Positions 1-64,000 of a stretch of 64,000 nt of DNA are shown in pieces (position 1 is the first letter of the stretch; the number at the start of each line of letters is the position of its first letter). This DNA comes from Polaribacter irgensii 23-P (GTDB lineage Bacteria > Bacteroidota > Bacteroidia > Flavobacteriales > Flavobacteriaceae): the NCBI RefSeq assembly GCF_000153225.1, contig NZ_CH724148.1, positions 1,444,842-1,508,841 on the forward strand, read 5' to 3'. The position numbers and the translations under genes were made by a program. The notes beneath the pieces are model-generated. The model did no database searches and was not told where the DNA came from. It saw only the letters and a program-made list of their open reading frames with translations.

Positions 1-2
1 AT

Positions 3-182
3 GACTTAAGATACGCAATAGATTCTACAAAATTAAAAGAGGAATTGGGTTGGGAACCCTCACTACAATTTGAAGAAGGAATCGAAAAAACAGTGCAATG
101 GTATCTTGATAATAAGTCTTGGCTAGAAGGGGTTACATCCGGGAGCTATCAGAATTATTATAAAGAGATGTATGCGAAATAA
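3..182 (+). CDS. rfbB: dTDP-glucose 4,6-dehydratase, C-terminal fragment (cut by window edge)
   Basis: Only the last 59 codons are inside the window; the 5' part lies to the left. The translated end reads [17 protein letters not shown], then a helix with [13 protein letters not shown] and a final YKEMYAK. This is the characteristic C-terminus of RfbB-type short-chain dehydratases, which turn dTDP-glucose into dTDP-4-keto-6-deoxyglucose for rhamnose and other surface sugars. No catalytic residue is visible in this piece, so the call rests on the C-terminal signature. No other sugar gene follows; a long gene-free stretch begins right after the stop. Confidence 0.85.
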
Positions 183-900
183 AATGTTTTTGAATTCAAA
201 AACAATTTGGATGTGTGGCTCCGGTAAAACGATCAGTCTTGTAAAAATAGGGAATGAAACACATACTTGCGGTTTTTGCCTTCAATAAAGCGGCACAAAA
301 CAAGCGAATTTCCATACTGTCTAAATTTTGAGTATTTAGGTTTAACAAATTCAATTTGGTAGTTGCCAGAACAAAATCATCTTGAGATAAGCTCTTTCTA
401 AATAAGGTGCTCTAGGCATTCAAAATTTTATTTAATTCTAAAGAAACACTGAATTTTGCTACAGTTTGCTGGACAGTCTCTTTTGAAGACAAAAACTTGC
501 TACAAATAGATAAAAAGGTACAATTTTATGGGACAGACGCGTATGCAGTTGTAAAAGTAAGTACTGCTAATGACGTGTTTCCAGCGCTTTATTGTAATTT
601 TAAACGTTTAAACTTCTTATCGTATTCGCCTTGAGGCGTGTTTGATTGCAGTACTGGGTTACCTCGAGGACGAAACGAAAAAATATTTTGCGAGTGAAAT
701 AATTTAAGATGGATTCTCCCGATCTTTTTTGTTCTGAGCTTGCATTTAGAATGCACCAAGACAAAAGGGGGCAATCTGTTTTTCTGTTTTGATTAAAGTG
801 GGTACCTGCTTTCGGATTTGTATTTACTTTCAGTGCTTTTTGTGTGATCAGCTATTCGGCATTTTGCTCAGGATGCTTTTAACAAATCAAGAGGCACTTT

Positions 901-972
901 TATTTAATTCCAATACTTTTTTGCTTGATTAACCCTTCGACTCCGCTCAGGATGCTTTCAAAAAATCAAGAC
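901..972. repeat. 72-base direct repeat, copy 1
   Basis: This copy matches 1429-1500 at 68 of 72 positions by eye. Its core is CTTCGACTCCGCTCAGGATG. A truncated third copy (GCTCAGGATGCTTTT onward) lies immediately upstream at 866-892. No open reading frame spans the repeats. Confidence 0.85.
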
Positions 973-1428
973 TTAGATTTTCAGCGATTAATTGCGTTTT
1001 TAATACCTAAAAGAAAAGAATTGTTCTTATTTCTTTTTAAAGGAACTCACGAATCTCCGATTTTATTGCGTTCAAACAGCTTTTCTTCTTAAGGCATCTT
1101 CAAACTATTGACACTCGCTTGCAAATCTTATGTCGGTTTTAGATGTTGATTTTATAACTATTCAGTCGTTTCTCGTTTTTTGCATATCGGATATATCATA
1201 CCGCACAGAATTCTCAATAAAAAAGTGCTTTTAAAATTAGTTTTTGTGATCCCAAGAAATAATGAACGATGATATGGAAGTGCGGTGCGCAGCACTAAGC
1301 ATGAAATATCAAAAGAGAATGCTGCGAAGCAATTTCATAGGGATTATCTTGATCTTTTGCTTCTTTGATATCAAGATAAAAGATGAGAAATCATTTTTAG
1401 TATTTTCATTCAAGTAGGTACTTGCTTT

Positions 1429-1500
1429 TATTTAATTTTAATACTTTTTTGCTTGATCAACCCTTCGACTCTGCTCAGGATGCTTTCAAAAAATCAAGAC
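1429..1500. repeat. 72-base direct repeat, copy 2
   Basis: This is the second copy of the repeat at 901-972, same orientation and 528 bases further on, with four substitutions and no indel. The spacing and the weaker similarity of the DNA after both copies (near 1133 and 1615) suggest an old tandem duplication of roughly 500 bases. Confidence 0.85.
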
Positions 1501-2146
1501 ATACTTTTATTTTCTTCTACTTCTACGTTCTATTTCACGATCGAATCCAGACCGCAAGCTCTTTGGATTCTTGCCGTTTCTTAGAAATTGAATTCTAACA
1601 AAAAATAAAATAGTTCGGTTTTAGATGCTCACTTTCTGGACCGTCAAAAGTTTCCCGTTTTTCGAATATTGAATACCGATGACAGAGTCTTGGAGTCACT
1701 GTGAATATTAATTACAATGCAACAGTACGCATAAGATGCGATTAGAAATCTTATAATACAGAGGCTTTATGAAGGCGGTTCGGTAATTGCCAAAAGAAAG
1801 CTCATTTTAGGACACCACACAACTTACTATTAAAATTCGTTTGTCCGTTTTATGAATATCGAACTTCTTTATGGCTTCCTGCAATTGTGCACATACTTTT
1901 TTGAATAGTCTAAATGATCTAAAACCCTAAAGAAACGCATGAGATAATTTTGTTTAAAAATACAATTTTCTATCGAGGTAGTATCGAGAAAATCCTGCGC
2001 TATTTTTCTTTTTTTAAGCAGTTTTTAGAAGGCTTTTCGGAATGTTAAAAAGAGTGCGGAAGCATTTGTTTCTTCTAGGAGGTCTATAAAATACTTGCAT
2101 TAGGTGCGCTAATTTTTTACGAAAACGATTGAAGTTGTATTGGCTG

Positions 2147-2177
2147 TTGCTCATTGTTTTTAGTTAGATTACATTTG
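2147..2177 (+). promoter_or_regulatory. Bacteroidota-type promoter of the BadF-like kinase gene
   Basis: A TTG at 2147-2149 is followed after 20 bases by TACATTTG at 2170-2177, an exact match to the Bacteroidota -7 consensus TAnnTTTG. Transcription would start about ten bases before the ATG at 2194. Confidence 0.65.
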
Positions 2178-2193
2178 ATATAAATATAATTTT

Positions 2194-3045
2194 ATGATTT
2201 TAATTGCAGACGGAGGTTCTACAAAAGCAGATTGGATTGCGATCAATATGGACAAAGAAGAAGCGTTTAGAGTGCGTACATTGGGTCTGAATCCTGCGGT
2301 GGTTCCCAAAAAAGAACTAGAGAATCGGATTGTAAATATGTTTCAACTGATGCATATAAAAACAGAGGTGACCAAAATATTTTTTTACGGTGCAGGTTGT
2401 GGTACCCCAATTCCTTCCGCAATTTTAAAAGAGATCTTAGAAACTATTTTCGTCAACGCCACAGTGCTGGTTGCAGAAGATATGTTGGCTGCTGTATATG
2501 CGGCTACTGGAAAAGATCCTGCCATTGTTTGCATTTTAGGAACGGGTTCTAATAGCTGTTATTTTGACGGGAAAGACTTGCAAATGGTCGCACCCTCTTT
2601 GGGTTATATTCTAATGGATGAAGCCAGTGGTAATTATTTTGGAAAAAAATTAATTGTGGATTATTTTTATAAAAAAATGCCCGTTGATATTCGACTGAAG
2701 TTTGAAAAAGAGTTCAATATAGATGCCGATCATCTGAAGAAAAATATTTATCGAGAAGCAAATCCCAACATGTTTTTAGCCACGTTTGCTAAGTTCATGT
2801 TCGATTTTAAAGAAGAAAAATACATAAAGCGCTTGATAAAAAAAGGATTTCAAGAATTTTTTAAATTTCGTGTGCTGCCATATGAGAAAAACCAAGAGAC
2901 TCCGATCTATTTTATTGGCTCAATTGCTTATTATTTCAGAGATGTTTTAGAGAAAGTAGCGGCTAAAAACAACCTAAAAATTACAGGTGTGATTCAGCGT
3001 CCTATTGATAATTTGGTGGCCTACCACAAAAATAACATCGAATAA
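2194..3045 (+). CDS. BadF/BadG/BcrA/BcrD ATPase-family protein (N-acetylglucosamine kinase-like)
   Basis: The 283-residue protein has the actin-like ATPase fold of the BadF/NagK family. It shows a phosphate-1 loop at the very start (ADGGSTK, about residues 5-11), a GAGCGTP segment near 66-72, the phosphate-2 loop LGTGSN near 115-120 and DEASG near 142-146. In this family these build the ATP site, and many flavobacterial members are thought to phosphorylate amino sugars recovered from cell-wall turnover; that substrate is inferred. It stands alone, converging with murF. The ATG lies about ten bases after a good promoter, which fixes the start. No truncation is seen. Confidence 0.85.
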   Translation: MILIADGGSTKADWIAINMDKEEAFRVRTLGLNPAVVPKKELENRIVNMFQLMHIKTEVTKIFFYGAGCGTPIPSAILKEILETIFVNATVLVAEDMLAAVYAATGKDPAIVCILGTGSNSCYFDGKDLQMVAPSLGYILMDEASGNYFGKKLIVDYFYKKMPVDIRLKFEKEFNIDADHLKKNIYREANPNMFLATFAKFMFDFKEEKYIKRLIKKGFQEFFKFRVLPYEKNQETPIYFIGSIAYYFRDVLEKVAAKNNLKITGVIQRPIDNLVAYHKNNIE

Positions 3046-3198
3046 AAAGGGTTTTATAAGTACTAAGGTATAAAAACATTTGCCTATCCATCGAATTGCG
3101 ACTCGTACTTAGTGGACAGCAAATTTTCTTAACCACACGTTTTTTAGTTAAGTTCAAAGGCGAAGATCGAAAATGGAGCAGCATTTAGAGCTTGCAAA

Positions 3199-4455
3199 TT
3201 ATCCCAAAACATTTAGTAGTCGTTCCAACCGCATTCCTCTCGAACCTTTGATAAGGATAGAATTTTTGCGCAGTGGTTGTGCATGCAAATGCTTTTCCAA
3301 GGCCTCAAAGGTTTTAAATTGTGGGTTTTTAGTGGTGGTCCCAGAGAAGAGTGCGCCTACATAATAGGTATTCTCAAAGCAGCAGGCATCTGTAAAATCC
3401 ACCATTTCTTGGTGTTCCTCAGCAGCTGTGGTGCCCAATTCAAACATGTCTCCTAAAATAACAGTTTTAAATGCTGCTTTCAGGTTTGCAAAATTAGACA
3501 CGGCAGCTTTCATACTCGACGGGTTGGCATTGTAAGCATCTAGAAGAAGTTGGTTGTTGGCAGTGTGTATTATTTGGGAGCGGTTGTTGCTGGGAACATA
3601 TTCTGAAATTGCTGTCTTTATCTCTTGCTTGGGTATCTTAAAATAAAGTCCAATGGCAATGGCTGCCGCAATGTTTGCATAGTTGTAGTCTCCTACTAGA
3701 TTACTTTGGATTTCTAAATCTTCAAAAGCAACTTTTACAAAGGGTGCTGCACTTTTAAATGTGATACTTTCGGGGAAATAGACATGCGCAATGTCCGTAG
3801 TTTTTTCCTTTTGTAAGGCATCTTTCGGATTTATAAAAGCCGTTTTTTGATGTGTATGTAAAAAAGTGTAGAGTTCGCTTTTTCCCATTACAACGCCTTC
3901 CATGCCGCCAAATCCTTCGAGGTGTGCTTTTCCGAAATTGGTAATATACCCATAATCTGGTGCTGCAAGACTGCATAAAAATGCAATTTCTTTTTGATGG
4001 TTCGCACCCATTTCCACAATGCCAATTTCGGTTTTAGGCGTCATAGAGAGCAGGGTAAGGGGAACGCCAATATGGTTGTTGAGGTTTCCATGAGTTGCTG
4101 TGGTGCGGTATTTCTTTGACAGCACCGCACTGATAAGCTCTTTGGTTGTGGTTTTTCCATTGCTTCCCGTTAAGGCAAGCACGGGGATTTTTAGTTGTTT
4201 TCTGTGGTAGCGAGCCAAAGCTTGCAGGGTTTCTAAAACATTGTCAACGAGTATGGTTTTCGGTCCTGTGAAATAGGCGGCATCGTCGATAATTGAGAGG
4301 CTTGCTCCCTGTGCTAAGGCTTCTGCAGCGAAAGCATTTCCGTTAAAATTAGCACCTTTCAGAGCAAAAAATACGGTGTTTTTTCGGATGCTTCTCGTAT
4401 CTGTATCTGCGAGATAGTAGTTGGAATACAGCGTATAAATTTTTTCAATTTCCAT
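3199..4455 (-). CDS. murF: UDP-N-acetylmuramoyl-tripeptide--D-alanyl-D-alanine ligase
   Basis: MurF adds the D-Ala-D-Ala dipeptide to the UDP-MurNAc-tripeptide in the cytoplasm, the last soluble step of peptidoglycan precursor synthesis. The 418-residue protein has the short N-terminal substrate domain (SIRKNTVFFALKG near 22-34), the Mur-ligase P-loop GSNGKTTTKE near 97-106, the central-domain stretch GIVEMGANHQKEIAFL, and the C-terminal domain with LLDAYNANPSSM and ILGDMFELG. Length and motif order are normal. It lies directly downstream of gldJ on the same strand, separated by a terminator-like hairpin. Confidence 0.95.
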   Translation of the reverse strand: MEIEKIYTLYSNYYLADTDTRSIRKNTVFFALKGANFNGNAFAAEALAQGASLSIIDDAAYFTGPKTILVDNVLETLQALARYHRKQLKIPVLALTGSNGKTTTKELISAVLSKKYRTTATHGNLNNHIGVPLTLLSMTPKTEIGIVEMGANHQKEIAFLCSLAAPDYGYITNFGKAHLEGFGGMEGVVMGKSELYTFLHTHQKTAFINPKDALQKEKTTDIAHVYFPESITFKSAAPFVKVAFEDLEIQSNLVGDYNYANIAAAIAIGLYFKIPKQEIKTAISEYVPSNNRSQIIHTANNQLLLDAYNANPSSMKAAVSNFANLKAAFKTVILGDMFELGTTAAEEHQEMVDFTDACCFENTYYVGALFSGTTTKNPQFKTFEALEKHLHAQPLRKNSILIKGSRGMRLERLLNVLG

Positions 4456-4465
4456 ATTTTAAAGC

Positions 4466-4505
4466 TAAAAAAAGCCTCTATGTTAAAATACAAAGAGGCT
4501 TTTAT
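4466..4505 (-). terminator. Hairpin terminator after gldJ
   Basis: AAAAGCCTCT (4470-4479) pairs with AGAGGCTTTT (4494-4503) around a 14-base loop. Read on the minus strand the stem is followed by a T run, as expected for intrinsic termination after gldJ. murF downstream may be reached by read-through. Confidence 0.65.
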
Positions 4506-4522
4506 TTATTGCAATGACGCAT

Positions 4523-6220
4523 TTATCTGTTTCTCGTTGTTCTTGAATTGTTATTGCTCATTGGACCTAGCTTATCGGCTACACATCGAAAACCGATGTA
4601 GTTGGTGGCCATGTATTCTGGAAGATACCTACGCTGTGCGGGATCTAACCAGAATTCTCTGTCAGCCCAAGAGCCTCCCTTATAAACACGCGTCTCGTTG
4701 CTAATTAAAGTAGTCCGTTTTTTCGTGTCCAATTTACTTACTTCTTCCCCTGCGTCATTGCGAACGATTTCTGGTTCTTTTGGTGAATTGTACATGTTTG
4801 TATTGTTTGCAAATGCTTCTGGACTGCTTTCATACAATCGGGAAGAACTCAAATCGCCATCTCCGGTATTGGCATTGTTAGCCTCAGAGAAATTTCTTCT
4901 GTACACAGCATCCGTTTTTGTAATGGGGATATATTTTATGGTGCCCGGTGTTTCTTCAGGAACTATTTTTCCATTGGGAAGTGTTTTGTAAACGGTAGGT
5001 ATGTCTTCTCCTGCAATGACTACTTTCCCATTTTCGTCAATCATTTTTTTAGTAAATATATTTCCTCGGTAATAATTGAAATCGTTGGCTTCACTGTCGA
5101 TCATTGGTCGGTATACATCTGCAACCCATTCGGCAACATTTCCTGCCATGTCGTACAATCCGTAAGCATTGGGTGGATAGGATTTTATTTCTATCGTAAT
5201 GGCAGATCCATCAGAAGTCCATCCTGATATGCCACTATAATTTCCTTTTCCTTGCTTGAAGTTTGCCAGTTGGTTTCCACGATTTTTACGGTCGCTTGCA
5301 CGTGTATATTTTTCATCCCAAGGATATTTTTTTCTACCTTTGATCATGTTATAATCTCGATTCCCCGCAGTTGCTTTTGCGGCAAATTCCCACTCTGCTT
5401 CTGTGGGTAGTCTGAATTTTGTCTGTAAAATACCGTCTGCTTTCGAAATTTTTCTTCCTCGGAAGGCATCTTTACTCGGTCTTTCAGCTCCTTGCTTTCG
5501 TGCCACTTTTTGATTCACACCTTTTTTGTAAATGGTAGAATCTTCTGCGAAAAGGCGGTCAGAATCGTATAAGAAACGCTCAGAATCAAAAAAGTTCCTG
5601 GTGGAATCAGATGCAAAAATATTTTTAATATAACCTTTGTCAATTAATTTTTTGAGGTTTACAATGTTTGTTCTCCATTTACAATATTCATTTGCTTGCA
5701 ACCAGCTAATACCTACCACGGGGTAGTCTGCAAAGGCAGGATGTAGGAAATAGTTCTCTGTCAACACGGCATTATTCCCTAAGCTTTTTCTCCAGACCAA
5801 AGTATCTGGCAGCGCAGCAGCATATACATGCTTGTATTTTTCTTCTGAAGGTGGAAAAACATCTTTCGTATATTGTAAATATAGATTGTATTCAGAATTG
5901 GTTACTTCTGCTTCATCCATAAAAAAAGAACGTACATGCAATTGATTTGGTGTGGTATTCCAGTCGAACATCACATCATCTTGCACCTGTCCCATTGTAA
6001 AAGAGCCTCCTTCGATAGTGACCATTCCAAGGGGTACTTCATGCTTCACAAAAGAGTTGCTTCTAATATATCCTCCACTGTTGGGTTCGTTAAAAGTCAA
6101 GCCGGTCAAGCGAGATTTTCCTGAAATTGATCTGTTGCAGCTCGATAGTACTAAAGATAATACGAGTACAAGGCAGATTTTAAAGATATTTTTATTTTTC
6201 AATGAAAGAATTTTATGCAA
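4523..6220 (-). CDS. gldJ: Gliding motility lipoprotein GldJ (FGE-sulfatase fold)
   Basis: GldJ is an outer-membrane lipoprotein needed for gliding in Flavobacteriia and for stability of the type IX secretion motor proteins. The 565-residue protein starts with a basic N-terminus, a hydrophobic stretch and a lipobox ending LVLSSC (Cys28). The mature part has the formylglycine-generating-enzyme-like fold: GGSFTMGQVQDD near 71, YPVVGISWLQANEYCKW, LPTEAEWEFAAKA, YDMAGNVAEW, and a C-terminal YKGGSWADREFW with GFRCV. Catalytic activity is not expected, since GldJ and GldK are structural members of this fold. It is divergent from the broken porU, the usual neighbour in the family. The reading frame is intact. 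Confidence 0.93.
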   Translation of the reverse strand: MHKILSLKNKNIFKICLVLVLSLVLSSCNRSISGKSRLTGLTFNEPNSGGYIRSNSFVKHEVPLGMVTIEGGSFTMGQVQDDVMFDWNTTPNQLHVRSFFMDEAEVTNSEYNLYLQYTKDVFPPSEEKYKHVYAAALPDTLVWRKSLGNNAVLTENYFLHPAFADYPVVGISWLQANEYCKWRTNIVNLKKLIDKGYIKNIFASDSTRNFFDSERFLYDSDRLFAEDSTIYKKGVNQKVARKQGAERPSKDAFRGRKISKADGILQTKFRLPTEAEWEFAAKATAGNRDYNMIKGRKKYPWDEKYTRASDRKNRGNQLANFKQGKGNYSGISGWTSDGSAITIEIKSYPPNAYGLYDMAGNVAEWVADVYRPMIDSEANDFNYYRGNIFTKKMIDENGKVVIAGEDIPTVYKTLPNGKIVPEETPGTIKYIPITKTDAVYRRNFSEANNANTGDGDLSSSRLYESSPEAFANNTNMYNSPKEPEIVRNDAGEEVSKLDTKKRTTLISNETRVYKGGSWADREFWLDPAQRRYLPEYMATNYIGFRCVADKLGPMSNNNSRTTRNR

Positions 6221-6393
6221 TTTAATAGAAAGGCAATTTACAATAAATATAATTTAGTGCAAGAAAAACATTCAATTTAATGGGGCTCTTTACGCACACT
6301 TTCTTAGGAACGCAGGCTTTTTGTATTTAGTATAACTCATATTCGCTTTATCAAAAATATTTTATATAATTCAACATTATTTCAGTTCCCGAT

Positions 6394-9300
6394 ATGAAAA
6401 ATTTTTCTTTTCTACTCTTTTTAATTGTATTTGCAAACGTTGTCGTTTCTCAGACAAATACTCCGGTTTTGGCCACAAGACTGGTATAAGTTTTCGGCCG
6501 ATACCACGGGTGTCTTTAAAATTGATCGCAATCTTTTGCAGAAAATTGGGATCAACACGTCGGGTATAGATCCTAGAAATATTTAAATTTTTGGCAATGG
6601 TGGGCATCTTTTATCAGTGTTAAACGAAGCCTTTAGATATGAAGATCTGCAGGAAAATTCCATTTATATTTCTGGCGAAGCGGATGCGAACTTCGATGCG
6701 AATGATTTCATTCTTTTTTGTGCAAGAGGACCAAATTCTTGGGATCTTAAGAAGGGGATAAAACACCAGAACATCGTTAGAATATTTATACAGACAAGGC
6801 GTATTATTTTATAGCTGTGGGCGCTACTGCTGGAAAAAGAATCACGCAGCAAGAAACAAATACCAATACTGCATCCATACAAATTTCATCTTTTGACGAT
6901 TTTACTTTTTAGGAAAAAGAAGAAATAAATTTATTAGTAGTAGGAACACAGTGGTTCTTCAATGATAATTTTAACATCGAAAACACACAACGTTTTAAGA
7001 TTCCTTTTTCAACCGCAGTGGTGAATTCTGATATTTTGTCAGAATAAGAGGGGTCAGTGACGGCGTATCTTCTTCTTCAATGGCTGTAAACGTAAATGGG
7101 AGTCCGCTGTATGTAATTCCTTTCGGAGGGGTGACAGATAATAAAACAAAAGCACGCACTGCCGTAAAGAGTGCGTTCATTTCCAATAGTGCGGGGGCAA
7201 TTACTGTTGAAATTGCGGTTGACAACGGTGGCAATCCCGCGGCCAATGCATATTTAGATTTTATAAAAATTATCGGTAAAAATTTATTAGTATGTAAAAA
7301 CAATCAATTTTATTTTAGAAGTTTTCTGCAGTCAGAAGCTACCACGGCAGTAACCTATAAAATTCAAAATGCGACAAACATTTTTCAAATCTGGGAGGTC
7401 TCAGAATTTTTAACACCCAAATTGATTTCCAATGAAGCAACGGATGGAAATTTTGTATTTACAGTAAAGGGAGGCACGCTGTGCGAATATGTACTTTTAA
7501 ACATGCGCGATTTTTACAATCTAAAAATTGTGGAAAATGCAAAATTTATGCATCAGAATTTACGGACCTTAAAAGCGATTAATTATTTAGTAGTCACTAC
7601 GGCAGAACTTTTTGCACAGGCACAGAAGTTGGCCGATTACCGTCAAAATAATTCAGGTCTGCGTTCAAAAGTGTTGCTTTTAAAATTAATTTACAATGAA
7701 TTCTTTTGGGGTTCTAAAGATATTATAAGAACTCGAGATTTTATAAGGCACCTTTGTGTAGCCGATGCCGTCGAAGCAGAGAAACTGTGATATGTGTGTT
7801 TTTTTGGAGATGCTTCCTTTGCTCATAAAGACCGGTTGCCAGGTAATAACAATAGGGTTTCTATAAAGTTATCGGAAGACAGTTCTAATCTAGCGACTTC
7901 TTGGGTTTGCGATGATTTCTGTGATGTTAGCGCTAATGGAGGGAACCATGTCGCCAAAGCACACGATCGATTTGGTTTTTAGTATAATTCCAGTAAATAG
8001 AAGTGGGCAAGCAGCAGCAGTGGTTGCTAAATTTCTAAGGTATTATGAAAACAGTGCAAAAGGGGATTGGCGCAACACCATTACCTTGGTGGCAGATGAC
8101 ATCGACGATGCAGGTATAGATGCATCTATTCGGCTCGGTGTGGAGGTGATTGCAGATGCGATAAAAGAGAAGAAGCCTGTGTTCAATGTCAATAAAATTT
8201 ATATGGACGCCTATGTGCAAGAAAACTCTGCAGTTGGTGAACGCTATCCATCTGTGAATACCGCCATTACAAATGCCATTGAAAAAGGAACCTTGGTTTT
8301 TGATTATTTTGGGCATGGTGGAGAAGATGGTTTTACAGCAGAACGCATTTTAGATAAAACTCAAATTCAAAGTTTTAACAACCCAAATACATTGCCATTG
8401 CTCATTACGAGTAACTGCGATTTTTCTCGTTTTAACAATCCAAGTAGAATAACGGCAGGTGAATGCACGCTATGGAATGAAAATGGCGGTGCGGCATACA
8501 TGATCACCACAACGCGAGAAATTTATATATCTACAGGGCAGCGCTTTAATAAAGAATTTATCTCGATGCTATGACACTTTGACGATACTTCTAGAGATTT
8601 GTCAATTGCAGCTACTTTAATGGAGGTTAAAATAAATTTTATAGCTTTCAAAAGTTTTTTATTTATTCTTTCGCAGACCCCGCAATGAAATTGGCAGTTG
8701 CCGCGCCCAATATTCGGGTAACCGAAATACTGGATGTGTACAATGACAATGCACCCACAAATGTCCTAAAAGCGCTTTCCAAAGTGACTGTTAAAGGGGT
8801 TGTCGATAGTGATAACGACAGCAGCAACGGTTTTTTAAGTGATTTCACAGGTAGGGTGTTCACTACTATTTTTGACAAGTACCTGGATAAAACAATCCTG
8901 GCAAATGATGGGAATGGAGATAGAAGGACTTTTGATACCGAAGACAGTAAACTATTTCGAGGAAAAGCAGCCGTGGTCAAAGGGGTTTTTGCATTTGATT
9001 TTATCGTTCCAAAAGATGTAAAAATCGTACTTGGTCCAAGGAAATTAAGTTTTTATGCAGAAAATGAGGTCATTGGAAAAGCAGGCTATACCAATGATGT
9101 TGTTGTGGGAGGAATTATAGCATATCGACATGAAGACACTGTAGGACCCGAAATACAGGCCTTTTTGAATGATGAATCTTTTATAGAAGGCGCCATACCA
9201 ATGGCTCTCCAAATTTAATTGTGGCGCTTTCAGATGTGATTGGAATAAACACCTCTATCACTTCCGTAGACCATGATATTATTGGCCTCTGAGATGCGGA

Positions 9301-9793
9301 TATCTCAAACCCAATTTTGCTAAACGATTTTTATCAGACGGCGAAAATGATTTTACAAGCGGGAAGGTGACCTATAGATTAAAGAACTTGGAAGTGGGAC
9401 CACACCTTAGAAACAAAAGTATGGGATACTTACAATAACTCTGCGACTACCACGTTAAGTTTTATGGTTGTAAGTGACGGTGTTTTTAATTTATAAAATG
9501 TACTAAATTATCCCAATCCTTTTGTACATTATACCTAGTTTTGGTTTCATCACAACAAGCCAAACGAACAGGAAGTGCAGGTGCAAATATTTACAGTTGC
9601 GGGTAAATTGGTAAAAACCATTCATGAGGAGTAGCAAACGGCTGGAAGTTTGTCACAGAGTATTTCATGGAATGGTTTGGATGACTTTGGAAATAAAAGA
9701 GGAAAAGGCGCATATGTATACAAGATGCGCGTACTTTCACGGGTTAGTAATTTGTTTTCATAGAAATATGAAAAATTAGTAATATTTCAATAA
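6394..9793 (+). pseudogene. porU: Decayed porU (type IX secretion C-terminal signal peptidase)
   Basis: The region can be followed as PorU almost end to end but only by switching frames. It starts with a signal peptide (MKNFSFLLFLIVFANVVVSQ), stops at 6487-6489, and resumes as WYKFSADTTGVFKID. That puts a loss of 100 or more codons behind the signal peptide compared with family length. In-frame stops are seen at 6584-6586, 6910-6912 and 7788-7790; frame changes occur near 6780, 7045, 7900, 8670 and 9200; another stop is near 9290. The caspase-like core still shows the His motif DYFGHGGEDG and the Cys motif TSNCDFSRF at about 8300-8440. The C-terminal NYPNPF and GKGAYVYKMRV segments remain before the final stop at 9791-9793. 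PorU removes the C-terminal sorting signal and anchors type IX cargo, working with PorV. With this many lesions no functional product is likely. Confidence 0.93.
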
Positions 9794-9848
9794 AAAAAAG
9801 TTTTTACATTCTGTGGGAAGTAATTTGTGACTACAACAAAATAACGAA

Positions 9849-10949
9849 ATGAGAAAATTAGGAATCTATTTAGCAGTGAGTGTTTTGGTTACAGCGAATT
9901 TTTCAGCACAAACAGGCGGAATTACCACCGCAACTCCTTTTTTAATAATCGTACCAGATGCAAGAGCAGGAGCAATGGGAGACATGGGTGTTGCTACCAG
10001 CGCAGATGCTTTTTCGCTATTTCACAACCCTGCAAAAACAGCATTCGGTGCGCGGCAAATTTATGCGGGAATCACCTATTCTCCATGGTTGCGGAATCTT
10101 ACAGATGATATTTTTGTAGGAAGTGGTTCTTATATTAATAAGTACAGTGAAAATGCTGCTTGGGGTGCAGAATTTCGGTATTTTTCTCTGGGGACCATAG
10201 ATTTAACAGATCGCAGCGGGAATGGAAACGGTTCTATAAATCCCAATGAATTTGTGGCTTCAGGATCTTATTCTTTGAGATTAAGTGAAACATTTGCGAT
10301 GGGGGTTTCCCTAAAATACCTGCGTTCGAACTTGGCATTTAATGGTGTGCCAGGTAGTTCAATACAGTCCATCAATTCTTTTGCCGTGGATGTTTCTGGG
10401 TACTACCAGTCATTAGAAGAAAATTATGGCGATTTTGACGGTCGCTACAGAATTGGATTTAATATTGCCAATATTGGTCCTAAAGTGTCGTATACACCAG
10501 AGCAAGATGATTTTATACCGACGAATTTAAATTTGGGAGGGGGATTTGATTTTATACTCGACGATTACAATACGATTACTACAACCGTAGAGTTTACAAA
10601 ACTTTTGGTACCCTCAGAAAACCGTTCTGATAAAAATTTTATTGAAGGCATGTTCAGTTCTTTTGGAGATGCCCCAGGAGGTTTTAGCGAAGAACTCAGA
10701 GAGACCACGTATGCATTGGGTGCAGAATATCTATACAACAACGCCTTTGCATTGAGAGGAGGATATTTTCACGAGCATGAAGACAAAGGAAACCGTCAAT
10801 ATTTTACATTGGGTGGCGGTTTTAAAACCAACGCATTGAACATCGACTTGTCGTATTTAGTGAATGCATCGGATGTCAACAATCCTTTAGAAAATTCGTT
10901 GCGGTTTTCACTGTCTTTTGATTTAGGTGAAATTTTTGAATATTATTAA
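9849..10949 (+). CDS. porV: Type IX secretion outer-membrane beta-barrel protein PorV (LptO)
   Basis: PorV is a FadL-like outer-membrane barrel that collects cargo from the translocon and forms the attachment complex with PorU. The 366-residue protein has a signal peptide ending near ANFSAQ, then the conserved PDARAGAMGDMGVATSADAF segment near 36-55 with the FHNPAK motif. Alternating amphipathic strands follow to a C-terminus ending in aromatic residues (LRFSLSFDLGEIFEYY). Length is normal and the frame is open. It follows the broken porU by 55 bases, so it was probably part of the same transcript. Its survival next to a dead partner is notable. Confidence 0.93.
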   Translation: MRKLGIYLAVSVLVTANFSAQTGGITTATPFLIIVPDARAGAMGDMGVATSADAFSLFHNPAKTAFGARQIYAGITYSPWLRNLTDDIFVGSGSYINKYSENAAWGAEFRYFSLGTIDLTDRSGNGNGSINPNEFVASGSYSLRLSETFAMGVSLKYLRSNLAFNGVPGSSIQSINSFAVDVSGYYQSLEENYGDFDGRYRIGFNIANIGPKVSYTPEQDDFIPTNLNLGGGFDFILDDYNTITTTVEFTKLLVPSENRSDKNFIEGMFSSFGDAPGGFSEELRETTYALGAEYLYNNAFALRGGYFHEHEDKGNRQYFTLGGGFKTNALNIDLSYLVNASDVNNPLENSLRFSLSFDLGEIFEYY

Positions 10950-10984
10950 AAAATCATTTTTTTTTAGTAATTTTATATCTGCAG

Positions 10985-11012
10985 AAAGCAGTCGGTATCG
11001 GCTGCTTTTTTT
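10985..11012 (+). terminator. Intrinsic terminator after porV
   Basis: AAAGCAGTC (10985-10993) pairs with GGCTGCTTT (11000-11008), with one G-T pair, around the loop GGTATC. A run of T follows. Confidence 0.8.
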
Positions 11013-11103
11013 GGCGGCGTACACAAGGTGCAATCCATAGAACAGAGACGCAATAGTGAGAAATAATAAATGGGCATAACAGGTTTCAAAAAAAAAGATA
11101 CAG

Positions 11104-11586
11104 ATGAAAGAAATTAAAATAGCGACTTCCGCAATACGGTATACGGATATTAGTGAACTCTCTGAAGTCGACCGTATGCTGATGGACAAGGCGATTATAG
11201 CGCGGGGAAATGCCTATGCACCGTACTCGAATTTTCACGTTGGTGCGGCTTTATTGCTAGCAAATGGAGAGATCGTCCTTGGGAACAATCAAGAGAGTGC
11301 CGCATATCCTTCTGGTATGTGTGCAGAGCGCGTTGCTATTTGGAATGCAGGTGCTACGTTTCCTGGCGTGCACATCGATGCATTGGCTATCTCAGCAAGC
11401 TCAACAAAAACAGTAGTCAACAGAGCTGTGGGTCCTTGTGGCGCATGCAGACAGACATTGTCAGAATTTGAGGTCAATCAAAAGAAGGCGTTTCCTGTTC
11501 TTTTTATGGGAGCAGTTGGGGAGGTGATAAAAACACCTTCTTTAGGGTCGTTGCTGCCTTTTTCTTTTGATAGTTCGTATTTGTAA
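11104..11586 (+). CDS. cdd: Cytidine deaminase
   Basis: This enzyme hydrolytically deaminates cytidine and deoxycytidine to the uridines in pyrimidine salvage. The 160-residue length fits the small tetrameric class. The zinc site is complete: CAE at residues 73-75 (Cys ligand and catalytic Glu) and PCGAC with Cys112 and Cys115. The substrate segment AYAPYSNFHVGAAL near 38-50 is also present. Position after porV is typical of Flavobacteriaceae. The spacing and the terminator upstream suggest its own promoter. Confidence 0.93.
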   Translation: MKEIKIATSAIRYTDISELSEVDRMLMDKAIIARGNAYAPYSNFHVGAALLLANGEIVLGNNQESAAYPSGMCAERVAIWNAGATFPGVHIDALAISASSTKTVVNRAVGPCGACRQTLSEFEVNQKKAFPVLFMGAVGEVIKTPSLGSLLPFSFDSSYL

Positions 11587-11924
11587 TTTTTTTGAATCTG
11601 CTTTTTTAAGTTTTTGAAAAAGCTGCGGTGCGCAGTGAGTAACTTCTTAAGAGGTTCTTTTGGGGTTTGAACATCGTAATTATGCCGCATTCTTTTTGTT
11701 TGCTAAAAAGGTCATTTTCTCCAGAAAACAAAAGAGATTGTGGTCTACGTGCCCCTTTGTATTTGTTTTTAAAAGAGTTTTTGTATGGAAATCAATCGAA
11801 ATCAATGGAAATTTTAGATTGGAGCCCTTTTGAATATCATTGCTTGAGAGCGCGTCGGGTTTGATTATAGTTTGCATTTTTGTAGATTAGACAAAACTTA
11901 AGACTGCAAAAACACGATATCGGC
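11587..11924. other. 338-base intergenic region
   Basis: No convincing gene is visible on either strand. It contains TGCGGTGCGCAG (11624-11635), a 12-base string also present at 1281-1292. A promoter for the following KAS III-like gene is expected near the 3' end, but no clean TAnnTTTG box was found. Confidence 0.5.
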
Positions 11925-12989
11925 ATGATTTCATCAAAAATTATAGGAACAGGGAGTTTTATCCCGGGGATAAAAATAGAAAATTCCGCTTTTTTACAAT
12001 CTCATTTTTTAAATGATGACGGGAGCGAATTGGCTGCAGCAAATGAGGTAATCATTGATAAGTTTCAAAAAATTACTGGGATTTCAGAACGCCGCTACGT
12101 CAAAGCAGCGCATAATACCTCTGACATTGCTTTTTTTGCGGCACAAAAAGCAATCGAAGATGCTCAGATAGATCCAGAAACTTTAGACTACATCATTTTT
12201 GCACATAATTTTGGAGATATACACCATAGTGCTGTTCAAGGGGATATGCTGCCAAGCCTAGCAACCCGAGTAAAGTATCGCTTGGGGATTTCAAATCCAA
12301 ACTGTGTTGCTTACGACCTTCTTTTTGGTTGCCCAGGTTGGATTGAGGGCGTGATTCAAGCACACGCTTTTATCAAGGCAGGGATTGCGAAGAAATGTTT
12401 GGTCATTGGTGCAGAAACCTTGTCGCGTGTTGTGGACAAGCATGACAGAGACTCTATGATTTATAGTGATGGTGCGGGGGCATGTATTGTTGCCGAGACC
12501 TTACATCAAAATGTGGGAATTATCAGCCACGCCTCACAAACGTTTGCAAAAGAAGAGGCTTATTTTTTGCATTTTGGAAAGTCCTATAATAAAAATGAAG
12601 AAGAAAAGGTACGGTACATAAAAATGTACGGTCGTAAAATATATGAATTTGCAATTACCAATGTGCCAACAGCGATGAAAATAGCGTTGGATAAAAGCGG
12701 AATTGCAATTGAAGAGGTGAAAAAAATATTTATTCATCAGGCAAATGAAAAAATGGATGAAGCCATTATAAAGCGCTTCTATCGACTGTTTAATACACCC
12801 GTTCCTAAAGAAGTAATGCCCATGAGTATTCACAAGCTAGGGAATAGTTCAGTTGCAACAGTGCCTACTTTATTAGATTTAGTACGAAAGGGAGAAATCG
12901 AAAATCACGACGTAAAAGAAGGAGAGGTAGTGCTCTTTGCCTCTGTAGGTGCTGGAATGAATATCAATGCCATTGTATATCGATTTTAA
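11925..12989 (+). CDS. 3-oxoacyl-ACP synthase III family protein (FabH-like)
   Basis: The 354-residue protein has the KAS III thiolase fold with the full Cys-His-Asn triad: Cys136 in FGCPGW, His near 272 in FIHQANEKM, and Asn near 304 in KLGNSSVATVP. KAS III enzymes condense acyl-CoA with malonyl-ACP to start fatty-acid or related chains. The sequence is longer than a house-keeping FabH and carries an insertion around 190-225 (EEAYFLHFGKSYNKNEEE). It may therefore belong to the secondary KAS III clade found beside primary metabolism genes in Flavobacteriia, and its exact acyl substrate is unknown. It is monocistronic, ending in a terminator. Confidence 0.85.
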   Translation: MISSKIIGTGSFIPGIKIENSAFLQSHFLNDDGSELAAANEVIIDKFQKITGISERRYVKAAHNTSDIAFFAAQKAIEDAQIDPETLDYIIFAHNFGDIHHSAVQGDMLPSLATRVKYRLGISNPNCVAYDLLFGCPGWIEGVIQAHAFIKAGIAKKCLVIGAETLSRVVDKHDRDSMIYSDGAGACIVAETLHQNVGIISHASQTFAKEEAYFLHFGKSYNKNEEEKVRYIKMYGRKIYEFAITNVPTAMKIALDKSGIAIEEVKKIFIHQANEKMDEAIIKRFYRLFNTPVPKEVMPMSIHKLGNSSVATVPTLLDLVRKGEIENHDVKEGEVVLFASVGAGMNINAIVYRF

Positions 12990-13013
12990 GAAGAAAGCCA
13001 GTGAAAGTAGCCG

Positions 13014-13042
13014 CTGTTTTTAACGAAAACAGGTCTTTTTTT
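13014..13042 (+). terminator. Terminator after the KAS III-like gene
   Basis: CTGTTTT (13014-13020) pairs with AAAACAG (13026-13032) around TAACG, followed by GTCTTTTTTT. Confidence 0.65.
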
Positions 13043-13100
13043 AATAAAAAAAATCTTCGGGCGAATCCTTATTTTAAAAATCAAAATATTATTTTAGCGC

Positions 13101-14636
13101 ATGGAACAACACCAGGTACTTATATTAGATTTCGGGTCTCAATACACACAGTTGATCGCGAGAAGGGTTAGAGAATTAAATATTTATTGCGAAATTCATC
13201 CGTACAATCATCCACCAAAAAATTTAGGGGAATTCAAAGCGGTCATCTTATCGGGGAGCCCAAACTCTGTTAGAGGAGAAAATGTATTGCATCCAGATTT
13301 GTTAGAGATTCGGGGTAAAAAGCCAATGTTAGCCGTTTGTTATGGTGCACAATACTTAGCGCATTTTGCAGGAGGTGAGGTGGCTGCTTCAAATACCAGA
13401 GAGTATGGTCGCGCCAATTTATCTTTCGTTCTAAACAAGGAACCGTTCTTTGAAAATATCGCTGCGGGAAGTCAAGTGTGGATGAGCCACTCTGATACCA
13501 TAAAAGAATTACCAACTCACGGTCTGTTATTGGCAAGCACAAAAGATGTAGAAAATGCAGCTTATAAAATTGAAGGGGAAGATACGTATGCAATTCAATT
13601 TCATCCAGAAGTATATCATTCCAAAGACGGAAAGCAGCTTTTAGAAAATTTTTTAGTAAAAATTGCTGGAGTCGCACAGACGTGGACACCAGATTCTTTT
13701 GTAGAGAGCACCGTGGCAGCAATTCAAAAACAAGTAGGGAGTGACAAGGTTGTTTTAGGCCTTTCTGGAGGTGTAGATTCTACGGTAGCTGCAGTGCTGT
13801 TGCACAAAGCTATTGGGAAAAATCTGTATTGTATTTTTGTAAACAACGGTTTGTTGCGAAAGAACGAGTTTGAAAGTGTCCTTGCACAGTACGAAGGAAT
13901 GGGTTTGAACGTAAAAGGAGTAGATGCTTCGGAACGTTTTTTAACAGCCTTGGTAGGGTTGACAGATCCTGAAAAGAAAAGAAAGGCAATAGGAAATTCG
14001 TTTATCGAAGTTTTTGATGCCGAGGCAACTCAAATTACAGGTGTAAGCTGGTTGGCACAAGGAACTATTTATCCCGATGTAATTGAATCGGTTTCTGTAA
14101 ACGGAGGTCCATCAGCAACCATAAAAAGTCACCACAACGTAGGGGGCTTGCCAGACTATATGAAATTAAAGATTGTAGAGCCTTTGCGAATGATTTTTAA
14201 AGATGAAGTGCGCAGGGTAGGTGCTTCTCTTGGCATTGATGCAGAGTTGCTAGGACGTCATCCTTTTCCAGGGCCTGGTTTAGGCATTCGCATTTTAGGA
14301 GACATTACAGCTGAAAAAGTCCGTATTTTGCAAGAAGTAGACGCGGTTTTTATCAATGGATTGAAAGAAGATGGCTTGTATGACAAAGTATGGCAGGCGG
14401 GTGCGATGTTACTTCCTGTAAATTCTGTTGGAGTAATGGGGGATGAAAGAACTTACGAAAAAGTGGTTGCCTTAAGAGCTGTGGAAAGCACAGATGGAAT
14501 GACAGCAGATTGGGTAAACTTGCCCTATGAATTTTTACAAAAAGTATCGAATAAAATAATTAATCAGGTAAAAGGTGTGAACAGAGTTGTCTATGACATT
14601 AGTTCAAAACCACCGGCAACTATAGAATGGGAATAA
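13101..14636 (+). CDS. guaA: GMP synthase (glutamine-hydrolysing)
   Basis: GuaA converts XMP to GMP with ATP and glutamine. The 511-residue protein has the N-terminal class I glutamine amidotransferase domain with nucleophile Cys80 (AVCYGAQ) and the His168/Glu170 pair (FHPEVYH). The ATP pyrophosphatase domain carries the P-loop SGGVDS at 222-227. The C-terminal dimerisation domain ends in the expected [12 protein letters not shown]. All family landmarks and the length are normal. The next gene starts six bases after the stop, so the two are probably co-transcribed. Confidence 0.97.
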
Positions 14637-14641
14637 AAGAT

Positions 14642-16264
14642 ATGAAGTACCTAAAAACTATTGTTTTTCTCTGTATCCTAACGTTTACAGTTTCTTGTGG
14701 TCAACAAAAAAAATACGTTCAGTATCAGCTAAAAGAAGGAGAGACTATGGGTTTGATTGCCCAGAGATTAGCGATGAAAACAGCAGATTTATTGCGTCTA
14801 AATCCAGATGTTGGCAGTAATCCTGGAGCAGACACGCGCATCGTAATTCCCAACAAAAAACAAAACAATAGGGCTACATCGAGAGGGGATGCGTCAAAAT
14901 CAAAAGAGGAATTTATTGAAGCGGATGCTGCCGAAACGCTTTTAGTATCTGAAAGTGAAAAGAACAGGGCTGCTACAATTGAAACTTTAGAGAAAGAATT
15001 TCAGATACACGAAGTGTTAAAAGGAGAAACTATTTATAGTTTGTCTCGATATTACAAAATTACCGAAGCAGCTTTGCGCGCTTTAAATCCATCAGTAGCA
15101 GCAGGCTTAAAGCTTGGACAACTGTTAAAGATAAAGCGAGTAGCTATTAAGTTAGATAAAGATGAGAAGCTATACAAAGACGTGATTGATGCGGATGTTT
15201 TTCTGAAAGTGGCAATTATGCTTCCTTTTAGAGCGCAAGAATTGGACACGCTTTCTAGCAATGCTATTTTTGGTAATAGTAAGTTGGCAAATATTGTGAC
15301 AGATCTTTATCTTGGAGCAGAGTTTGCGATAGATTCTTTGAGAAAGCAGGGTGTTGCAATCGCACTTACTGTATTTGACACCGAGAGAAATGGCACTAAG
15401 ATTCAGGAGATTCTTGCGAAGAACGATTTAAATGCGCAGGACATAATTATTGGTCCCTTGTATTCAGAGGAGGTGCAAATAGTTTCCGATGCGGTAGATA
15501 CCCCTATTATTCTTCCCGTATATTCTAAGAAACAAGCAGCATTTAATGCTGGAATTGTAATCAAAACAACACCTAGTAAAGCATTGTTTCGTGCGGAGTT
15601 ACTCAGGTATATCGAGGGTAATTTTGTTGCTGGCAACATTATTATTGTCGGTGATAATTCATTGGCATCGCGGGAGAATTCATTGAAAATTAGACAAGTT
15701 CTGGCCTTGCAAGATTCCATTGTTGGAGTACATCTGATTACACCCGAAGCAGGTTACATAAAAAAAGAAAAATTTATGGAAGTTGCACTGCCCAATGCTA
15801 AAAATGTTGTGGTGCTAACCACAGATGACGATGTTATCGTAGCGAGTACTTTCAATAGTTTGATTAGTTTGCCTAAAGACACGGCAGCAACCGTTTTTAC
15901 TTTTGATAAAGCCAGTGCTATTAACAAGATAGACAACACGAGGCTTGCACAAGTAGGCTTTACTTTTGTGACGGAAGAATACGGTACCCTAGAAGCGTTA
16001 AAAACAACTGCTTTTGATAAAAAGTATGCAGCTAAGAATGGGGCATTGCCTTCTTCATATGCAACAAGGGGTTTTGATATTACCTATGATGTTTTAATGC
16101 GTTTGGCTTCTGGAGAAAGTCTAAAAAAAACATTTAAAGAAGGCGCTTCGTATCGCGTAGAGAGCAAATTTGATTACACAGATAAGGCTGCTGATTACAA
16201 ACAGAATAAGGGCTTGTTTATCGTAAAATACAATCCAGACCTGACGTTGACAAGAATAAAATAA
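14642..16264 (+). CDS. LysM-domain lipoprotein with periplasmic-binding-protein-like C-terminal domain
   Basis: I chose the ATG at 14642 rather than the in-frame one at 14627, because it gives a proper lipoprotein signal (basic start, hydrophobic core, TVSC with Cys19) and no overlap with guaA. The 540-residue protein has two LysM repeats (YQLKEGETMGLIAQRL near 29 and HEVLKGETIYSLSRYY near 123), which bind glycan. After them comes a type I periplasmic-binding fold (VAIMLPFRAQELD onward, with QDIIIGPLYSEEVQ). In Flavobacteriia this architecture commonly follows guaA. A cell-wall-associated role is likely; no ligand can be named. Confidence 0.85.
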   Translation: MKYLKTIVFLCILTFTVSCGQQKKYVQYQLKEGETMGLIAQRLAMKTADLLRLNPDVGSNPGADTRIVIPNKKQNNRATSRGDASKSKEEFIEADAAETLLVSESEKNRAATIETLEKEFQIHEVLKGETIYSLSRYYKITEAALRALNPSVAAGLKLGQLLKIKRVAIKLDKDEKLYKDVIDADVFLKVAIMLPFRAQELDTLSSNAIFGNSKLANIVTDLYLGAEFAIDSLRKQGVAIALTVFDTERNGTKIQEILAKNDLNAQDIIIGPLYSEEVQIVSDAVDTPIILPVYSKKQAAFNAGIVIKTTPSKALFRAELLRYIEGNFVAGNIIIVGDNSLASRENSLKIRQVLALQDSIVGVHLITPEAGYIKKEKFMEVALPNAKNVVVLTTDDDVIVASTFNSLISLPKDTAATVFTFDKASAINKIDNTRLAQVGFTFVTEEYGTLEALKTTAFDKKYAAKNGALPSSYATRGFDITYDVLMRLASGESLKKTFKEGASYRVESKFDYTDKAADYKQNKGLFIVKYNPDLTLTRIK

Positions 16265-16281
16265 CCAGAAATTTTAAGCAT

Positions 16282-16320
16282 AAAAAAACCGATGCACTTC
16301 GTTGCATCGGTTTTTTTTTT
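16282..16320. terminator. Bidirectional terminator between converging genes
   Basis: AACCGATGCA (16287-16296) pairs with TGCATCGGTT (16303-16312) around CTTCGT. An A run precedes and a long T run follows, so it can stop transcription from both sides. Confidence 0.9.
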
Positions 16321-16335
16321 GATTGAATAGAGGTA

Positions 16336-16851
16336 TTAAATTTTTTTCATTTGCTGCTTCATCATCTGTATTTGTTCTTTCAGCATACCGTTTTTATCTA
16401 ATTTTTTAGCTTCTGCCATTAAGTTAGTCGCTTCTCGTTTTCGTCTTTTGGTCATGGAAATCCCCGCCAGTTGTAACTTTACCATGGCCATATCATGGTC
16501 CATAGACAACCCGAGTTTTACTGCTTTACGCAGGTATTTCTCCGCTTGGGTAATGTTTGTTTGGCTCAACATAATTCCGTGTAAATAGTTGTAATACCCT
16601 TGTTGTTTCACCGTAAGTGCAGCTTCAGGATTTTTGATGTAGTCCAGCCATTTTTTAGTTCCTGCGAAGTTTTGTTTTCGCAATTGTAAAAAAGACAAAA
16701 GAATGAATTCATTTTTAAAGTAGAACAACACAAATAGCCCTGCCAATAGCAGAATGGAAATTCCATTCATAATATGTACTTTACTAAATTCATAGACTGC
16801 CCAAACAGCAATGAAACCTGCTAAAATTAATTTTATATTTTTGTGAAACAT
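16336..16851 (-). CDS. Membrane-anchored helical-repeat protein, function unknown
   Basis: The 171-residue protein has two N-terminal membrane helices (LILAGFIAVWAVYEF and ISILLLAGLFVLFYF). A soluble helical part follows (about 50-160) in which AEKYLRKAVKLGLSMDHDMAMVKLQLAGI resembles TPR helices. The C-terminus is Lys/Met/Gln-rich. Similar small proteins are common in Flavobacteriia. I know no function, and nothing in the neighbourhood assigns one. A TATTTTTG box at 16911-16918 could be its -7 element. Confidence 0.7.
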   Translation of the reverse strand: MFHKNIKLILAGFIAVWAVYEFSKVHIMNGISILLLAGLFVLFYFKNEFILLSFLQLRKQNFAGTKKWLDYIKNPEAALTVKQQGYYNYLHGIMLSQTNITQAEKYLRKAVKLGLSMDHDMAMVKLQLAGISMTKRRKREATNLMAEAKKLDKNGMLKEQIQMMKQQMKKI

Positions 16852-16957
16852 AGCTTCTTTTCTTTTGTATGCCGACTTTTACGCAAGCAAGATTTGTTTA
16901 TTTACTCGGGCAAAAATACATTTTCTTCTGAAAATATGACTGTACTTCTCTTTAAAA

Positions 16958-19900
16958 TTAATTTTTATAATATTTCTTATATTTAAAAAAGGCTACGGTT
17001 CCAAGAATGGTGATAAAACCTATGGAATAATAAATAGAGGTAGGCGTAATAACGCGGTCTCCACTCGCATAGGAGTGCAGTCCAGATAGGTAAAAGTTCA
17101 CACCAAAATAGGTCATCATAATAGAAGCGTAGGCAAGGACAGACCACAGGTTAAAGGTGTACCGTCCTCGCAATCCTGGAATCAAACGCATGTGCAATAC
17201 AAAAGCATACACCATAATAGAAACAAGTGCCCAGGTTTCTTTGGGATCCCAGCCCCAATATCGGCCCCAACTTTCATTAGCCCACATGCCTCCTAGAAAG
17301 TTTCCGATGGTCAGCATAATCAATCCAATGGTGATTGCCATTTCGTTAATCACGGTAATTTCTTTGATATTCAAATCCATTTTTTCCTTATTCTTTTTAT
17401 TGGTAAAGGCCATTAAGAAGAGGGCGAAAATACCGAGAATCATGCCCAAAGAGAAAGGACCGTAACTGGCAACAATAATAGAAACATGGACTAAAAGCCA
17501 CCAAGAGTTTAAAACAGGTTGGAGGTTTGCAATCGCAGGATCTAACCAGTTTTGATGCGCAAATGCTAAAATAATCGCAGTCAAAAACGTGGTCGCAGTT
17601 AATGTTAATGCTGATTTTCTTCCGAAGAAAATTCCGAATAGCATGGTTGCCCATGCAACATAAATAATGGACTCATAAGCATTACTCCACGGCGCATTAC
17701 CACTGATATACCATCTAGAAATTAAGCCCAGTGTATGGAACACGAAAAGGCCAAGTACAATCAAAGTCAGTACTTTTACCGTGTTATTAATCCATTTTTT
17801 AGAATTAAAAATCTGCCAGATCACAAAAATGATGAGAAACAAACTTGCAAATCCGTAATATTTCGCGAGGCGCTGAAAAGGTTGGATTTTATTATATGAA
17901 ATTTCTAATGCAATTCCTTTTTCTGTAGGAATCACCTCGGATCCAAATTTTCGTTGAAAGGTTTTAATGCCCTCTAGGATTTTATTCGCCTCAGTATAAT
18001 CATTGGTTTTTTTTGCCTTTTGAAGAAAATTGATATAAACGGGTAATGATTGTCGTACAAAAACGGAATCTGTTCCTTTGAAATTAGCTGTAGAGGTTTC
18101 TGGCTGTGATACCCATGTATTATTCTCATCACCTGGAACGGGATATATTTTTAAAATTCCTCCTCCGATGGCGCTGTACAACAGTCCAACTCTCTTGTCA
18201 ATTTTAATAAGGTCTTTTTCAAACTTATTTTGCACCTTTTTCTTCTGTGCTTCCGCAACGTTGTCCTTAATTTTATAAGTACCTCTAGGGGTTATAAAAT
18301 TGGATAATGCTGCGTACTTAGCAGTGTCTGAAACGCCAATAAGGGCTCGGATCTCGGTATTCTTTGCTTCTAAATAAATGATCGGTACTTCAAACCAAAG
18401 TCTCGGATTTTCGATGATAGACAATAAAACCTGACTGGGTTCCATATTCTTGAATTCTTCGGTTTTACTTACTTTTCGAACCAATTCAGAGGCAAATGTG
18501 TGTGCCGGTTTCATACGGCCACCTGCATCTTGAATGACCAATGTATTAAAGTTTTCTGCGTGTTTTACATCCACCATATTGGCCTGTAAAATCGAATCTA
18601 TCTGATAATTGGTGATTTTCTTACTTTGATGATTGCCATCTTCTTGCGCAAACGCAAAGGAAGATAGAAGTAACATAAACACAACAGATAGTGTAAGTTT
18701 CTTTTTCTTTATTTTCTGTAGGCTTTTCTTTAATACGTCAAAACGGGTGTGTTTTGCAAATAGGATGGTAATCATCCCGATATACAGCAAAGAATAACCT
18801 GCATAGGTTAGAAAGGTTCCAAGGAAGTCATGGTTTACAGAAAGGTGTGTTTCTTCCTTTCCATCTGATAGGTCGTAACTTGCTTGAAAAAATTTGTAGC
18901 CTTTATGGTCTAAAATATGGTTCATATAGATTTTATAATCAAAGGTTTCTTTGGGGTCTATAACGGTTACCTCACTTGCGTAGGCAGCGGCACTTTCAGA
19001 TCCAGGGTATTTGTCTAATTGGAAATCGTTTAGTTTAATGCTAAATGGAGTTTCTAAAACTTTAGCTCCGTACAACAGTCGAAAGTTTAGATCGCCGACT
19101 TTTACTTCTTTTGAACCGTCAGTATTATATTTTCCTCCTGTTAATTCTACCCGCTTTTTCTCGGTGTCTGTAATGATATCTAAAATAATAACATCCAGTA
19201 CTTTATCATTTTTAGGGCCACTAACTGTGGTCATAATCCCCTTTTCTGCAGGTTTTGGAATTACAAATTGCATCTCTCCAATATTGTGAAGTGTCAAGTA
19301 TTGAAAGTCTTGTAAAGAGTCTTTTACAATCTTTCCTTTTTCTTGATCTGCCATTCGAAACCAATCTCCGGTGTCTTTAGAAATCATTTGCAAAACACCG
19401 TTCGTTTCTGTGAAGTTGATGGAAGCATTGTCTTCTTTCGCATCGAAACCCACTAAAATTCCATGGATGTTTTGTATCGTTCCTTTTTCTATCCAATGCT
19501 CGTGTCGCGTTCCGTCTGAGGATTCCACAAAAAATAAATGGTCGATACCGCGCTCGTCTTCAATTAATTTTTTCTCCGCCCAGGGCACATAGGAAACCAA
19601 CTCAAAGGTAAAGGGAGTATTTTTTTCTGCGGACTTAAAGGTGTCTGCATGGGACCAAGAATTGCTTCCCCAAGCAGATAGCATGATGGGAGTGTTGATT
19701 TCTGGTTTCTGTGAGTTCCCATTATCTACCACGGCATTTAAATAGGTGGTTTCCGTTAAAAACTCGCTGGTTGTTTCGCCCTCTTCAATAATCATGATAC
19801 CTTCATAACCAACATAACGCGTAACCCCGGCGCCTATTAATATCAGTAAGAAGGAAGTATGGAACATTAAAACAGGCCATTTTTCTTTTCTTAATAAGCG

Positions 19901-20104
19901 ATATCTAAAGATGTTTCCGAAGAAATTAATAATAAAGAAACCCATAATTGCTTCAAACCACCAAGAGTTGTAAACGAGTGCTTTTGAAGTTTGTGTACCA
20001 AAGTCATTTTCTATAAAAGTAGCAACTGCCATGGCCGCTGCATATGAGATGAATAGAAAGGCTGTTAGTCGGGTAGAATATAGAAAATTAAAAAATTTTT
20101 TCAT
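16958..20104 (-). CDS. ccsBA: Fused cytochrome c maturation protein CcsBA (ResB-ResC)
   Basis: CcsBA exports haem and attaches it to CXXCH motifs of c-type cytochromes (system II). The 1048-residue protein is the fused form usual in Bacteroidota. The N-terminal half is ResB-like, with membrane helices and a large periplasmic region. Around residue 470 a helix (LSVVFMLLLSSFAFAQ) opens a second periplasmic part. The C-terminal half is the ResC/CcmC-type haem handling domain with the tryptophan-rich WGRYWGWDPKETW motif and conserved His residues in flanking helices (FHTLGLISRWY, LLVHVSIIVASYG). A TAAATTTG box at 20133-20140 lies about 30 bases before the ATG. Confidence 0.95.
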   Translation of the reverse strand: MKKFFNFLYSTRLTAFLFISYAAAMAVATFIENDFGTQTSKALVYNSWWFEAIMGFFIINFFGNIFRYRLLRKEKWPVLMFHTSFLLILIGAGVTRYVGYEGIMIIEEGETTSEFLTETTYLNAVVDNGNSQKPEINTPIMLSAWGSNSWSHADTFKSAEKNTPFTFELVSYVPWAEKKLIEDERGIDHLFFVESSDGTRHEHWIEKGTIQNIHGILVGFDAKEDNASINFTETNGVLQMISKDTGDWFRMADQEKGKIVKDSLQDFQYLTLHNIGEMQFVIPKPAEKGIMTTVSGPKNDKVLDVIILDIITDTEKKRVELTGGKYNTDGSKEVKVGDLNFRLLYGAKVLETPFSIKLNDFQLDKYPGSESAAAYASEVTVIDPKETFDYKIYMNHILDHKGYKFFQASYDLSDGKEETHLSVNHDFLGTFLTYAGYSLLYIGMITILFAKHTRFDVLKKSLQKIKKKKLTLSVVFMLLLSSFAFAQEDGNHQSKKITNYQIDSILQANMVDVKHAENFNTLVIQDAGGRMKPAHTFASELVRKVSKTEEFKNMEPSQVLLSIIENPRLWFEVPIIYLEAKNTEIRALIGVSDTAKYAALSNFITPRGTYKIKDNVAEAQKKKVQNKFEKDLIKIDKRVGLLYSAIGGGILKIYPVPGDENNTWVSQPETSTANFKGTDSVFVRQSLPVYINFLQKAKKTNDYTEANKILEGIKTFQRKFGSEVIPTEKGIALEISYNKIQPFQRLAKYYGFASLFLIIFVIWQIFNSKKWINNTVKVLTLIVLGLFVFHTLGLISRWYISGNAPWSNAYESIIYVAWATMLFGIFFGRKSALTLTATTFLTAIILAFAHQNWLDPAIANLQPVLNSWWLLVHVSIIVASYGPFSLGMILGIFALFLMAFTNKKNKEKMDLNIKEITVINEMAITIGLIMLTIGNFLGGMWANESWGRYWGWDPKETWALVSIMVYAFVLHMRLIPGLRGRYTFNLWSVLAYASIMMTYFGVNFYLSGLHSYASGDRVITPTSIYYSIGFITILGTVAFFKYKKYYKN

Positions 20105-20132
20105 CCTTTTGAATTGCGGTTTATAAGAGTTG

Positions 20133-20140
20133 CAAATTTA
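20133..20140 (-). promoter_or_regulatory. -7 promoter element before ccsBA
   Basis: On the minus strand this reads TAAATTTG, an exact TAnnTTTG match 28 bases before the start codon. No TTG was found at the usual distance, so the call is tentative. Confidence 0.4.
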
Positions 20141-20234
20141 AGCATAAAACCACAAATTCTCTTCTAGATACCGCTGTTTTTATGTATTAAAGTTTTCATA
20201 AAAAGGCCTGCTTTATTTTGTAATTATAGGCTGC

Positions 20235-22298
20235 TTATTCAGGGACACTATCAATTAAGATGCGAAGCATATCGATGGCTGCCTGCGCAATTTTTGTGCC
20301 TGGGCCGAAAATTCCGACGGCACCTGCATCAAATAAAAATTGATAGTCTTGCGCGGGAATGACGCCGCCTACAATCACCATAATATCTTCTCTGCCGTGG
20401 GCTTTCAATTCTGAGATTACTTGTGGTACCAGCGTTTTGTGTCCTGCAGCTAAAGAGGAAATTCCTAAAATATGGGCATCGTTTTCTACCGCTTGTTTGG
20501 TGGCTTCTTTTGGGGTTTGGAAAAGGGGTCCTATGTCTACATCAAAACCCAAATCAGCATAGCCGGTGGCCACTACTTTTGCGCCCCTGTCGTGGCCATC
20601 TTGTCCTAATTTCGCAATCATAATTCTAGGGCGTCTGCCTTCTAATTCCGCAAAGGTATTTGCCATTTCTTTGGCTTTTTTAAATAAAGGATCTTCTTTT
20701 ATTTCTTTGCTATACACTCCTGATATGGTTTGGTGAACTGCCTTGTGTCTTCCAAAAATAAGTTCCAAAGCATCCGAAATTTCCCCTAAGGTAGCTCTAT
20801 TTCTTGCCGCTGTGATGGCAAGTTCTAGTAAGTTCTCTTTTTCTGAGCTTGCAGCGGCTGTGAGTGCAGCCAGTGCACTTTTAACAGCGGTACTGTTGCG
20901 GGCTGCTTTTAAGATCGTGAGTCTTTCAATTTGAGAAGTTCGCACCGCTTCATTGTCAACTTCTAAAATGTGCAAAGGATCTTCTTGTTCTAGTTCATAT
21001 TTATTAACACCGACAATTACATCTTGTCCGCTATCAATTTTGGCTTGCTTTTTAGCAGCAGCTTCTTCAATTCTCATTTTTGGAATGCCCTTTTCAATGG
21101 CTGCTGTCATGCCTCCTAAGGCAGCTACCTCTTGCATTAACTTCCAAGCTTTTTGTGCTATGCGTTCGGTTCGTTTTTCAACCTCGTGACTCCCTGCCCA
21201 AGGATCTACTGTTTTTGTTATGTGTGTTTCCTCTTGCAAATAAATTTGGGTATTTCTAGCAATTCTTGCAGAAAAATCTGTAGGCAATGCAATGGCCTCG
21301 TCCAAGGCATTTGTGTGCAAACTTTGAGTGCCACCAAAAGCCGCAGCCATGGCTTCTATGGTTGTTCTAGCTACATTATTAAAAGGGTCTTGTTGGGTTA
21401 AACTCCAACCGCTGGTTTGGCAATGTGTTCTCAGTGCAAGCGACTTGGGGTTTTTAGGATTGAATTGCTTTACTATTTTTGCCCACAGCATTCTTGCGGC
21501 TCTTAATTTGGCAATTTCTGTAAAATGATCCATGCCAATTGCCCAGAAAAAGGACAATCTAGGCGCGAAAGAATCAATGTCCATTCCCGCTGCAATTCCT
21601 TTTTTTATGTATTCTAGTCCATCAGCAAGTGTGTATGCCAATTCAATTTCTGCAGTAGCACCTGCCTCTTGCATGTGGTAGCCTGAAATAGAAATTGAAT
21701 TGAATTTCGGCATTTTAAGACTGGTATATTGAAAGATATCCGCAATAATTTTCATGGAAGGTGCAGGTGGATAGATATAGGTATTGCGGACCATGAATTC
21801 CTTTAAAATATCATTTTGTATGGTTCCTGTGAGTGCTTCTAAAGAAACGCCTTGTTCTTCGGCCGCCACAATATAAAAGGCTAGAATGGGAAGTACCGCA
21901 CCATTCATAGTCATAGATACCGACATTTTATCCAATGGAATTTGATCAAACAACACTTTCATGTCTTCTACAGAATCAATGGCAACTCCTGCTTTTCCCA
22001 CATCTCCTTGCACCCTCTCGTGGTCGGAGTCATAGCCTCTGTGCGTAGCCAAATCGAAAGCAACAGAAAGCCCTTTCTGGCCCGCTTCCAAATTTCTTTT
22101 GTAAAAGGCATTGCTTTCCTCCGCTGTAGAGAATCCAGCATACTGTCTGATAGTCCACGGTCTTCTCACAAACATGGTGGAATAGGGACCTCTTAAATTT
22201 GGGGCGATTCCCGCAACAAAACCCTCATGCTGAAAAGCTTCTTTTTTAGGGATACTTTTGTTAGAAAGCGATATGTTTTCGATCGGTGTTCTGCTCAT
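20235..22298 (-). CDS. mutB: Methylmalonyl-CoA mutase, large (catalytic) subunit
   Basis: The adenosylcobalamin-dependent enzyme interconverts succinyl-CoA and (R)-methylmalonyl-CoA, linking propionate and odd-chain or branched degradation to the TCA cycle. The 687-residue protein has the TIM-barrel with [18 protein letters not shown] near 48-65 and the [29 protein letters not shown] stretch near 98-126, split here across the substrate channel. The C-terminal B12 domain carries DGHDRG (the DxHxxG cobalt-ligand motif) near residue 573 and GISSLAAGH. It lies 86 bases after the small-subunit gene and is the last gene of the udk-led run. Confidence 0.96.
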
Positions 22299-22384
22299 TT
22301 TCTAAGGGTATTATACGGCGTTATGGGACCGTTGGGATTCTTTTTTAGTTGATTTAAAAAGCGTTTTTTGGAATGAATACGCCT

Positions 22385-23746
22385 TTATAAACTGTCTATT
22401 TCTTGTTGCAATCTTTGCTTTTCAAGATTTTCAGAAATCCTTTTTCTTGTGATTGGTGGGAATAAGGTTTTGATATTTCTTTGTTTTGCAAAGGGCGCTA
22501 CTGCGAGATTTCCATGCATCAAATTTTCTTTGTTAGGGTAGAGGTTGGCACCGAGTAAAACCAATTCTTTCTGCCGAAACTGCGTGTCTTCTTTGCTGGC
22601 ATTTTCTTTGATTTTTCGTTGAATATTGCCTTCTTTAAGCTGTTTTAGAAAACCGCCACCCTGTTCTATTTGCTTAAAGATGGTAAGTGCTTTCTCTGCC
22701 ATTTGTGTGCTTAGTGAGGTGATGTAATAACTGCCTTCAGCAAAATTTTGTGACTTTTGGAAGCCGCTTTCCTGCTGAAGTATTAATAATTGATTTCTAG
22801 CAATACGCTCCCCAAAGTCGTTTTTTTCTGCATAGATATGATCATAAGGAAGGTTTGAAATGGTATCTGCGCCTCCTAAAATAGCGCTCATACACTCTGA
22901 GGTTGTGCGCAACATATTTACATTGTAATCATACAAGGTTTTATTTCTAGTAGCTGGTTGCACAAAAATATGTGCGGTTGCATTGTCAACTCCATATTCT
23001 TTTAAGAGGGCTTCCCACAAAAGGCGAAAGGCTCTGAGTTTTGCAATTTCGTGAAAATAATGACCGGCAACAGAAAATTGAAAATGGATTTTATGGGCGT
23101 TTTCTGCGCCAAAATGATTTAAATATTCATTGGCGTGCGCTAAGGAATACGCAAGCTGTTGCACCATGTTTGCACCTGCATTTTGATAGAGATCTCCAGA
23201 AACAACAAGAGCGTTGTCTACTGTGGAAACAATGTGTTCTAATTGACGATAATCTTCTTTTAGATTTACAAACCAATTGCCGTCTTCTGCAAGACTTCCT
23301 AAAATATCTATTTGAAAATAGCAGTATTTGTTAGGAATGAATTTTGCGATTTCAGCAGTAAAGGTGGCATCTAAAAAGTTAAGTTTAATGTATATTTTTA
23401 GCACTGTAAGATCAATTCCTTGCAATAATACAGCGAGGTTAAATTTTCTTTTTGCAATAAACTGAACGGCAGTTGCGCCTCTTTTGATGGCATCTATAAG
23501 TAAGAGGTTCTGTTCTTGCTCGTTCGAAATAATAATTGTCTGACAAATTCTAAAACCTTCTTTAGACCCCATTTCTTTTTGGTAGCTCGCATCTTCTTGC
23601 GTGTAAAAAGGTTTTATAGTAATGCCTTCATTTGTTTTCCAAAGTAAGGTCTCATTGTAATCTTCACCTTTTAAGTCTACTTGAATTTTTTGTTTCCAAG
23701 CAGCGGGTGAGATAGCTTCAAATTCACTAAAAAGGAAATCACTCAT
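22385..23746 (-). CDS. mutA: Methylmalonyl-CoA mutase, small subunit
   Basis: This 453-residue protein is the non-catalytic partner of MutB. It keeps the barrel-like half (FEAISPAAWKQKIQVDLKGEDY near the N-terminus; HFQFSVAGHYFHEIAKLRAFRLLWE mirrors the large subunit). It ends shortly after that half and lacks a DxHxxG cobalamin motif; this short form is common in Bacteroidota. Its start overlaps the stop of the preceding gene by one base (TAATG), indicating translational coupling. Confidence 0.93.
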   Translation of the reverse strand: MSDFLFSEFEAISPAAWKQKIQVDLKGEDYNETLLWKTNEGITIKPFYTQEDASYQKEMGSKEGFRICQTIIISNEQEQNLLLIDAIKRGATAVQFIAKRKFNLAVLLQGIDLTVLKIYIKLNFLDATFTAEIAKFIPNKYCYFQIDILGSLAEDGNWFVNLKEDYRQLEHIVSTVDNALVVSGDLYQNAGANMVQQLAYSLAHANEYLNHFGAENAHKIHFQFSVAGHYFHEIAKLRAFRLLWEALLKEYGVDNATAHIFVQPATRNKTLYDYNVNMLRTTSECMSAILGGADTISNLPYDHIYAEKNDFGERIARNQLLILQQESGFQKSQNFAEGSYYITSLSTQMAEKALTIFKQIEQGGGFLKQLKEGNIQRKIKENASKEDTQFRQKELVLLGANLYPNKENLMHGNLAVAPFAKQRNIKTLFPPITRKRISENLEKQRLQQEIDSL

Positions 23747-24063
23747 TATTTTTTTAGGGTGTCAAATTCGATCAAATAAATGTCTTCGTTTGCTCTCTTC
23801 ATTAAGTAGGTTTCTCTGGCAAAACGTTCTAGTTGCAAGGAATCCCCTAATTTCTTAATGGTTGCTTTGTCGGAGGCTATCTTTGATTGGTAGAAAGAGA
23901 TCGTACGCTCTAAATCTTCAATTTCTAGATTGAATTTTCGGTGTGTAAGATACGAGTTTTCGTCAAAGAACAACATCCATACGAAGAACGGAATAAATAT
24001 TAGTACAAAGGTGTTTGTCAGAATTTTAAATGCCTTTTTATTTTTGATGTTTTTAAAAGACAT
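23746..24063 (-). CDS. Septum formation initiator family protein (DivIC/FtsB-like)
   Basis: The 105-residue protein has one membrane helix (ILTNTFVLIFIPFFVWMLFF near 14-33). A coiled coil follows (LEIEDLERTISFYQSKIASDKATIKKL), then the conserved ERFARETYLMKRANEDIYLIEF segment typical of DivIC/FtsB. Such proteins join the FtsL/FtsQ divisome complex at the inner membrane. It sits between udk and mutA with two- and one-base junctions, a common flavobacterial arrangement that reflects co-transcription rather than a shared pathway. Confidence 0.88.
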   Translation of the reverse strand: MSFKNIKNKKAFKILTNTFVLIFIPFFVWMLFFDENSYLTHRKFNLEIEDLERTISFYQSKIASDKATIKKLGDSLQLERFARETYLMKRANEDIYLIEFDTLKK

Positions 24064-24065
24064 AT

Positions 24066-24671
24066 TTAGAGCCGTTCATTTATAACAGTCCTTACAATAT
24101 CAATAGCGACTGTATTGAAGCGGTCATTCGGAATAATTAAATCCGCAAAATTTTTAGTGGGCTCGATAAATTGTTGGTGCATTGGTTTTAATGTGGTTTG
24201 ATATCGGCTCAATACTTCGTCAATATCTCGCCCTCTTTCGGTAATATCTCTTTTTAATCTCCGGATCAAACGCTCGTCTGTCTCTGCGTGTACGAAGATC
24301 TTAATGTCAAATAAATCCCGTAACTCTTTGTTGTTAAAAATCAAAATACCCTCGACAATAATCACCTTTCTTGGATGTGTTTTTATCGTGTCTTTTGTTC
24401 TGTTGTGAGTTACAAAAGAATATACCGGCTGGTTGATGTTGTTGCCTGCCCTTAGTGCTTTTAGATGTCTGATAATTAAATCAAAATCGATGGCTCTTGG
24501 ATGGTCAAAATTAATTTTAGCGCGCTCTTCATAAGGTAGGTTGTCTGTTTCATTATAGTATGAATCCTGAGAAATTACACAGACTTCATCTGTTGGTAAT
24601 TGTTTGATAATTTGATTTACAACGGTGGTTTTACCACTCCCTGTTCCACCTGCAATTCCAATAATGAGCAT
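24066..24671 (-). CDS. udk: Uridine kinase
   Basis: Udk phosphorylates uridine and cytidine with ATP or GTP in pyrimidine salvage, complementing the cytidine deaminase earlier in the window. The 201-residue protein has the P-loop GGTGSGKTT near 8-16 and the nucleoside-binding SQDSYYNETDNL near 33-44. NFDHPRAIDFDL, VIIVEGILIF (Walker B) and RLIRRLKRDITERGRD (lid) follow in order. It is the first gene of the udk/divIC/mutA/mutB run. Confidence 0.96.
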   Translation of the reverse strand: MLIIGIAGGTGSGKTTVVNQIIKQLPTDEVCVISQDSYYNETDNLPYEERAKINFDHPRAIDFDLIIRHLKALRAGNNINQPVYSFVTHNRTKDTIKTHPRKVIIVEGILIFNNKELRDLFDIKIFVHAETDERLIRRLKRDITERGRDIDEVLSRYQTTLKPMHQQFIEPTKNFADLIIPNDRFNTVAIDIVRTVINERL

Positions 24672-24990
24672 AGAAAATTATAATTTTAATACCTAGATTA
24701 CTTAATCGAGTAAAGATATTATAAAAAAGTAAATTTAGAGACTATCTGCCTTTTTTTTAAAATTCCGAGGTCGCTGCTATGGTATGTTACAAAGCAGGTG
24801 AACATAATGTGTTATTTTATAGCATTTTAGGTGCTGGGAAAAAGGAATGCGGCGGTTCTTTTAGATTGCTTGCAAAATTAAAAAGCTTCAAAATAAATTT
24901 GAAACTTTTTAATAATTGGATCCGATAAATAGAATTTCATCGAATGTGCTTTAAGTACACTTTGGTCTTAACAAAGCGAAGATAAAATAG
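24672..24990. other. 319-base intergenic region before udk
   Basis: It contains the presumed upstream region of udk and, near 24880-24910, a hairpin that probably terminates tRNA-Thr transcription. No gene is seen. Confidence 0.5.
24880..24910 (-). terminator. Putative terminator downstream of tRNA-Thr
   Basis: AAAAAGCTTCAAA and TTTGAAACTTTTT form a 13-base stem with one mismatch around a short loop; on the minus strand it ends in a T run. Confidence 0.5.
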
Positions 24991-25064
24991 AGCCGATGGA
25001 GGGACTCGAACCCACGACCTGCTGATTACAAATCAGCTGCTCTAGCCAGCTGAGCTACATCGGC
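24991..25064 (-). tRNA. tRNA-Thr (anticodon UGU)
   Basis: On the minus strand the acceptor arms GCCGATG and CATCGGC pair. The D arm is GCTC..GAGC, and the anticodon arm GCTGA-TTTGTAA-TCAGC gives anticodon TGT. The T arm contains GGTTCGAGTCC. CCA is not encoded. Confidence 0.97.
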
Positions 25065-25444
25065 TTTTGTTTTTCAGTGGGCAAATTAAATCTAAAATTA
25101 GAAGATAGCCTAACTAAAAATGCTTTTTTTTGTTTATATAATGCCGCTGAAAAGAATCGTATTTGTCTACGAATAAAAGCTGTGCCTATTTTCGTTTTAA
25201 AAGAAAATATCTTTTTACAAATTATTGAGACTGAAGTTTGTTAGGGTCCAGCTATTAGCAGTCACTTTTACAATATTTGGTATCATTCAAAAATGATAAA
25301 AAGTACTGTAGCCTATCGTGAGGATAAAACGGATACTTTTTACATTCGTTGCAAGGATTATAGAAGCTTGTTGTGAAGGTTTTTTTTTATTGCAATTTTA
25401 TTTTTAATATTTGTTTTGAGTATGCAAGGGGTGAACGAAAACTT
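25065..25444. other. 380-base intergenic region between tRNA-Thr and the photolyase gene
   Basis: No gene or clear regulatory element is visible. The part next to the tRNA should hold its promoter (a near-consensus TTAATTTG lies about 15 bases upstream). The rest is downstream DNA of the photolyase operon. Confidence 0.4.
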
Positions 25445-26749
25445 TTATTGTAAGGCTTCCTTATACGTAGACAGGCATCTTTCTCGTGCTTCTTTGTGAT
25501 CGACCATTTCTTTCGCATAAGTTAGCTCTTGAAAATTCGGTACCCATTTTTTTATATATGCCAAGTCTTTGTCGAACTTTTTAATCTGAGTTGTGGGGTT
25601 AAAAATTCTAAAATAAGGAGCGGCGTCTACTCCAGATCCTGCAACCCATTGCCAATTACCGACGTTACTAGCCATTTCATAATCATGTAGTTTTTTAGCA
25701 AAATAAGCTTCTCCCCATCTCCAATCGATCAGCAGATGCTTGCAGAGGAAACTGCCAACTAGCATTCGGATTCTATTGTGCATAAAGCCAGTTTCATTAA
25801 GTTGACGCATGCCAGCATCTACTAAAGGGTATCCGGTTTCTCCCTGACACCACTTGTTAAATTCAGCTTCATTGTTGCGCCATTCAATGCGGTCATATTT
25901 TGGTTTAAAAGAATTTTTTGAAGTGTATGGGAAATGCCAAAGAATTTGCATGAAGAATTCACGCCAGATTAGTTCCTGCCAGAAAATTTCATTTTTTTCT
26001 GAAATCGCCTTTTCCATCATTTTACGCACGCTTACAGTACCAAAACGCAAATGAGGGCCCAATCTAGAGGTGGAGTCTAAAGCTGGAAAATTTCTGGTTT
26101 CTTCATACGTTTGAATTAATTTGGGGGTTACCGTATGTTTTTTAATCTTTTGTTTTGCGACCTCAAAACCAATATCTGAAAGATGTAGGTTTGGTAGTTC
26201 TGTATTTTGTATCAAGTTTTCTAAGAAAGAGCTGGTGTAGTAAAAATCTAAATTATAGGTTTTAAACTGCTCTTTCCATACCTTCATGAAAGGTGTATAC
26301 ACTTTATACGGCAATCCATCTTTTTTCACAACCTCATTTTTTTCAAAGATTACTTGGTCTTTAAAGGTATCAAAATGGATGCCATTAGAGGATAAAAGTG
26401 CTTGTATTTTGTTATCTCTCTCCGTAGCATACGGTTCGTAATCTCTGTTTGTAAATACAGTATGGATACTGTATTCGGAGATTAATTTTTCAAAGATAGC
26501 ACTCGGGTTGCCATGAAGCATGGCAATACTACTGCCGTGTTTTTTTTCTAAAATAGCACGCATGTCCTGAAGTGTATCGTAGATAAAATTAAGACGCGCA
26601 TCTTCTTTTTGAAGTTTATCTAAAATATCTTCATCAAAAATAAAAATAGGAAGCACGGGATGCTCACTTTTTAGTGCATTGTAGAATCCAACATTATCAT
26701 CTAATCTTAAATCTCTTCGAAACCAAAAAATATTTACTGCGTCTTTCAT
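25445..26749 (-). CDS. Deoxyribodipyrimidine photolyase (class I CPD type)
   Basis: The enzyme splits UV-induced pyrimidine dimers using light absorbed by FAD and an antenna pigment. The 434-residue protein has the N-terminal antenna Rossmann domain starting NIFWFRRDLRLDDN. Its C-terminal helical FAD domain contains ELIWREFF (substrate and electron-transfer region), NRIRMLVGSFLCKHLLIDWRWGE and the FAD-binding MASNVGNWQWVAGSGVDAAPYFRIFNP region. All standard landmarks are present and the length is slightly short but normal. It is the last gene of the island and overlaps the SRPBCC gene by four bases. Confidence 0.93.
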   Translation of the reverse strand: MKDAVNIFWFRRDLRLDDNVGFYNALKSEHPVLPIFIFDEDILDKLQKEDARLNFIYDTLQDMRAILEKKHGSSIAMLHGNPSAIFEKLISEYSIHTVFTNRDYEPYATERDNKIQALLSSNGIHFDTFKDQVIFEKNEVVKKDGLPYKVYTPFMKVWKEQFKTYNLDFYYTSSFLENLIQNTELPNLHLSDIGFEVAKQKIKKHTVTPKLIQTYEETRNFPALDSTSRLGPHLRFGTVSVRKMMEKAISEKNEIFWQELIWREFFMQILWHFPYTSKNSFKPKYDRIEWRNNEAEFNKWCQGETGYPLVDAGMRQLNETGFMHNRIRMLVGSFLCKHLLIDWRWGEAYFAKKLHDYEMASNVGNWQWVAGSGVDAAPYFRIFNPTTQIKKFDKDLAYIKKWVPNFQELTYAKEMVDHKEARERCLSTYKEALQ

Positions 26750-27213
26750 TTTTTATAGCTTCCAAAGAGTTCTTCTAATTTTTGTTGTCTGTAATTGAAA
26801 ATTTCTTCCAATTTCGGTTTTACTATAAAGGGATGAACGATTTGACCTAAAATACCCAAGGGAACTTTATAATCAATAATATCTTCCATTTCTACACCAC
26901 CCTCGATTTCTTTGACAAAGTGTTTGTGGTGCCACAATGCATAGGGGCCATACATTTGCTCATCTACAAAGTATTTCTTTTCTTCAATATGGGTAATTTC
27001 AGAAACCCACTTTGTTTTAATTCCCAATAATGGAGTTACAATGTACTGTATAATTTGACCAGTGTACAATGGTCGGTCTATAGTAGATACAATATTAAAA
27101 CTCATATAGTCGGGGGTAATGACCTTTAAGTTTTTCGGATTTGATAGAAATTCCCAAGCAGTTTCTAGAGAAATTGGCAGTTGTTGCTTTTTATGCAGTG
27201 TGTAAATTTTCAT
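26746..27213 (-). CDS. SRPBCC (START-like) family protein
   Basis: I set the start at 27213 (MKIYTLHKKQQLPIS). The longer open frame to 27267 would run into tspO, whose stop is at 27216-27218. The 155-residue protein has the SRPBCC helix-grip pattern: an N-terminal strand then AWEFLSNPKNLKVITPDYM, a central strand block with YTGQIIQYIVTPLLGIKTKWVSEI, and VEMEDIIDYKVPLG before a long C-terminal helix. Such proteins bind hydrophobic ligands, and members are regularly found in bacterial photolyase clusters. The ligand is unknown. Confidence 0.85.
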   Translation of the reverse strand: MKIYTLHKKQQLPISLETAWEFLSNPKNLKVITPDYMSFNIVSTIDRPLYTGQIIQYIVTPLLGIKTKWVSEITHIEEKKYFVDEQMYGPYALWHHKHFVKEIEGGVEMEDIIDYKVPLGILGQIVHPFIVKPKLEEIFNYRQQKLEELFGSYKK

Positions 27214-27215
27214 TT

Positions 27216-27677
27216 TTAATTTTGGACTAAAATATAAAGGTTTAAAGAGCTTGCAATGCAAAGCCATAGGATGTAGGGGATGAGCAGTAATCTATAATTT
27301 TTCGTATTTTTCTGCCCTCTAAAATAATAAATAAAAAGGAGTGTGGTCAATAAAAGGAGAAGAATAAATGCGAAAAATACTTGGTGTTGATTAAAAAAGA
27401 CATAGTTCCAACTTACATTCAGTAGTAATTGAATAAAAAAGAGTCTTCTATTTTTTGTAGTGTTCGCAATAGTAAATAATTTTCCCAAGTAGATTGAGAA
27501 AAACACCATGATGAGCGTCCAAGCGATGCCAAAAACATAGCCTGGGGGAGTCCAAGGGGCTTGGTTGAGGGCAGTATACCAAAGAGATTTGGGACCACCA
27601 TTCATAAGCCAACTCCCAACTGCCAAACCACCAAAGTTGACCACTAAAAAAAGTAGGGTGGTTCGCAGTTGTTTCAT
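27216..27677 (-). CDS. tspO: TspO/MBR family membrane protein
   Basis: TspO proteins are five-helix membrane proteins that bind porphyrins and take part in light- and stress-linked responses. The 153-residue sequence shows the family pattern: a first helix, then the loop WYTALNQAPWTPPGYVFGIAWT, and four further hydrophobic helices (FSIYLGKLF, VSWNYVFFNQHQVFFAFILLLLL in part, LLIPYILWLCIASSLNLYI in part). The Trp/Pro loop is diagnostic. It sits between a very small protein gene and the SRPBCC gene in the photolyase island, in line with a role in photo-oxidative stress. Confidence 0.92.
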   Translation of the reverse strand: MKQLRTTLLFLVVNFGGLAVGSWLMNGGPKSLWYTALNQAPWTPPGYVFGIAWTLIMVFFSIYLGKLFTIANTTKNRRLFFIQLLLNVSWNYVFFNQHQVFFAFILLLLLTTLLFIYYFRGQKNTKNYRLLLIPYILWLCIASSLNLYILVQN

Positions 27678-27680
27678 TCT

Positions 27681-27854
27681 CTAAGAGTTTTCTGGTAAAG
27701 CTTCAATTTCTTTTAAAATATCGTCGGCCTCTTTGTATTTTGAATCGCTATCTGTTCTATTAATAGATTGCAGTTTATAAGCTTCCTCCATTGTTTTCTT
27801 ATATTTTTCTTGAAGTTTGTCTGCTGCTGATTTTTTTTTAAATATTCCGAACAT
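27681..27854 (-). CDS. Small Lacal_2735-like protein (57 residues)
   Basis: This short gene encodes MFGIFKKKSAADKLQEKYKK and continues through a helix to EALPENS. It resembles the small flavobacterial proteins known as the Lacal_2735 type: an MFG(I/L)FKKK start, then a KYKK helix and a terminal acidic helix. I recognise it from memory only. Function is unknown. It lies three bases upstream of tspO and just downstream of the glutathione peroxidase gene in the same direction. Confidence 0.7.
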   Translation of the reverse strand: MFGIFKKKSAADKLQEKYKKTMEEAYKLQSINRTDSDSKYKEADDILKEIEALPENS

Positions 27855-27859
27855 ATATT

Positions 27860-28333
27860 TTATATTAAATGTTTAGTAATTTTAGAACTCGATGGCTTTG
27901 TAATTGAAAAGTAATAATCAACCAGACCGCCTTCAGGAGAAACTAAATATTTTTGAAAATTCCATTTTACTGACGAACTTTTCGCATCGTTTAGACTTTT
28001 TTCTGTCAACCATGTGTACAGTGGATGTTGCTTGCTTCCTTTTACGTCTAACTTTTCTGTCATCAGAAAAGAAACTCCAAAATTCACTTTACAAAATGCC
28101 TCAATGTCTTCTGCAGATCCGGGTTCTTGGCTTCCAAACTGATTGCAAGGAGAACCAATAATCATTAAATTTTCTTTGTGCATCGTGTACAACTCCTCTA
28201 GCTCTTTGTACTGCGAAGTGAATCCGCATTTTGAAGCTACGTTGACAAAAAGCAGGTACTTATTTTTGTATTCCGATAAGTCAATAGCTTTATTTTGTAA
28301 ACTATTGATTTCTATTTTATAAATGTCTGTCAT
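27860..28333 (-). CDS. Glutathione peroxidase family protein
   Basis: The start is set at 28333 (MTDIYKIEINSL). The upstream extension to 28366 would overlap the SDR gene's stop. The 157-residue protein has the thioredoxin-like GPx fold with the peroxidatic Cys in VASKCGFT near 36, NQFGSQEPG near 70-78 and the active-site Trp/Asn in KWNFQKYLV. As in most bacteria, Cys replaces selenocysteine, and the enzyme probably uses thioredoxin to reduce lipid or organic peroxides. It belongs to the tight gene run with an SDR and tspO. Confidence 0.92.
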   Translation of the reverse strand: MTDIYKIEINSLQNKAIDLSEYKNKYLLFVNVASKCGFTSQYKELEELYTMHKENLMIIGSPCNQFGSQEPGSAEDIEAFCKVNFGVSFLMTEKLDVKGSKQHPLYTWLTEKSLNDAKSSSVKWNFQKYLVSPEGGLVDYYFSITKPSSSKITKHLI

Positions 28334-28338
28334 ATTTT

Positions 28339-29022
28339 TTAAATTTTGAAACTCACAATTCCACAATCAAGTTGGAATACTTGACCTGAAATAGCTGTTG
28401 CTTTGTCTGAGATTAGATAAGTTGCCATGTCTGCCACCTCTTGAGGTTTTAAGAATTTCTTTAAGGGGTGACGATCCGTGATATTTTCTATCATTTTTTC
28501 GTTTCTCAAAAGCTTTGCAGCGAGGTCGGTCTCAGTGACTGTAGGTGCGATTACATTTACACGAATTGATGGTGCCAATTCTGCACCTAATGATTTCCCC
28601 AAACCTTCAATTGCAGCTTTTGACGCTGCAATACTTGCGTGATATGGCATTCCTAGTTTTACAGCAACCGTACTAAAGAGTAATATAGATGGATTATTCC
28701 CGTTTTTTAATTTGGGAAGGTACTTTTGCACCGCTTTGACGGCTCCAATAACATTGATTTCAAAATCCTCTCTAAAATCATCTAATTTTAACCTTGAAAT
28801 TGGTTTTAAATTGATGCTTCCTGGACAATATATAAGTGTGTCTACAGCATCAATGTCTGGTAATTCGTCTGTGAGAATGTCGCAATTATAATGGGTTACA
28901 TTCGCATGTGGTAGCAAAGGAGCTGAGCGACTAATATTTACAACCAAATTTTCATTTTGCAAAGAATTTACAATTGCTTGTCCTATCCCTTTGCTTCCGC
29001 CTACTATTACTATTTTTTTCAT
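28339..29022 (-). CDS. Short-chain dehydrogenase/reductase
   Basis: The 227-residue protein is a classical SDR. It has the dinucleotide motif GGSKGIGQ near 8-15, an LIYCPGSI segment in place of NNAG, Ser near 119 (LFSTVA) and the catalytic YHASIAASK, where Tyr and Lys keep normal spacing. The C-terminus is ISGQVFQLDCG. The substrate is unknown; SDRs are regular companions of photolyase clusters. It follows the small paralogue gene by five bases. Confidence 0.88.
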   Translation of the reverse strand: MKKIVIVGGSKGIGQAIVNSLQNENLVVNISRSAPLLPHANVTHYNCDILTDELPDIDAVDTLIYCPGSINLKPISRLKLDDFREDFEINVIGAVKAVQKYLPKLKNGNNPSILLFSTVAVKLGMPYHASIAASKAAIEGLGKSLGAELAPSIRVNVIAPTVTETDLAAKLLRNEKMIENITDRHPLKKFLKPQEVADMATYLISDKATAISGQVFQLDCGIVSFKI

Positions 29023-29027
29023 ATGTT

Positions 29028-29243
29028 TTAAGGTCTACCTTTCAAACGCTTTTCAATTTTCTGTTTCACAGCTGTTAAGCGCTTCATTTGATCCATTATT
29101 TCAGGACTTTGTTCTGCTTTGTACACTTCGTTTAGCTCTAGTACCAGTGCTTTTACCTCTCTAGATGCTACAATTCGATCGCTGGTTGTTTTAAATGAGA
29201 ACTTACGGTGTTCAAATTCTTCAGCTCTTTCTAATAAATTCAT
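29028..29243 (-). CDS. Small helical protein, paralogue B of a tandem pair
   Basis: The 71-residue protein is clearly related to its upstream neighbour. Both share the frame L(L/I)E(R/K)A.EFE.RK..F.TTSDRI.A.RE.K.L.L..NEVYK and a C-terminal MDxMKRLT..KQ.IE(K/R)RLKG(R/K)P. It is rich in charged residues and predicted to be all-helical, with no signal peptide. I do not recognise a named family. Its place in the photolyase island, between folE remnants and an SDR, is the only clue to its role. Confidence 0.75.
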   Translation of the reverse strand: MNLLERAEEFEHRKFSFKTTSDRIVASREVKALVLELNEVYKAEQSPEIMDQMKRLTAVKQKIEKRLKGRP

Positions 29244-29320
29244 GATGCCTTTTCATTTTTTATAATCGGGTCAATATAATTATAAATCTTAGAAAAGCAA
29301 CATGAATGTGTATTAATTTA

Positions 29321-29545
29321 TTAGGAAGTTAAAGGTTTTCCTTTAAGACGTCTTTCGATTCTTTGTTTAATCAATGTCAATCTTTTCATAAGATCCATGA
29401 GCTTTACGTCTTTGCTTTTCTTGTAAACTTCATTTATGCTTAAAATGAGATCCTTCGCTTCTCTTGCCGCCATAATTCTATCGCTGGTGGTAGGGAATCT
29501 TTTTTTTCTGGTTTCAAACTCTAGTGCTTTTTCAATTAACTCCAT
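29321..29545 (-). CDS. Small helical protein, paralogue A of a tandem pair
   Basis: This 74-residue protein is the upstream member of the pair; more than half of the aligned positions match the downstream copy, including TTSDRI, NEVYK and MKRLT. It is Lys/Arg/Glu-rich and has a basic C-terminus (ERRLKGKPLTS). Nothing indicates an enzyme. The start codon lies two bases after the stop of the folE remnant, so it was once coupled to folE. The 77-base gap to the second copy may carry its own signals, but none was identified. Confidence 0.75.
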   Translation of the reverse strand: MELIEKALEFETRKKRFPTTSDRIMAAREAKDLILSINEVYKKSKDVKLMDLMKRLTLIKQRIERRLKGKPLTS

Positions 29546-29547
29546 AA

Positions 29548-30080
29548 TTAATAATTTAGGGTGTTTTGTAATTCGGCTATTTTCTCTTGACTATCAAACT
29601 TTCCACCAAAATAAGAGGTGACGGTTGTAGAGGTATCATCTTTAATTCCCCTTGAGAACACGCCCAAATGTTTTGCATCAATAACCACTGCAACATCTTC
29701 GGTGTTTTAAATTGCTTTAAGTTCTTCCGCAATTTGGTTCGTTAGCCGCTCTTGAACTTTGCGGTCTCTTTGCATAATATTGTATAATCCTATTTAACTT
29801 TGATAGACTAATTACTTTTACTGAAAAATTTCGTCGATATGTATTTGCAATTCTTTTAGGAATTCTCTTAATGCATCATCAGTTAAACTAAGTCCCATCA
29901 CATCTTTTATTTATTCAAAAAAATGTGTAATTTTTTCTCTTATCCCGTGTCCGGAGTTAAAAAGGCTATTGCCTACATTCGTGTTTTTAAACTCGTATTT
30001 AGATGTTTATCTCCACGGTCTTCGTGAATAAAACCTTTTGCTATTTCTCTATTTTCTTTTAAATCTCTTTCTTTGCTCAT
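29548..30080 (-). pseudogene. folE: Decayed folE (GTP cyclohydrolase I)
   Basis: Reading the minus strand from an ATG at 30078-30080, the FolE N-terminus is recognisable: GDKHLNTSLKT near the usual LxTPM site, then a stop, then REKITHFFE, IKDVMGLSLTDDALR and DEIF before another stop. About 60-80 middle residues, including the CEHH zinc segment, are absent. The C-terminal half returns as KLNRIIQYYAKRPQ, a frameshift, VQERLTNQIAEELKAI, a stop, and NTEDVAVVIDAKHLGVFSRG to the end. The zinc-binding Cys of the usual LCVxSRG is lost too. FolE makes dihydroneopterin triphosphate for pterins, and folE is a regular member of bacterial photolyase clusters. Confidence 0.88.
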
Positions 30081-30138
30081 AGTATCTTTTTAATGTGCTG
30101 TCTCTAAGTACGCTTGTCTTAAAAGCAAAGCACGGTTT

Positions 30139-30414
30139 TTATCTTTTTGATATAGTGTTGTTTGAGATAGACCGTTGTCGTGTACATTTGAATCTACCTT
30201 GGGCAAAAGTTCTTAATTTTTCATGCTTTGTTTTCCTTCCTTGCACTCTTTTTCTCCAATTTTTAAAACTTTTCAGCTTCATTTCTTTTCGCATTAGGTC
30301 AATTACCTCTTGCTCTTTTAATCCAAACTGAAACTCGATAGATTCGAAAGTTGTTCTGTCTTCCCAGGCCATTTCTATAATACGATCAATTGCGATACTA
30401 TCTAATTCTTCCAT
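30139..30414 (-). CDS. TIGR03643-family protein
   Basis: The 91-residue protein has the family core IDRIIEMAWEDRTTFESIEF followed by QFGLKEQEVIDLMR, a helix-turn-helix-like unit, and FKNWRKRVQGRKTKHEKLR. A basic tail ends in NNTISKR. The family is small, of unknown function, and known from photolyase/cryptochrome neighbourhoods. The start overlaps the stop of the upstream gene directly. The basic, HTH-like make-up would allow nucleic-acid binding, but that is inference. Confidence 0.85.
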   Translation of the reverse strand: MEELDSIAIDRIIEMAWEDRTTFESIEFQFGLKEQEVIDLMRKEMKLKSFKNWRKRVQGRKTKHEKLRTFAQGRFKCTRQRSISNNTISKR

Positions 30415-30837
30415 CTAGTAGTATTGGTATTTTTTGTCATTTTCTATCTTGAAATTGACTATTTTTTGGATAAAGCTTTTGTTTTCTTTCAAAAACTTAT
30501 TGTTTTTAAAACGCACAAAGTTTCCTTGTGCATGAATACTAAATCCTTCTGTTTTGTAAGTGTGTAATTGATAATAGGGGATAGCCCAGCTAAAATTTTT
30601 GAGTCCTTTATTGATGTGTACTAGGATCCCTTTTTCTCGCAGTTCAATATTACCATAATTGATATCGGATACTGCATTTATAAGATCTGCAAACCCTGGG
30701 CTTACGGCATCAATGACCATGCGCTTAGAACCGACTCCACCTAATTTGATGGCTTGGATAAAACTATAGGAAGTACCTAACATCTCGTTAATGCTGGCCG
30801 CCGCATCTTTGTTGTTAAGAGTTGTATTGAATATCAT
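30415..30837 (-). CDS. Conserved hypothetical protein, first gene behind operator B
   Basis: The 140-residue protein is not recognised. It has no signal peptide or membrane segment. The N-terminal half (NNKDAAASINEMLGTSYSF, SKRMVIDAVSPGFADLINAVSDINYGNIELREKGILVHINK) looks like an alpha/beta fold with a clear ELREKGILV strand pair. The C-terminal half is basic and aromatic (WAIPYYQLHTY, FVRFKNNKFLKENKSF). It is the first gene after a 30-base inverted repeat and a consensus -7 box, and is immediately followed by the TIGR03643 gene, so it belongs to the light-related regulon. Confidence 0.75.
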   Translation of the reverse strand: MIFNTTLNNKDAAASINEMLGTSYSFIQAIKLGGVGSKRMVIDAVSPGFADLINAVSDINYGNIELREKGILVHINKGLKNFSWAIPYYQLHTYKTEGFSIHAQGNFVRFKNNKFLKENKSFIQKIVNFKIENDKKYQYY

Positions 30838-30841
30838 GATT

Positions 30842-30849
30842 CAAATGTA
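30842..30849 (-). promoter_or_regulatory. -7 promoter element next to operator B
   Basis: On the minus strand this is TACATTTG, an exact TAnnTTTG match. It ends only four bases before the ATG at 30837, so the transcript would start at or beside the start codon. The TTAAACA half-site of operator B begins 21 bases upstream of it, where the -33 element should lie. Confidence 0.6.
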
Positions 30850-30863
30850 CAATAAATAATTAA

Positions 30864-30893
30864 TGTTTAACCATTTATTAAATAGCTTAAACA
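30864..30893. promoter_or_regulatory. Operator B: inverted repeat TGTTTAA-N16-TTAAACA
   Basis: TGTTTAA (30864-30870) and TTAAACA (30887-30893) are perfect 7-base inverted arms separated by 16 bases. The same arms with the same spacing occur at 39426-39455. The site lies 26 bases upstream of the 140-residue protein gene and overlaps its likely -33 region, the position of a repressor site. Confidence 0.7.
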
Positions 30894-30932
30894 AAAATTA
30901 ACAGAACATTATCGTTTAGATAGACCTAATAT

Positions 30933-32423
30933 TTACTCGGTTTTCAGCATCCGACTTCTATCAGATAGCATGTGTTTTTTCAAAATACGTTCGCTTTCTT
31001 TTTGGACGTCTGAATTTTTTTTCATCTCCCAAAGGGTGTCACTTGCCTTTTTCCGAGCAATTTTAATATCCACAATTGGATGGGGATAGTTGATACCAAG
31101 CTCAAAATTATTAAATTGCTGGTCTAAAGGAGTCATTAGGTAGGGTTCGTGTATGAAGGCAATAGATAAATTGGCCAACTCAGGTACCCATTTTTTTATG
31201 AAGGTACCGTCTTCATCGTGTTCAATACTATTTTTTATTGGATTGTAGATCCTTAACGTATTAATACCTGTTTCGCCGGCATTCATTTGTAATTGTGAAA
31301 AATGAATTCCAGGTTCAAAGTCTAAAAATAATTTCGACAGGTGCTGAGAAGAGGATTGCCAAGGTTGCCATAGAATATGTGTAAAGAAAGAAACTACCAT
31401 AGCACGCATTCTAAAGTTTAGATAGCCGGTTTCTTTTAAACAGCGCATCGAGGCGTCAATTAATGGAAAACCAGTGGTGCCAGTTTCCCAAGCTTTTTGA
31501 TATTCTAAAGAAATGCTTTTTTTTAATTTTTGATAGCCTTTATTAATACTCGCATTTTCCATGGTATGTTCCATTTCAAATTTCTGAATGAAATGTGCTT
31601 GCCAGCGCAACCTAGATATAAAAGCACCTAAATGTCGCTTATTTGCATCTGTTTTGCGTTTTGTCGCCTCTTGGAATATTTGACGTATCGATACATTTCC
31701 CCAGGCAAGATAAGGAGACAATCTGCTGCAGCTTTGTCTAGCCAATGCTGGTTTAGAGATATTAGACATGTATTTTTCATGTCGTGTTTGAAAAAAAGTA
31801 TCGGCATATTTCCAAGCCATTTTTGTGCCCCCCTGCTGAAAGTAGGAATGTTTAGGTGTTTCTAAAGCAACGGTGTTGAAATAGGCCTCTATTTGCTCTA
31901 TTTCTTCGATAGAAATAAATTTCTCAGCATTCAATGTGTTTTTGATTTGGGTATCATACATATAATCATCCCACTTGTCAAACCAATCTGCCCTATTTAA
32001 TAAGCCTCTTAAAACGCCATTATTATTGTTTTCTTTCCATGTCACAGAGTTATTTCTACAATATCTTGTAAATTCTTTGTCTCGGTTGTAGGTAATTAAT
32101 AAGCCTGTTTCTTGATGCGAAAATACGGTGTCCACTTTAAAAGAATCAAAAATTTGATTGAAAGCATTTACAACTTCTGTTTGCACACAAAGCACTTTGG
32201 TGTCGTATTTTTTTAGTTCGGCATTTAAAGCAACAACAGATTGTTTTATAAAATCCCAATGTCGCGTATCATAATGGGGATCCTCAATTAATGAGTTTTC
32301 AAAGACATAGAGAAAAAGCACACGTTTGTTTGATGCCAGTGCATTTTGAATTGCTTCATTATCTTGCAAACGCAAATCGCGTTTAAACCACACAACATGT
32401 ATTTCCTCTTTGTTAGTATGCAT
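30933..32423 (-). CDS. Divergent cryptochrome/photolyase-family flavoprotein
   Basis: The 496-residue protein has the N-terminal photolyase Rossmann domain (VVWFKRDLRLQDNEAI) and a C-terminal FAD-type helical domain (SPYLAWGNVSIRQIF, TGFPLIDASMRCLKETGYLNFRMRAMVVSF). It departs from true photolyases at functional places. Where class I enzymes have ELIWREF it has RLRWQAHF. In place of the SNxGNWQW loop it has LQMNAGETGINTLRIYNP. It therefore belongs to a separate cryptochrome-like branch often seen in photolyase clusters; repair activity cannot be assumed. It overlaps the end of the iron-sulfur photolyase gene by 11 bases. Confidence 0.88.
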   Translation of the reverse strand: MHTNKEEIHVVWFKRDLRLQDNEAIQNALASNKRVLFLYVFENSLIEDPHYDTRHWDFIKQSVVALNAELKKYDTKVLCVQTEVVNAFNQIFDSFKVDTVFSHQETGLLITYNRDKEFTRYCRNNSVTWKENNNNGVLRGLLNRADWFDKWDDYMYDTQIKNTLNAEKFISIEEIEQIEAYFNTVALETPKHSYFQQGGTKMAWKYADTFFQTRHEKYMSNISKPALARQSCSRLSPYLAWGNVSIRQIFQEATKRKTDANKRHLGAFISRLRWQAHFIQKFEMEHTMENASINKGYQKLKKSISLEYQKAWETGTTGFPLIDASMRCLKETGYLNFRMRAMVVSFFTHILWQPWQSSSQHLSKLFLDFEPGIHFSQLQMNAGETGINTLRIYNPIKNSIEHDEDGTFIKKWVPELANLSIAFIHEPYLMTPLDQQFNNFELGINYPHPIVDIKIARKKASDTLWEMKKNSDVQKESERILKKHMLSDRSRMLKTE

Positions 32424-33945
32424 CTAGATTTTCTATAATATGAGTTGCTTTTTCTGTGATTTTTATGCGGTCTTCATTAGACATTTTATTCAGAACACTG
32501 TACATCATTTTCATTCTAAAATTCCCTTTTAGTTTTTCTTGTTTTTCGTCTAAAAAATTCCAGTAAAGGGTGTTAAAAGGGCAGGCATCGTCCTCAAATT
32601 TCTTTGCTTTGTTATACACACAGGCATCACAATAATTGCTCATTTTTCCAATGTAACTTCCCGAAGACACATAGGGTTTTGTCGCTATTTTTCCTCCATC
32701 TGCAAACTGGCTCATGCCACGTGTATTTGGCAATTGTACCCATTCAATCGCGTCTACATAAATGCCCAAATACCAGGCATCAATCGCATCGGGATGGATC
32801 TGTGTGAGGAGTGCAAAATTACCTGTAATCATGAGGCGCTGAATATGGTGTGCATACCCGTTGTCTAAAGAATTATGAATCGCATTTTTTAGACAATTCA
32901 TTTTGGTTGCTCCCGTCCAAAAGAAGGCTGGTAATTTGTTTTTATTTTCTAAAAAGTTTTCTTTTTTATAGTTCGGCATCAGCATCCAATACATGCCTCT
33001 CATGTATTCTCTCCATCCTAAAATTTGTCGGATAAAACCTTCTACTTGAGAAATGTCTATCGCATCTTCTTGTTCTCTATACGTTTCTAGAACCGCATCT
33101 ACTACTTCTTTGGGAGCGATTATTTTAGAATTCATAGCAAAGGAGATTCTACTGTGAAATAAGTAGATTTTGTCCGTGTGCATTGCGTCCTGGTAATCTC
33201 CAAAGTGCACTAATAAATGGTCACAAAAATAAGCGAGCTGCTCCATTGCTTGTAGCCTGGAAATGGGATATTCAAAGAAGGAAGGGTTGATTTTTCCAAT
33301 TGTTTTAATGCCCGCTTTTTCAATCTCAGAGAACAGTGCTGTTACATCTGTGTCAAAAGTAATTTCTGGCGGAATTAATGCTTCGCCTTTCCATTTTTTT
33401 CGATTGCTTGCATCGTAATTCCACTTTCCTCCTTCGGGTTGTTTGTCTATCATTAAAATTTGATGCTTTTTGCGCATGTTGCGATAAAAGTGCTCCATCA
33501 AAAATTGCTTTTTACCTTTGAAAAAAGCAGTTAAATCTTCTCGTTCTGTGTAAAAATGTTCTGTGGAATAGACCGAAGCGTCAATTTTTAGAGCAGCGCA
33601 AAAAGAGCCTAGTTGTGCATCCAAGCGGTACTCATCAGGGGCTAAATATTCAAACTTTTCAATGGTATTTTCTGCAATTAAAAGGTCTAAATTTTCAGTT
33701 AAACTTTGGGTGTTTTTTGCGTCATTTATTTTGAAATAAACAACAGTATGTCCCGCGTCTTGCAATGCTTGTGAGAAGTTTCTCATGGCTGCAAAATAAC
33801 CTACTACTTTTTGTATATGGTGTGTTACATAGTCGGTTTCTTGTCGCATTTCAAATAGGCAATAGGTAACTTCTTCGTGTATTTCTGAAAACCAAGAATG
33901 TTGGCTATTGAGTTGATCTCCTAAAATTAAGCGTAGTGTTTTCAT
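32413..33945 (-). CDS. Iron-sulfur bacterial cryptochrome/photolyase (FeS-BCP, (6-4) photolyase type)
   Basis: The 510-residue protein has the photolyase-related (DPRP) N-terminal domain starting LRLILGDQLNSQHSWF. The C-terminal FAD domain has the four cysteines of a [4Fe-4S] cluster: one in TKMNCLKNAIH (about residue 357) and three in YCDACVYNKAKKFEDDACPF (about 440-460). In Agrobacterium PhrB this architecture repairs (6-4) photoproducts and carries a lumazine antenna. WVQLPNTRGMSQFADGG and GGKIATKPYVSSG are conserved for the family. It sits between CRY-DASH and the divergent cryptochrome with a one-base gap and an 11-base overlap. Confidence 0.93.
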   Translation of the reverse strand: MKTLRLILGDQLNSQHSWFSEIHEEVTYCLFEMRQETDYVTHHIQKVVGYFAAMRNFSQALQDAGHTVVYFKINDAKNTQSLTENLDLLIAENTIEKFEYLAPDEYRLDAQLGSFCAALKIDASVYSTEHFYTEREDLTAFFKGKKQFLMEHFYRNMRKKHQILMIDKQPEGGKWNYDASNRKKWKGEALIPPEITFDTDVTALFSEIEKAGIKTIGKINPSFFEYPISRLQAMEQLAYFCDHLLVHFGDYQDAMHTDKIYLFHSRISFAMNSKIIAPKEVVDAVLETYREQEDAIDISQVEGFIRQILGWREYMRGMYWMLMPNYKKENFLENKNKLPAFFWTGATKMNCLKNAIHNSLDNGYAHHIQRLMITGNFALLTQIHPDAIDAWYLGIYVDAIEWVQLPNTRGMSQFADGGKIATKPYVSSGSYIGKMSNYCDACVYNKAKKFEDDACPFNTLYWNFLDEKQEKLKGNFRMKMMYSVLNKMSNEDRIKITEKATHIIENLDAY

Positions 33946-33946
33946 T

Positions 33947-35257
33947 TTAAAACAGTGTTTTTTCTAACCAAAGTTTCCTGTATTTGTGATTTTGGTCGTA
34001 GCGATCAGCTTGCATTTTCGTATTGAACTTTCGATCTCTTGGGTCATTTCCTACGCCGGCTACATACATCCAATTTCCATAATTACTGTGTACGTCGTAA
34101 TCTAATAAAACGGATTCGAAATACGCTGCGCCAATGCGCCAGTCTAACAAAAGATCTTTTGCAAAATAAGAAGCTACATTTTGACGCCCGCGATTGCTCA
34201 TGAATCCCGTTTCTTTGAGTTCAATCATATTTGCATTTACAAAAGCATCTTTGGTCTCTCCATTAATCCACTGTTGTACCGTTTTTTGATCCGTGTTCCA
34301 TTCATATGTTTTTTCTAAGATACCACCTATTCTGAAAACTTTAGCATTGTATTTTAAAGAAATGTATTTAAAATAATCTCTCCAAATCAATTCAAAAATA
34401 ACCCAGTAGGTGGATTGGTTGGAACCAAATTCAGCTTCATATTCTTTAATCTTCCAATAAATTGTTTTAGCAGACAGGCTGCCGTTGGCTAACCAAGGGG
34501 AAAATTTTGTGCTATAGTCAGTTCCAACAAGACCATTTCTCGTATTTTTATAAAAGGAAACCTTTTTGGATTCAAAAAAATAGTATTGCAACCTTTCCAA
34601 GGCGGCAGTCTCTCCACCTTTAAAAGGGAAAGCTGTTTTTGCATGCGTTTTTGTGTCAGAAAAACCAAGACTTTCCATTGAAGGGATTGCTGTTTCTGTC
34701 TCAATTAGGTTTCGTTCAGAAAGTTTAGTAACCGTACACTCTTTTTCAACGGCTACTGTTTTTTCTACTTTTTTTCTAAAAATAGTGAATACGTCCGGGA
34801 TCTTAGAAAAATCTCTGGAAACCGCGTCAGGATGGTACAGAAATTGGTCATAATCTGCAACAAAACGCACGGTCTCTGGAAGCGTGCTCTTGATGAAATT
34901 ATCTGTCGCAATCTCTTCACGAGTCCATTCTTTTTGCGTGTAAATGGTACCAACTGAAAATTCATCACATAAGGTATGCATTTTGTTTTCAGGACTCTCC
35001 ATGTAGGTAAGCAAAGTGATGTTTAGTGCCGCTAAGTTCTTTTTTAAATCTGTAATCGTTTCAATAAGAAATTTTGTTCTAAATGATGCTGTCTTTTGAA
35101 ATCCAAAGGAGTCTATTTTAAATAGTTTTGGATCAAAAAAGTAAACAGCAATCACCTTAGAATGATTTTCTATCGCTTTTGTTAGAGATTGATTGTCTTG
35201 TACCCGTAAGTTATTACGGAACCAAATTACGCCTGTGTTTTCTTGTTTCTTCTGCAT
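33947..35257 (-). CDS. DASH-type cryptochrome
   Basis: CRY-DASH proteins bind FAD and a folate antenna and repair dimers in single-stranded DNA or act as light sensors. The 436-residue protein starts [16 protein letters not shown] and shows [70 protein letters not shown] and [21 protein letters not shown]. The terminal [22 protein letters not shown] matches the DASH C-terminal signature. All key regions are present. Its start codon lies inside the end of the DUF2256 gene. Confidence 0.93.
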
Positions 35258-35367
35258 TTTTCGCTACAATATTTTACATCTTCCCAGTTTTTTTCCCATT
35301 TTTTTCTCCATGTAAAAGGAAGGTTGCAGACCAAACAGGTCTTTTGTGGTAAATGTTGTTTCTTCAA
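35227..35367 (-). CDS. DUF2256 zinc-ribbon protein (46 residues, TTG start)
   Basis: The small frame encodes [20 protein letters not shown] then [14 protein letters not shown], the full DUF2256 pattern of two CxxC-type pairs around a WRKKW motif, probably one zinc ribbon. No ATG precedes it; TTG at 35367, two bases after the stop of the SDR/DUF2867 gene, is the best start (ATT just before is an alternative). It overlaps the CRY-DASH start by 31 bases, so the three genes are translationally linked. The family is a frequent companion of photolyases and its function is unknown. Confidence 0.82.
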
Positions 35368-35369
35368 AA

Positions 35370-36791
35370 TTATTTATTTAAGTTATTGATCATTCCATTA
35401 AAAACAAACCAGTGAAACGGCATGACAGCATACCAATACAATCGTCCCCCAAGACCGTGGGGTCTAAAAGTGGCTGTCTGATAAACCGTTCCTTTTTCTA
35501 TTTTAAATTCTAGCCAAGCCTCCCCGGGCAATATCATTTCGGCATAGAGCAGGAGCTTTCCATTTTCTTTATCTGCATAGATTACACGCCAAAAATCTAA
35601 AGCATCACCAGCAAATAATTCTGTGGGATGTCTTCTTCCTCTTCGCAAGCCTGCGCCGCCAAAAAATTGATCTACAATACCGCGAATTTTCCATAGAAAG
35701 GTCGCGTAATACCATCCGGTCTCACCGCCAATTGCCCAAATGTTATTGAGCAGTTTTTCAGTATTGTTTATTTTTCTTTTTTTAAAATCCTTAAAACAAC
35801 CGTGTTTTGGAACATTGATAAATTCGTGTACAAAACTTTTTAACTTTCCACTACTGATGTATGAATCTTTCCAACTAGAGATAATACTGTTTTGCTTTAT
35901 TTTAACAAAAGCAAATTCAACAGCCTCGCGATAGGTCATCGGATTTACATCTAAAATTTTATTGATATTACTCTTATTTCCAATGACTTCCACGCCCATA
36001 GAATTTACGAGAGAGGTAGCCAGCTTGTACGAGGTAGAGGTGACAAAATACAACCAATAAGAAGAGAGCTTTGGAGTCATCACGGGAACAATTAAAATCC
36101 ATCTTTTAAGTTTTCTAACTGCCGCGAACTCTAGTAGCATTTCTTTGTATGTTAATATTTCTGGTCCAAAGACATCATAGGAGGTATTGAATAATTCCTT
36201 TTTATTCAATGCACGGTGTAAAAAAGACAGAACATCTCTAATGCCCAAGGGTTGGGTTTTTGTGTTCAACCATTTGGGAGCGATCATGGCAGGTAGCTTT
36301 TCTACGATATCTCTAATGATTTCAAAAGAAGAACTGCCAGAACCAACGATGATACCTGCTTTAAAAGTAGTGAGTGCATAGACGTCAGAAGCCAACGCTT
36401 TCTCAACATTTTTGCGAGATAATAAATGTTTTGAAAGTTTGGTGTCATTGGTAATTCCACTTAAATAAATAACTTGTTTCAGGCTGGTTTTTTCAGCAAA
36501 ACGCTTAAAGTTAAAGGCACACTTCTCTTCTAAAATATGAAACTCTTTGGCCGAATTAGACATGGAGTGTATCAAGTAATACGCAAAATCAATGTCTTTT
36601 GGAATATTTTCTAAGCTTTCTGCATCTAAAAAGTCTGCAGCTACCAAGAGCACATTTTCTCGATCTCTGAAGTAATTTTGTGCTCTTTTCTTGTCTCTAA
36701 CAGCGCAAACAACAGTGTGGCCATCGTTTAGCAATAGAGGTATTAACCTTTTGCCGATATACCCTGTTGCTCCTGTTACAAGAATTTTCAT
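35370..36791 (-). CDS. SDR-family NAD(P)-binding protein with DUF2867 domain
   Basis: The 473-residue protein has an N-terminal extended-SDR Rossmann domain ([19 protein letters not shown] near 7-25, YYLIHSM near 73, IYLSGI near 109). The C-terminal DUF2867 region starts near 340, with [31 protein letters not shown] and [18 protein letters not shown] hydrophobic segment lies near the end of the protein. Substrate unknown. The gene is in the middle of the tight island operon, between the flavin reductase-like gene and DUF2256, suggesting a redox role related to light damage. Confidence 0.9.
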
Positions 36792-36797
36792 ACACGC

Positions 36798-37421
36798 TTA
36801 ATTATTTTTTTTTGGTCGCTGATAGGACAGCTGTGTTTTAAATTTTGGAATCGCATAGGTGTCCAAACCATTGATCGTAGCAATGTTTCCTTTAGAAAGA
36901 TTAATCAATCCGTCTTCCTGTAACAATTCGTCATCAATATACAACTCTTGAATTTGAGAGACAATCAGCACTACATCATTAGAAGGAACATACACTTCTT
37001 CTATAAATTTCATACTCATCTGTACAGGCGCACCTTTTACGAAAGGGGCTTTGTAAGCGCCTTTATATTCTGCCTCTAGATTTGTCATGTCAAATTCCGA
37101 CACTTCTTTTGGGTATTTAGCGGAGGTGTGGTGCGCATCCTCTATAATACCCTCGTGAATGTGGTTGATTGTAAAAAAGCCTAAATCTTTTATGTTTTTG
37201 TACGTATCTCTAGGCACAGTTGTGGGTCTTAAAATAAAACCCAAGGTTGGTGGTTTAGAGCCTAAATGTGTAACCGAACTAAAAATACCAACATTGGCAA
37301 TTCCTTCTTCTGAAAGAGAACCCAATAAGTTTGCAGACTTAAATCCCGAACAACTATTGATTAAATTAATTTTGTAAATTTTTTCTAAATTCTGAATGTC
37401 ATTAAAATTGAAAAAGGCCAT
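36798..37421 (-). CDS. Flavin reductase-like FMN-binding protein
   Basis: The 207-residue protein has the split-barrel fold of the flavin reductase/FMN-binding family: VGIFSSVTHLGSKPPTLGFILRPTTVPRDTYKNI near 44-78, which binds FMN phosphate, and DLGFFTINHIH. Such proteins reduce or hold FMN. In an operon with three flavoproteins it could supply reduced flavin, but that is inferred. Its ATG overlaps the stop of the ABC1 kinase gene by one base (TAATG), showing coupling. Confidence 0.85.
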   Translation of the reverse strand: MAFFNFNDIQNLEKIYKINLINSCSGFKSANLLGSLSEEGIANVGIFSSVTHLGSKPPTLGFILRPTTVPRDTYKNIKDLGFFTINHIHEGIIEDAHHTSAKYPKEVSEFDMTNLEAEYKGAYKAPFVKGAPVQMSMKFIEEVYVPSNDVVLIVSQIQELYIDDELLQEDGLINLSKGNIATINGLDTYAIPKFKTQLSYQRPKKNN

Positions 37422-38725
37422 TATAGATTTTTGTAATTATTTATTTTGATGTCTTTTCCTTGCAAGTCGTGCATTAAATTATACAGACCAAAGAAAGTTC
37501 TATTGATGTAAATAAAGTGCTTCGATCCTCTGTTTCCATTCATGCTCTTTAGCTCTGAACTCTTCATATACTTACTGCCCAACTCTGAGATTTTATCAAA
37601 AAAGCCATCATCAGAAAAATCAAATTCTTCTTGATGAAAGGGCTGTGTAAACAAACTTAGCATTTCGTAGAACAATGCTCTAAAAAATACCAGTTCACTT
37701 TCCGTATCATCTTCCCTTAAAATCTCTAATTCAAATAACTTTTCTTCAAAAAGCACTGGATCATTTATACATGCAGGTTTTGCCAATTCAAAGTAAGGGG
37801 TGTAAAATTCTAATGGAATTGTTTTCATACAGCCAAAATCAATTGCAATTAACTCATTATCAGGAGAAACTAAGAAGTTTCCAGGATGCGGATCTGCATG
37901 CACCTTTTTTAGGGTGTGAATTTGAAACATATAAAAGTCCCAAAGGGCTTGCGCTAATTTGTTTGAAATTTCTTGGTCGTCCGTTGAAAATTCGGACAAG
38001 TGCACACCTTCCATCCAGTCCATTGTAATAATTCTGTCAGAGGACAAATCGGCATAGTAGTTTGGAAAATTTAGGTTTGGAATGTGCTTACAAGCTTCAA
38101 CAATTGCGATACTTTGCGCTACTTCTAAAATGTAATCTGTCTCTTCTACTAATTTACCTTCTACCTCTTTAAAATAGCGATCAGAATCCTTTCCCCTAAT
38201 GTTAAACATTTTTACAGCAATGGGCTTTACCATCGATAAATCTGAAGTAATACTCGCTGCAATTCCAGGATATTGAATTTTTACAGCTAATTTTTTTCCA
38301 TCTTTTTCAGCTCTGTGGACCTGTCCAATACTTGCAGCATTTACAGAAACGGTATTGAATTTATCATAAATTTCACTTGGATCTTTTCCAAAGTAATTTT
38401 TAAATGTTTTTACTACTAAAGCAGGAGATAATGGAGGAACAGAAAACTGAGAAAGTGAAAACTTTTCAACATAGGCTCTCGGCAAAACACTTTTTTCCAT
38501 GCTCAACATTTGCGCTACTTTAAGAGCACTCCCTTTTAGTTGCTGCAATCCATTGTAGATGTCTTCTGCATTATTTTGGTTCAGCTTTTCTTTCGCTTCA
38601 ATTTCTGATTTGGTAAGCTTACTACCGTAATATTTTAAATAATTCACACCAATTTTCGCTCCAGTGGTTACTAATTTTGAAGCCCGTTGTATTTTAGAGG
38701 TGGGGATGGAATCGATTGTTTTCAT
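37421..38725 (-). CDS. ABC1/AarF/UbiB-family atypical kinase
   Basis: The 434-residue protein has the family landmarks: the N-terminal KGSALKVAQMLSME (the KxGQ-type region near 63-76), SIGQVHRAEKDGKKLAVKIQYP with the A-rich/G loop and invariant Lys near 147, HADPHPGNFLV near 276-286, and AIDFGCMKTIP with the DFG aspartate. Family members act in quinone synthesis or lipid homeostasis through ATPase activity. In this place, directly behind the TetR gene and ahead of flavoproteins, it is part of the putative light regulon. It begins eight bases after the regulator gene. Confidence 0.92.
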   Translation of the reverse strand: MKTIDSIPTSKIQRASKLVTTGAKIGVNYLKYYGSKLTKSEIEAKEKLNQNNAEDIYNGLQQLKGSALKVAQMLSMEKSVLPRAYVEKFSLSQFSVPPLSPALVVKTFKNYFGKDPSEIYDKFNTVSVNAASIGQVHRAEKDGKKLAVKIQYPGIAASITSDLSMVKPIAVKMFNIRGKDSDRYFKEVEGKLVEETDYILEVAQSIAIVEACKHIPNLNFPNYYADLSSDRIITMDWMEGVHLSEFSTDDQEISNKLAQALWDFYMFQIHTLKKVHADPHPGNFLVSPDNELIAIDFGCMKTIPLEFYTPYFELAKPACINDPVLFEEKLFELEILREDDTESELVFFRALFYEMLSLFTQPFHQEEFDFSDDGFFDKISELGSKYMKSSELKSMNGNRGSKHFIYINRTFFGLYNLMHDLQGKDIKINNYKNL

Positions 38726-38733
38726 ATATTTCT

Positions 38734-39396
38734 TTAATTGAAATTTACTTTTTCTTTTAAAATGAATTTTCCAAAATCAAGAAGGCTCTTGAGTGGTTTG
38801 ATATCTAGTAAATCAAAACGTGAATTAACCGATTTTTCGATAAAAATATCTGTTTTTTCAAAAGATGCTGAGGTATCATCTAACCAAAACTTTAAGGTAA
38901 GCACCATTTGAATCCATGACGATTCTTGGGTTGTTCTCTCTTGAATTTTTACAAGTTGCTCCTGCTGTAGGTCTATTTTTTCAATACCAATGTTGTTTGC
39001 AAAAGTTTTGAAATCTTTCTTTAAATCCTTTAAAAGATTTAAAGACGTTAATTTTAGTACGTTTTCATTTCCATGCAATGCATACACCACATAACTTCTA
39101 TTTGCGGTTAGCAATTCAAAAAATGTAAAATAGAAACTTAATAACTTGTTCCGTGCGTCATAATTTGGGTACTCTTCACTTTTCGCCAATAACTTTAACG
39201 TATTGTTAAAAAATTCTCCAAAAATGGACTGCTCAAGTGCTTCAAAAGAACCAAAGAATTTATAGAATTCTGCTTCTTCAAAATTATTTTCTTTTGCGAA
39301 GCTAAAAACAGATTTAGGATGGTGATTGTGCTCTAGTACAAACTCCATGTACCAAGAAATTAAGTGTTCTTTGCTAATGTTTTTCTTGCGTGCCAT
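38734..39396 (-). CDS. TetR-family transcriptional regulator at the head of the photolyase island
   Basis: The 220-residue protein has an N-terminal TetR-type HTH (HLISWYMEFVLEHNHHPKSVFSFAKENNFEEAEFYKFFGSFEALEQSIF; helix-turn-helix near 27-50, ending in the conserved FYKFFGSFE turn). An all-helical ligand domain follows, ending LLDFGKFILKEKVNFN. It heads a run of eight tightly packed genes through 30933 and lies 29 bases downstream of operator A, so autoregulation of the operon is likely. The inducing ligand is not evident. It is not a B12-binding MerR protein such as LitR/CarH, which usually control such clusters. Confidence 0.85.
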   Translation of the reverse strand: MARKKNISKEHLISWYMEFVLEHNHHPKSVFSFAKENNFEEAEFYKFFGSFEALEQSIFGEFFNNTLKLLAKSEEYPNYDARNKLLSFYFTFFELLTANRSYVVYALHGNENVLKLTSLNLLKDLKKDFKTFANNIGIEKIDLQQEQLVKIQERTTQESSWIQMVLTLKFWLDDTSASFEKTDIFIEKSVNSRFDLLDIKPLKSLLDFGKFILKEKVNFN

Positions 39397-39425
39397 AATT
39401 GATAAATTTTAGGTAAAGATACGAA

Positions 39426-39455
39426 TGTTTAATAAAATTACACTTTGGTTAAACA
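39426..39455. promoter_or_regulatory. Operator A: inverted repeat TGTTTAA-N16-TTAAACA
   Basis: TGTTTAA (39426-39432) and TTAAACA (39449-39455) form perfect 7-base arms with a 16-base spacer, the same layout as operator B at 30864-30893. The site is 29 bases upstream of the TetR gene; a TATCTTTA box (39415-39422 read on the minus strand) follows it and could be the -7 element. Confidence 0.7.
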
Positions 39456-39778
39456 ATAATTTTTTGTTAATTACAAGCGGTCTCAGGCCGCAAGCGTGAA
39501 GATACGAATGCTGCAATTGATATTACCATGACCTAAATGTAAACGTTGTTTTTTTTTAGATTTATCTTGGGTATAAAATTGGTGTTTCTTTGTTTTGTAA
39601 ATTTTGTAATAGCGATTCGTTTCTGCATCTTTCCGCCCATAGATGCTAATTAGAAAATTTGCATTCCCTTTTGAAAGCGCTAAAAATTTTGATTGCGTTT
39701 GCTTTCGGGCACAGTTTTTTTATTTCTTGTAGTTATTCCAATATTTTTTGAAAATGCGCGCGACAAAAAAGTGAAAAA

Positions 39779-39814
39779 AAAACCATCCAATCATATTGCT
39801 GATTGGATGGTTTA
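39779..39814 (-). terminator. Terminator of the tRNA-Pro transcript
   Basis: CCATCCAATCA and TGATTGGATGG form an 11-base perfect stem around TATTGC; on the minus strand it is followed by a run of eight or nine T. Confidence 0.85.
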
Positions 39815-39816
39815 AG

Positions 39817-39891
39817 TCGGGGTGGCAGGATTCGAACCTGCGACCTCCTCGTCCCAAACGAGGCGCGATGACCGGGCTACGCTACACCCCG
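39817..39891 (-). tRNA. tRNA-Pro (anticodon UGG)
   Basis: On the minus strand CGGGGTG pairs with CACCCCG. The anticodon arm CCTCG-TTTGGGA-CGAGG gives TGG, and the T arm contains GGTTCGAATCC. CCA is not encoded. Confidence 0.97.
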
Positions 39892-39916
39892 AAAATGATT
39901 GCTCATTTAAGGAGTG

Positions 39917-39946
39917 CAAAGATACACTCTTTTTGGAATTAAACAA
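39917..39946 (-). promoter_or_regulatory. Consensus promoter of tRNA-Pro
   Basis: On the minus strand TTG (39946-39944) is followed after exactly 19 bases by TATCTTTG (39924-39917), a perfect Bacteroidota promoter about 25 bases before the tRNA. Confidence 0.8.
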
Positions 39947-40084
39947 TTAAATGAATAATTAATATTTCATACAAAAGGGCCATTATATCTTATTATATCG
40001 GCATTATTAAAACTTATAAACATTCGCTGCTACAAGGATCAAAAAGCTATATTTTTACCATTCTTAAAAAGAACACTTCAAATT

Positions 40085-41032
40085 ATGTCAGATACAACAG
40101 AAAAAATTAAATGTTTAATTATCGGTTCAGGACCAGCAGGTTATACGGCAGCAATTTATGCGGCCAGAGCAGACATGAAGCCAATTATGTATACAGGAAT
40201 GCAAATGGGTGGTCAGTTAACAACAACAACAGAGGTAGATAATTTCCCAGGCTATGCAGACGGTACAGATGGACCTGCGATGATGGAGGATATGAAGAAG
40301 CAAGCAGAGCGTTTTGGTACGGATGTGCGTTTTGGAATGGTCACAAAAGTTGAAATGAGTGATCAGGTTGGAGGAATTCACAAAGTGATTATAGATGAGA
40401 CCCATCACATAGAAGCAGAGACCATTATTATTTCTACCGGTGCAAGTGCCAAATATTTAGGAATTGAAAGTGAGCAACGTTTGATGGGTGGAGGCGTTTC
40501 TGCATGTGCAACTTGTGACGGCTTTTTCTATAAAGGACAAGATGTAGTAGTGGTGGGAGCTGGAGATACCGCAGCAGAAGAAGCAACATACCTCTCCAAT
40601 ATTTGTCGAAAAGTTACAGTGCTTGTGCGAAAAGACTTTATGAGAGCTTCAAAAGCGATGCAGCATAGGGTAAATAAAACCGAAAATATTGAAGTTTTAT
40701 ACAATACAGAAATTGATGAGATTTTAGGCGCTAAGGTCGTTGAGGGGGTAAGAGCCATTAACAACAAAACAAAAGAAACGCATCGCATCGATGTTACAGG
40801 TGTTTTCATTGCAATTGGACACACGCCAAACTCAGATTTGTTTAAAGGTGTTTTAGAAATGGACGAAACTGGGTATTTAGTAACAAAAGGGAAAAGTACC
40901 AAGACAAATGTTCCAGGAGTTTTCGCTTCGGGTGACATTCAGGATAAAGAATATAGACAAGCGGTAACGGCGGCAGGAACTGGCTGTATGGCAGCCTTAG
41001 ATGCAGAGCGCTATTTAGGAGCTTTAAAATAA
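40085..41032 (+). CDS. trxB: Thioredoxin-disulfide reductase
   Basis: TrxB reduces thioredoxin with NADPH through FAD and a redox dithiol. The 315-residue protein has the FAD motif GSGPAGYTAAIYAAR near 13-27, MQMGGQLTTTTEVDNFPGY, the active-site SACATCDGFFY near 139-149, the NADPH motif VVGAGDTAAEEATYL, and the terminal FASGDIQDKEYRQAVTAAGTG. It is monocistronic, with a strong terminator, and would serve the thioredoxin and peroxiredoxin encoded at 53981-54946. Confidence 0.97.
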   Translation: MSDTTEKIKCLIIGSGPAGYTAAIYAARADMKPIMYTGMQMGGQLTTTTEVDNFPGYADGTDGPAMMEDMKKQAERFGTDVRFGMVTKVEMSDQVGGIHKVIIDETHHIEAETIIISTGASAKYLGIESEQRLMGGGVSACATCDGFFYKGQDVVVVGAGDTAAEEATYLSNICRKVTVLVRKDFMRASKAMQHRVNKTENIEVLYNTEIDEILGAKVVEGVRAINNKTKETHRIDVTGVFIAIGHTPNSDLFKGVLEMDETGYLVTKGKSTKTNVPGVFASGDIQDKEYRQAVTAAGTGCMAALDAERYLGALK

Positions 41033-41053
41033 AGCAGTTTATGGTCCTTGAAT

Positions 41054-41089
41054 AAAAAAAGAGATTACCGCAAGGTAATCTCTTTTTTT
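41054..41089. terminator. Strong bidirectional terminator with GCAA tetraloop
   Basis: AGAGATTACC and GGTAATCTCT pair around GCAA (41070-41073), flanked by an A run and a T run that extend the stem to 16 base pairs. It serves trxB on the plus strand and the DnaJ-KTSC gene on the minus strand. Confidence 0.93.
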
Positions 41090-41128
41090 ATTTGGCTAAT
41101 TTTATGTAAATAGGAATCAAAATTTTCT

Positions 41129-41575
41129 TTAAACTTCTACAGAAGCTTTCATTGATTTTCTATAAATAAAAGAGTTGAAAATATTTCTTTTTCCAAAGTT
41201 ATTCATAGATTTTGCGTTCACAAATTTTCCAAAAAGAATTTTGCTAACACCAAAATATTCATATTTATTACCATCGGTAAAAGTAACTTCTAAAAGCATG
41301 CTTTTGTGGTGCCAATCTGAAACCTGAAATTCTGTTATTGTTTTTTTGTAAGCTTCTAAATTAGCTTCTTTTGTTTCTGGAGCAATGCTTACTAGAAAAT
41401 GGTATCCGTCGATAATCTGAGTACTCATTACATCTGCTTCATCCTTTTTTTCTTGCTCTTGAAATTTATCAGGATGCCACTCCTTTACCAATCCTCTGTA
41501 AGCAGTCTTTAATTCTTTTAAAACGATAGGTCCTTCTATCTTAAACAGTTTTTTATATTCTTTAATACGTTTCAT
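41129..41575 (-). CDS. DnaJ-domain and KTSC-domain protein
   Basis: The 148-residue protein has a J-domain at the N-terminus (LKELKTAYRGLVKEWHPDKF with the HPD tripeptide near 35-37). A C-terminal KTSC domain follows (LEVTFTDGNKYEYFGVSKILFGKFVNA, then FGKRNIFNSFIYRK). The J-domain points to Hsp70 partnership; KTSC is a small beta domain often fused to nucleic-acid or lysyl-tRNA-related proteins. The combination recurs in Flavobacteriia, and its role is not established. Confidence 0.85.
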   Translation of the reverse strand: MKRIKEYKKLFKIEGPIVLKELKTAYRGLVKEWHPDKFQEQEKKDEADVMSTQIIDGYHFLVSIAPETKEANLEAYKKTITEFQVSDWHHKSMLLEVTFTDGNKYEYFGVSKILFGKFVNAKSMNNFGKRNIFNSFIYRKSMKASVEV

Positions 41576-41726
41576 CCTTGTGTTTTCAAATTGCGTGCAA
41601 AAGTACTGATAAAAAAGAGATTAGCTCTTTTAATGTTGATTTTTTTATAAAAAACTAAAATAAGATGCCTCGATATTAAAAGGGCTTTCTCCTATTTTTC
41701 AATATTCCACCGGTAGAACGGTTGAG

Positions 41727-42623
41727 TTACAAGCCCAATTCTTTTCTTTCAGCAGTGTTTTTAAGCCCATTTTTAGTCCAATATGCAGAGCGGATCGTGT
41801 TTATTTTTTCTCCTTGGGTTGTGGTGGTCTTCCCTCTTTTTGTAAGTGTTTCTGTCCAGGATTGGATATAATAAGGGAACTCTTTGCTGATTTTGATTGC
41901 GAGTATTCGGTTTAATTCAGGATAGTTTAGACTGTATATTTTAAAGTTGCCAGCATCTTTAAAACTAGCTACTGCGGCATAGCTTTTTATTTCTTTGTGC
42001 TGCAATGCTAAAAACTCAAAAGAAGGAATTATTTTGAGGTTACCAGTGGGCATGGTTTCTGGAGATATCCGCAATTGATTCCAAAGTTCGTTTTCTAGTA
42101 TTTTTTTTTCAAGGGACTGTTTTCGGTCAGCATCACTTTGAAAATAAGAGTGAAAATCGATTTCAAATTTTTTGCGGTTATTTAATTGTATAAATGTGTT
42201 GCCACACCATTCCTGGGCAGAGAAAGAAATTTTTAAGGCCTGTTTGTCCCTTGCAATAGGGGAGAAGGTACTTGTCATTATAGCATATGGGTAAATTCCC
42301 GTAACAAATTTTTTAGTACTGTTCAGTTTTAATATCGGAATATTTTGTGCATTCCGATTGTCTGCTTTTACCTGTTTTGTTGGCAAAAAATCTTCAGTTA
42401 CGAAAATATGCACCGCAGTGCCCTCATAAATTTCCCCGTACCTAGCCTGTGTTAACTTGTAAGCGGTTATTTCTGCTTTTCCAGTATACCAATAGTCATT
42501 AAATTTTGGATGTTTTACAGGTGTGTTTTCGTTTTTTTCTTTTGTGATACTTTCTTTTTTAGAGGTGCTGATCGTACAAAAAAGAAATAAAAAGCTGGCA
42601 ATGATAAAACTATAGGTTTTCAT
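41727..42623 (-). CDS. Exported hypothetical protein (often labelled septum formation inhibitor Maf)
   Basis: The 298-residue protein has a signal-like N-terminus (MKTYSFIIASFLFLFCTIS) with a Cys at residue 16, in the region of a weak lipobox. Then come FNDYWYTGKAEITAYKLTQARYGE near 42-65, a beta-rich body and SAQEWCGNTFIQL near 137-149. Homologous proteins in Flavobacteriia are commonly labelled Maf, but it has none of the Maf pyrophosphatase motifs, so that name should not be used. A periplasmic or outer-membrane role is likely; function unknown. Confidence 0.75.
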   Translation of the reverse strand: MKTYSFIIASFLFLFCTISTSKKESITKEKNENTPVKHPKFNDYWYTGKAEITAYKLTQARYGEIYEGTAVHIFVTEDFLPTKQVKADNRNAQNIPILKLNSTKKFVTGIYPYAIMTSTFSPIARDKQALKISFSAQEWCGNTFIQLNNRKKFEIDFHSYFQSDADRKQSLEKKILENELWNQLRISPETMPTGNLKIIPSFEFLALQHKEIKSYAAVASFKDAGNFKIYSLNYPELNRILAIKISKEFPYYIQSWTETLTKRGKTTTTQGEKINTIRSAYWTKNGLKNTAERKELGL

Positions 42624-42705
42624 ACTTTATTAATTTTATATATCACGAAGCTACAATAAAATAAAAACGCGAAAAAATTAGACGTGGAATTAACATTTAT
42701 TTATT

Positions 42706-42735
42706 GAAAAAGACCCGCGGTGAAGCGGGTCTTTC
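42706..42735 (-). terminator. Terminator of the beta-oxidation operon
   Basis: GACCCGC (42712-42718) pairs with GCGGGTC (42725-42731) around GGTGAA, extended by A/T pairs; on the minus strand it runs into TTTTT. Confidence 0.88.
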
Positions 42736-42790
42736 CAACAACTAACTAAATTCTTAAACACATAATGATTCAAGAAAATTTTAAATAATT

Positions 42791-44599
42791 TTAGAAGCAG
42801 TATTTGTTTTCTGCTTTTAATTTTTCTGCAATTAAATTTCGCAGCCCAATAACATTTGGATACTTAACATATTTGGTAAATCTTTTGAGGCCCATTAGCA
42901 ACATGCGTTGCTCATCACCTTCAGCAAAAGAAATAATTCCTTCTTTACCATTTTTATTAATAATTTCTACCGCATTGTAAAGGTATAATTGTGCCATTGC
43001 TATTTGGCCTTCTTGAGCATCTTTACCATAGCGATTGGTATTTTTTTCGACTCTTAATAAGGTTGATTCAGCCATGTACACTTCGTTCAAAATATTGGCA
43101 GCAGCCATTAACAATTGTTGGTGTTTGTCTAATTCGGGTCCAAACTTTTGAATTGCCGATCCTGCGACCATTAAAAATACTTTTTTTAGTTTCGCAATCA
43201 TTTCTTTTTCTTCAGCGAAAAGCTCGGAATAGTCAGGGGTGTCAAAAGAAGGTATTCCCATCAACTCTTCAGCAACAGCTGTCGCAGGTCCTAATAGATC
43301 AACATGTCCTTTCATTGCTTTTTTTACTAACATACCAACAGAAAGCATTCTGTTAATTTCATTGGTTCCCTCATATATTCTAGAAATTCTTGCATCTCTC
43401 CAAGCCGCCTCCATTGGAGTTTCCTCAGAGAATCCCATCCCTCCAAAAATTTGAATTCCCTCGTCTGCACAAGCTTGCACATCTTCTGAAACAGTTACTT
43501 TTAAGATAGAGCACTCAATTGCATATTCTTCAACTCCTTTTAATTCTGCTTCTGAATGTGAATTCCCTTCTTCCAACCGCAACGCAATGCGGTCTTCAAT
43601 ATCCTTTGCAGCCCGATAACTTGCAGACTCGCCCGCATAGACGTTGGTCGCCATTTCGGCAAGCTTTCCTTTGATCGCTCCAAAATCTGCAATGGAAGTT
43701 TTAAACTGTTTTCGTTCTGTGGCATATTTCAAAGCCGTTTCTGTAATTCTTCTTTGAGAATCAATACAAGCTGCAGCCAATTTAATACGACCGACATTTA
43801 ACGCGTTCACAGCAATTTTAAATCCACCTCCTCTAACAGATAGCATGTTTTCTGCTGGTATCACCGTGTCATTAAAAAATACTTGGCGCGTAGAGCTTGC
43901 ACGTATTCCCAATTTGTGCTCTTCTTCGCCTAGAACAATTCCATTGGGTTTTTCTCTATCATATTCAACAATAAAACCCGTAATATTTTTATCGTCTTCT
44001 ATTCTTGCAAAAACAATCATCAGATCACAGAAGCCCGCGTTCGAGATCCACATTTTTTGTCCGTTAATCGTATATGTTTTTTCATCTGCAGAAAGTACTG
44101 CAGCAGTTTTTCCTGAATTGGCGTCAGATCCTGCACCTGGCTCTGTTAAACAATAAGCACCCATCCATTCTCCTGTGGCTAATTTAGAAACATATTTTTG
44201 TTTTTGTTCCACGGTTCCATACAGCGTGATTGGCATGGTACCAATGCCTGTATGCGCTCCAAAAGCAGTGCTTAAAGAACCGTTTCCACTAGAAATATAT
44301 TCACAGGTAAGCATGGTAGAAACGAAACCCATTCCCATTCCGCCATATTCTTCAGGCACGGCAACTCCAAGAAAACCGAGTTCTCCAGCTTTTTTCATTA
44401 CTTCTTCAGTGAGCTTGTAATCTTTTGATTCAAAACGCTCTCTGTGTGCGATAATTTCACGTTCATTAAATTCTTTAACGGCCTCCTTCATCATGATTTG
44501 CTCCTCAGAAAAATCTTCTGGAGTAAATACATCTTCACAATTTGTTTCTTTTACAAGAAATTGACCACCTCTTAACAGTTCTTTTTTTATTGTTTCCAT
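42791..44599 (-). CDS. Acyl-CoA dehydrogenase
   Basis: It introduces the first double bond in fatty-acid beta-oxidation using FAD. The 602-residue protein has YCLTEPGAGSDANSGKT near 149-165, KMWISNAGFCDLMIVFARI, IKLAAACIDSQRRITETALKYATERKQF, and QIFGGMGFSEETPMEAAWRDARISRIYEGTNEINR, which contains the region of the catalytic Glu. The extra C-terminal helical domain (about 440-602) is typical of the long Bacteroidota form. It is the last gene of the MarR-led operon, 122 bases after the thiolase. Confidence 0.95.
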   Translation of the reverse strand: METIKKELLRGGQFLVKETNCEDVFTPEDFSEEQIMMKEAVKEFNEREIIAHRERFESKDYKLTEEVMKKAGELGFLGVAVPEEYGGMGMGFVSTMLTCEYISSGNGSLSTAFGAHTGIGTMPITLYGTVEQKQKYVSKLATGEWMGAYCLTEPGAGSDANSGKTAAVLSADEKTYTINGQKMWISNAGFCDLMIVFARIEDDKNITGFIVEYDREKPNGIVLGEEEHKLGIRASSTRQVFFNDTVIPAENMLSVRGGGFKIAVNALNVGRIKLAAACIDSQRRITETALKYATERKQFKTSIADFGAIKGKLAEMATNVYAGESASYRAAKDIEDRIALRLEEGNSHSEAELKGVEEYAIECSILKVTVSEDVQACADEGIQIFGGMGFSEETPMEAAWRDARISRIYEGTNEINRMLSVGMLVKKAMKGHVDLLGPATAVAEELMGIPSFDTPDYSELFAEEKEMIAKLKKVFLMVAGSAIQKFGPELDKHQQLLMAAANILNEVYMAESTLLRVEKNTNRYGKDAQEGQIAMAQLYLYNAVEIINKNGKEGIISFAEGDEQRMLLMGLKRFTKYVKYPNVIGLRNLIAEKLKAENKYCF

Positions 44600-44721
44600 A
44601 TTTCTATTGACTTATGAGGGGAAGACTTTTAACTTTGAATGTCAATGGTGCTCCCGATTTTTAATTTTTTTATGATGCGAGTATTGAATCTGAATTTCTT
44701 AAAATTCGAGATTCTTTTTAA

Positions 44722-45912
44722 TTAGGATAAAAACTCAAATACACCGGCAGCTCCCTGCCCGGTTCCAACGCACATAGTTACCAATCCGTACTTATTTTTC
44801 ATGTCACGCTTTCGCATTTCATCAAACAATTGTACCGATAATTTTGCGCCGGTACAGCCTAATGGATGTCCTAAAGCAATCGCACCGCCATTTACATTTA
44901 CGATTTCTTGGTTTAAATTGAGCTCGCGCATTACAGCTAAAGATTGAGAAGCAAAAGCCTCATTCAATTCAATCAATTCGATATCGTTTTGCGTTAAACC
45001 TGCTTGCTTTAAAACTTTTGGAATGGCAGCAACCGGGCCAATGCCCATAATTCTTGGTTCTACTCCTGCCGCTGCGTAATTTACAACTCTTGCAATCGGT
45101 TCAAGGTTCAATTCTTTTACCATCTCTTCACTCATAACCATGACAAAGGCAGCACCATCACTCATTTGCGACGAATTTCCTGCCGTAACGCTTCCGTTGG
45201 CTGCAAAAACGGGACGTAGTTTGTTTAATATTTCAGTTGAGGTTCCTTTTCTCGGACCTTCGTCTTTATTAACGGTATAGTTTCGCACTGCTTTTTTGCT
45301 GTTTTCATCTAAATAGGTTTCTTCCACTTCAATGGGAACAATTTGATCTTGAAAGCGATTTTCTGCCTGTGCTTTGAGTGCTTTCATATGGGAATTATAG
45401 GCAAATTCGTCCTGGTCCTCCCTAGAAATTTTGAATTGATTCGCCACTGCCTCTGCGGTATTTCCCATTCCCCAATAGTAGTCTGCATGCCCGTCTTTAA
45501 TCGTATTGTAATTTAATTCGGGTTTGTATCCTGTCATGGGGACAGAGCTCATGCTTTCGGCTCCACCCGCAATAATACAACTGGCCATTCCTGCTTGAAT
45601 TTTTGCGGCAGCCATGGCAATCGTTTCTAGTCCTGAAGAACAAAATCGATTTACGGTAACTCCAGGAACATCCACAGAGTTCAATCCGATTAAAGAAATA
45701 AAACGTGCCATATTTAGACCTTGAGATCCTTCTGGCATTGCGTTTCCAACAATCACATCATCGATGCGTTTGACGTCTAAATTCGGTAATTCCTTCATCA
45801 TGTATTGGATGGTTTCTGCACCCAATTCATCTGCACGTTTAAAACGAAAAACACCTTTTGGAGCTTTTGCAACTGCGGTTCGATACGCTTTTACTATATA
45901 TGCTGTTTTCAT
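44722..45912 (-). CDS. Acetyl-CoA C-acyltransferase (3-ketoacyl-CoA thiolase)
   Basis: The 396-residue thiolase performs the cleavage step of beta-oxidation. It has the acyl-accepting Cys in [16 protein letters not shown] (near 90), [35 protein letters not shown] with the catalytic His, and the second Cys in [17 protein letters not shown]. It lies five bases after the multifunctional HAD/enoyl-CoA hydratase gene, which fits an operon for alternating steps of one cycle. Confidence 0.95.
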
Positions 45913-45916
45913 AATT

Positions 45917-48322
45917 TTAATTTCTTAAAGGTTTTCCTGTTTTTAACATGTGTTGAATTCTTTCTAAGGTCTTTCTTTCTGAGCAAAGAGATAAGAAAGC
46001 TTCTCTTTCAAGATCTAACAAGTATTGTTCCGTCACTAATGTAGGTTCAGATAAATCTCCTCCCGCCATTACGTGCGCGAGTTTATTTGCAATTTTCATG
46101 TCGTGTCCGCTAATATATTTAGAATCCTTCATAGCGTCGGTTCCTACTAAGAACATTCCCAAAGCTTGTTTTCCCAAAACCTTTATATCTTTTCTCAATA
46201 CGGGTTGTGTGTATCCACTTTCCGCCATTAATTTTGCATGCGCTTTGGCCGTTGCAATTTGTCGTTCTTTATTTACAACTACAATATCTTTTCCTTTTTG
46301 AAGTAATCCGAGGTCAAAGGCTTCATATGCAGAAGTAGAGACCTTGGCCATTCCAATGGTTAAAAAGTTTTCTTGTAGAATATTCAATTCAACATCACCT
46401 TTTTGAAAGGAATCGGACGCTCTGATGGCCATCTCCTTAGAGCCACCACCTCCAGGAATTACACCCACTCCAAATTCAACTAATCCCATATAGGTTTCTG
46501 CTGCTGCCACAACTTTATCTGCATGCAAAGAGATTTCACATCCACCGCCTAAAGCCATTCCATGGGGAGCAGAAATAGTAGGTATTGCAGAATATCGCAT
46601 GCGCATCATGGTGTCTTGGAAATATTTAATAGCATAATTTAGTTCGTCATATTCTTGTTCTACAGCCATCATGAAAATCATTCCAATGTTCGCACCAACA
46701 GAAAAGTTTGCTGCTTGATTTCCAACTACAAGTCCCTGAAAATCTTTTTCAGCGAGATCAATAGCTTTGTTGATACCTGTGAGCACATCCGCACCAATGG
46801 TATTCATTTTGGATTGGAATTCCAAGTTTAAAATTCCATCGCCAATATCTTCGATCACCACACCAGAGTTCTTCCAAACTTCATTTGATTTTCTAATGTT
46901 ATCGAGTATGATAAATGATTCTTGGCCTGGTTTTTTGACCTGGGTTTTTGAAGGAATGTCATAGTAATAAGAAGCACCCTCTTTTACTGAATAAAAGGAG
47001 GATTGACCGTTTGCTAGCATTTCAGTGATCCATGCAGCAGGATCTTTTCCTTCCGCTTTCATGATTTCAACTCCCGCAGCGACACCGATGGCATCCCAAA
47101 TTTGAAAAGGACCGTGTTCCCATCCAAAGCCAGCTCTTAAACCGTCATCAATGCGATACAACTCGTCAGAAATTTCAGGGATTCTATTTTGTACATACGC
47201 GAACATTGCGGCAAAACTTTTTCGGTAGAATTCACCGGCTTTGTCTTTTCCTGAAACTAAAACTTTGAACCTATCTGCAACATTGTCGATGCCTTTTGTC
47301 AATTCTAAGGTGGCAAATTTTGCAGATTTTTTAGCTCTGTATTCTAGGGTATTTAGATCTAAAGACAGGATCTCCTTTTGACCCTTAGCATCTTTCGTCA
47401 TTTTGTAAAAACCTTGTTTGGTTTTACTGCCCAACCACTTCTTTTCCATCATGCTATTTACAAAGTCTGGAATAACAAATTGATCGCTCATTTCATCATT
47501 TGGACAATTGTCTTTTACTCCGTTTGCAGTGTGGACTAGTGTATCCAATCCAACGACATCAATAGTTCTAAAGGTAGCTGATTTTGGACGACCGATTACA
47601 GGTCCCGTTAATTTATCAACCTCTTCAACTGTCAATCCCATTTCTTGGACGATATGAAACAAACTCATAATTCCGAAGATTCCAATTCTGTTTCCAATAA
47701 ATGCGGGAGTATCCTTTGCTAGTACCGAAGTTTTACCTAAAAATTTATCTCCATACATCATTAAGAAATCGGTAACCTGTTGAGAACAGCGGGGTCCAGG
47801 AACGACCTCAAATAGTTTTAAATATCTCGGGGGATTAAAAAAGTGAGTGACTGCAAAATGTTTTTGAAAATCTTCGCTTCTTCCTTCATTCATAAATTGA
47901 ATAGGAATGCCCGAAGTATTTGATGTGATTAGCGTTCCCGGTGTTCTGAATTTTTCAATTTTTTCAAAAACTATTTTCTTAATATCAAGTCTTTCAACCA
48001 CGACTTCCATAATCCAATCTGCATCAGCAATCTTGGAAATATCGTCTTCTAAATTACCTGTAGTAATTCTATTTGCAAATTTTTGATGGTAAATAGGGGA
48101 GGGTTTTGATTTTAAAGAAGAGGTAAGTGCTTCATTTACCAAACGATTGCGCACTACTTTGTCTTCGAGTGTCAATCCCTTTGATTTTTCTATTTCGCTC
48201 AGTTCTCTTGGCACAATGTCTAACAATAGTACTTCAACACCAATGTTTGCAAAATGACAAGCGATTCCGCTTCCCATAATTCCAGAGCCAACGATGGCTA
48301 CTTTTTTAATTCTTCTTGTCAT
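45917..48322 (-). CDS. 3-Hydroxyacyl-CoA dehydrogenase / enoyl-CoA hydratase, bifunctional
   Basis: The 801-residue protein carries two activities of beta-oxidation. The N-terminal NAD-binding hydroxyacyl-CoA dehydrogenase has GSGIMGSGIACHFANIGVEVLLLD near 11-34, SNTSGIPI, HFFNPPRYLKLFEVVPG and the C-terminal HAD domain to about 430. A crotonase domain follows (LVVGNQAANFSVGANIGMIF near 540, HGMALGGGCEISLHADKVVAAAETYMGLVEFGVGVIPGGGG near 590-630), holding the hydratase region. This order (dehydrogenase first) is the Bacteroidota arrangement. It starts 11 bases after the MarR gene. Confidence 0.95.
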   Translation of the reverse strand: MTRRIKKVAIVGSGIMGSGIACHFANIGVEVLLLDIVPRELSEIEKSKGLTLEDKVVRNRLVNEALTSSLKSKPSPIYHQKFANRITTGNLEDDISKIADADWIMEVVVERLDIKKIVFEKIEKFRTPGTLITSNTSGIPIQFMNEGRSEDFQKHFAVTHFFNPPRYLKLFEVVPGPRCSQQVTDFLMMYGDKFLGKTSVLAKDTPAFIGNRIGIFGIMSLFHIVQEMGLTVEEVDKLTGPVIGRPKSATFRTIDVVGLDTLVHTANGVKDNCPNDEMSDQFVIPDFVNSMMEKKWLGSKTKQGFYKMTKDAKGQKEILSLDLNTLEYRAKKSAKFATLELTKGIDNVADRFKVLVSGKDKAGEFYRKSFAAMFAYVQNRIPEISDELYRIDDGLRAGFGWEHGPFQIWDAIGVAAGVEIMKAEGKDPAAWITEMLANGQSSFYSVKEGASYYYDIPSKTQVKKPGQESFIILDNIRKSNEVWKNSGVVIEDIGDGILNLEFQSKMNTIGADVLTGINKAIDLAEKDFQGLVVGNQAANFSVGANIGMIFMMAVEQEYDELNYAIKYFQDTMMRMRYSAIPTISAPHGMALGGGCEISLHADKVVAAAETYMGLVEFGVGVIPGGGGSKEMAIRASDSFQKGDVELNILQENFLTIGMAKVSTSAYEAFDLGLLQKGKDIVVVNKERQIATAKAHAKLMAESGYTQPVLRKDIKVLGKQALGMFLVGTDAMKDSKYISGHDMKIANKLAHVMAGGDLSEPTLVTEQYLLDLEREAFLSLCSERKTLERIQHMLKTGKPLRN

Positions 48323-48333
48323 CCGTTTGATAT

Positions 48334-48792
48334 TTAAACTGCTTTTTTACTAATTTCTTTATAGATCTCTTTCGTTGCAATTAATTTGTTAATTGCAGAG
48401 GTAACTTTAAAAAATCCCTCTAAATCTTTTTCTGTAACATGGTGCATTACAGTATCATTAAATTGGATTACGTGGCCTTTTGAAATGGCGCGCATTTCTT
48501 TTCCGTACGCTGTTAATTTGATAATTACACTTCTGCCATCTTCAGGATTTTTTTCTCTAGAAATAGCACCTTTGTCTTCCATGTTTTTTAGTATTCTAGA
48601 AAGACTTGTAGGTTCCATGCCCATTAGAGGACCTAGCGCCGTAGACGGTGTTCCTTTTACTTTGTCAATATTTAAGAGTACAAAGGCGGTTGCCATGGTG
48701 CTGTCGTGTTTCACTGCCTGTTCATTGTACATCTTTGCTACCGTCTGCCAGGTTGCTCTTAGTTGATGATCTATCGATTTATACTTCTCCAT
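48334..48792 (-). CDS. MarR-family regulator of the beta-oxidation operon
   Basis: I chose the ATG at 48792 (MEKYKSIDHQLRATW). An upstream TTG at 48810 would start translation inside the -7 promoter box. The 152-residue protein has the MarR winged helix: LGPLMGMEPTSLSRILKNMEDKGAISREKNPEDGRSVIIKLTAYG, with recognition helix and wing. It is directly upstream of, and co-transcribed with, three beta-oxidation genes. Twin palindromes in its promoter suggest autorepression released by a fatty-acid signal, probably an acyl-CoA; that is inferred. Confidence 0.9.
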   Translation of the reverse strand: MEKYKSIDHQLRATWQTVAKMYNEQAVKHDSTMATAFVLLNIDKVKGTPSTALGPLMGMEPTSLSRILKNMEDKGAISREKNPEDGRSVIIKLTAYGKEMRAISKGHVIQFNDTVMHHVTEKDLEGFFKVTSAINKLIATKEIYKEISKKAV

Positions 48793-48807
48793 TATGTCAA
48801 ATATATA

Positions 48808-48839
48808 CAAATTTATTATGCATGCATAGTAAATCGCAA
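48808..48839 (-). promoter_or_regulatory. Promoter of the MarR/beta-oxidation operon
   Basis: On the minus strand TTG (48839-48837) is followed after 21 bases by TAAATTTG (48815-48808). The start site falls near 48801, nine bases before the ATG at 48792. Confidence 0.75.
48816..48831. promoter_or_regulatory. MarR operator 1 (TATGCATGCATA palindrome)
   Basis: TTATGCATGCATAGTA contains a perfect palindrome and lies between the -33 and -7 elements, where bound repressor would block RNA polymerase. A second copy differing by one base lies at 48845-48860, 29 bases away centre to centre. Confidence 0.75.
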
Positions 48840-48844
48840 AAAAG

Positions 48845-48860
48845 TTATGCGTGCATAGTA
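48845..48860. promoter_or_regulatory. MarR operator 2
   Basis: TTATGCGTGCATAGTA differs from operator 1 at one position and is placed just upstream of the -33 element on the same face of the helix (about three turns away). Confidence 0.72.
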
Positions 48861-49223
48861 TATTTTAACACAATTGGAAGGGCATGGGTAGCAGTGGTTG
48901 TGGAATTAGCGTAAAAGATGCCCAGCATACTTTCTTTTAGACGCAAGGAAGCCGTTTTTTGGGGGTCAATATTTAATTATGACCAAATCGATCTTAAAAA
49001 GTTCACGGAAATTATTTATTGTAGTATTTTAGAATAGTTAGTAGCGCTTGCTTTTATAAATGTAAAGTAGCCTACCTCATGTTCCGAATATGATTCATTA
49101 AAGTTATTATTGGTTATATTTGTCTCAATAATAGGAATCAATATTTTAAAAGTAGTATTGCTGTTTTTAAAAATGGTCAAAATAGATGTTACCGAGCTGC
49201 TGAAAGATAAATTATAAAAAAGA
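48861..49223. other. Intergenic region between the MarR operon and mscS
   Basis: Apart from the MarR operators at its left edge it holds a TATATTTG box at 49115-49122, a possible -7 element for mscS about 100 bases before its ATG. No gene is seen. Confidence 0.45.
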
Positions 49224-50090
49224 ATGCAAGATAAATTAGAACAGGTTGCGGAGACCATTTTGGAAGAGGCAAATTCTATTTTAGAGTATACCTTCACATT
49301 TACCAAAGACATAAGTATTTCCTTCCGGGGACTGCTATTTGTTGTGGTTGCCTTAATTGTAACTGCTTTTGTACTAAAATTATTACGGAAATTTATTACT
49401 AGAAAAATTCCTCCAAATGATAAAGTAAAGTTTGTCAGCGTTTTCAGCTACATTCGGTGGGTGGTTTTTATTGCTATTTTTTTAGTAGCCATGGATGCTT
49501 CTGGCGTAAATGTAACTGCAATATTTGCGGCATCTGCAGTCTTATTAATTGGTGTAGGTTTGGCACTTCAAACTTTATTCCAAGACATTATTTCGGGCAT
49601 CTTTATTTTGGTAGATCAGTCAGTGCATGTTGGAGATATTATTGAATTAGAAGGGAAAGTTGGCAGAGTATTAGACATCAGACTGCGAACAACAAGAGCA
49701 GTGACCATTGATAACAAAGTTTTAGTAATTCCGAATCACTTATACCTTACGAATATTCTTTTTAATTGGACAGAAAATGGAACACAAACCAGGGAATCAG
49801 TAAATGTTGGGGTCTCTTATGGAAGTGATGTGGAGTTGGTAAGGTCTATTTTGTTAGTAGCTGCAGCCAAACACAATAAGATTTTAAAAAAACCCATACC
49901 GAAAGTACTTTTTACAGATTTTGCTGATAGTTCTTTAAACTTTAAAATTATTTTTACCTTAAATGATAGTTTTGAAACTCGTTTTGTGCAAAGTGATTTG
50001 CGTTTTGAGATCGATAAAAAATTTAGAGAAAATGGAATTACCATTCCGTTCCCTCAAAGAGATGTGCACGTCTTTCAGCAACCACTCTAA
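49224..50090 (+). CDS. Small-conductance mechanosensitive channel (MscS family)
   Basis: MscS channels open under membrane tension and release solutes on osmotic downshift. The 288-residue protein has three N-terminal membrane helices (ISFRGLLFVVVALIVTAFVL near 28-47, VFSYIRWVVFIAIFLVAM near 71-88, and the pore helix VTAIFAASAVLLIGVGLALQTLFQDIISGIFI near 95-126). The beta domain carries VHVGDIIELEGKVGRVLDIRLRTTRAVT, and the C-terminal ferredoxin-like part ends GITIPFPQRDVHV. Length fits the basic MscS type. Confidence 0.94.
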   Translation: MQDKLEQVAETILEEANSILEYTFTFTKDISISFRGLLFVVVALIVTAFVLKLLRKFITRKIPPNDKVKFVSVFSYIRWVVFIAIFLVAMDASGVNVTAIFAASAVLLIGVGLALQTLFQDIISGIFILVDQSVHVGDIIELEGKVGRVLDIRLRTTRAVTIDNKVLVIPNHLYLTNILFNWTENGTQTRESVNVGVSYGSDVELVRSILLVAAAKHNKILKKPIPKVLFTDFADSSLNFKIIFTLNDSFETRFVQSDLRFEIDKKFRENGITIPFPQRDVHVFQQPL

Positions 50091-50168
50091 ATCATAAAGC
50101 AGACGAATACAGGACAGTAGTTTTTGAACTGCGCTTCTAGATGTTTAATTTTTGAATCAAAAAAACAA

Positions 50169-51332
50169 ATGAGTAGAATCTTAATTATTGAAGACGAAGG
50201 AGCCATTAGAAGAGTTTTGAAAAAAATAATTTCAGAAGAAAATGATGCTTATATCGTAGAAGAGGCTGCAGACGGACTTCAGGGCATTGAAATGATAAAA
50301 GACCACGATTACGATTTGATTTTATGTGATATCAAGATGCCAAAAATGGATGGAGTTGAGGTATTAGAGAAGACAAAAAAAATAAAGCCAGAAATACCAA
50401 TTGTGATGATTTCGGGGCACGGAGATTTAGATACCGCCGTAAATACAATGCGTTTAGGTGCTTTTGATTATATCTCTAAACCACCAGATTTAAACCGACT
50501 CTTAAACACGGTAAGAAACGCATTGGACAACAAGGTGTTGGTTGTCGAAAATAAAAGGTTGAAGAAAAAAATAAGTAAAAGTTACCAAATGGTGGGCGAA
50601 AGTCCTGCTATTTCTCTGATTAAAGAGATGATAGAAAAGGTAGCGAATACCGATGCTAGAGTCTTAATTACAGGGCCGAATGGAACGGGTAAAGAATTAG
50701 TAGCACATTGGCTGCATGAAAAATCAGATCGTGTAAAAGCACCCATGGTTGAAGTCAACTGCGCTGCAATTCCATCAGAATTAATAGAAAGCGAATTATT
50801 TGGACATGTAAAAGGATCCTTTACAGGAGCTAATAAAGACAGAGCAGGTAAGTTTGAAGCTGCAAATGGTGGGACAATTTTCTTAGATGAGATTGGAGAT
50901 ATGAGTTTGTCTGCGCAAGCAAAAGTTTTGCGTGCACTGCAAGAAAGTAGCATTTCAAGGGTAGGGTCTGACTCTGATATCAAGGTAAATGTTCGGGTAA
51001 TTGCAGCAACCAATAAAAACTTGCAAGAAGAAATTGCGGCAGGTAGGTTTCGAGAGGATTTATACCACAGACTCGCAGTTATTTTAATCAAAGTCCCCGG
51101 ATTGAATGACAGAAGAGAAGATATTCCTTTGCTAATTCGTTTTTTTGCAGGTAAAATCTCTAAAGAGCAGGGGACTCCAGAAAAAATATTTTCCCCAAAG
51201 GCGATCGCTTTGCTCCAGGAGTATGACTGGACAGGAAACATACGTGAGTTACGAAATGTAGTGGAGCGTTTGATAATTCTTGGAGAAAAAGAAGTCTCAG
51301 TAAACGATATAAAATTATTTGCTAGTAAATAA
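50169..51332 (+). CDS. Sigma-54-interacting response regulator lacking a DNA-binding domain
   Basis: I set the start at 50169 (MSRILIIEDE). The frame reaching back to 50124 only adds a non-conserved tail. The 387-residue protein has a receiver domain (phospho-Asp in LILCDIKMPKMDG near 51-63, ISGHGD, and Lys in ISKPPDL). A AAA+ domain follows with P-loop GPNGTGKE near 167-174, Walker B GGTIFLDEIGDM and the arginine-finger region FREDLYHRLAV. The sigma-54 contact loop reads GSFTGA rather than GAFTGA. The protein ends at VSVNDIKLFASK right after the AAA+ lid, so the usual Fis-type HTH is absent. Confidence 0.9.
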   Translation: MSRILIIEDEGAIRRVLKKIISEENDAYIVEEAADGLQGIEMIKDHDYDLILCDIKMPKMDGVEVLEKTKKIKPEIPIVMISGHGDLDTAVNTMRLGAFDYISKPPDLNRLLNTVRNALDNKVLVVENKRLKKKISKSYQMVGESPAISLIKEMIEKVANTDARVLITGPNGTGKELVAHWLHEKSDRVKAPMVEVNCAAIPSELIESELFGHVKGSFTGANKDRAGKFEAANGGTIFLDEIGDMSLSAQAKVLRALQESSISRVGSDSDIKVNVRVIAATNKNLQEEIAAGRFREDLYHRLAVILIKVPGLNDRREDIPLLIRFFAGKISKEQGTPEKIFSPKAIALLQEYDWTGNIRELRNVVERLIILGEKEVSVNDIKLFASK

Positions 51333-51453
51333 ACGAGCTCAGATTGATATGGGCAACGAAAGAAGCAAAGAAATAAAGGAAAGAATCTAAAAAGAAAGAG
51401 ATAAAGCTGCTTTGGCTAGTGAATATAATTTTTTGAAATAGCAAAAGAAATAT

Positions 51454-51493
51454 AAAAAAAAGGGAATCAAAATAATTTGATTCCCTTTTTTTT
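51454..51493. terminator. Bidirectional terminator between the response regulator and katG
   Basis: GGGAATCAAA (51462-51471) pairs with TTTGATTCCC (51476-51485) around ATAA, extended by flanking A and T runs. Confidence 0.93.
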
Positions 51494-51510
51494 ATAAAAT
51501 ACAGTGCAGG

Positions 51511-53697
51511 TTATTTTTTGATATCAAATAAATCAAGCTCCATTACCTTGGTCCAAGCGGCTACAAAATCGCACACAAAACGCTCTTTTGCATCATCAGC
51601 TGCATATACTTCCGCAATCGCTCTTAGTTCTGTGTTTGATCCAAAAATTAAATCAGCTCTTGTGCCTCTATATTTAATTTCTCCTGATTTTCTATCGCTT
51701 CCTTCGAATAATGTATCATCTTCAGAGGTTGCCTTCCAAGTGGTACTAAAATCTAAGATATTCACTAAAAAATCATTTGTAAGTGTACCTACTGTATCTG
51801 TAAATAGCCCATACTTAGAAGCATCATAATTGGTTCCTAAAGCGCGCATACCCGCAACTAAAACTGTCATTTCCGGAATACTAAGTGTCAACAATTGTGC
51901 TTTGTCAATCAACAATTCTTCTGCTGCTAGTTTTAAATCTTTTTTAATAAAATTTCTAAAACCGTCTGCTTTTGGTTCTAAATAGCCAAAAGAAACAAGA
52001 TCCGTTTGTTCTTGAGAAGCATCTCCTCTTCCAGAAGTAAAGGGAACAACAATGTCGTATCCTGCATTTTTTACTCCTTTTTCAATCGCTACAGTACCAC
52101 CGAGCACAATTAAATCTGCGATAGAAACAACTCCTTTGAAATCTTTTTGAATGCCCTCTATAACAATCAGCACTTTATTCAACTCATAAGGATTGTTTAC
52201 GGCCCAACTTTTTTGTGGTTCAAGACGAATTCTTCCACCATTTGCACCACCGCGCATGTCTGAGCCTCTAAACGTTGAAGCCGCTGCCCAAGCAGTAGTT
52301 GCCAATTGTGAAACGGATAAATCAGTATTTGAAATTGCTTCTTTTAAGGTTGCAATTTCTGTTTCAGAGAGCACTGTTCCTTGTGGAATTGGATCTTGCC
52401 AAAGCAGTTCTTCTTTAGGAGTATCTGGTCCTAAATATCTAGAAATTGGCCCCATGTCTCTGTGTGTTAATTTGTACCATGCTCTTGCAAACGCGTCTTC
52501 AAAAGCTTTGTGGTCTTTGTGGAAACGTTTAGAAATCTTCAAGTACTCAGGATCTACCTTTAAAGCGATGTCTGCAGTAGTCATCATTAAATCTTGCGTG
52601 TTACTAGCATCACCAGCTTTGGGTGCTCTTTTTGCTTTTGACGCTGCTGTGGGTTTCCATTGATGTGCACCTGCGGGGCTTTTGGTTAATTCCCAATCGT
52701 AGTTTAATAAGACATCAAAATAGTCATGATCCCAGGTAGTAGGGTTTGGAGTCCAAGCACCTTCTATTCCACTGGTAATCGTATCGTCTAAAACACCAGA
52801 TTTGTAAGAGTTTTTCCATCCCGTGCTCATTTCTTCTATTGGAGCTCCATGTGGCGACGGTCCAACGTATTTGTCTGGGTCTGCTGCGCCATGTGATTTA
52901 CCAAATGTGTGTCCTCCAGCGGTAAGAGCAACGGTTTCTTCATCGTTCATCGCCATTCTTCCAAAAGTCTCTCTTACATCTTTAGCAGAACCCATTGGGT
53001 CTGGAACTCCATTAGGACCCTCAGGATTTACATAAATCCAACCCATCATTACGGCACCTAGCGGATCTTCTAACTCTCCTTCAGCATACCGTTCCTTATT
53101 TTCTCCAAAGACCGTTTCAGAACCCCAGTATATGTCTTGTTCTGGTTCCCAAACATCTTCACGTCCACCAGCAAAACCAAAGGTTTTAAATCCCATTGAA
53201 TCCATAGCACACGTTCCTGCTAGGATCATTAAATCTGCCCAAGATAATTTATTTCCATATTTCTTTTTAATTGGCCACAGCAATAAACGCGCTTTATCTA
53301 AGTTACCATTGTCTGGCCAACTGTTGATAGGTGCAAAACGTTGTGATCCTGAACGTGCTCCACCACGTCCATCACCCACTCTGTAAGTACCAGCACTGTG
53401 CCATGCCATACGAACCATAAAAGGACCATAGTTCCCGTAATCTGCTGGCCACCAATCTTGAGAATCGGTCATGAAGTGCATTACATCGGCTTTCAAAGCT
53501 GCGTAATCTATGCTGTTAAAAGCTGCTGCGTAGTCAAAGTTTTCAGCCATTGGGCTAGATGCTTGTCCGTTTTGACGCAGAATATTTAATTTGAGTTCAT
53601 TTGGCCAAAAATCTCTCACTGAAGTGCCATTGCCCGCAGTTTGTTTTTGAGTTCCTCCCATAAAAGGGCATTTACTAATATCGCTATTTTTTTCCAT
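51511..53697 (-). CDS. katG: Catalase-peroxidase
   Basis: KatG removes hydrogen peroxide by catalase and peroxidase activity using haem b. The 728-residue protein has the distal Arg-Trp-His set in [20 protein letters not shown] near 86-105. The proximal His is in [14 protein letters not shown] near 259-272, and the Tyr of the Met-Tyr-Trp crosslink is in [14 protein letters not shown]. The second, haem-free duplicated domain runs from about 410 to the end ([20 protein letters not shown]). Length and motif order are normal. It is divergent from the peroxiredoxin operon. Confidence 0.97.
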
Positions 53698-53723
53698 GAT
53701 TGATAGTATTTACTTCTGAGGTA

Positions 53724-53731
53724 CAAACGTA
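53724..53731 (-). promoter_or_regulatory. -7 promoter element of katG
   Basis: On the minus strand this is TACGTTTG, an exact TAnnTTTG match about 27 bases before the katG ATG. No TTG was found at the normal distance, which could mean an activator is needed. Confidence 0.5.
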
Positions 53732-53912
53732 CAGCATTTAGTTGGATAATTATTATCTATAGTTTTTATTTTATCATAGTTAAAACTTATTAAATGACGG
53801 TTCTTAAATGTATCGTTTTTTTAACGATCAAATGAGTTTAATGGGAGCTTATTTTAAATGTTAGGCCTATAAGTAAAGTTGATGGTCACATAAAAAGTTA
53901 CCATAAGTTTTT

Positions 53913-53945
53913 TTGTAATAAATGCCCTTGTGGGCAGTATATTTG
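53913..53945 (+). promoter_or_regulatory. Promoter of the peroxiredoxin operon with internal palindrome
   Basis: TTG (53913-53915) and TATATTTG (53938-53945) are separated by 22 bases. Between them TGCCC-TTGT-GGGCA (53923-53936) forms a small inverted repeat, suitably placed for a repressor or a redox regulator. No regulator gene is nearby. Confidence 0.6.
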
Positions 53946-53980
53946 CAACTTAAAACCTTACCAAAAAAAAATAAAGAGAT

Positions 53981-54628
53981 ATGGCAACAATAGTTGGAAA
54001 AAAATTCCCAGATTTAAATGTAGATGCAATGAATGAAATGGGAGATACATTCAAATTGAATGTATTAGAAGAAGCAGTAAAAAATAAAAAGAAGGTGTTA
54101 TTATTTTGGTATCCAAAAGATTTTACATTTGTTTGCCCTACAGAATTACACGCTTTTCAAGCAGCAATCGCAGATTTTGAGAAAAGAGATACTATTGTAA
54201 TCGGAGCGTCTTGCGATACACCTGAGGTGCATTTCGCATGGTTGAGTACTGCGAAAGAAAATGGAGGAATTGAAGGGATAACATACCCAATATTAGCAGA
54301 TAGCAATAGAAACTTATCATCAATATTAGGTATTTTAGACATTACAAATGAAACTTTCGATGAAGCTTCACAAACAGTGCAAGTAGAGGGAGATAACGTA
54401 ACTTACAGAGCAACATATTTAATTGATGAAGAAGGGATCGTTTTTCACGAGGGCGTTAATCACATGCCTGTTGGAAGAAATGTAAATGAATTTTTACGTT
54501 TAATTGATGCATATACGCACGTACAGAAAAATGGAGAAGTTTGTCCAGCAAACTGGGAAGAAGGAAAAACAGCGATGTCAGCAAATGCGAAGGGAACTGC
54601 TGCATACTTAGCAAGCAACTTAAACTAA
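53981..54628 (+). CDS. Typical 2-Cys peroxiredoxin (AhpC/TSA family)
   Basis: Reduces hydrogen and organic peroxides through a disulfide cycle. The 215-residue protein has the peroxidatic Cys in KDFTFVCPTELHAF near 51, the conserved Arg/Thr region (VIGASCDTPEVHFAWL), HMPVGRNVNEFLRL, and the resolving Cys in GEVCPANWEEG near 187. It is followed after nine bases by a thioredoxin gene, its likely reductant, with trxB elsewhere in the window. Confidence 0.95.
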   Translation: MATIVGKKFPDLNVDAMNEMGDTFKLNVLEEAVKNKKKVLLFWYPKDFTFVCPTELHAFQAAIADFEKRDTIVIGASCDTPEVHFAWLSTAKENGGIEGITYPILADSNRNLSSILGILDITNETFDEASQTVQVEGDNVTYRATYLIDEEGIVFHEGVNHMPVGRNVNEFLRLIDAYTHVQKNGEVCPANWEEGKTAMSANAKGTAAYLASNLN

Positions 54629-54637
54629 TTATTAGAT

Positions 54638-54946
54638 ATGGTTCAAGAGTTAGATCAAGATAATTTATCAGAAATTATTGCCGGCAACAAAACAGTTGTT
54701 GTGCAGTACACGGCTACATGGTGTGGAAATTGTAGGATTATGAAACCTAAATTTAAAAAGTTAGCTTCAGAGAATGAAGCGATAACTTTTGTAATTGTGG
54801 ATGCTGAAAAATTTCCCGAGAGCAGAAAATTAGCGGACGTAAGTAATTTGCCAACCTTCGCAACTTTTGAGGGTGGGAGTTTTAAAGGACAAGCACAAAC
54901 AAATAAGTTTGAGGTATTGAAGGAACTTGTAAACGAAGTGTCTTAA
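54638..54946 (+). CDS. Thioredoxin-family protein with WCGNC active site
   Basis: The 102-residue protein has the thioredoxin fold with active site ATWCGNCRIMKPKF near 26-39 and cis-Pro in SNLPTFATFEGG. The dithiol is CGNC instead of the standard CGPC, which is expected to alter redox potential. Coupling to the peroxiredoxin upstream (nine-base gap) points to a dedicated electron donor. The next gene starts one base after its stop. Confidence 0.92.
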   Translation: MVQELDQDNLSEIIAGNKTVVVQYTATWCGNCRIMKPKFKKLASENEAITFVIVDAEKFPESRKLADVSNLPTFATFEGGSFKGQAQTNKFEVLKELVNEVS

Positions 54947-54947
54947 T

Positions 54948-55205
54948 ATGAAGCTACCAGTAATTAAACACCTGACGAGTTTCATAGAAGAGAACGATCA
55001 AGATTATCTTTTGGAGACTATTGAAACACTTGAAGGGCTAACAGAGGTTCCGTCTTTAAAAGACGAGGAATTAGATGTTATTGGAGAGTTGATCTCTAAT
55101 ATGTATGGTGCGTTAGAGGTTCATAAAATGGTCAAAGAAGGAACTCCTAAGAAAGAGGCGTTAAATTTGTTTATGAAACGCGTTTTGGGATCTATCGATC
55201 AATAA
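54948..55205 (+). CDS. DUF6952-like small protein
   Basis: The 85-residue protein is acidic and helical: FIEENDQDYLLETIETLEGL near 12-31, then ISNMYGALEVHKMVKEGTPKKEALNLFMKRV. It has no Cys residue, so it is not a redox carrier itself. It matches the small protein that regularly follows peroxiredoxin and thioredoxin genes in Flavobacteriia (labelled DUF6952, from memory). A chaperone or adaptor role for the peroxidase pair is possible but unproven. Confidence 0.8.
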   Translation: MKLPVIKHLTSFIEENDQDYLLETIETLEGLTEVPSLKDEELDVIGELISNMYGALEVHKMVKEGTPKKEALNLFMKRVLGSIDQ

Positions 55206-55226
55206 AAAGAACAGTATTGGAAATAT

Positions 55227-55257
55227 AAAATCTCAGGGGAAACCTTGAGATTTTTTT
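55227..55257 (+). terminator. Terminator of the peroxiredoxin operon (GAAA tetraloop)
   Basis: AAAATCTCAGGG (55227-55238) pairs with CCTTGAGATTTT (55243-55254), with one G-T pair, around GAAA and followed by T residues. It touches the 3' end of the converging amine oxidase-like gene. Confidence 0.85.
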
Positions 55258-56314
55258 ATTTACTGGTATTTTTTAAGTGGTCCACAATTTCATTTCCACG
55301 ACAAATAGCTCCTTCCATATATCCACCGTATTTTTTAGACGTTTCCGAGCCTCCAAAAAATAATTTCCCTTCTAAAAATTCTTCTTGGTATATAGGATGA
55401 CCGTTGTTTGCATGTGGTTTTAAAGTAATAGTATTTTTAAAATGCACGAGTGCATCTTCTGGCCAGGCTTTTTCTTGGTAAGCAATATAGTCTTCGCCGT
55501 CTTTGCCAAAAAACCGAAATAATTGTTTGCGAACTTCTTTCTCTCGATGAGTACTTGTGGCATTTACAAGTGTTTGGTTTACAAAACCCATAAGCGCAAA
55601 ACGCTTCTTTTGGGCATCCGTATGATCGTAGATTTCTGTGAAGGCTCCTTCACTGCTAAAACCAGCACCAGATAGATTTTTCTCCTCCCAAAAAGGAGTT
55701 TTATAGACCACTCCAAATTTAATAGAGTCTTGCATCCATGTATGCGTATTATTTGCAATTTTAAGTAGCTTTTGGCTAATTTCACTTGGCAATGCAACTG
55801 TGTTTACTAAAAGTTGTGGAGGGATTGTGGAGATAACAAAATCACCAACAAAAGTCAATTTTTCAGTAAATACTTTTACAAAGGCTCCACATGTTGCGAT
55901 TTGAGCTACTTTTTGACTTAATAGGAGTTCTTCAGGCGAGAAACTCATTGTTAGTTTCTTTAAAAGGTGGGCAGTGCCTCCCGAAATTCTATAACTTATT
56001 TCTTGATTTTTAGGGACGCGAAATCGCTCTATGCGACTGTTGTGTGATGCCTCGAATAAAGCATCTCCTTCCATGTTTTGAGGAAACAAAGAAATTTCGA
56101 GTGCGCGACACAACTTTAATAATTCTTCATTGTATTTCCAAAGCCAAGCAGCACCTAGTTCCACTTTTGTATGGCTCTTATGATTGGTTAATATTCTTCC
56201 ACCCACGCGGTTTCTTGCTTCTAAAATTTGGACTTCAAAACCGGCTTGTTTTAGTTTGTAACCCAAATAAACGCCAGAAAGTCCAGCACCAAGTATTAGT
56301 ACTTTTTTTTTCAT
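55256..56314 (-). CDS. FAD-dependent amine oxidase-like protein
   Basis: The 352-residue protein has the amine-oxidase FAD motif LILGAGLSGVYLGYKL near 5-20 and LEARNRVGGRI near 31-41. ELGAAWLWKYNEEL and the C-terminal ETSKKYGGYMEGAICRGNEIV close the FAD site. It is shorter than most monoamine oxidases. The substrate is unknown; polyamines, amino acids or carotenoid-like compounds are all possible within the family. It overlaps the SGNH hydrolase gene by four bases. Confidence 0.88.
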   Translation of the reverse strand: MKKKVLILGAGLSGVYLGYKLKQAGFEVQILEARNRVGGRILTNHKSHTKVELGAAWLWKYNEELLKLCRALEISLFPQNMEGDALFEASHNSRIERFRVPKNQEISYRISGGTAHLLKKLTMSFSPEELLLSQKVAQIATCGAFVKVFTEKLTFVGDFVISTIPPQLLVNTVALPSEISQKLLKIANNTHTWMQDSIKFGVVYKTPFWEEKNLSGAGFSSEGAFTEIYDHTDAQKKRFALMGFVNQTLVNATSTHREKEVRKQLFRFFGKDGEDYIAYQEKAWPEDALVHFKNTITLKPHANNGHPIYQEEFLEGKLFFGGSETSKKYGGYMEGAICRGNEIVDHLKNTSK

Positions 56315-57129
56315 AAAACTGGAATAGAAAATTTAGTTGTCGCAGTATTTTGCAGTAAAATAAAAGTACCCATCTCTTTTCCCCAAACTTGATAGGTTAA
56401 TTTCGACGGATGCACGCCATCACTGAAGTAAATCTTAGAGTTGTTTTCGGATATTTTATTTCTTTTGCTCCATGCTTGCAGCGTAATGACTTCAGCATTG
56501 TAATAAACATTGGCTTTTTCTTCTGCTATTATTTGCAGCTGCTTCCCTAAAATTTCAACCAAATTTCCGATGACAAATTGGATAGCTTTTGTAAATGCTG
56601 GGAATTCTTTTATTGGAGGCATGTTTGTGAAGAAAATGGGGGTTTCTGGAAATTTGTCTTGCAGTAAATTGATCAGGTTTTCAATATCAATGCTCCATTT
56701 TTTTGGAGTATTTAGTGTAAAAGCGTCATTCCCACCAATTCCAATAACGATTAGATCTGCAGTAGTTTCTTCTATTTTAGGAATTATTTTAGTACAAAGT
56801 TGTTTTGCGGTATAGCCACTTCTTGCATAGACACGCCAATTTATAGCACAGCGTAAAGTCTTTGAGAGGGTGTTGGCTAGCGCTCCAGTAAATCCGTCCT
56901 TGTGTTCTTTTACCCCCACACCAGCAATCGTACTTTCACCAAGAACGAGTAACTGCAGTGGAGACTCAGAGGGTCCGTTTGCAATTCCTTTTGGTTTTAA
57001 GGCTTCGGGAAGTTTCGGTACTTTTTTTCGAATTTCCTTTCCTTGAAAGTATAAAAAGGGGAACAGTGGTAAAGAAAGAATAAGTCCTACAAGGTATTTT
57101 AGCTTATTGATCGTGTTTTTTTTCTTCAT
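56311..57129 (-). CDS. SGNH/GDSL-type hydrolase, membrane-anchored
   Basis: The 272-residue protein has an N-terminal membrane segment (LVGLILSLPLFPFLYF near 13-28). SGNH blocks follow: LGESTIAGVG (Ser, block I) near 62-71, the Gly of block II near 108, IGGNDAF (block III) near 134 and SDGVHPSKL (Asp/His, block V) near 240. Esterase or lipase activity on an unknown ester is expected at the membrane or periplasm. Its start overlaps the end of the small basic protein gene upstream. Confidence 0.88.
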   Translation of the reverse strand: MKKKNTINKLKYLVGLILSLPLFPFLYFQGKEIRKKVPKLPEALKPKGIANGPSESPLQLLVLGESTIAGVGVKEHKDGFTGALANTLSKTLRCAINWRVYARSGYTAKQLCTKIIPKIEETTADLIVIGIGGNDAFTLNTPKKWSIDIENLINLLQDKFPETPIFFTNMPPIKEFPAFTKAIQFVIGNLVEILGKQLQIIAEEKANVYYNAEVITLQAWSKRNKISENNSKIYFSDGVHPSKLTYQVWGKEMGTFILLQNTATTKFSIPVL

Positions 57130-57265
57130 TTACTTTTTTAATAATATTTTTTAGACGCGCTTTGTGTAACAGCTTTTCTAGTTTTACTTTGTTGATTTTT
57201 CGCTGCATCAACTTCGTGTGTTTCGCCTTGTTTAGCGTGTTTTTGGCTTTTCCTCTTTTTGGCAT
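57104..57265 (-). CDS. Small very basic protein (53 residues), function unknown
   Basis: The frame begins MPKRGKAKNTLNKAKHTKLM and continues as an amphipathic Lys/Leu-rich helix to VNEEKKHDQ. It is about one-third Lys/Arg and has no acidic stretch before the last ten residues. That composition suits ribosome or nucleic-acid contact, but no family is recognised. It overlaps the SGNH hydrolase start by 26 bases, in keeping with translational coupling. Confidence 0.6.
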   Translation of the reverse strand: MPKRGKAKNTLNKAKHTKLMQRKINKVKLEKLLHKARLKNIIKKVNEEKKHDQ

Positions 57266-57362
57266 CTAGTATCAATTAATAAAAATTACAAATAGAATAA
57301 ACGGATCTATTTTTTCTTTAAAATCTATTATCTTCGTTTTTTACAAAAATAAGAAAAATATA

Positions 57363-58283
57363 ATGGGAAGAAGTTTTAAAGAATATTTAGTGATTGGGCT
57401 AAAAGGAATGGCAATGGGAGCTGCAGATGTTGTTCCAGGAGTTTCTGGCGGAACCATTGCATTTATTTCTGGAATTTATGAAGAGCTGTTGGTAGCGATA
57501 AGCAATGTGAATCTCAAGCTTTTAAAAACACTGAAATCAGAGGGTATAAAAGCGGCTTGGCATCAAGTAAATGGTTCTTTTTTGCTGTCTCTTTTTAGTG
57601 GAATCTTTATCAGTATTTTATCTTTGGCAAAAACAATTAAGTGGTTGTTAGAAAATGAACCTGTTTTATTGTGGTCTTTTTTCTTTGGATTGGTGTTAGC
57701 CAGTATTATCTATATTGGAAAACAGGTGAAAACTTGGAATTTTAAAATGATAATACTACTTATTTTAGGCAGTTTATTTGGATATGTAGTTACGATACTT
57801 CCACCAACAAATGTTGGCGAAATTAATTATTTATTTTTAGTTTTTGCGGGTGCTATCGCTTCTTGTGCCATGATCTTACCGGGCATTTCTGGCTCTTATA
57901 TTTTATTGTTATTAGGGGCATATGCTATGGTAATGACTGCGATTACAATCAGGGATTATAAAATTATTGGAGCAATCGCTTTGGGTGTCGTTATTGGACT
58001 ACTTTCTTTTGCGAGGTTGCTAAAATGGCTTTTTTTAAATTTTAAAAATCAAATGTTAATCGTTTTAACTGGCCTCATGCTAGGTTCTTTAAATAAAGTT
58101 TGGCCATGGAAAGAAGCCATTTCGACTTATGTAGACAGGCACGGTGCTACAAAGGCTTTAGTAGAGCAAAGTGTTTCGCCTTTCTCTTTTGATGGTGACT
58201 CTAAATTAATGTTTGCGGTGTTTTTCGCAATTGTTGGTTTTGGATTAATCTTATTGATGGAAAAATTAGCAGAAAAAAAATAA
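57363..58283 (+). CDS. DUF368 polyprenyl-phosphate transporter (PopT-like), copy 1
   Basis: DUF368 proteins (PopT) return undecaprenyl phosphate across the cytoplasmic membrane for reuse in cell-wall synthesis. The 306-residue protein has nine to ten hydrophobic segments and the family signature GMAMGAADVVPGVSGGTIAFISGIYEEL near 15-42. A second internal copy of the signature is AMILPGISGSYILLLLGAY near 171-189, a pseudo-twofold arrangement. Its stop overlaps the next ATG by one base (TAATG). Confidence 0.92.
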   Translation: MGRSFKEYLVIGLKGMAMGAADVVPGVSGGTIAFISGIYEELLVAISNVNLKLLKTLKSEGIKAAWHQVNGSFLLSLFSGIFISILSLAKTIKWLLENEPVLLWSFFFGLVLASIIYIGKQVKTWNFKMIILLILGSLFGYVVTILPPTNVGEINYLFLVFAGAIASCAMILPGISGSYILLLLGAYAMVMTAITIRDYKIIGAIALGVVIGLLSFARLLKWLFLNFKNQMLIVLTGLMLGSLNKVWPWKEAISTYVDRHGATKALVEQSVSPFSFDGDSKLMFAVFFAIVGFGLILLMEKLAEKK

Positions 58284-59290
58284 TGCAAAAAGAAAGACTC
58301 TTTTCACAGAAATTATATCTTTTTTTAAAAGGATTGGCAATGGGTGCTGCAAACAAAGTTCCCGGCGTTTCTGGAGGAACGGTTTCTTTTGTTTTAGGCT
58401 TTTATGAAGAGCTGATCTATTCTTTTAAAAAAGTAAACATTAACGCTTTTAAGTTGATTATTAGTGGTCGATTTAAAAGTTTTTATACCTACATAAATGG
58501 CCAGTTTTTGCTCTTGGTGATGGGAGGGAGTATTTTTAGTTATTTCAGCATTTCACTCGTTTTAGATTATTTTTTAGAACATTATGAACTCTACGTTTGG
58601 AGTTGGTTCTTTGGAATGATTATTGGCTCTATTTATTATATTGGTAGGGGTTTTGGAGAATGGAATCGCAGCAATATCTTTTCACTAATGCTGGGGGTTG
58701 CCGTGGGGTTAGGAGTGAGTTTTTTAACTCCCGCAGGAGAAAATGATAATTTATGGTTTGTTTTTATTTGTGGGATTATCGGGGTTTCGGGAATGACACT
58801 TCCAGGTCTTTCTGGTTCTTTTATCCTAATTTTAATGGGCAATTATGTGCTGCTTTTAGTAGATTCAGTCAATGCTTTATTTTTTGTGGCTACAGAATTA
58901 CTTGTTGGTAATTTTGACGTTTTAGCAGTTCCTGAGGAGATTCGATATCTTAAAATAATACTGGTGTTTACTGCGGGTTCTATTTTTGGTTTGGTAGCAA
59001 TTAGTCATCTTTTAGGATATGTATTAAAAAGATTTAACGCTATTGTAACTGCAGTAATTATTGGTTTTATTACAGGGTCTTTAGGAATAGTTTGGCCCTG
59101 GAAAGAGGCTCTTTTTACCACTGAAAAGGGCGTGTTTCTTTTAGACAACAGCGGGCACAAAATTATTGAGAATTACCAACGTTTTATACCGAATTTTTCA
59201 CACTCAGAAACCTGGATTGCTATTTTATATATTATTTTAGGACTTTCTTTAATTTTAATAATTGATTTCTATGGAAGAAAAAAAAAATAA
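58283..59290 (+). CDS. DUF368 polyprenyl-phosphate transporter (PopT-like), copy 2
   Basis: This 335-residue protein is a paralogue of the gene upstream, with the same landmarks GLAMGAANKVPGVSGGTVSFVLGFYEEL near 17-44 and GMTLPGLSGSFILILMGNY near 172-190. A larger loop lies between them and the last helices. The tandem pair suggests either a heterodimeric transporter or two substrate ranges. It overlaps aroE downstream by 20 bases. Confidence 0.92.
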   Translation: MQKERLFSQKLYLFLKGLAMGAANKVPGVSGGTVSFVLGFYEELIYSFKKVNINAFKLIISGRFKSFYTYINGQFLLLVMGGSIFSYFSISLVLDYFLEHYELYVWSWFFGMIIGSIYYIGRGFGEWNRSNIFSLMLGVAVGLGVSFLTPAGENDNLWFVFICGIIGVSGMTLPGLSGSFILILMGNYVLLLVDSVNALFFVATELLVGNFDVLAVPEEIRYLKIILVFTAGSIFGLVAISHLLGYVLKRFNAIVTAVIIGFITGSLGIVWPWKEALFTTEKGVFLLDNSGHKIIENYQRFIPNFSHSETWIAILYIILGLSLILIIDFYGRKKK

Positions 59291-60032
59291 GGTTTTTGGT
59301 CTTTTAGGAAGAAACATTTCCTATTCATTCTCAAGGGGGTATTTTTCAAAAAAGTTTGAAAAATTAGGCTTGCAAGAACATTTGTATACAAATTTTGATT
59401 TGCAAAAGATTACCGACTTTCCAAAATTAATTGAGCAGGAGTTATTTTTAAAAGGGATGAACGTGACCATACCTTATAAAGAAGAGGTGCTGCCCTATTT
59501 AGATGAGTTAGATCAAACAGCTAAAGAAATTGGAGCAGTCAATACGATTAAATTTACAAAGCAAGGGAGGTTAAAGGGATACAATACCGATGTGGTGGGT
59601 TTTGAGAAATCCATTGCTCCATATTTTAAAAAGCACCACAGGCATGCCTTGATATTAGGAACTGGCGGTGCGTCTAAAGCAGTAGCTTACGCGCTCAAAA
59701 AGAATAAAATTGCGTACCAATTTGTTTCTAGGACTCCCAAAGGCAGTGGTGAAATTTCATACCAAGAGTTGTCGGAAGAAATTATGAATAAAGCACATGT
59801 TATCGTAAATTGCACCCCTTTGGGGACGTCTCCAAATGTGCACTTATACCCAGATATTCCGTATCATTTTCTGTCAGAACGTCACTTGTTATTTGATTTA
59901 ATATACAATCCTGAGGTGACCAATTTTTTAACAAAGGGAAGAGAGAACGGAGCGGTTATTAAAAATGGACATGAAATGTTAGCGCTACAAGCAGAAGAAT
60001 CTTGGAGCATTTGGAATGAATCCAAATTATAG
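59271..60032 (+). CDS. aroE: Shikimate dehydrogenase
   Basis: AroE reduces 3-dehydroshikimate to shikimate with NADPH in aromatic amino-acid synthesis. I chose the ATG at 59271. The 253-residue protein has the substrate region FGLLGRNISYSFSRGYF near 8-24, GMNVTIPYKEEVLPYLDEL with the catalytic Lys near 69, AVNTIKF, GYNTDVVGF with the catalytic Asp near 107, LGTGGASKAVAYAL for NADPH, and NCTPLGTSPN. The gene is joined to the DUF368 pair and overlaps copy 2 by 20 bases. Confidence 0.95.
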   Translation: MEEKKNKVFGLLGRNISYSFSRGYFSKKFEKLGLQEHLYTNFDLQKITDFPKLIEQELFLKGMNVTIPYKEEVLPYLDELDQTAKEIGAVNTIKFTKQGRLKGYNTDVVGFEKSIAPYFKKHHRHALILGTGGASKAVAYALKKNKIAYQFVSRTPKGSGEISYQELSEEIMNKAHVIVNCTPLGTSPNVHLYPDIPYHFLSERHLLFDLIYNPEVTNFLTKGRENGAVIKNGHEMLALQAEESWSIWNESKL

Positions 60033-60048
60033 ATATTAGCTTCACATT

Positions 60049-60079
60049 TTGTATACCTTATAAGTTGTAAGTATATTTA
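60049..60079 (+). promoter_or_regulatory. Promoter of the DUF349 gene
   Basis: TTG (60049-60051), a 20-base spacer and TATATTTA (60072-60079, seven of eight consensus positions) precede the ATG at 60126 by 46 bases. Confidence 0.55.
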
Positions 60080-60125
60080 GACAATATTACAATAGAATTA
60101 CAAATTGAACTTAAACATTATAGAT

Positions 60126-62159
60126 ATGTTAGATACTAATGAAGAGAACGTTGAAAAAACGGTAAACAAGAATGAGACAACTGCTAAAGAAACTTCTAAA
60201 GAGAAAGAAGAAAAGCCCGAAACTATTGAAGCGGGGGATGTTGTTGCCGATGGGGTAATTGAAATTGTGGAAGAAACTGTGGCGGTTGTTGAAGACAAGG
60301 TAGCCGTTGTTGCTGATCTTGTTGTGGAGGAAACTAAGGAAATTGTAAAAGAAAAGGAGGAAGGAGTTGTTTTAGTATCCGAGGAAGTAACTTTGGAAGT
60401 GGTAGAAGCAGTGGCAGATGTTCCTGTGACTAAGAAGGAGATAGAAAAAGAAGCAGATCCTGAGGTTGCACTTGCTGTTTTATCCCTAGAGGAGTTGGTT
60501 GAAGCGCTTCAAAACACATTGTCTAACAATCCAGTAAATAAAATAAAAGAGCGCGTAGACCTTATTAAAAATGCTTTTAACAAAAAGTTTGGAGTACTAC
60601 TTGCAGAAAATAAAGCTGCTTTTCTAGAAGCGGGTGGAAATGCCATTGACTTTCAATATTCCACTCCAGTAAAGGGAGCGTACAATGCTTTACTTTCGGA
60701 GTATAAGAAGAAAAGAGATGCACATTACAATTCCATAGAAAAGCAGATGGATGACAACCTTGATACGCGAATGCAGGTTATTGAAGGGTTGAAAGATCTA
60801 ATTGACAACGGGGATGCAAATACCATGTATAAAGATTTTAAAGTTTTGCAGGATACATGGCGTTCTATCGGTGCAGTCTCGAAAACACGGTACAATGACA
60901 CCTGGAAAACATACCATCACCATGTAGAGCGTTTTTATGATTTATTGCACCTAAGCAATGACTTTAGAGATTTAGATTTTAAAAATAATTTAGAAGAGAA
61001 ATTAAAAATTATTCTAACAGCAGAAGCTTTAGTTGAGGTGGTAGATGTCAATGAAGCTTTCAAGCAATTGCAGGATTTACATAAAATATGGAAAGAGGAT
61101 ATTGGACCCGTTGCAAAAGAGGTTAGAGAAGATGTTTGGCAGAAATTTAGTGCAGCAACAAAAAAAATACACGACAGACGACACGAACACTTTCGGGAGA
61201 TGAAGTCGAAGTATCAAGAGATTATAAATGACAAATTGGCGATAGTTGCGCACTTAGATGGTTATGATACATCTAAAAACAATAGCCATAAAGCGTGGAG
61301 AAATAGTATTGATGATGTAGAAAAGTTAAGGCAAGAGTATTTTAACGTGGGCAAACTTCCCTATGCAAAAAGTGAAGAAGTTTGGTTAAAATTCAAAGCA
61401 GCTACAAAGAAATTTAACAGCGCTAAAAATAATTTTTACAAAGAGGAGAAAAGTGAGCAACAAGATAATTTAAAAAAGAAGTTGTCATTAATCGAAATTG
61501 CAGAATCTTTAAAGGAAAGTGAAGATTGGAATACGGCAACAGAAGCCATGAAGAAAGTGCAGTCTGATTGGAAGCACATTGGACATGTACCAAGAAAATT
61601 TTCGGATGACATTTGGACAAAATTCAAAGCGGCATGTAATGCTTATTTTGATCGGTATCACGAACAAAAAAATGCAATTAGTAATGAACAACAAGCTGTG
61701 GTTGACGCAAAAAAAGTCTTCTTAGAAGCAATTAAAGAAGAGAAGACACATACAAAGGAAACTGTTTTAGAGGCCATTGACGCTTGGAAAGAATTGGGGC
61801 CACTGCCAAGAGATGTGAGACACTTAGAGGGTAAATTCAACAAGCAAATTGATCGGTTGTTAGAAGGTTTATCTTTAGGTAAAAAAGAGGTGTCAATGTT
61901 GAAATTTGTAAATGTTGTAGATGGTTTATTTGCAACGGAAGATTTTAGAAAGTTAGATTCAGAGCAGCTATTGGTTAGAAAGAAAATGGATGAAGTGGTC
62001 AAAGAAGTGCAACAGCTAGAAAATAACTTAGGGTTCTTCTCCAATGCAAAAGACGACAACCCTTTGGTGTTGAATGTGAAAAACCGGGTTCAGGAGTTCA
62101 AAGAAGACTTAGAAATTTGGAAAGAGAAGTTGCGTTACTTAAGAAAATTAGACTATTAA
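60126..62159 (+). CDS. DUF349-repeat protein with acidic N-terminal tail
   Basis: The ATG at 60126 gives 677 residues; a TTG at 60105 only adds seven. Residues 1-115 are a low-complexity Glu/Val/Lys tail. The rest is a chain of helical DUF349 units (repeating W..IG.V......W..F..A...F motifs, e.g. TWRSIGAVSKTRYNDTWKTY, IWKEDIGPVAKEVREDVWQKF, DWKHIGHVPRKFSDDIWTKF, AWKELGPLPRDVRHLEGKF). A C-terminal coiled coil completes it. DUF349 proteins are cytoplasmic and their role is not established. Confidence 0.9.
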   Translation: MLDTNEENVEKTVNKNETTAKETSKEKEEKPETIEAGDVVADGVIEIVEETVAVVEDKVAVVADLVVEETKEIVKEKEEGVVLVSEEVTLEVVEAVADVPVTKKEIEKEADPEVALAVLSLEELVEALQNTLSNNPVNKIKERVDLIKNAFNKKFGVLLAENKAAFLEAGGNAIDFQYSTPVKGAYNALLSEYKKKRDAHYNSIEKQMDDNLDTRMQVIEGLKDLIDNGDANTMYKDFKVLQDTWRSIGAVSKTRYNDTWKTYHHHVERFYDLLHLSNDFRDLDFKNNLEEKLKIILTAEALVEVVDVNEAFKQLQDLHKIWKEDIGPVAKEVREDVWQKFSAATKKIHDRRHEHFREMKSKYQEIINDKLAIVAHLDGYDTSKNNSHKAWRNSIDDVEKLRQEYFNVGKLPYAKSEEVWLKFKAATKKFNSAKNNFYKEEKSEQQDNLKKKLSLIEIAESLKESEDWNTATEAMKKVQSDWKHIGHVPRKFSDDIWTKFKAACNAYFDRYHEQKNAISNEQQAVVDAKKVFLEAIKEEKTHTKETVLEAIDAWKELGPLPRDVRHLEGKFNKQIDRLLEGLSLGKKEVSMLKFVNVVDGLFATEDFRKLDSEQLLVRKKMDEVVKEVQQLENNLGFFSNAKDDNPLVLNVKNRVQEFKEDLEIWKEKLRYLRKLDY

Positions 62160-62179
62160 GTAAGAAATTAATAGTGAGC

Positions 62180-62214
62180 AAAAAAAAATCGAAGCATTTG
62201 CTTCGATTTTTTTT
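62180..62214. terminator. Bidirectional terminator between DUF349 and zinc-ribbon-family genes
   Basis: AATCGAAGC (62187-62195) pairs with GCTTCGATT (62200-62208) around ATTT, flanked by A and T runs. Confidence 0.93.
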
Positions 62215-62230
62215 GATATTTAAAAGGAGT

Positions 62231-63004
62231 TTAAGAAAATAATTTATCCATTTTTAATTTCTCTTCTTCGGCTAGTGTTGCATCTACTAAAATACGGCCA
62301 CTGTGCTCATCGATAATTATTTTTTTTCTGTTGGCTATTTCTAACTGCACCTGCGGTGGAATTGTAAAATAAGACCCTCCAGAAGCACCTCTCTCGATAG
62401 CAACCACAGCCAAACCATTTTTGACTTTGGTTCTAATTCTTGTATAAGCAGCGTATAAATGATCGTCTAGAGATTTTGCAAATTCTTCAGACTTTTCTCC
62501 TAGAAGTTTCTCCTCTTTTTCAGTTTCTTTTAAGATCGCGTCCAATTCAGCTTTTTTGTGACTTAAATGCAGATCTTGTTTTGCTAGCTTTTCCTTGGTG
62601 TTTTCAATTACCTCGTTTTTTTGAGCAATTTTAGCTTTGTATTCATTAATTCTTTTCTCTGCTAATTGAATTTCTAAATCTTGGAATTCAACTTCTTTTG
62701 ATAACGAATCAAATTCTCTGTTATTTCTAACATTCTTTTGCTGTTCGTCGTATTTTTTCATCAAAACATTTGAATCTTCTATCGCTTGTTTTTTATTGTT
62801 GATTTCTGTCTCTAAGTTTGAGGCATCTTCTACTAAATTAGAAATACGGGTATTTAATCCGGCAACTTCATCTTCTAAATCTTCAACTTCTAAAGGCAAT
62901 TCACCCCTAACGTTTCTAATTTCATCAATTCTAGAGTCTATTAATTGTAGGTCATACAACGCTCTTAATTTTTGCTCTACTGAAATTTCTTTCTTCTTTG
63001 CCAT
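62231..63004 (-). CDS. C4-type zinc-ribbon-family coiled-coil protein without the cysteines
   Basis: The 257-residue protein is a long antiparallel coiled coil (about 20-185: LRALYDLQLIDSRIDEIRN, then alternating Glu/Lys heptads). A small C-terminal domain carries KVKNGLAVVAIERGASGGSYFTIPPQVQLEIANRKKII and EHSGRILVD. In other phyla the last part is a C4 zinc ribbon (CxxCGRIL). Here the cysteines are absent, as I recall for flavobacterial members. The family is linked by context to Nif3-like proteins. The gene is three bases after the Nif3-like gene, so they form one operon. Confidence 0.88.
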   Translation of the reverse strand: MAKKKEISVEQKLRALYDLQLIDSRIDEIRNVRGELPLEVEDLEDEVAGLNTRISNLVEDASNLETEINNKKQAIEDSNVLMKKYDEQQKNVRNNREFDSLSKEVEFQDLEIQLAEKRINEYKAKIAQKNEVIENTKEKLAKQDLHLSHKKAELDAILKETEKEEKLLGEKSEEFAKSLDDHLYAAYTRIRTKVKNGLAVVAIERGASGGSYFTIPPQVQLEIANRKKIIIDEHSGRILVDATLAEEEKLKMDKLFS

Positions 63005-63006
63005 GT

Positions 63007-64000
63007 TTATATGTAATAAATTGGATTCGTACTTTTTTCTGATAAAACGACTGCGAAATTACTGATTTTTTTCTTAAGATACTCAACCAAAAGAGTTTTT
63101 GTAAACTGTTCGCTCTCATAATGACCGATATCTGCTAATAAAATGTTTTTTTCAGCTTTAAAAAACTCATGATACTTAAAATCAGCACTTACATAGGCAT
63201 CTGCTCCAGCTCTTTTTGCGTTCTCAATCGCGTAGCTTCCTGAACCACCTAGAACTGCTACTTTTTTTATTTCTTTGTGGAGAAGCTCAGAATGGCGAAT
63301 GCATTCTGTTTGCATGGTGTCTTTTAAGAACAGTAAGAATTCTTTTTCATTCATTGCTTTGGGAAGTTCTCCAATCATGCCCATTCCAATATTTTGATGA
63401 ATGTTTTCTGTAGCGATGATGTCATATGCCACCTCTTCGTAAGGGTGGTGCTTTTGCAACGCTTTTATAACGGCCTTTTCATTTTTACTTTCTAAAATCA
63501 CACTGATCTGTGTTTCTTTTTCCGTATGAATTTTACCTTTTTCACCAATTACTGGCTGTGAATTTTCATTTCCTCGAAAGGTGCCTTGGCCATCTACATT
63601 GAAGGAACATTGGTCATAATTACCAATGCTTCCTGCACCAGAACGAAACAAGGCAGTTCTGAGTGCTGCTGCATTTTGAATCGGAACAAACGTAGTGAGT
63701 TTTCTTATAATCCCTTTTTTGGGGATTAGAATTTGTGTATTACCCAACCCTAAGACTTCACATATTTTTGCAGATACTCCATTTTTTGAATTGTCTAAAG
63801 CGGTATGCGTCGCATAAATTGCGATGTCATTTTGAATTGCTTTTAAAACAACTCTCTCGACATAAGAAGTTCCATTGATTTTCTTCAATCCAGCGAAAAT
63901 AATAGGGTGGAAGCTGATGATTAAATTGCATTTTTTTGCAATCGCTTCCTCCACTGTTTGCTCTAAAGTATCCAGGGTCACTAAAATACCGGTAACCAGC
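63007..64000 (-). CDS. Nif3-like dinuclear metal-centre hexameric protein (5' end outside the window)
   Basis: The frame is open to the right edge; the visible part ends LVTGILVTLDTLE at its N-terminal side, so roughly the first 40 residues are missing. It has SFHPIIFAGLKKI and YATHTALDNSKNGVSAKICEVLGL, which hold part of the metal ligands. The inserted PII-like domain (FVPIQNAAALRTALFRSGAGSIGNYDQCSF, FRGNENSQPV) and the C-terminal metal part (VAVLGGSGSYAIENAKRAGADAYVSADFKYHEF, LLADIGHYESEQF) follow. Nif3/GTP cyclohydrolase I type 2-like proteins are widespread hydrolase-like proteins of unsettled function. Confidence 0.92.
   Translation of the reverse strand, partial: LVTGILVTLDTLEQTVEEAIAKKCNLIISFHPIIFAGLKKINGTSYVERVVLKAIQNDIAIYATHTALDNSKNGVSAKICEVLGLGNTQILIPKKGIIRKLTTFVPIQNAAALRTALFRSGAGSIGNYDQCSFNVDGQGTFRGNENSQPVIGEKGKIHTEKETQISVILESKNEKAVIKALQKHHPYEEVAYDIIATENIHQNIGMGMIGELPKAMNEKEFLLFLKDTMQTECIRHSELLHKEIKKVAVLGGSGSYAIENAKRAGADAYVSADFKYHEFFKAEKNILLADIGHYESEQFTKTLLVEYLKKKISNFAVVLSEKSTNPIYYI

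Follow-up and report, generated by a model that had tools for sequence, protein, structure and literature searches.

The 30 bp inverted repeat TGTTTAA-N16-TTAAACA, two copies of which precede the genes of a photolyase island in Polaribacter irgensii 23-P, is probably the operator of a B12-type MerR protein of the LitR/CarH family, a predicted dark repressor of photoprotection promoters that would be released by light. This reading rests on the enrichment and fixed spacing of the palindrome, its position at gene starts and -7 elements, its co-occurrence with one MerR gene, near-matches on both flanks of that gene in many genera, and the resemblance of the encoded protein to CarH in predicted fold and in residues.

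The stretch of DNA analysed (64,000 nucleotides, hereafter the window) carries perfect copies of the palindrome at 30864-30893 (site A) and 39426-39455 (site B), neither of which has a strand of its own. Site A lies 26 bases from the ATG of a 140-residue gene (at 30837), and site B 29 bases from the ATG of a TetR gene (at 39396); the coordinates, perfect arms, equal spacing and gaps given in the initial annotation were all confirmed on the window sequence. We infer that the island (25445-39396), in which all genes listed here are on the minus strand, consists of two operons together. Operon B, preceded by site B, starts with the TetR-type protein (TetR_C_23; 38734-39396) and continues with an ABC1 atypical kinase (37421-38725), a flavin reductase-like protein (36798-37421), an NAD-binding/DUF2867 protein (35370-36791), a small DUF2256 protein (35245-35364, match ends approximate), a photolyase/cryptochrome that appears DASH-like by eye (33947-35257), a deoxyribodipyrimidine photolyase-related protein (DPRP; 32413-33945) and, as the last gene of the predicted operon, a further photolyase/cryptochrome (30933-32423). 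These genes are tightly packed, and three of them are of photolyase type. Operon A, preceded by site A, opens with the 140-aa protein (30415-30837), which has no Pfam family, and a DUF2805 protein (PF10985; 30139-30414). Approximately 1.1 kb with a broken folE then separates DUF2805 from a short-chain dehydrogenase (28339-29022); this remnant of a GTP cyclohydrolase I gene occupies 29551-29955, and an open folE is found at the same place in several relatives. The operon is predicted to run on through a glutathione peroxidase (27860-28330), a TspO/MBR family protein (27216-27677) and a 173-aa ORF that is SRPBCC-like by eye and has no Pfam match (26746-27267), to end with a photolyase/cryptochrome (25445-26749).

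Palindromes were counted as exact matches, or as near matches at defined positions only. The exact form occurs four times in the 2.76 Mb genome of the organism, while a reversed-pattern control occurs not once and 18 other spacer lengths (8 to 26) yield two copies together. A first set of 39 genomes, including this one, comprised 24 of the same genus and 15 of other families. The 24 same-genus genomes hold 62 exact N16 copies against 2 reversed-pattern controls; the same 18 alternative spacers total 74 copies there, or 4.1 each, so that a spacer of 16 is specific. In the 15 genomes of other families the counts were 7 and 2. A family-wide set of 199 genomes contained 578 exact copies, distributed over 157 genomes, compared with 25 for the control. 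Conservation extends to position: the footprinting upstream of orthologues proposed in the initial annotation revealed a site with at most one mismatch at all ten close TetR orthologues and at 14 of the 18 orf140 orthologues. Exact copies are conserved in relatives, a lack of which had been named in advance as an argument against a regulon signal.

Across the genus and nearby families, the genes behind the sites include crtI, TetR-ABC1, orf140-DUF2805, photolyase, flavin reductase, TspO, fasciclin, CHRD and GLPGLI-type genes. Homologues of the same gene set were found within 1.3 kb downstream of 49 of the 61 sites in other genera (16 genomes), and downstream of none of the 21 two-mismatch places of the organism's own genome to which the same test was applied. 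For the nearer set, from which seven crtI sites are left out, the figure was 50 of 64 entries (48 of 62 distinct sites, as two sites of genome G026 were counted twice); it is partly circular, since fasciclin, GLPGLI, CHRD, folE and exonuclease references were included only once these genes had been noticed there, a circularity of which the figure for other genera is free. Sites with no recognised target numbered 12 of 61 and 14 of 62 distinct, respectively. In the organism's own genome, two of the four exact copies are those of the island and a third precedes crtI. Behind the fourth (C1:2140115) stands TTTTGTATCTTTA, which also follows site B; next comes an apparent decayed small gene, and a second photolyase cluster lies about 0.6 kb downstream. 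The proposal that the repeats represent a new regulon signal is supported in that the exact palindrome is enriched, conserved and, where checked, mostly located before photoprotection genes.

The copy before crtI (C1:2586165-2586194) lies in the gap between that gene and a MerR-type gene outside the window (C1:2586219-2587133). The MerR-type gene directly precedes two genes that read as crtI and crtB; crtI was named by eye (its Pfam match is to the amino oxidase family), and the next gene encodes a squalene/phytoene synthase. Because of this placement, the MerR protein was searched for in both genome sets. Among the family genomes, an exact site was present in 146 of the 149 with a close MerR orthologue (E 1e-57 or better) and absent from three. 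A middle group with MerR matches of 1e-45 to 1e-53 had the site in 5 of 12 genomes. Where there was no MerR match (32 genomes) or one weaker than 1e-6 (6 genomes), the site was found in 6 of 38; four of these six have no match and are less than 85% complete, and the other two (G186 and G223) have a weak match. No site was detected in any of the 21 genomes that are at least 85% complete and have no MerR match. The association gives a Fisher value of 1.4e-26 when genomes are treated as independent, which they are not.

MerR loci were also collected by scanning contigs with a pair of peptide patterns (EHF is part of one), and the best 80 of 587 were inspected; they span Polaribacter, Tenacibaculum, Flavobacterium, Maribacter, Aquimarina and others. 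Among these best 80 of 587, the 260 bp that follow the MerR gene on its 3′ side contain a palindrome with at most two mismatches at 35 loci (16 exact), against 4 of 80 for the reversed control. At another 6 loci this place carries an exact copy whose spacer is 17 bases long, and 45 of the 80 have no near-match with the N16 spacer there. At many loci with no 3′ site the start of crtI follows closely behind the MerR stop, and a separate promoter may be absent. Within 195 bases around the MerR start, 64 of the same best 80 of 587 loci carry a palindrome with at most two mismatches (control, 4 of 80), none of them exact, and in 55 of those 64 the 3′ arm reads xTGAAC(A/G) and contains the likely start codon. 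The organism's own MerR-start site (C1:2587103-2587132) has two mismatches. In same-genus examples, TATCTTTG or a similar -7-like element mostly extends into the 5′ arm. Near-matches on both sides of the MerR gene are as expected of that regulator's own operators. In genome G036 the site precedes an ECF sigma gene and is 627 bases away from the MerR gene, whose product lacks the cobalt-ligand His. The initial annotation had suggested, as one option, an unlinked light regulator; judged by co-occurrence and by the sites at merR, the B12-type MerR gene outside the island is the best candidate for that role.

The MerR protein consists of an N-terminal MerR winged-helix domain (PF13411, MerR_1, E 3.7e-16), a four-helix bundle B12 subdomain (PF02607, B12-binding_2, E 7.4e-9) and a C-terminal region that has no match to PF02310 and is predicted to be alpha/beta, within a whole-length Foldseek match to CarH. 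The window encodes a B12-dependent methylmalonyl-CoA mutase, and Pfam recognises PF02310 in the window's B12-dependent mutase. The best PDB sequence matches of the MerR protein were 3whp, a "probable transcriptional regulator" (E 4.7e-12), and Thermus thermophilus CarH 5c8d (E 6.6e-12), which align with the same letters, CarH being the nearest relative of solved structure that bears a name; 2jml, the CarA DNA-binding domain (PMC8156234), was also matched. A predicted model (mean pLDDT 82, pTM 0.76) retrieved T. thermophilus CarH in all of the first 12 Foldseek rows. Over the whole length the structures superpose loosely (rmsd 9 to 14, TM about 0.5 to 0.6), which domain movement may explain; isolated cobalamin-binding domains reach a target TM of 0.78. 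A gene for the adenosyltransferase that makes adenosylcobalamin is present in the organism's own genome.

Light reception by adenosylcobalamin has a described signature of GxxW, EH, GxxH and GxxxP together (PMC11796333). The organism's own protein keeps GxxW, EH and GxxxP, reads NxxH in place of GxxH, and so lacks the full signature. Its cobalt-ligand motif is EIHELG, and [E/D]xHxx[G/A] is found in all 80 relatives (best 80 of 587). The Wx9EH motif occurs in 78 of these best 80 of 587, a count that is partly built in for EH because one of the two scan patterns holds EHF; W151, E161 and H162 are invariant in 17 MerR proteins, at least one of which (G036) has lost the cobalt-ligand His. NxxH replaces GxxH in 73 of the 77 relatives in which the place could be matched (best 80 of 587), and all four signature motifs were found in 2 of the 80 (best 80 of 587). 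NxxH is a real difference, and it lowers the certainty that light acts as it does in CarH. The MerR protein might instead bind the palindrome and sense another signal, in the manner of class II LitR proteins that relay the signal of a LOV protein. The prevalence of NxxH and the unrecognised PF02310 speak for this, as does the report that class II LitR proteins keep one B12 subdomain and yet control photolyase genes (PMC9758184). We nonetheless regard it as unlikely, given that most relatives retain Wx9EH, the cobalt-ligand His and GxxxP (best 80 of 587) and that a complete CarH with both B12 subdomains ranks first in the fold search.

How a bound regulator would act was approached through promoter positions. 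Bacteroidota promoters have a -33/-7 consensus and spacing, with TAnnTTTG as the -7 element. From this consensus, the -7 element of operon A is predicted to be TACATTTG (30842-30849, minus strand), at an offset of 44 from the operator start, and that of operon B TATCTTTA (39414-39421, minus strand), 4 bases after the operator. The latter placement puts the expected -33 position of operon B in the spacer between the arms, rather than on a half-site as had been supposed in the initial annotation. Of 54 aligned sites, the 46 in nine target classes contained TAnnTTTG at 39 (shuffled mean, 5.1), and at 35 of the 46 the first base of this element lies within the operator or no more than 9 bases beyond it. 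The seven aligned sites with no TAnnTTTG are TetR sites, in which the element ends in A instead of G; if either ending is accepted, 44 of the 46 have an element within that range. The other eight of the 54 aligned sites have TAnnTTTG in range at two. Most of these sites thus overlap or adjoin the core promoter, a position that favours repression. MerR proteins whose sites lie in or overlap a promoter can act as repressors or as activators (PMC8156234), and the -7 element does lie inside the operator, at an offset of 15, at many crtI sites. These points would agree with activation by remodelling of a badly spaced promoter, as many MerR proteins do. We think activation improbable here, since the several different -7 offsets suit blocking better than an activation that depends on one geometry, and since at the same-genus merR loci examined the operator touches both the likely start codon and the -7 element.

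Under the repressor reading, the adenosylcobalamin-bound form of the MerR protein would bind the palindrome through its two arms, TTAAACA containing the TnnACA of the CarH half-site, and would block RNA polymerase at the -7/-33 region that most sites cover or abut. By analogy with CarH, light would split the cofactor, the adenosyl group would be lost and the promoter freed. Through the two sites of the window the whole island (25445-39396) would be turned on as two operons, and carotenoid synthesis, the second photolyase cluster and the gene of the regulator itself would be induced along with it.

Inverted repeats close to their own gene are frequent binding sites of TetR regulators, and the initial annotation had put forward the island TetR protein as a possible controller; it would then bind the palindrome and repress its own operon and the neighbouring one. 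Its gene is the first after site B, and every one of ten TetR orthologues with at least 59% identity has a site (8 exact, 2 with one mismatch). Against this, sites are present in five genomes with no TetR match (G007, which is 71% complete, G011, G020, G025 and G036), so that the expectation of sites only where a TetR gene occurs fails. Genome G027, which has a distant TetR match (37% identity) and no MerR, has no site. Of the 16 more distant TetR relatives, one has a site with two mismatches and none a closer match. In the TetR protein Pfam recognises TetR_C_23 only and nothing at the N-terminus, and near-matches are found at merR and crtI in many genera. The TetR protein is thus highly improbable as the controller; the TetR gene is best read as a member or target of the regulon, and it is probably the MerR gene that encodes the protein binding the palindrome.

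That the palindromes are chance AT-rich matches has already been refuted: permissive counts look like chance, both in the organism's own genome (9 vs 7 reversed controls at up to one mismatch; 105 vs 96 at up to two) and in the window (13 matches vs 17.3 in shuffles at up to three), yet the exact form stands far above its control over the 199 genomes, its spacing is specific, and its position is conserved at merR, TetR and orf140 loci. Since these counts with one to three mismatches hardly differ from those of controls or shuffles, the signal within a single genome resides in the exact form alone, and permissive matching was dropped. Many random occurrences, which according to the initial annotation would have spoken against a regulon, are therefore seen for permissive matches in a single genome and not for exact copies; the genome-wide one-mismatch search suggested there gives the near-chance count.

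Flavobacteria are abundant in sunlit surface water. We lean towards the view that the palindrome marks a light regulon of the whole family Flavobacteriaceae, with a separate branch of B12-type MerR repressors that has its own 30 bp inverted-repeat code, built around the start codon of the regulator, and with one protein and one signal that shut its own gene, carotenoid synthesis and DNA photorepair. An exact palindrome and a single candidate regulator make the flavobacterial light response testable in a few experiments, and, from the palindrome, light-responsive genes can be predicted in about 150 of the genera sampled, those in which it occurs. The question of how a CarH-like protein would read inverted instead of direct repeats also bears on CarH-based optogenetic tools.

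In the open-access literature, PubMed Central titles and the starts of abstracts, among the matches listed, held no description of this operator or of a Bacteroidota CarH/LitR regulon, nor of any operator or regulon through which flavobacteria respond to light. Two reports touch on the group. In Flavobacteriaceae strain GF1, a MerR gene with a B12-binding domain lies upstream of zeaxanthin genes and a role in the photooxidative response was suggested (PMC6974559), a gene of the same domain type in the same position relative to carotenoid genes as here; the available text names no operator or regulon for it. In Flavobacteriaceae bacterium GF1 (L217), presumably that strain, we found no site with up to two mismatches 3′ of the MerR gene and one at its 5′ end. 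Light-induced carotenoids of unknown mechanism have been reported in Chryseobacterium (PMC7064467). MliR of Bizionia was considered as an orthologue and set apart by its description only, as cobalamin, CarH, phytoene and an operator go unmentioned in the part of the source at hand (PMC9478572).

Three characterised systems invite closer comparison. The Myxococcus xanthus CarA operator also has inverted repeats, one of them overlapping the -35 region, and differs in its length of about 55 bp, its two inverted repeats and its B12-independent binding, as far as PMC9304148 describes it. Class II LitR proteins (Pseudomonas PplR1 and PmlR2), according to what is given in PMC9758184, control photolyase, cryptochrome, folE and other genes through the consensus T(G/A)TACA-N12-TGTA(C/T)A. 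Photolyase-type targets and two half-sites with an outer T(G/A)T...A are shared with the present case; the half-site and spacer are different (24 bp overall versus 30 here), and class II proteins have a partner LOV protein and one B12 subdomain only. Closest are the class I CarH/LitR proteins of Thermus thermophilus, Bacillus megaterium and Myxococcales, which share the MerR DNA-binding domain and four-helix B12 domain, the Wx9EH and ExHxxG motifs, a gene beside carotenoid genes, and a promoter-overlapping operator whose half-site has TnnACA (PMC8156234, PMC9304148). CarH operators are, however, tandem 11-bp direct repeats (PMC9304148), in contrast to a 30-bp inverted repeat with a 16-bp spacer, and their proteins have GxxH where NxxH is found here. 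Additional direct half-sites of the CarH type (nnnnTnnACAn) at 11-bp offsets were seen by eye in single examples, but none was enriched around 84 distinct sites. The sites described here also mark photolyase, TetR-ABC1, fasciclin and GLPGLI genes. To judge from its sequence, the flavobacterial regulator is the same kind of protein as LitR/CarH, with a new operator form, a wide inverted repeat, and a wider predicted regulon.

The fourth exact copy of the operator TGTTTAA-N16-TTAAACA in the P. irgensii genome and the region that follows it (about 7500-8116 of locus L032, corresponding to C1:2139500-2140115 of the genome) are arranged in the order operator, apparent decayed small gene (start MFGLFKKK) and second photolyase cluster. 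Decay of the small gene may have left this cluster far from its own promoter. Exact operators also recur in a common setting at L038, L042, L097 and L110, where a gene of 264-269 amino acids ends on one side and the target gene is not obvious. Since a similar setting at L044 does contain a fasciclin gene, the target at these four loci may be small or may have been lost.

Among the best 80 of 587 named loci, six (L190, L202, L204, L208, L209 and L228, assigned by reading) carry exact arms with a 17-base spacer 3′ of MerR, the B12-type regulator gene whose product is the candidate binder of the operator. This suggests that operator spacing is tolerant to some degree. Weak relatives of orf140, the 140-residue first gene of predicted operon A, lie about 5.5 kb from the MerR match in G037:C43 and about 100 bases from that in G030:C18; given this closeness, orf140 may be a long-standing partner. 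A broken remnant of the GTP cyclohydrolase I gene folE, carrying in-frame stops, also lies in predicted operon A (window 29551-29955, minus strand); folE is open at the same place in several relatives, and two full-length open folE-type genes are present elsewhere in the P. irgensii genome.

Upstream of distant TetR relatives at L145, L146, L148 and L154, a recurring sequence, TGGTTTTTTG...TTTTAACCA (TTCTAACA in L145), is followed by a -7-like element. It is perhaps the operator of another regulator, and it differs from TGTTTAA-N16-TTAAACA.
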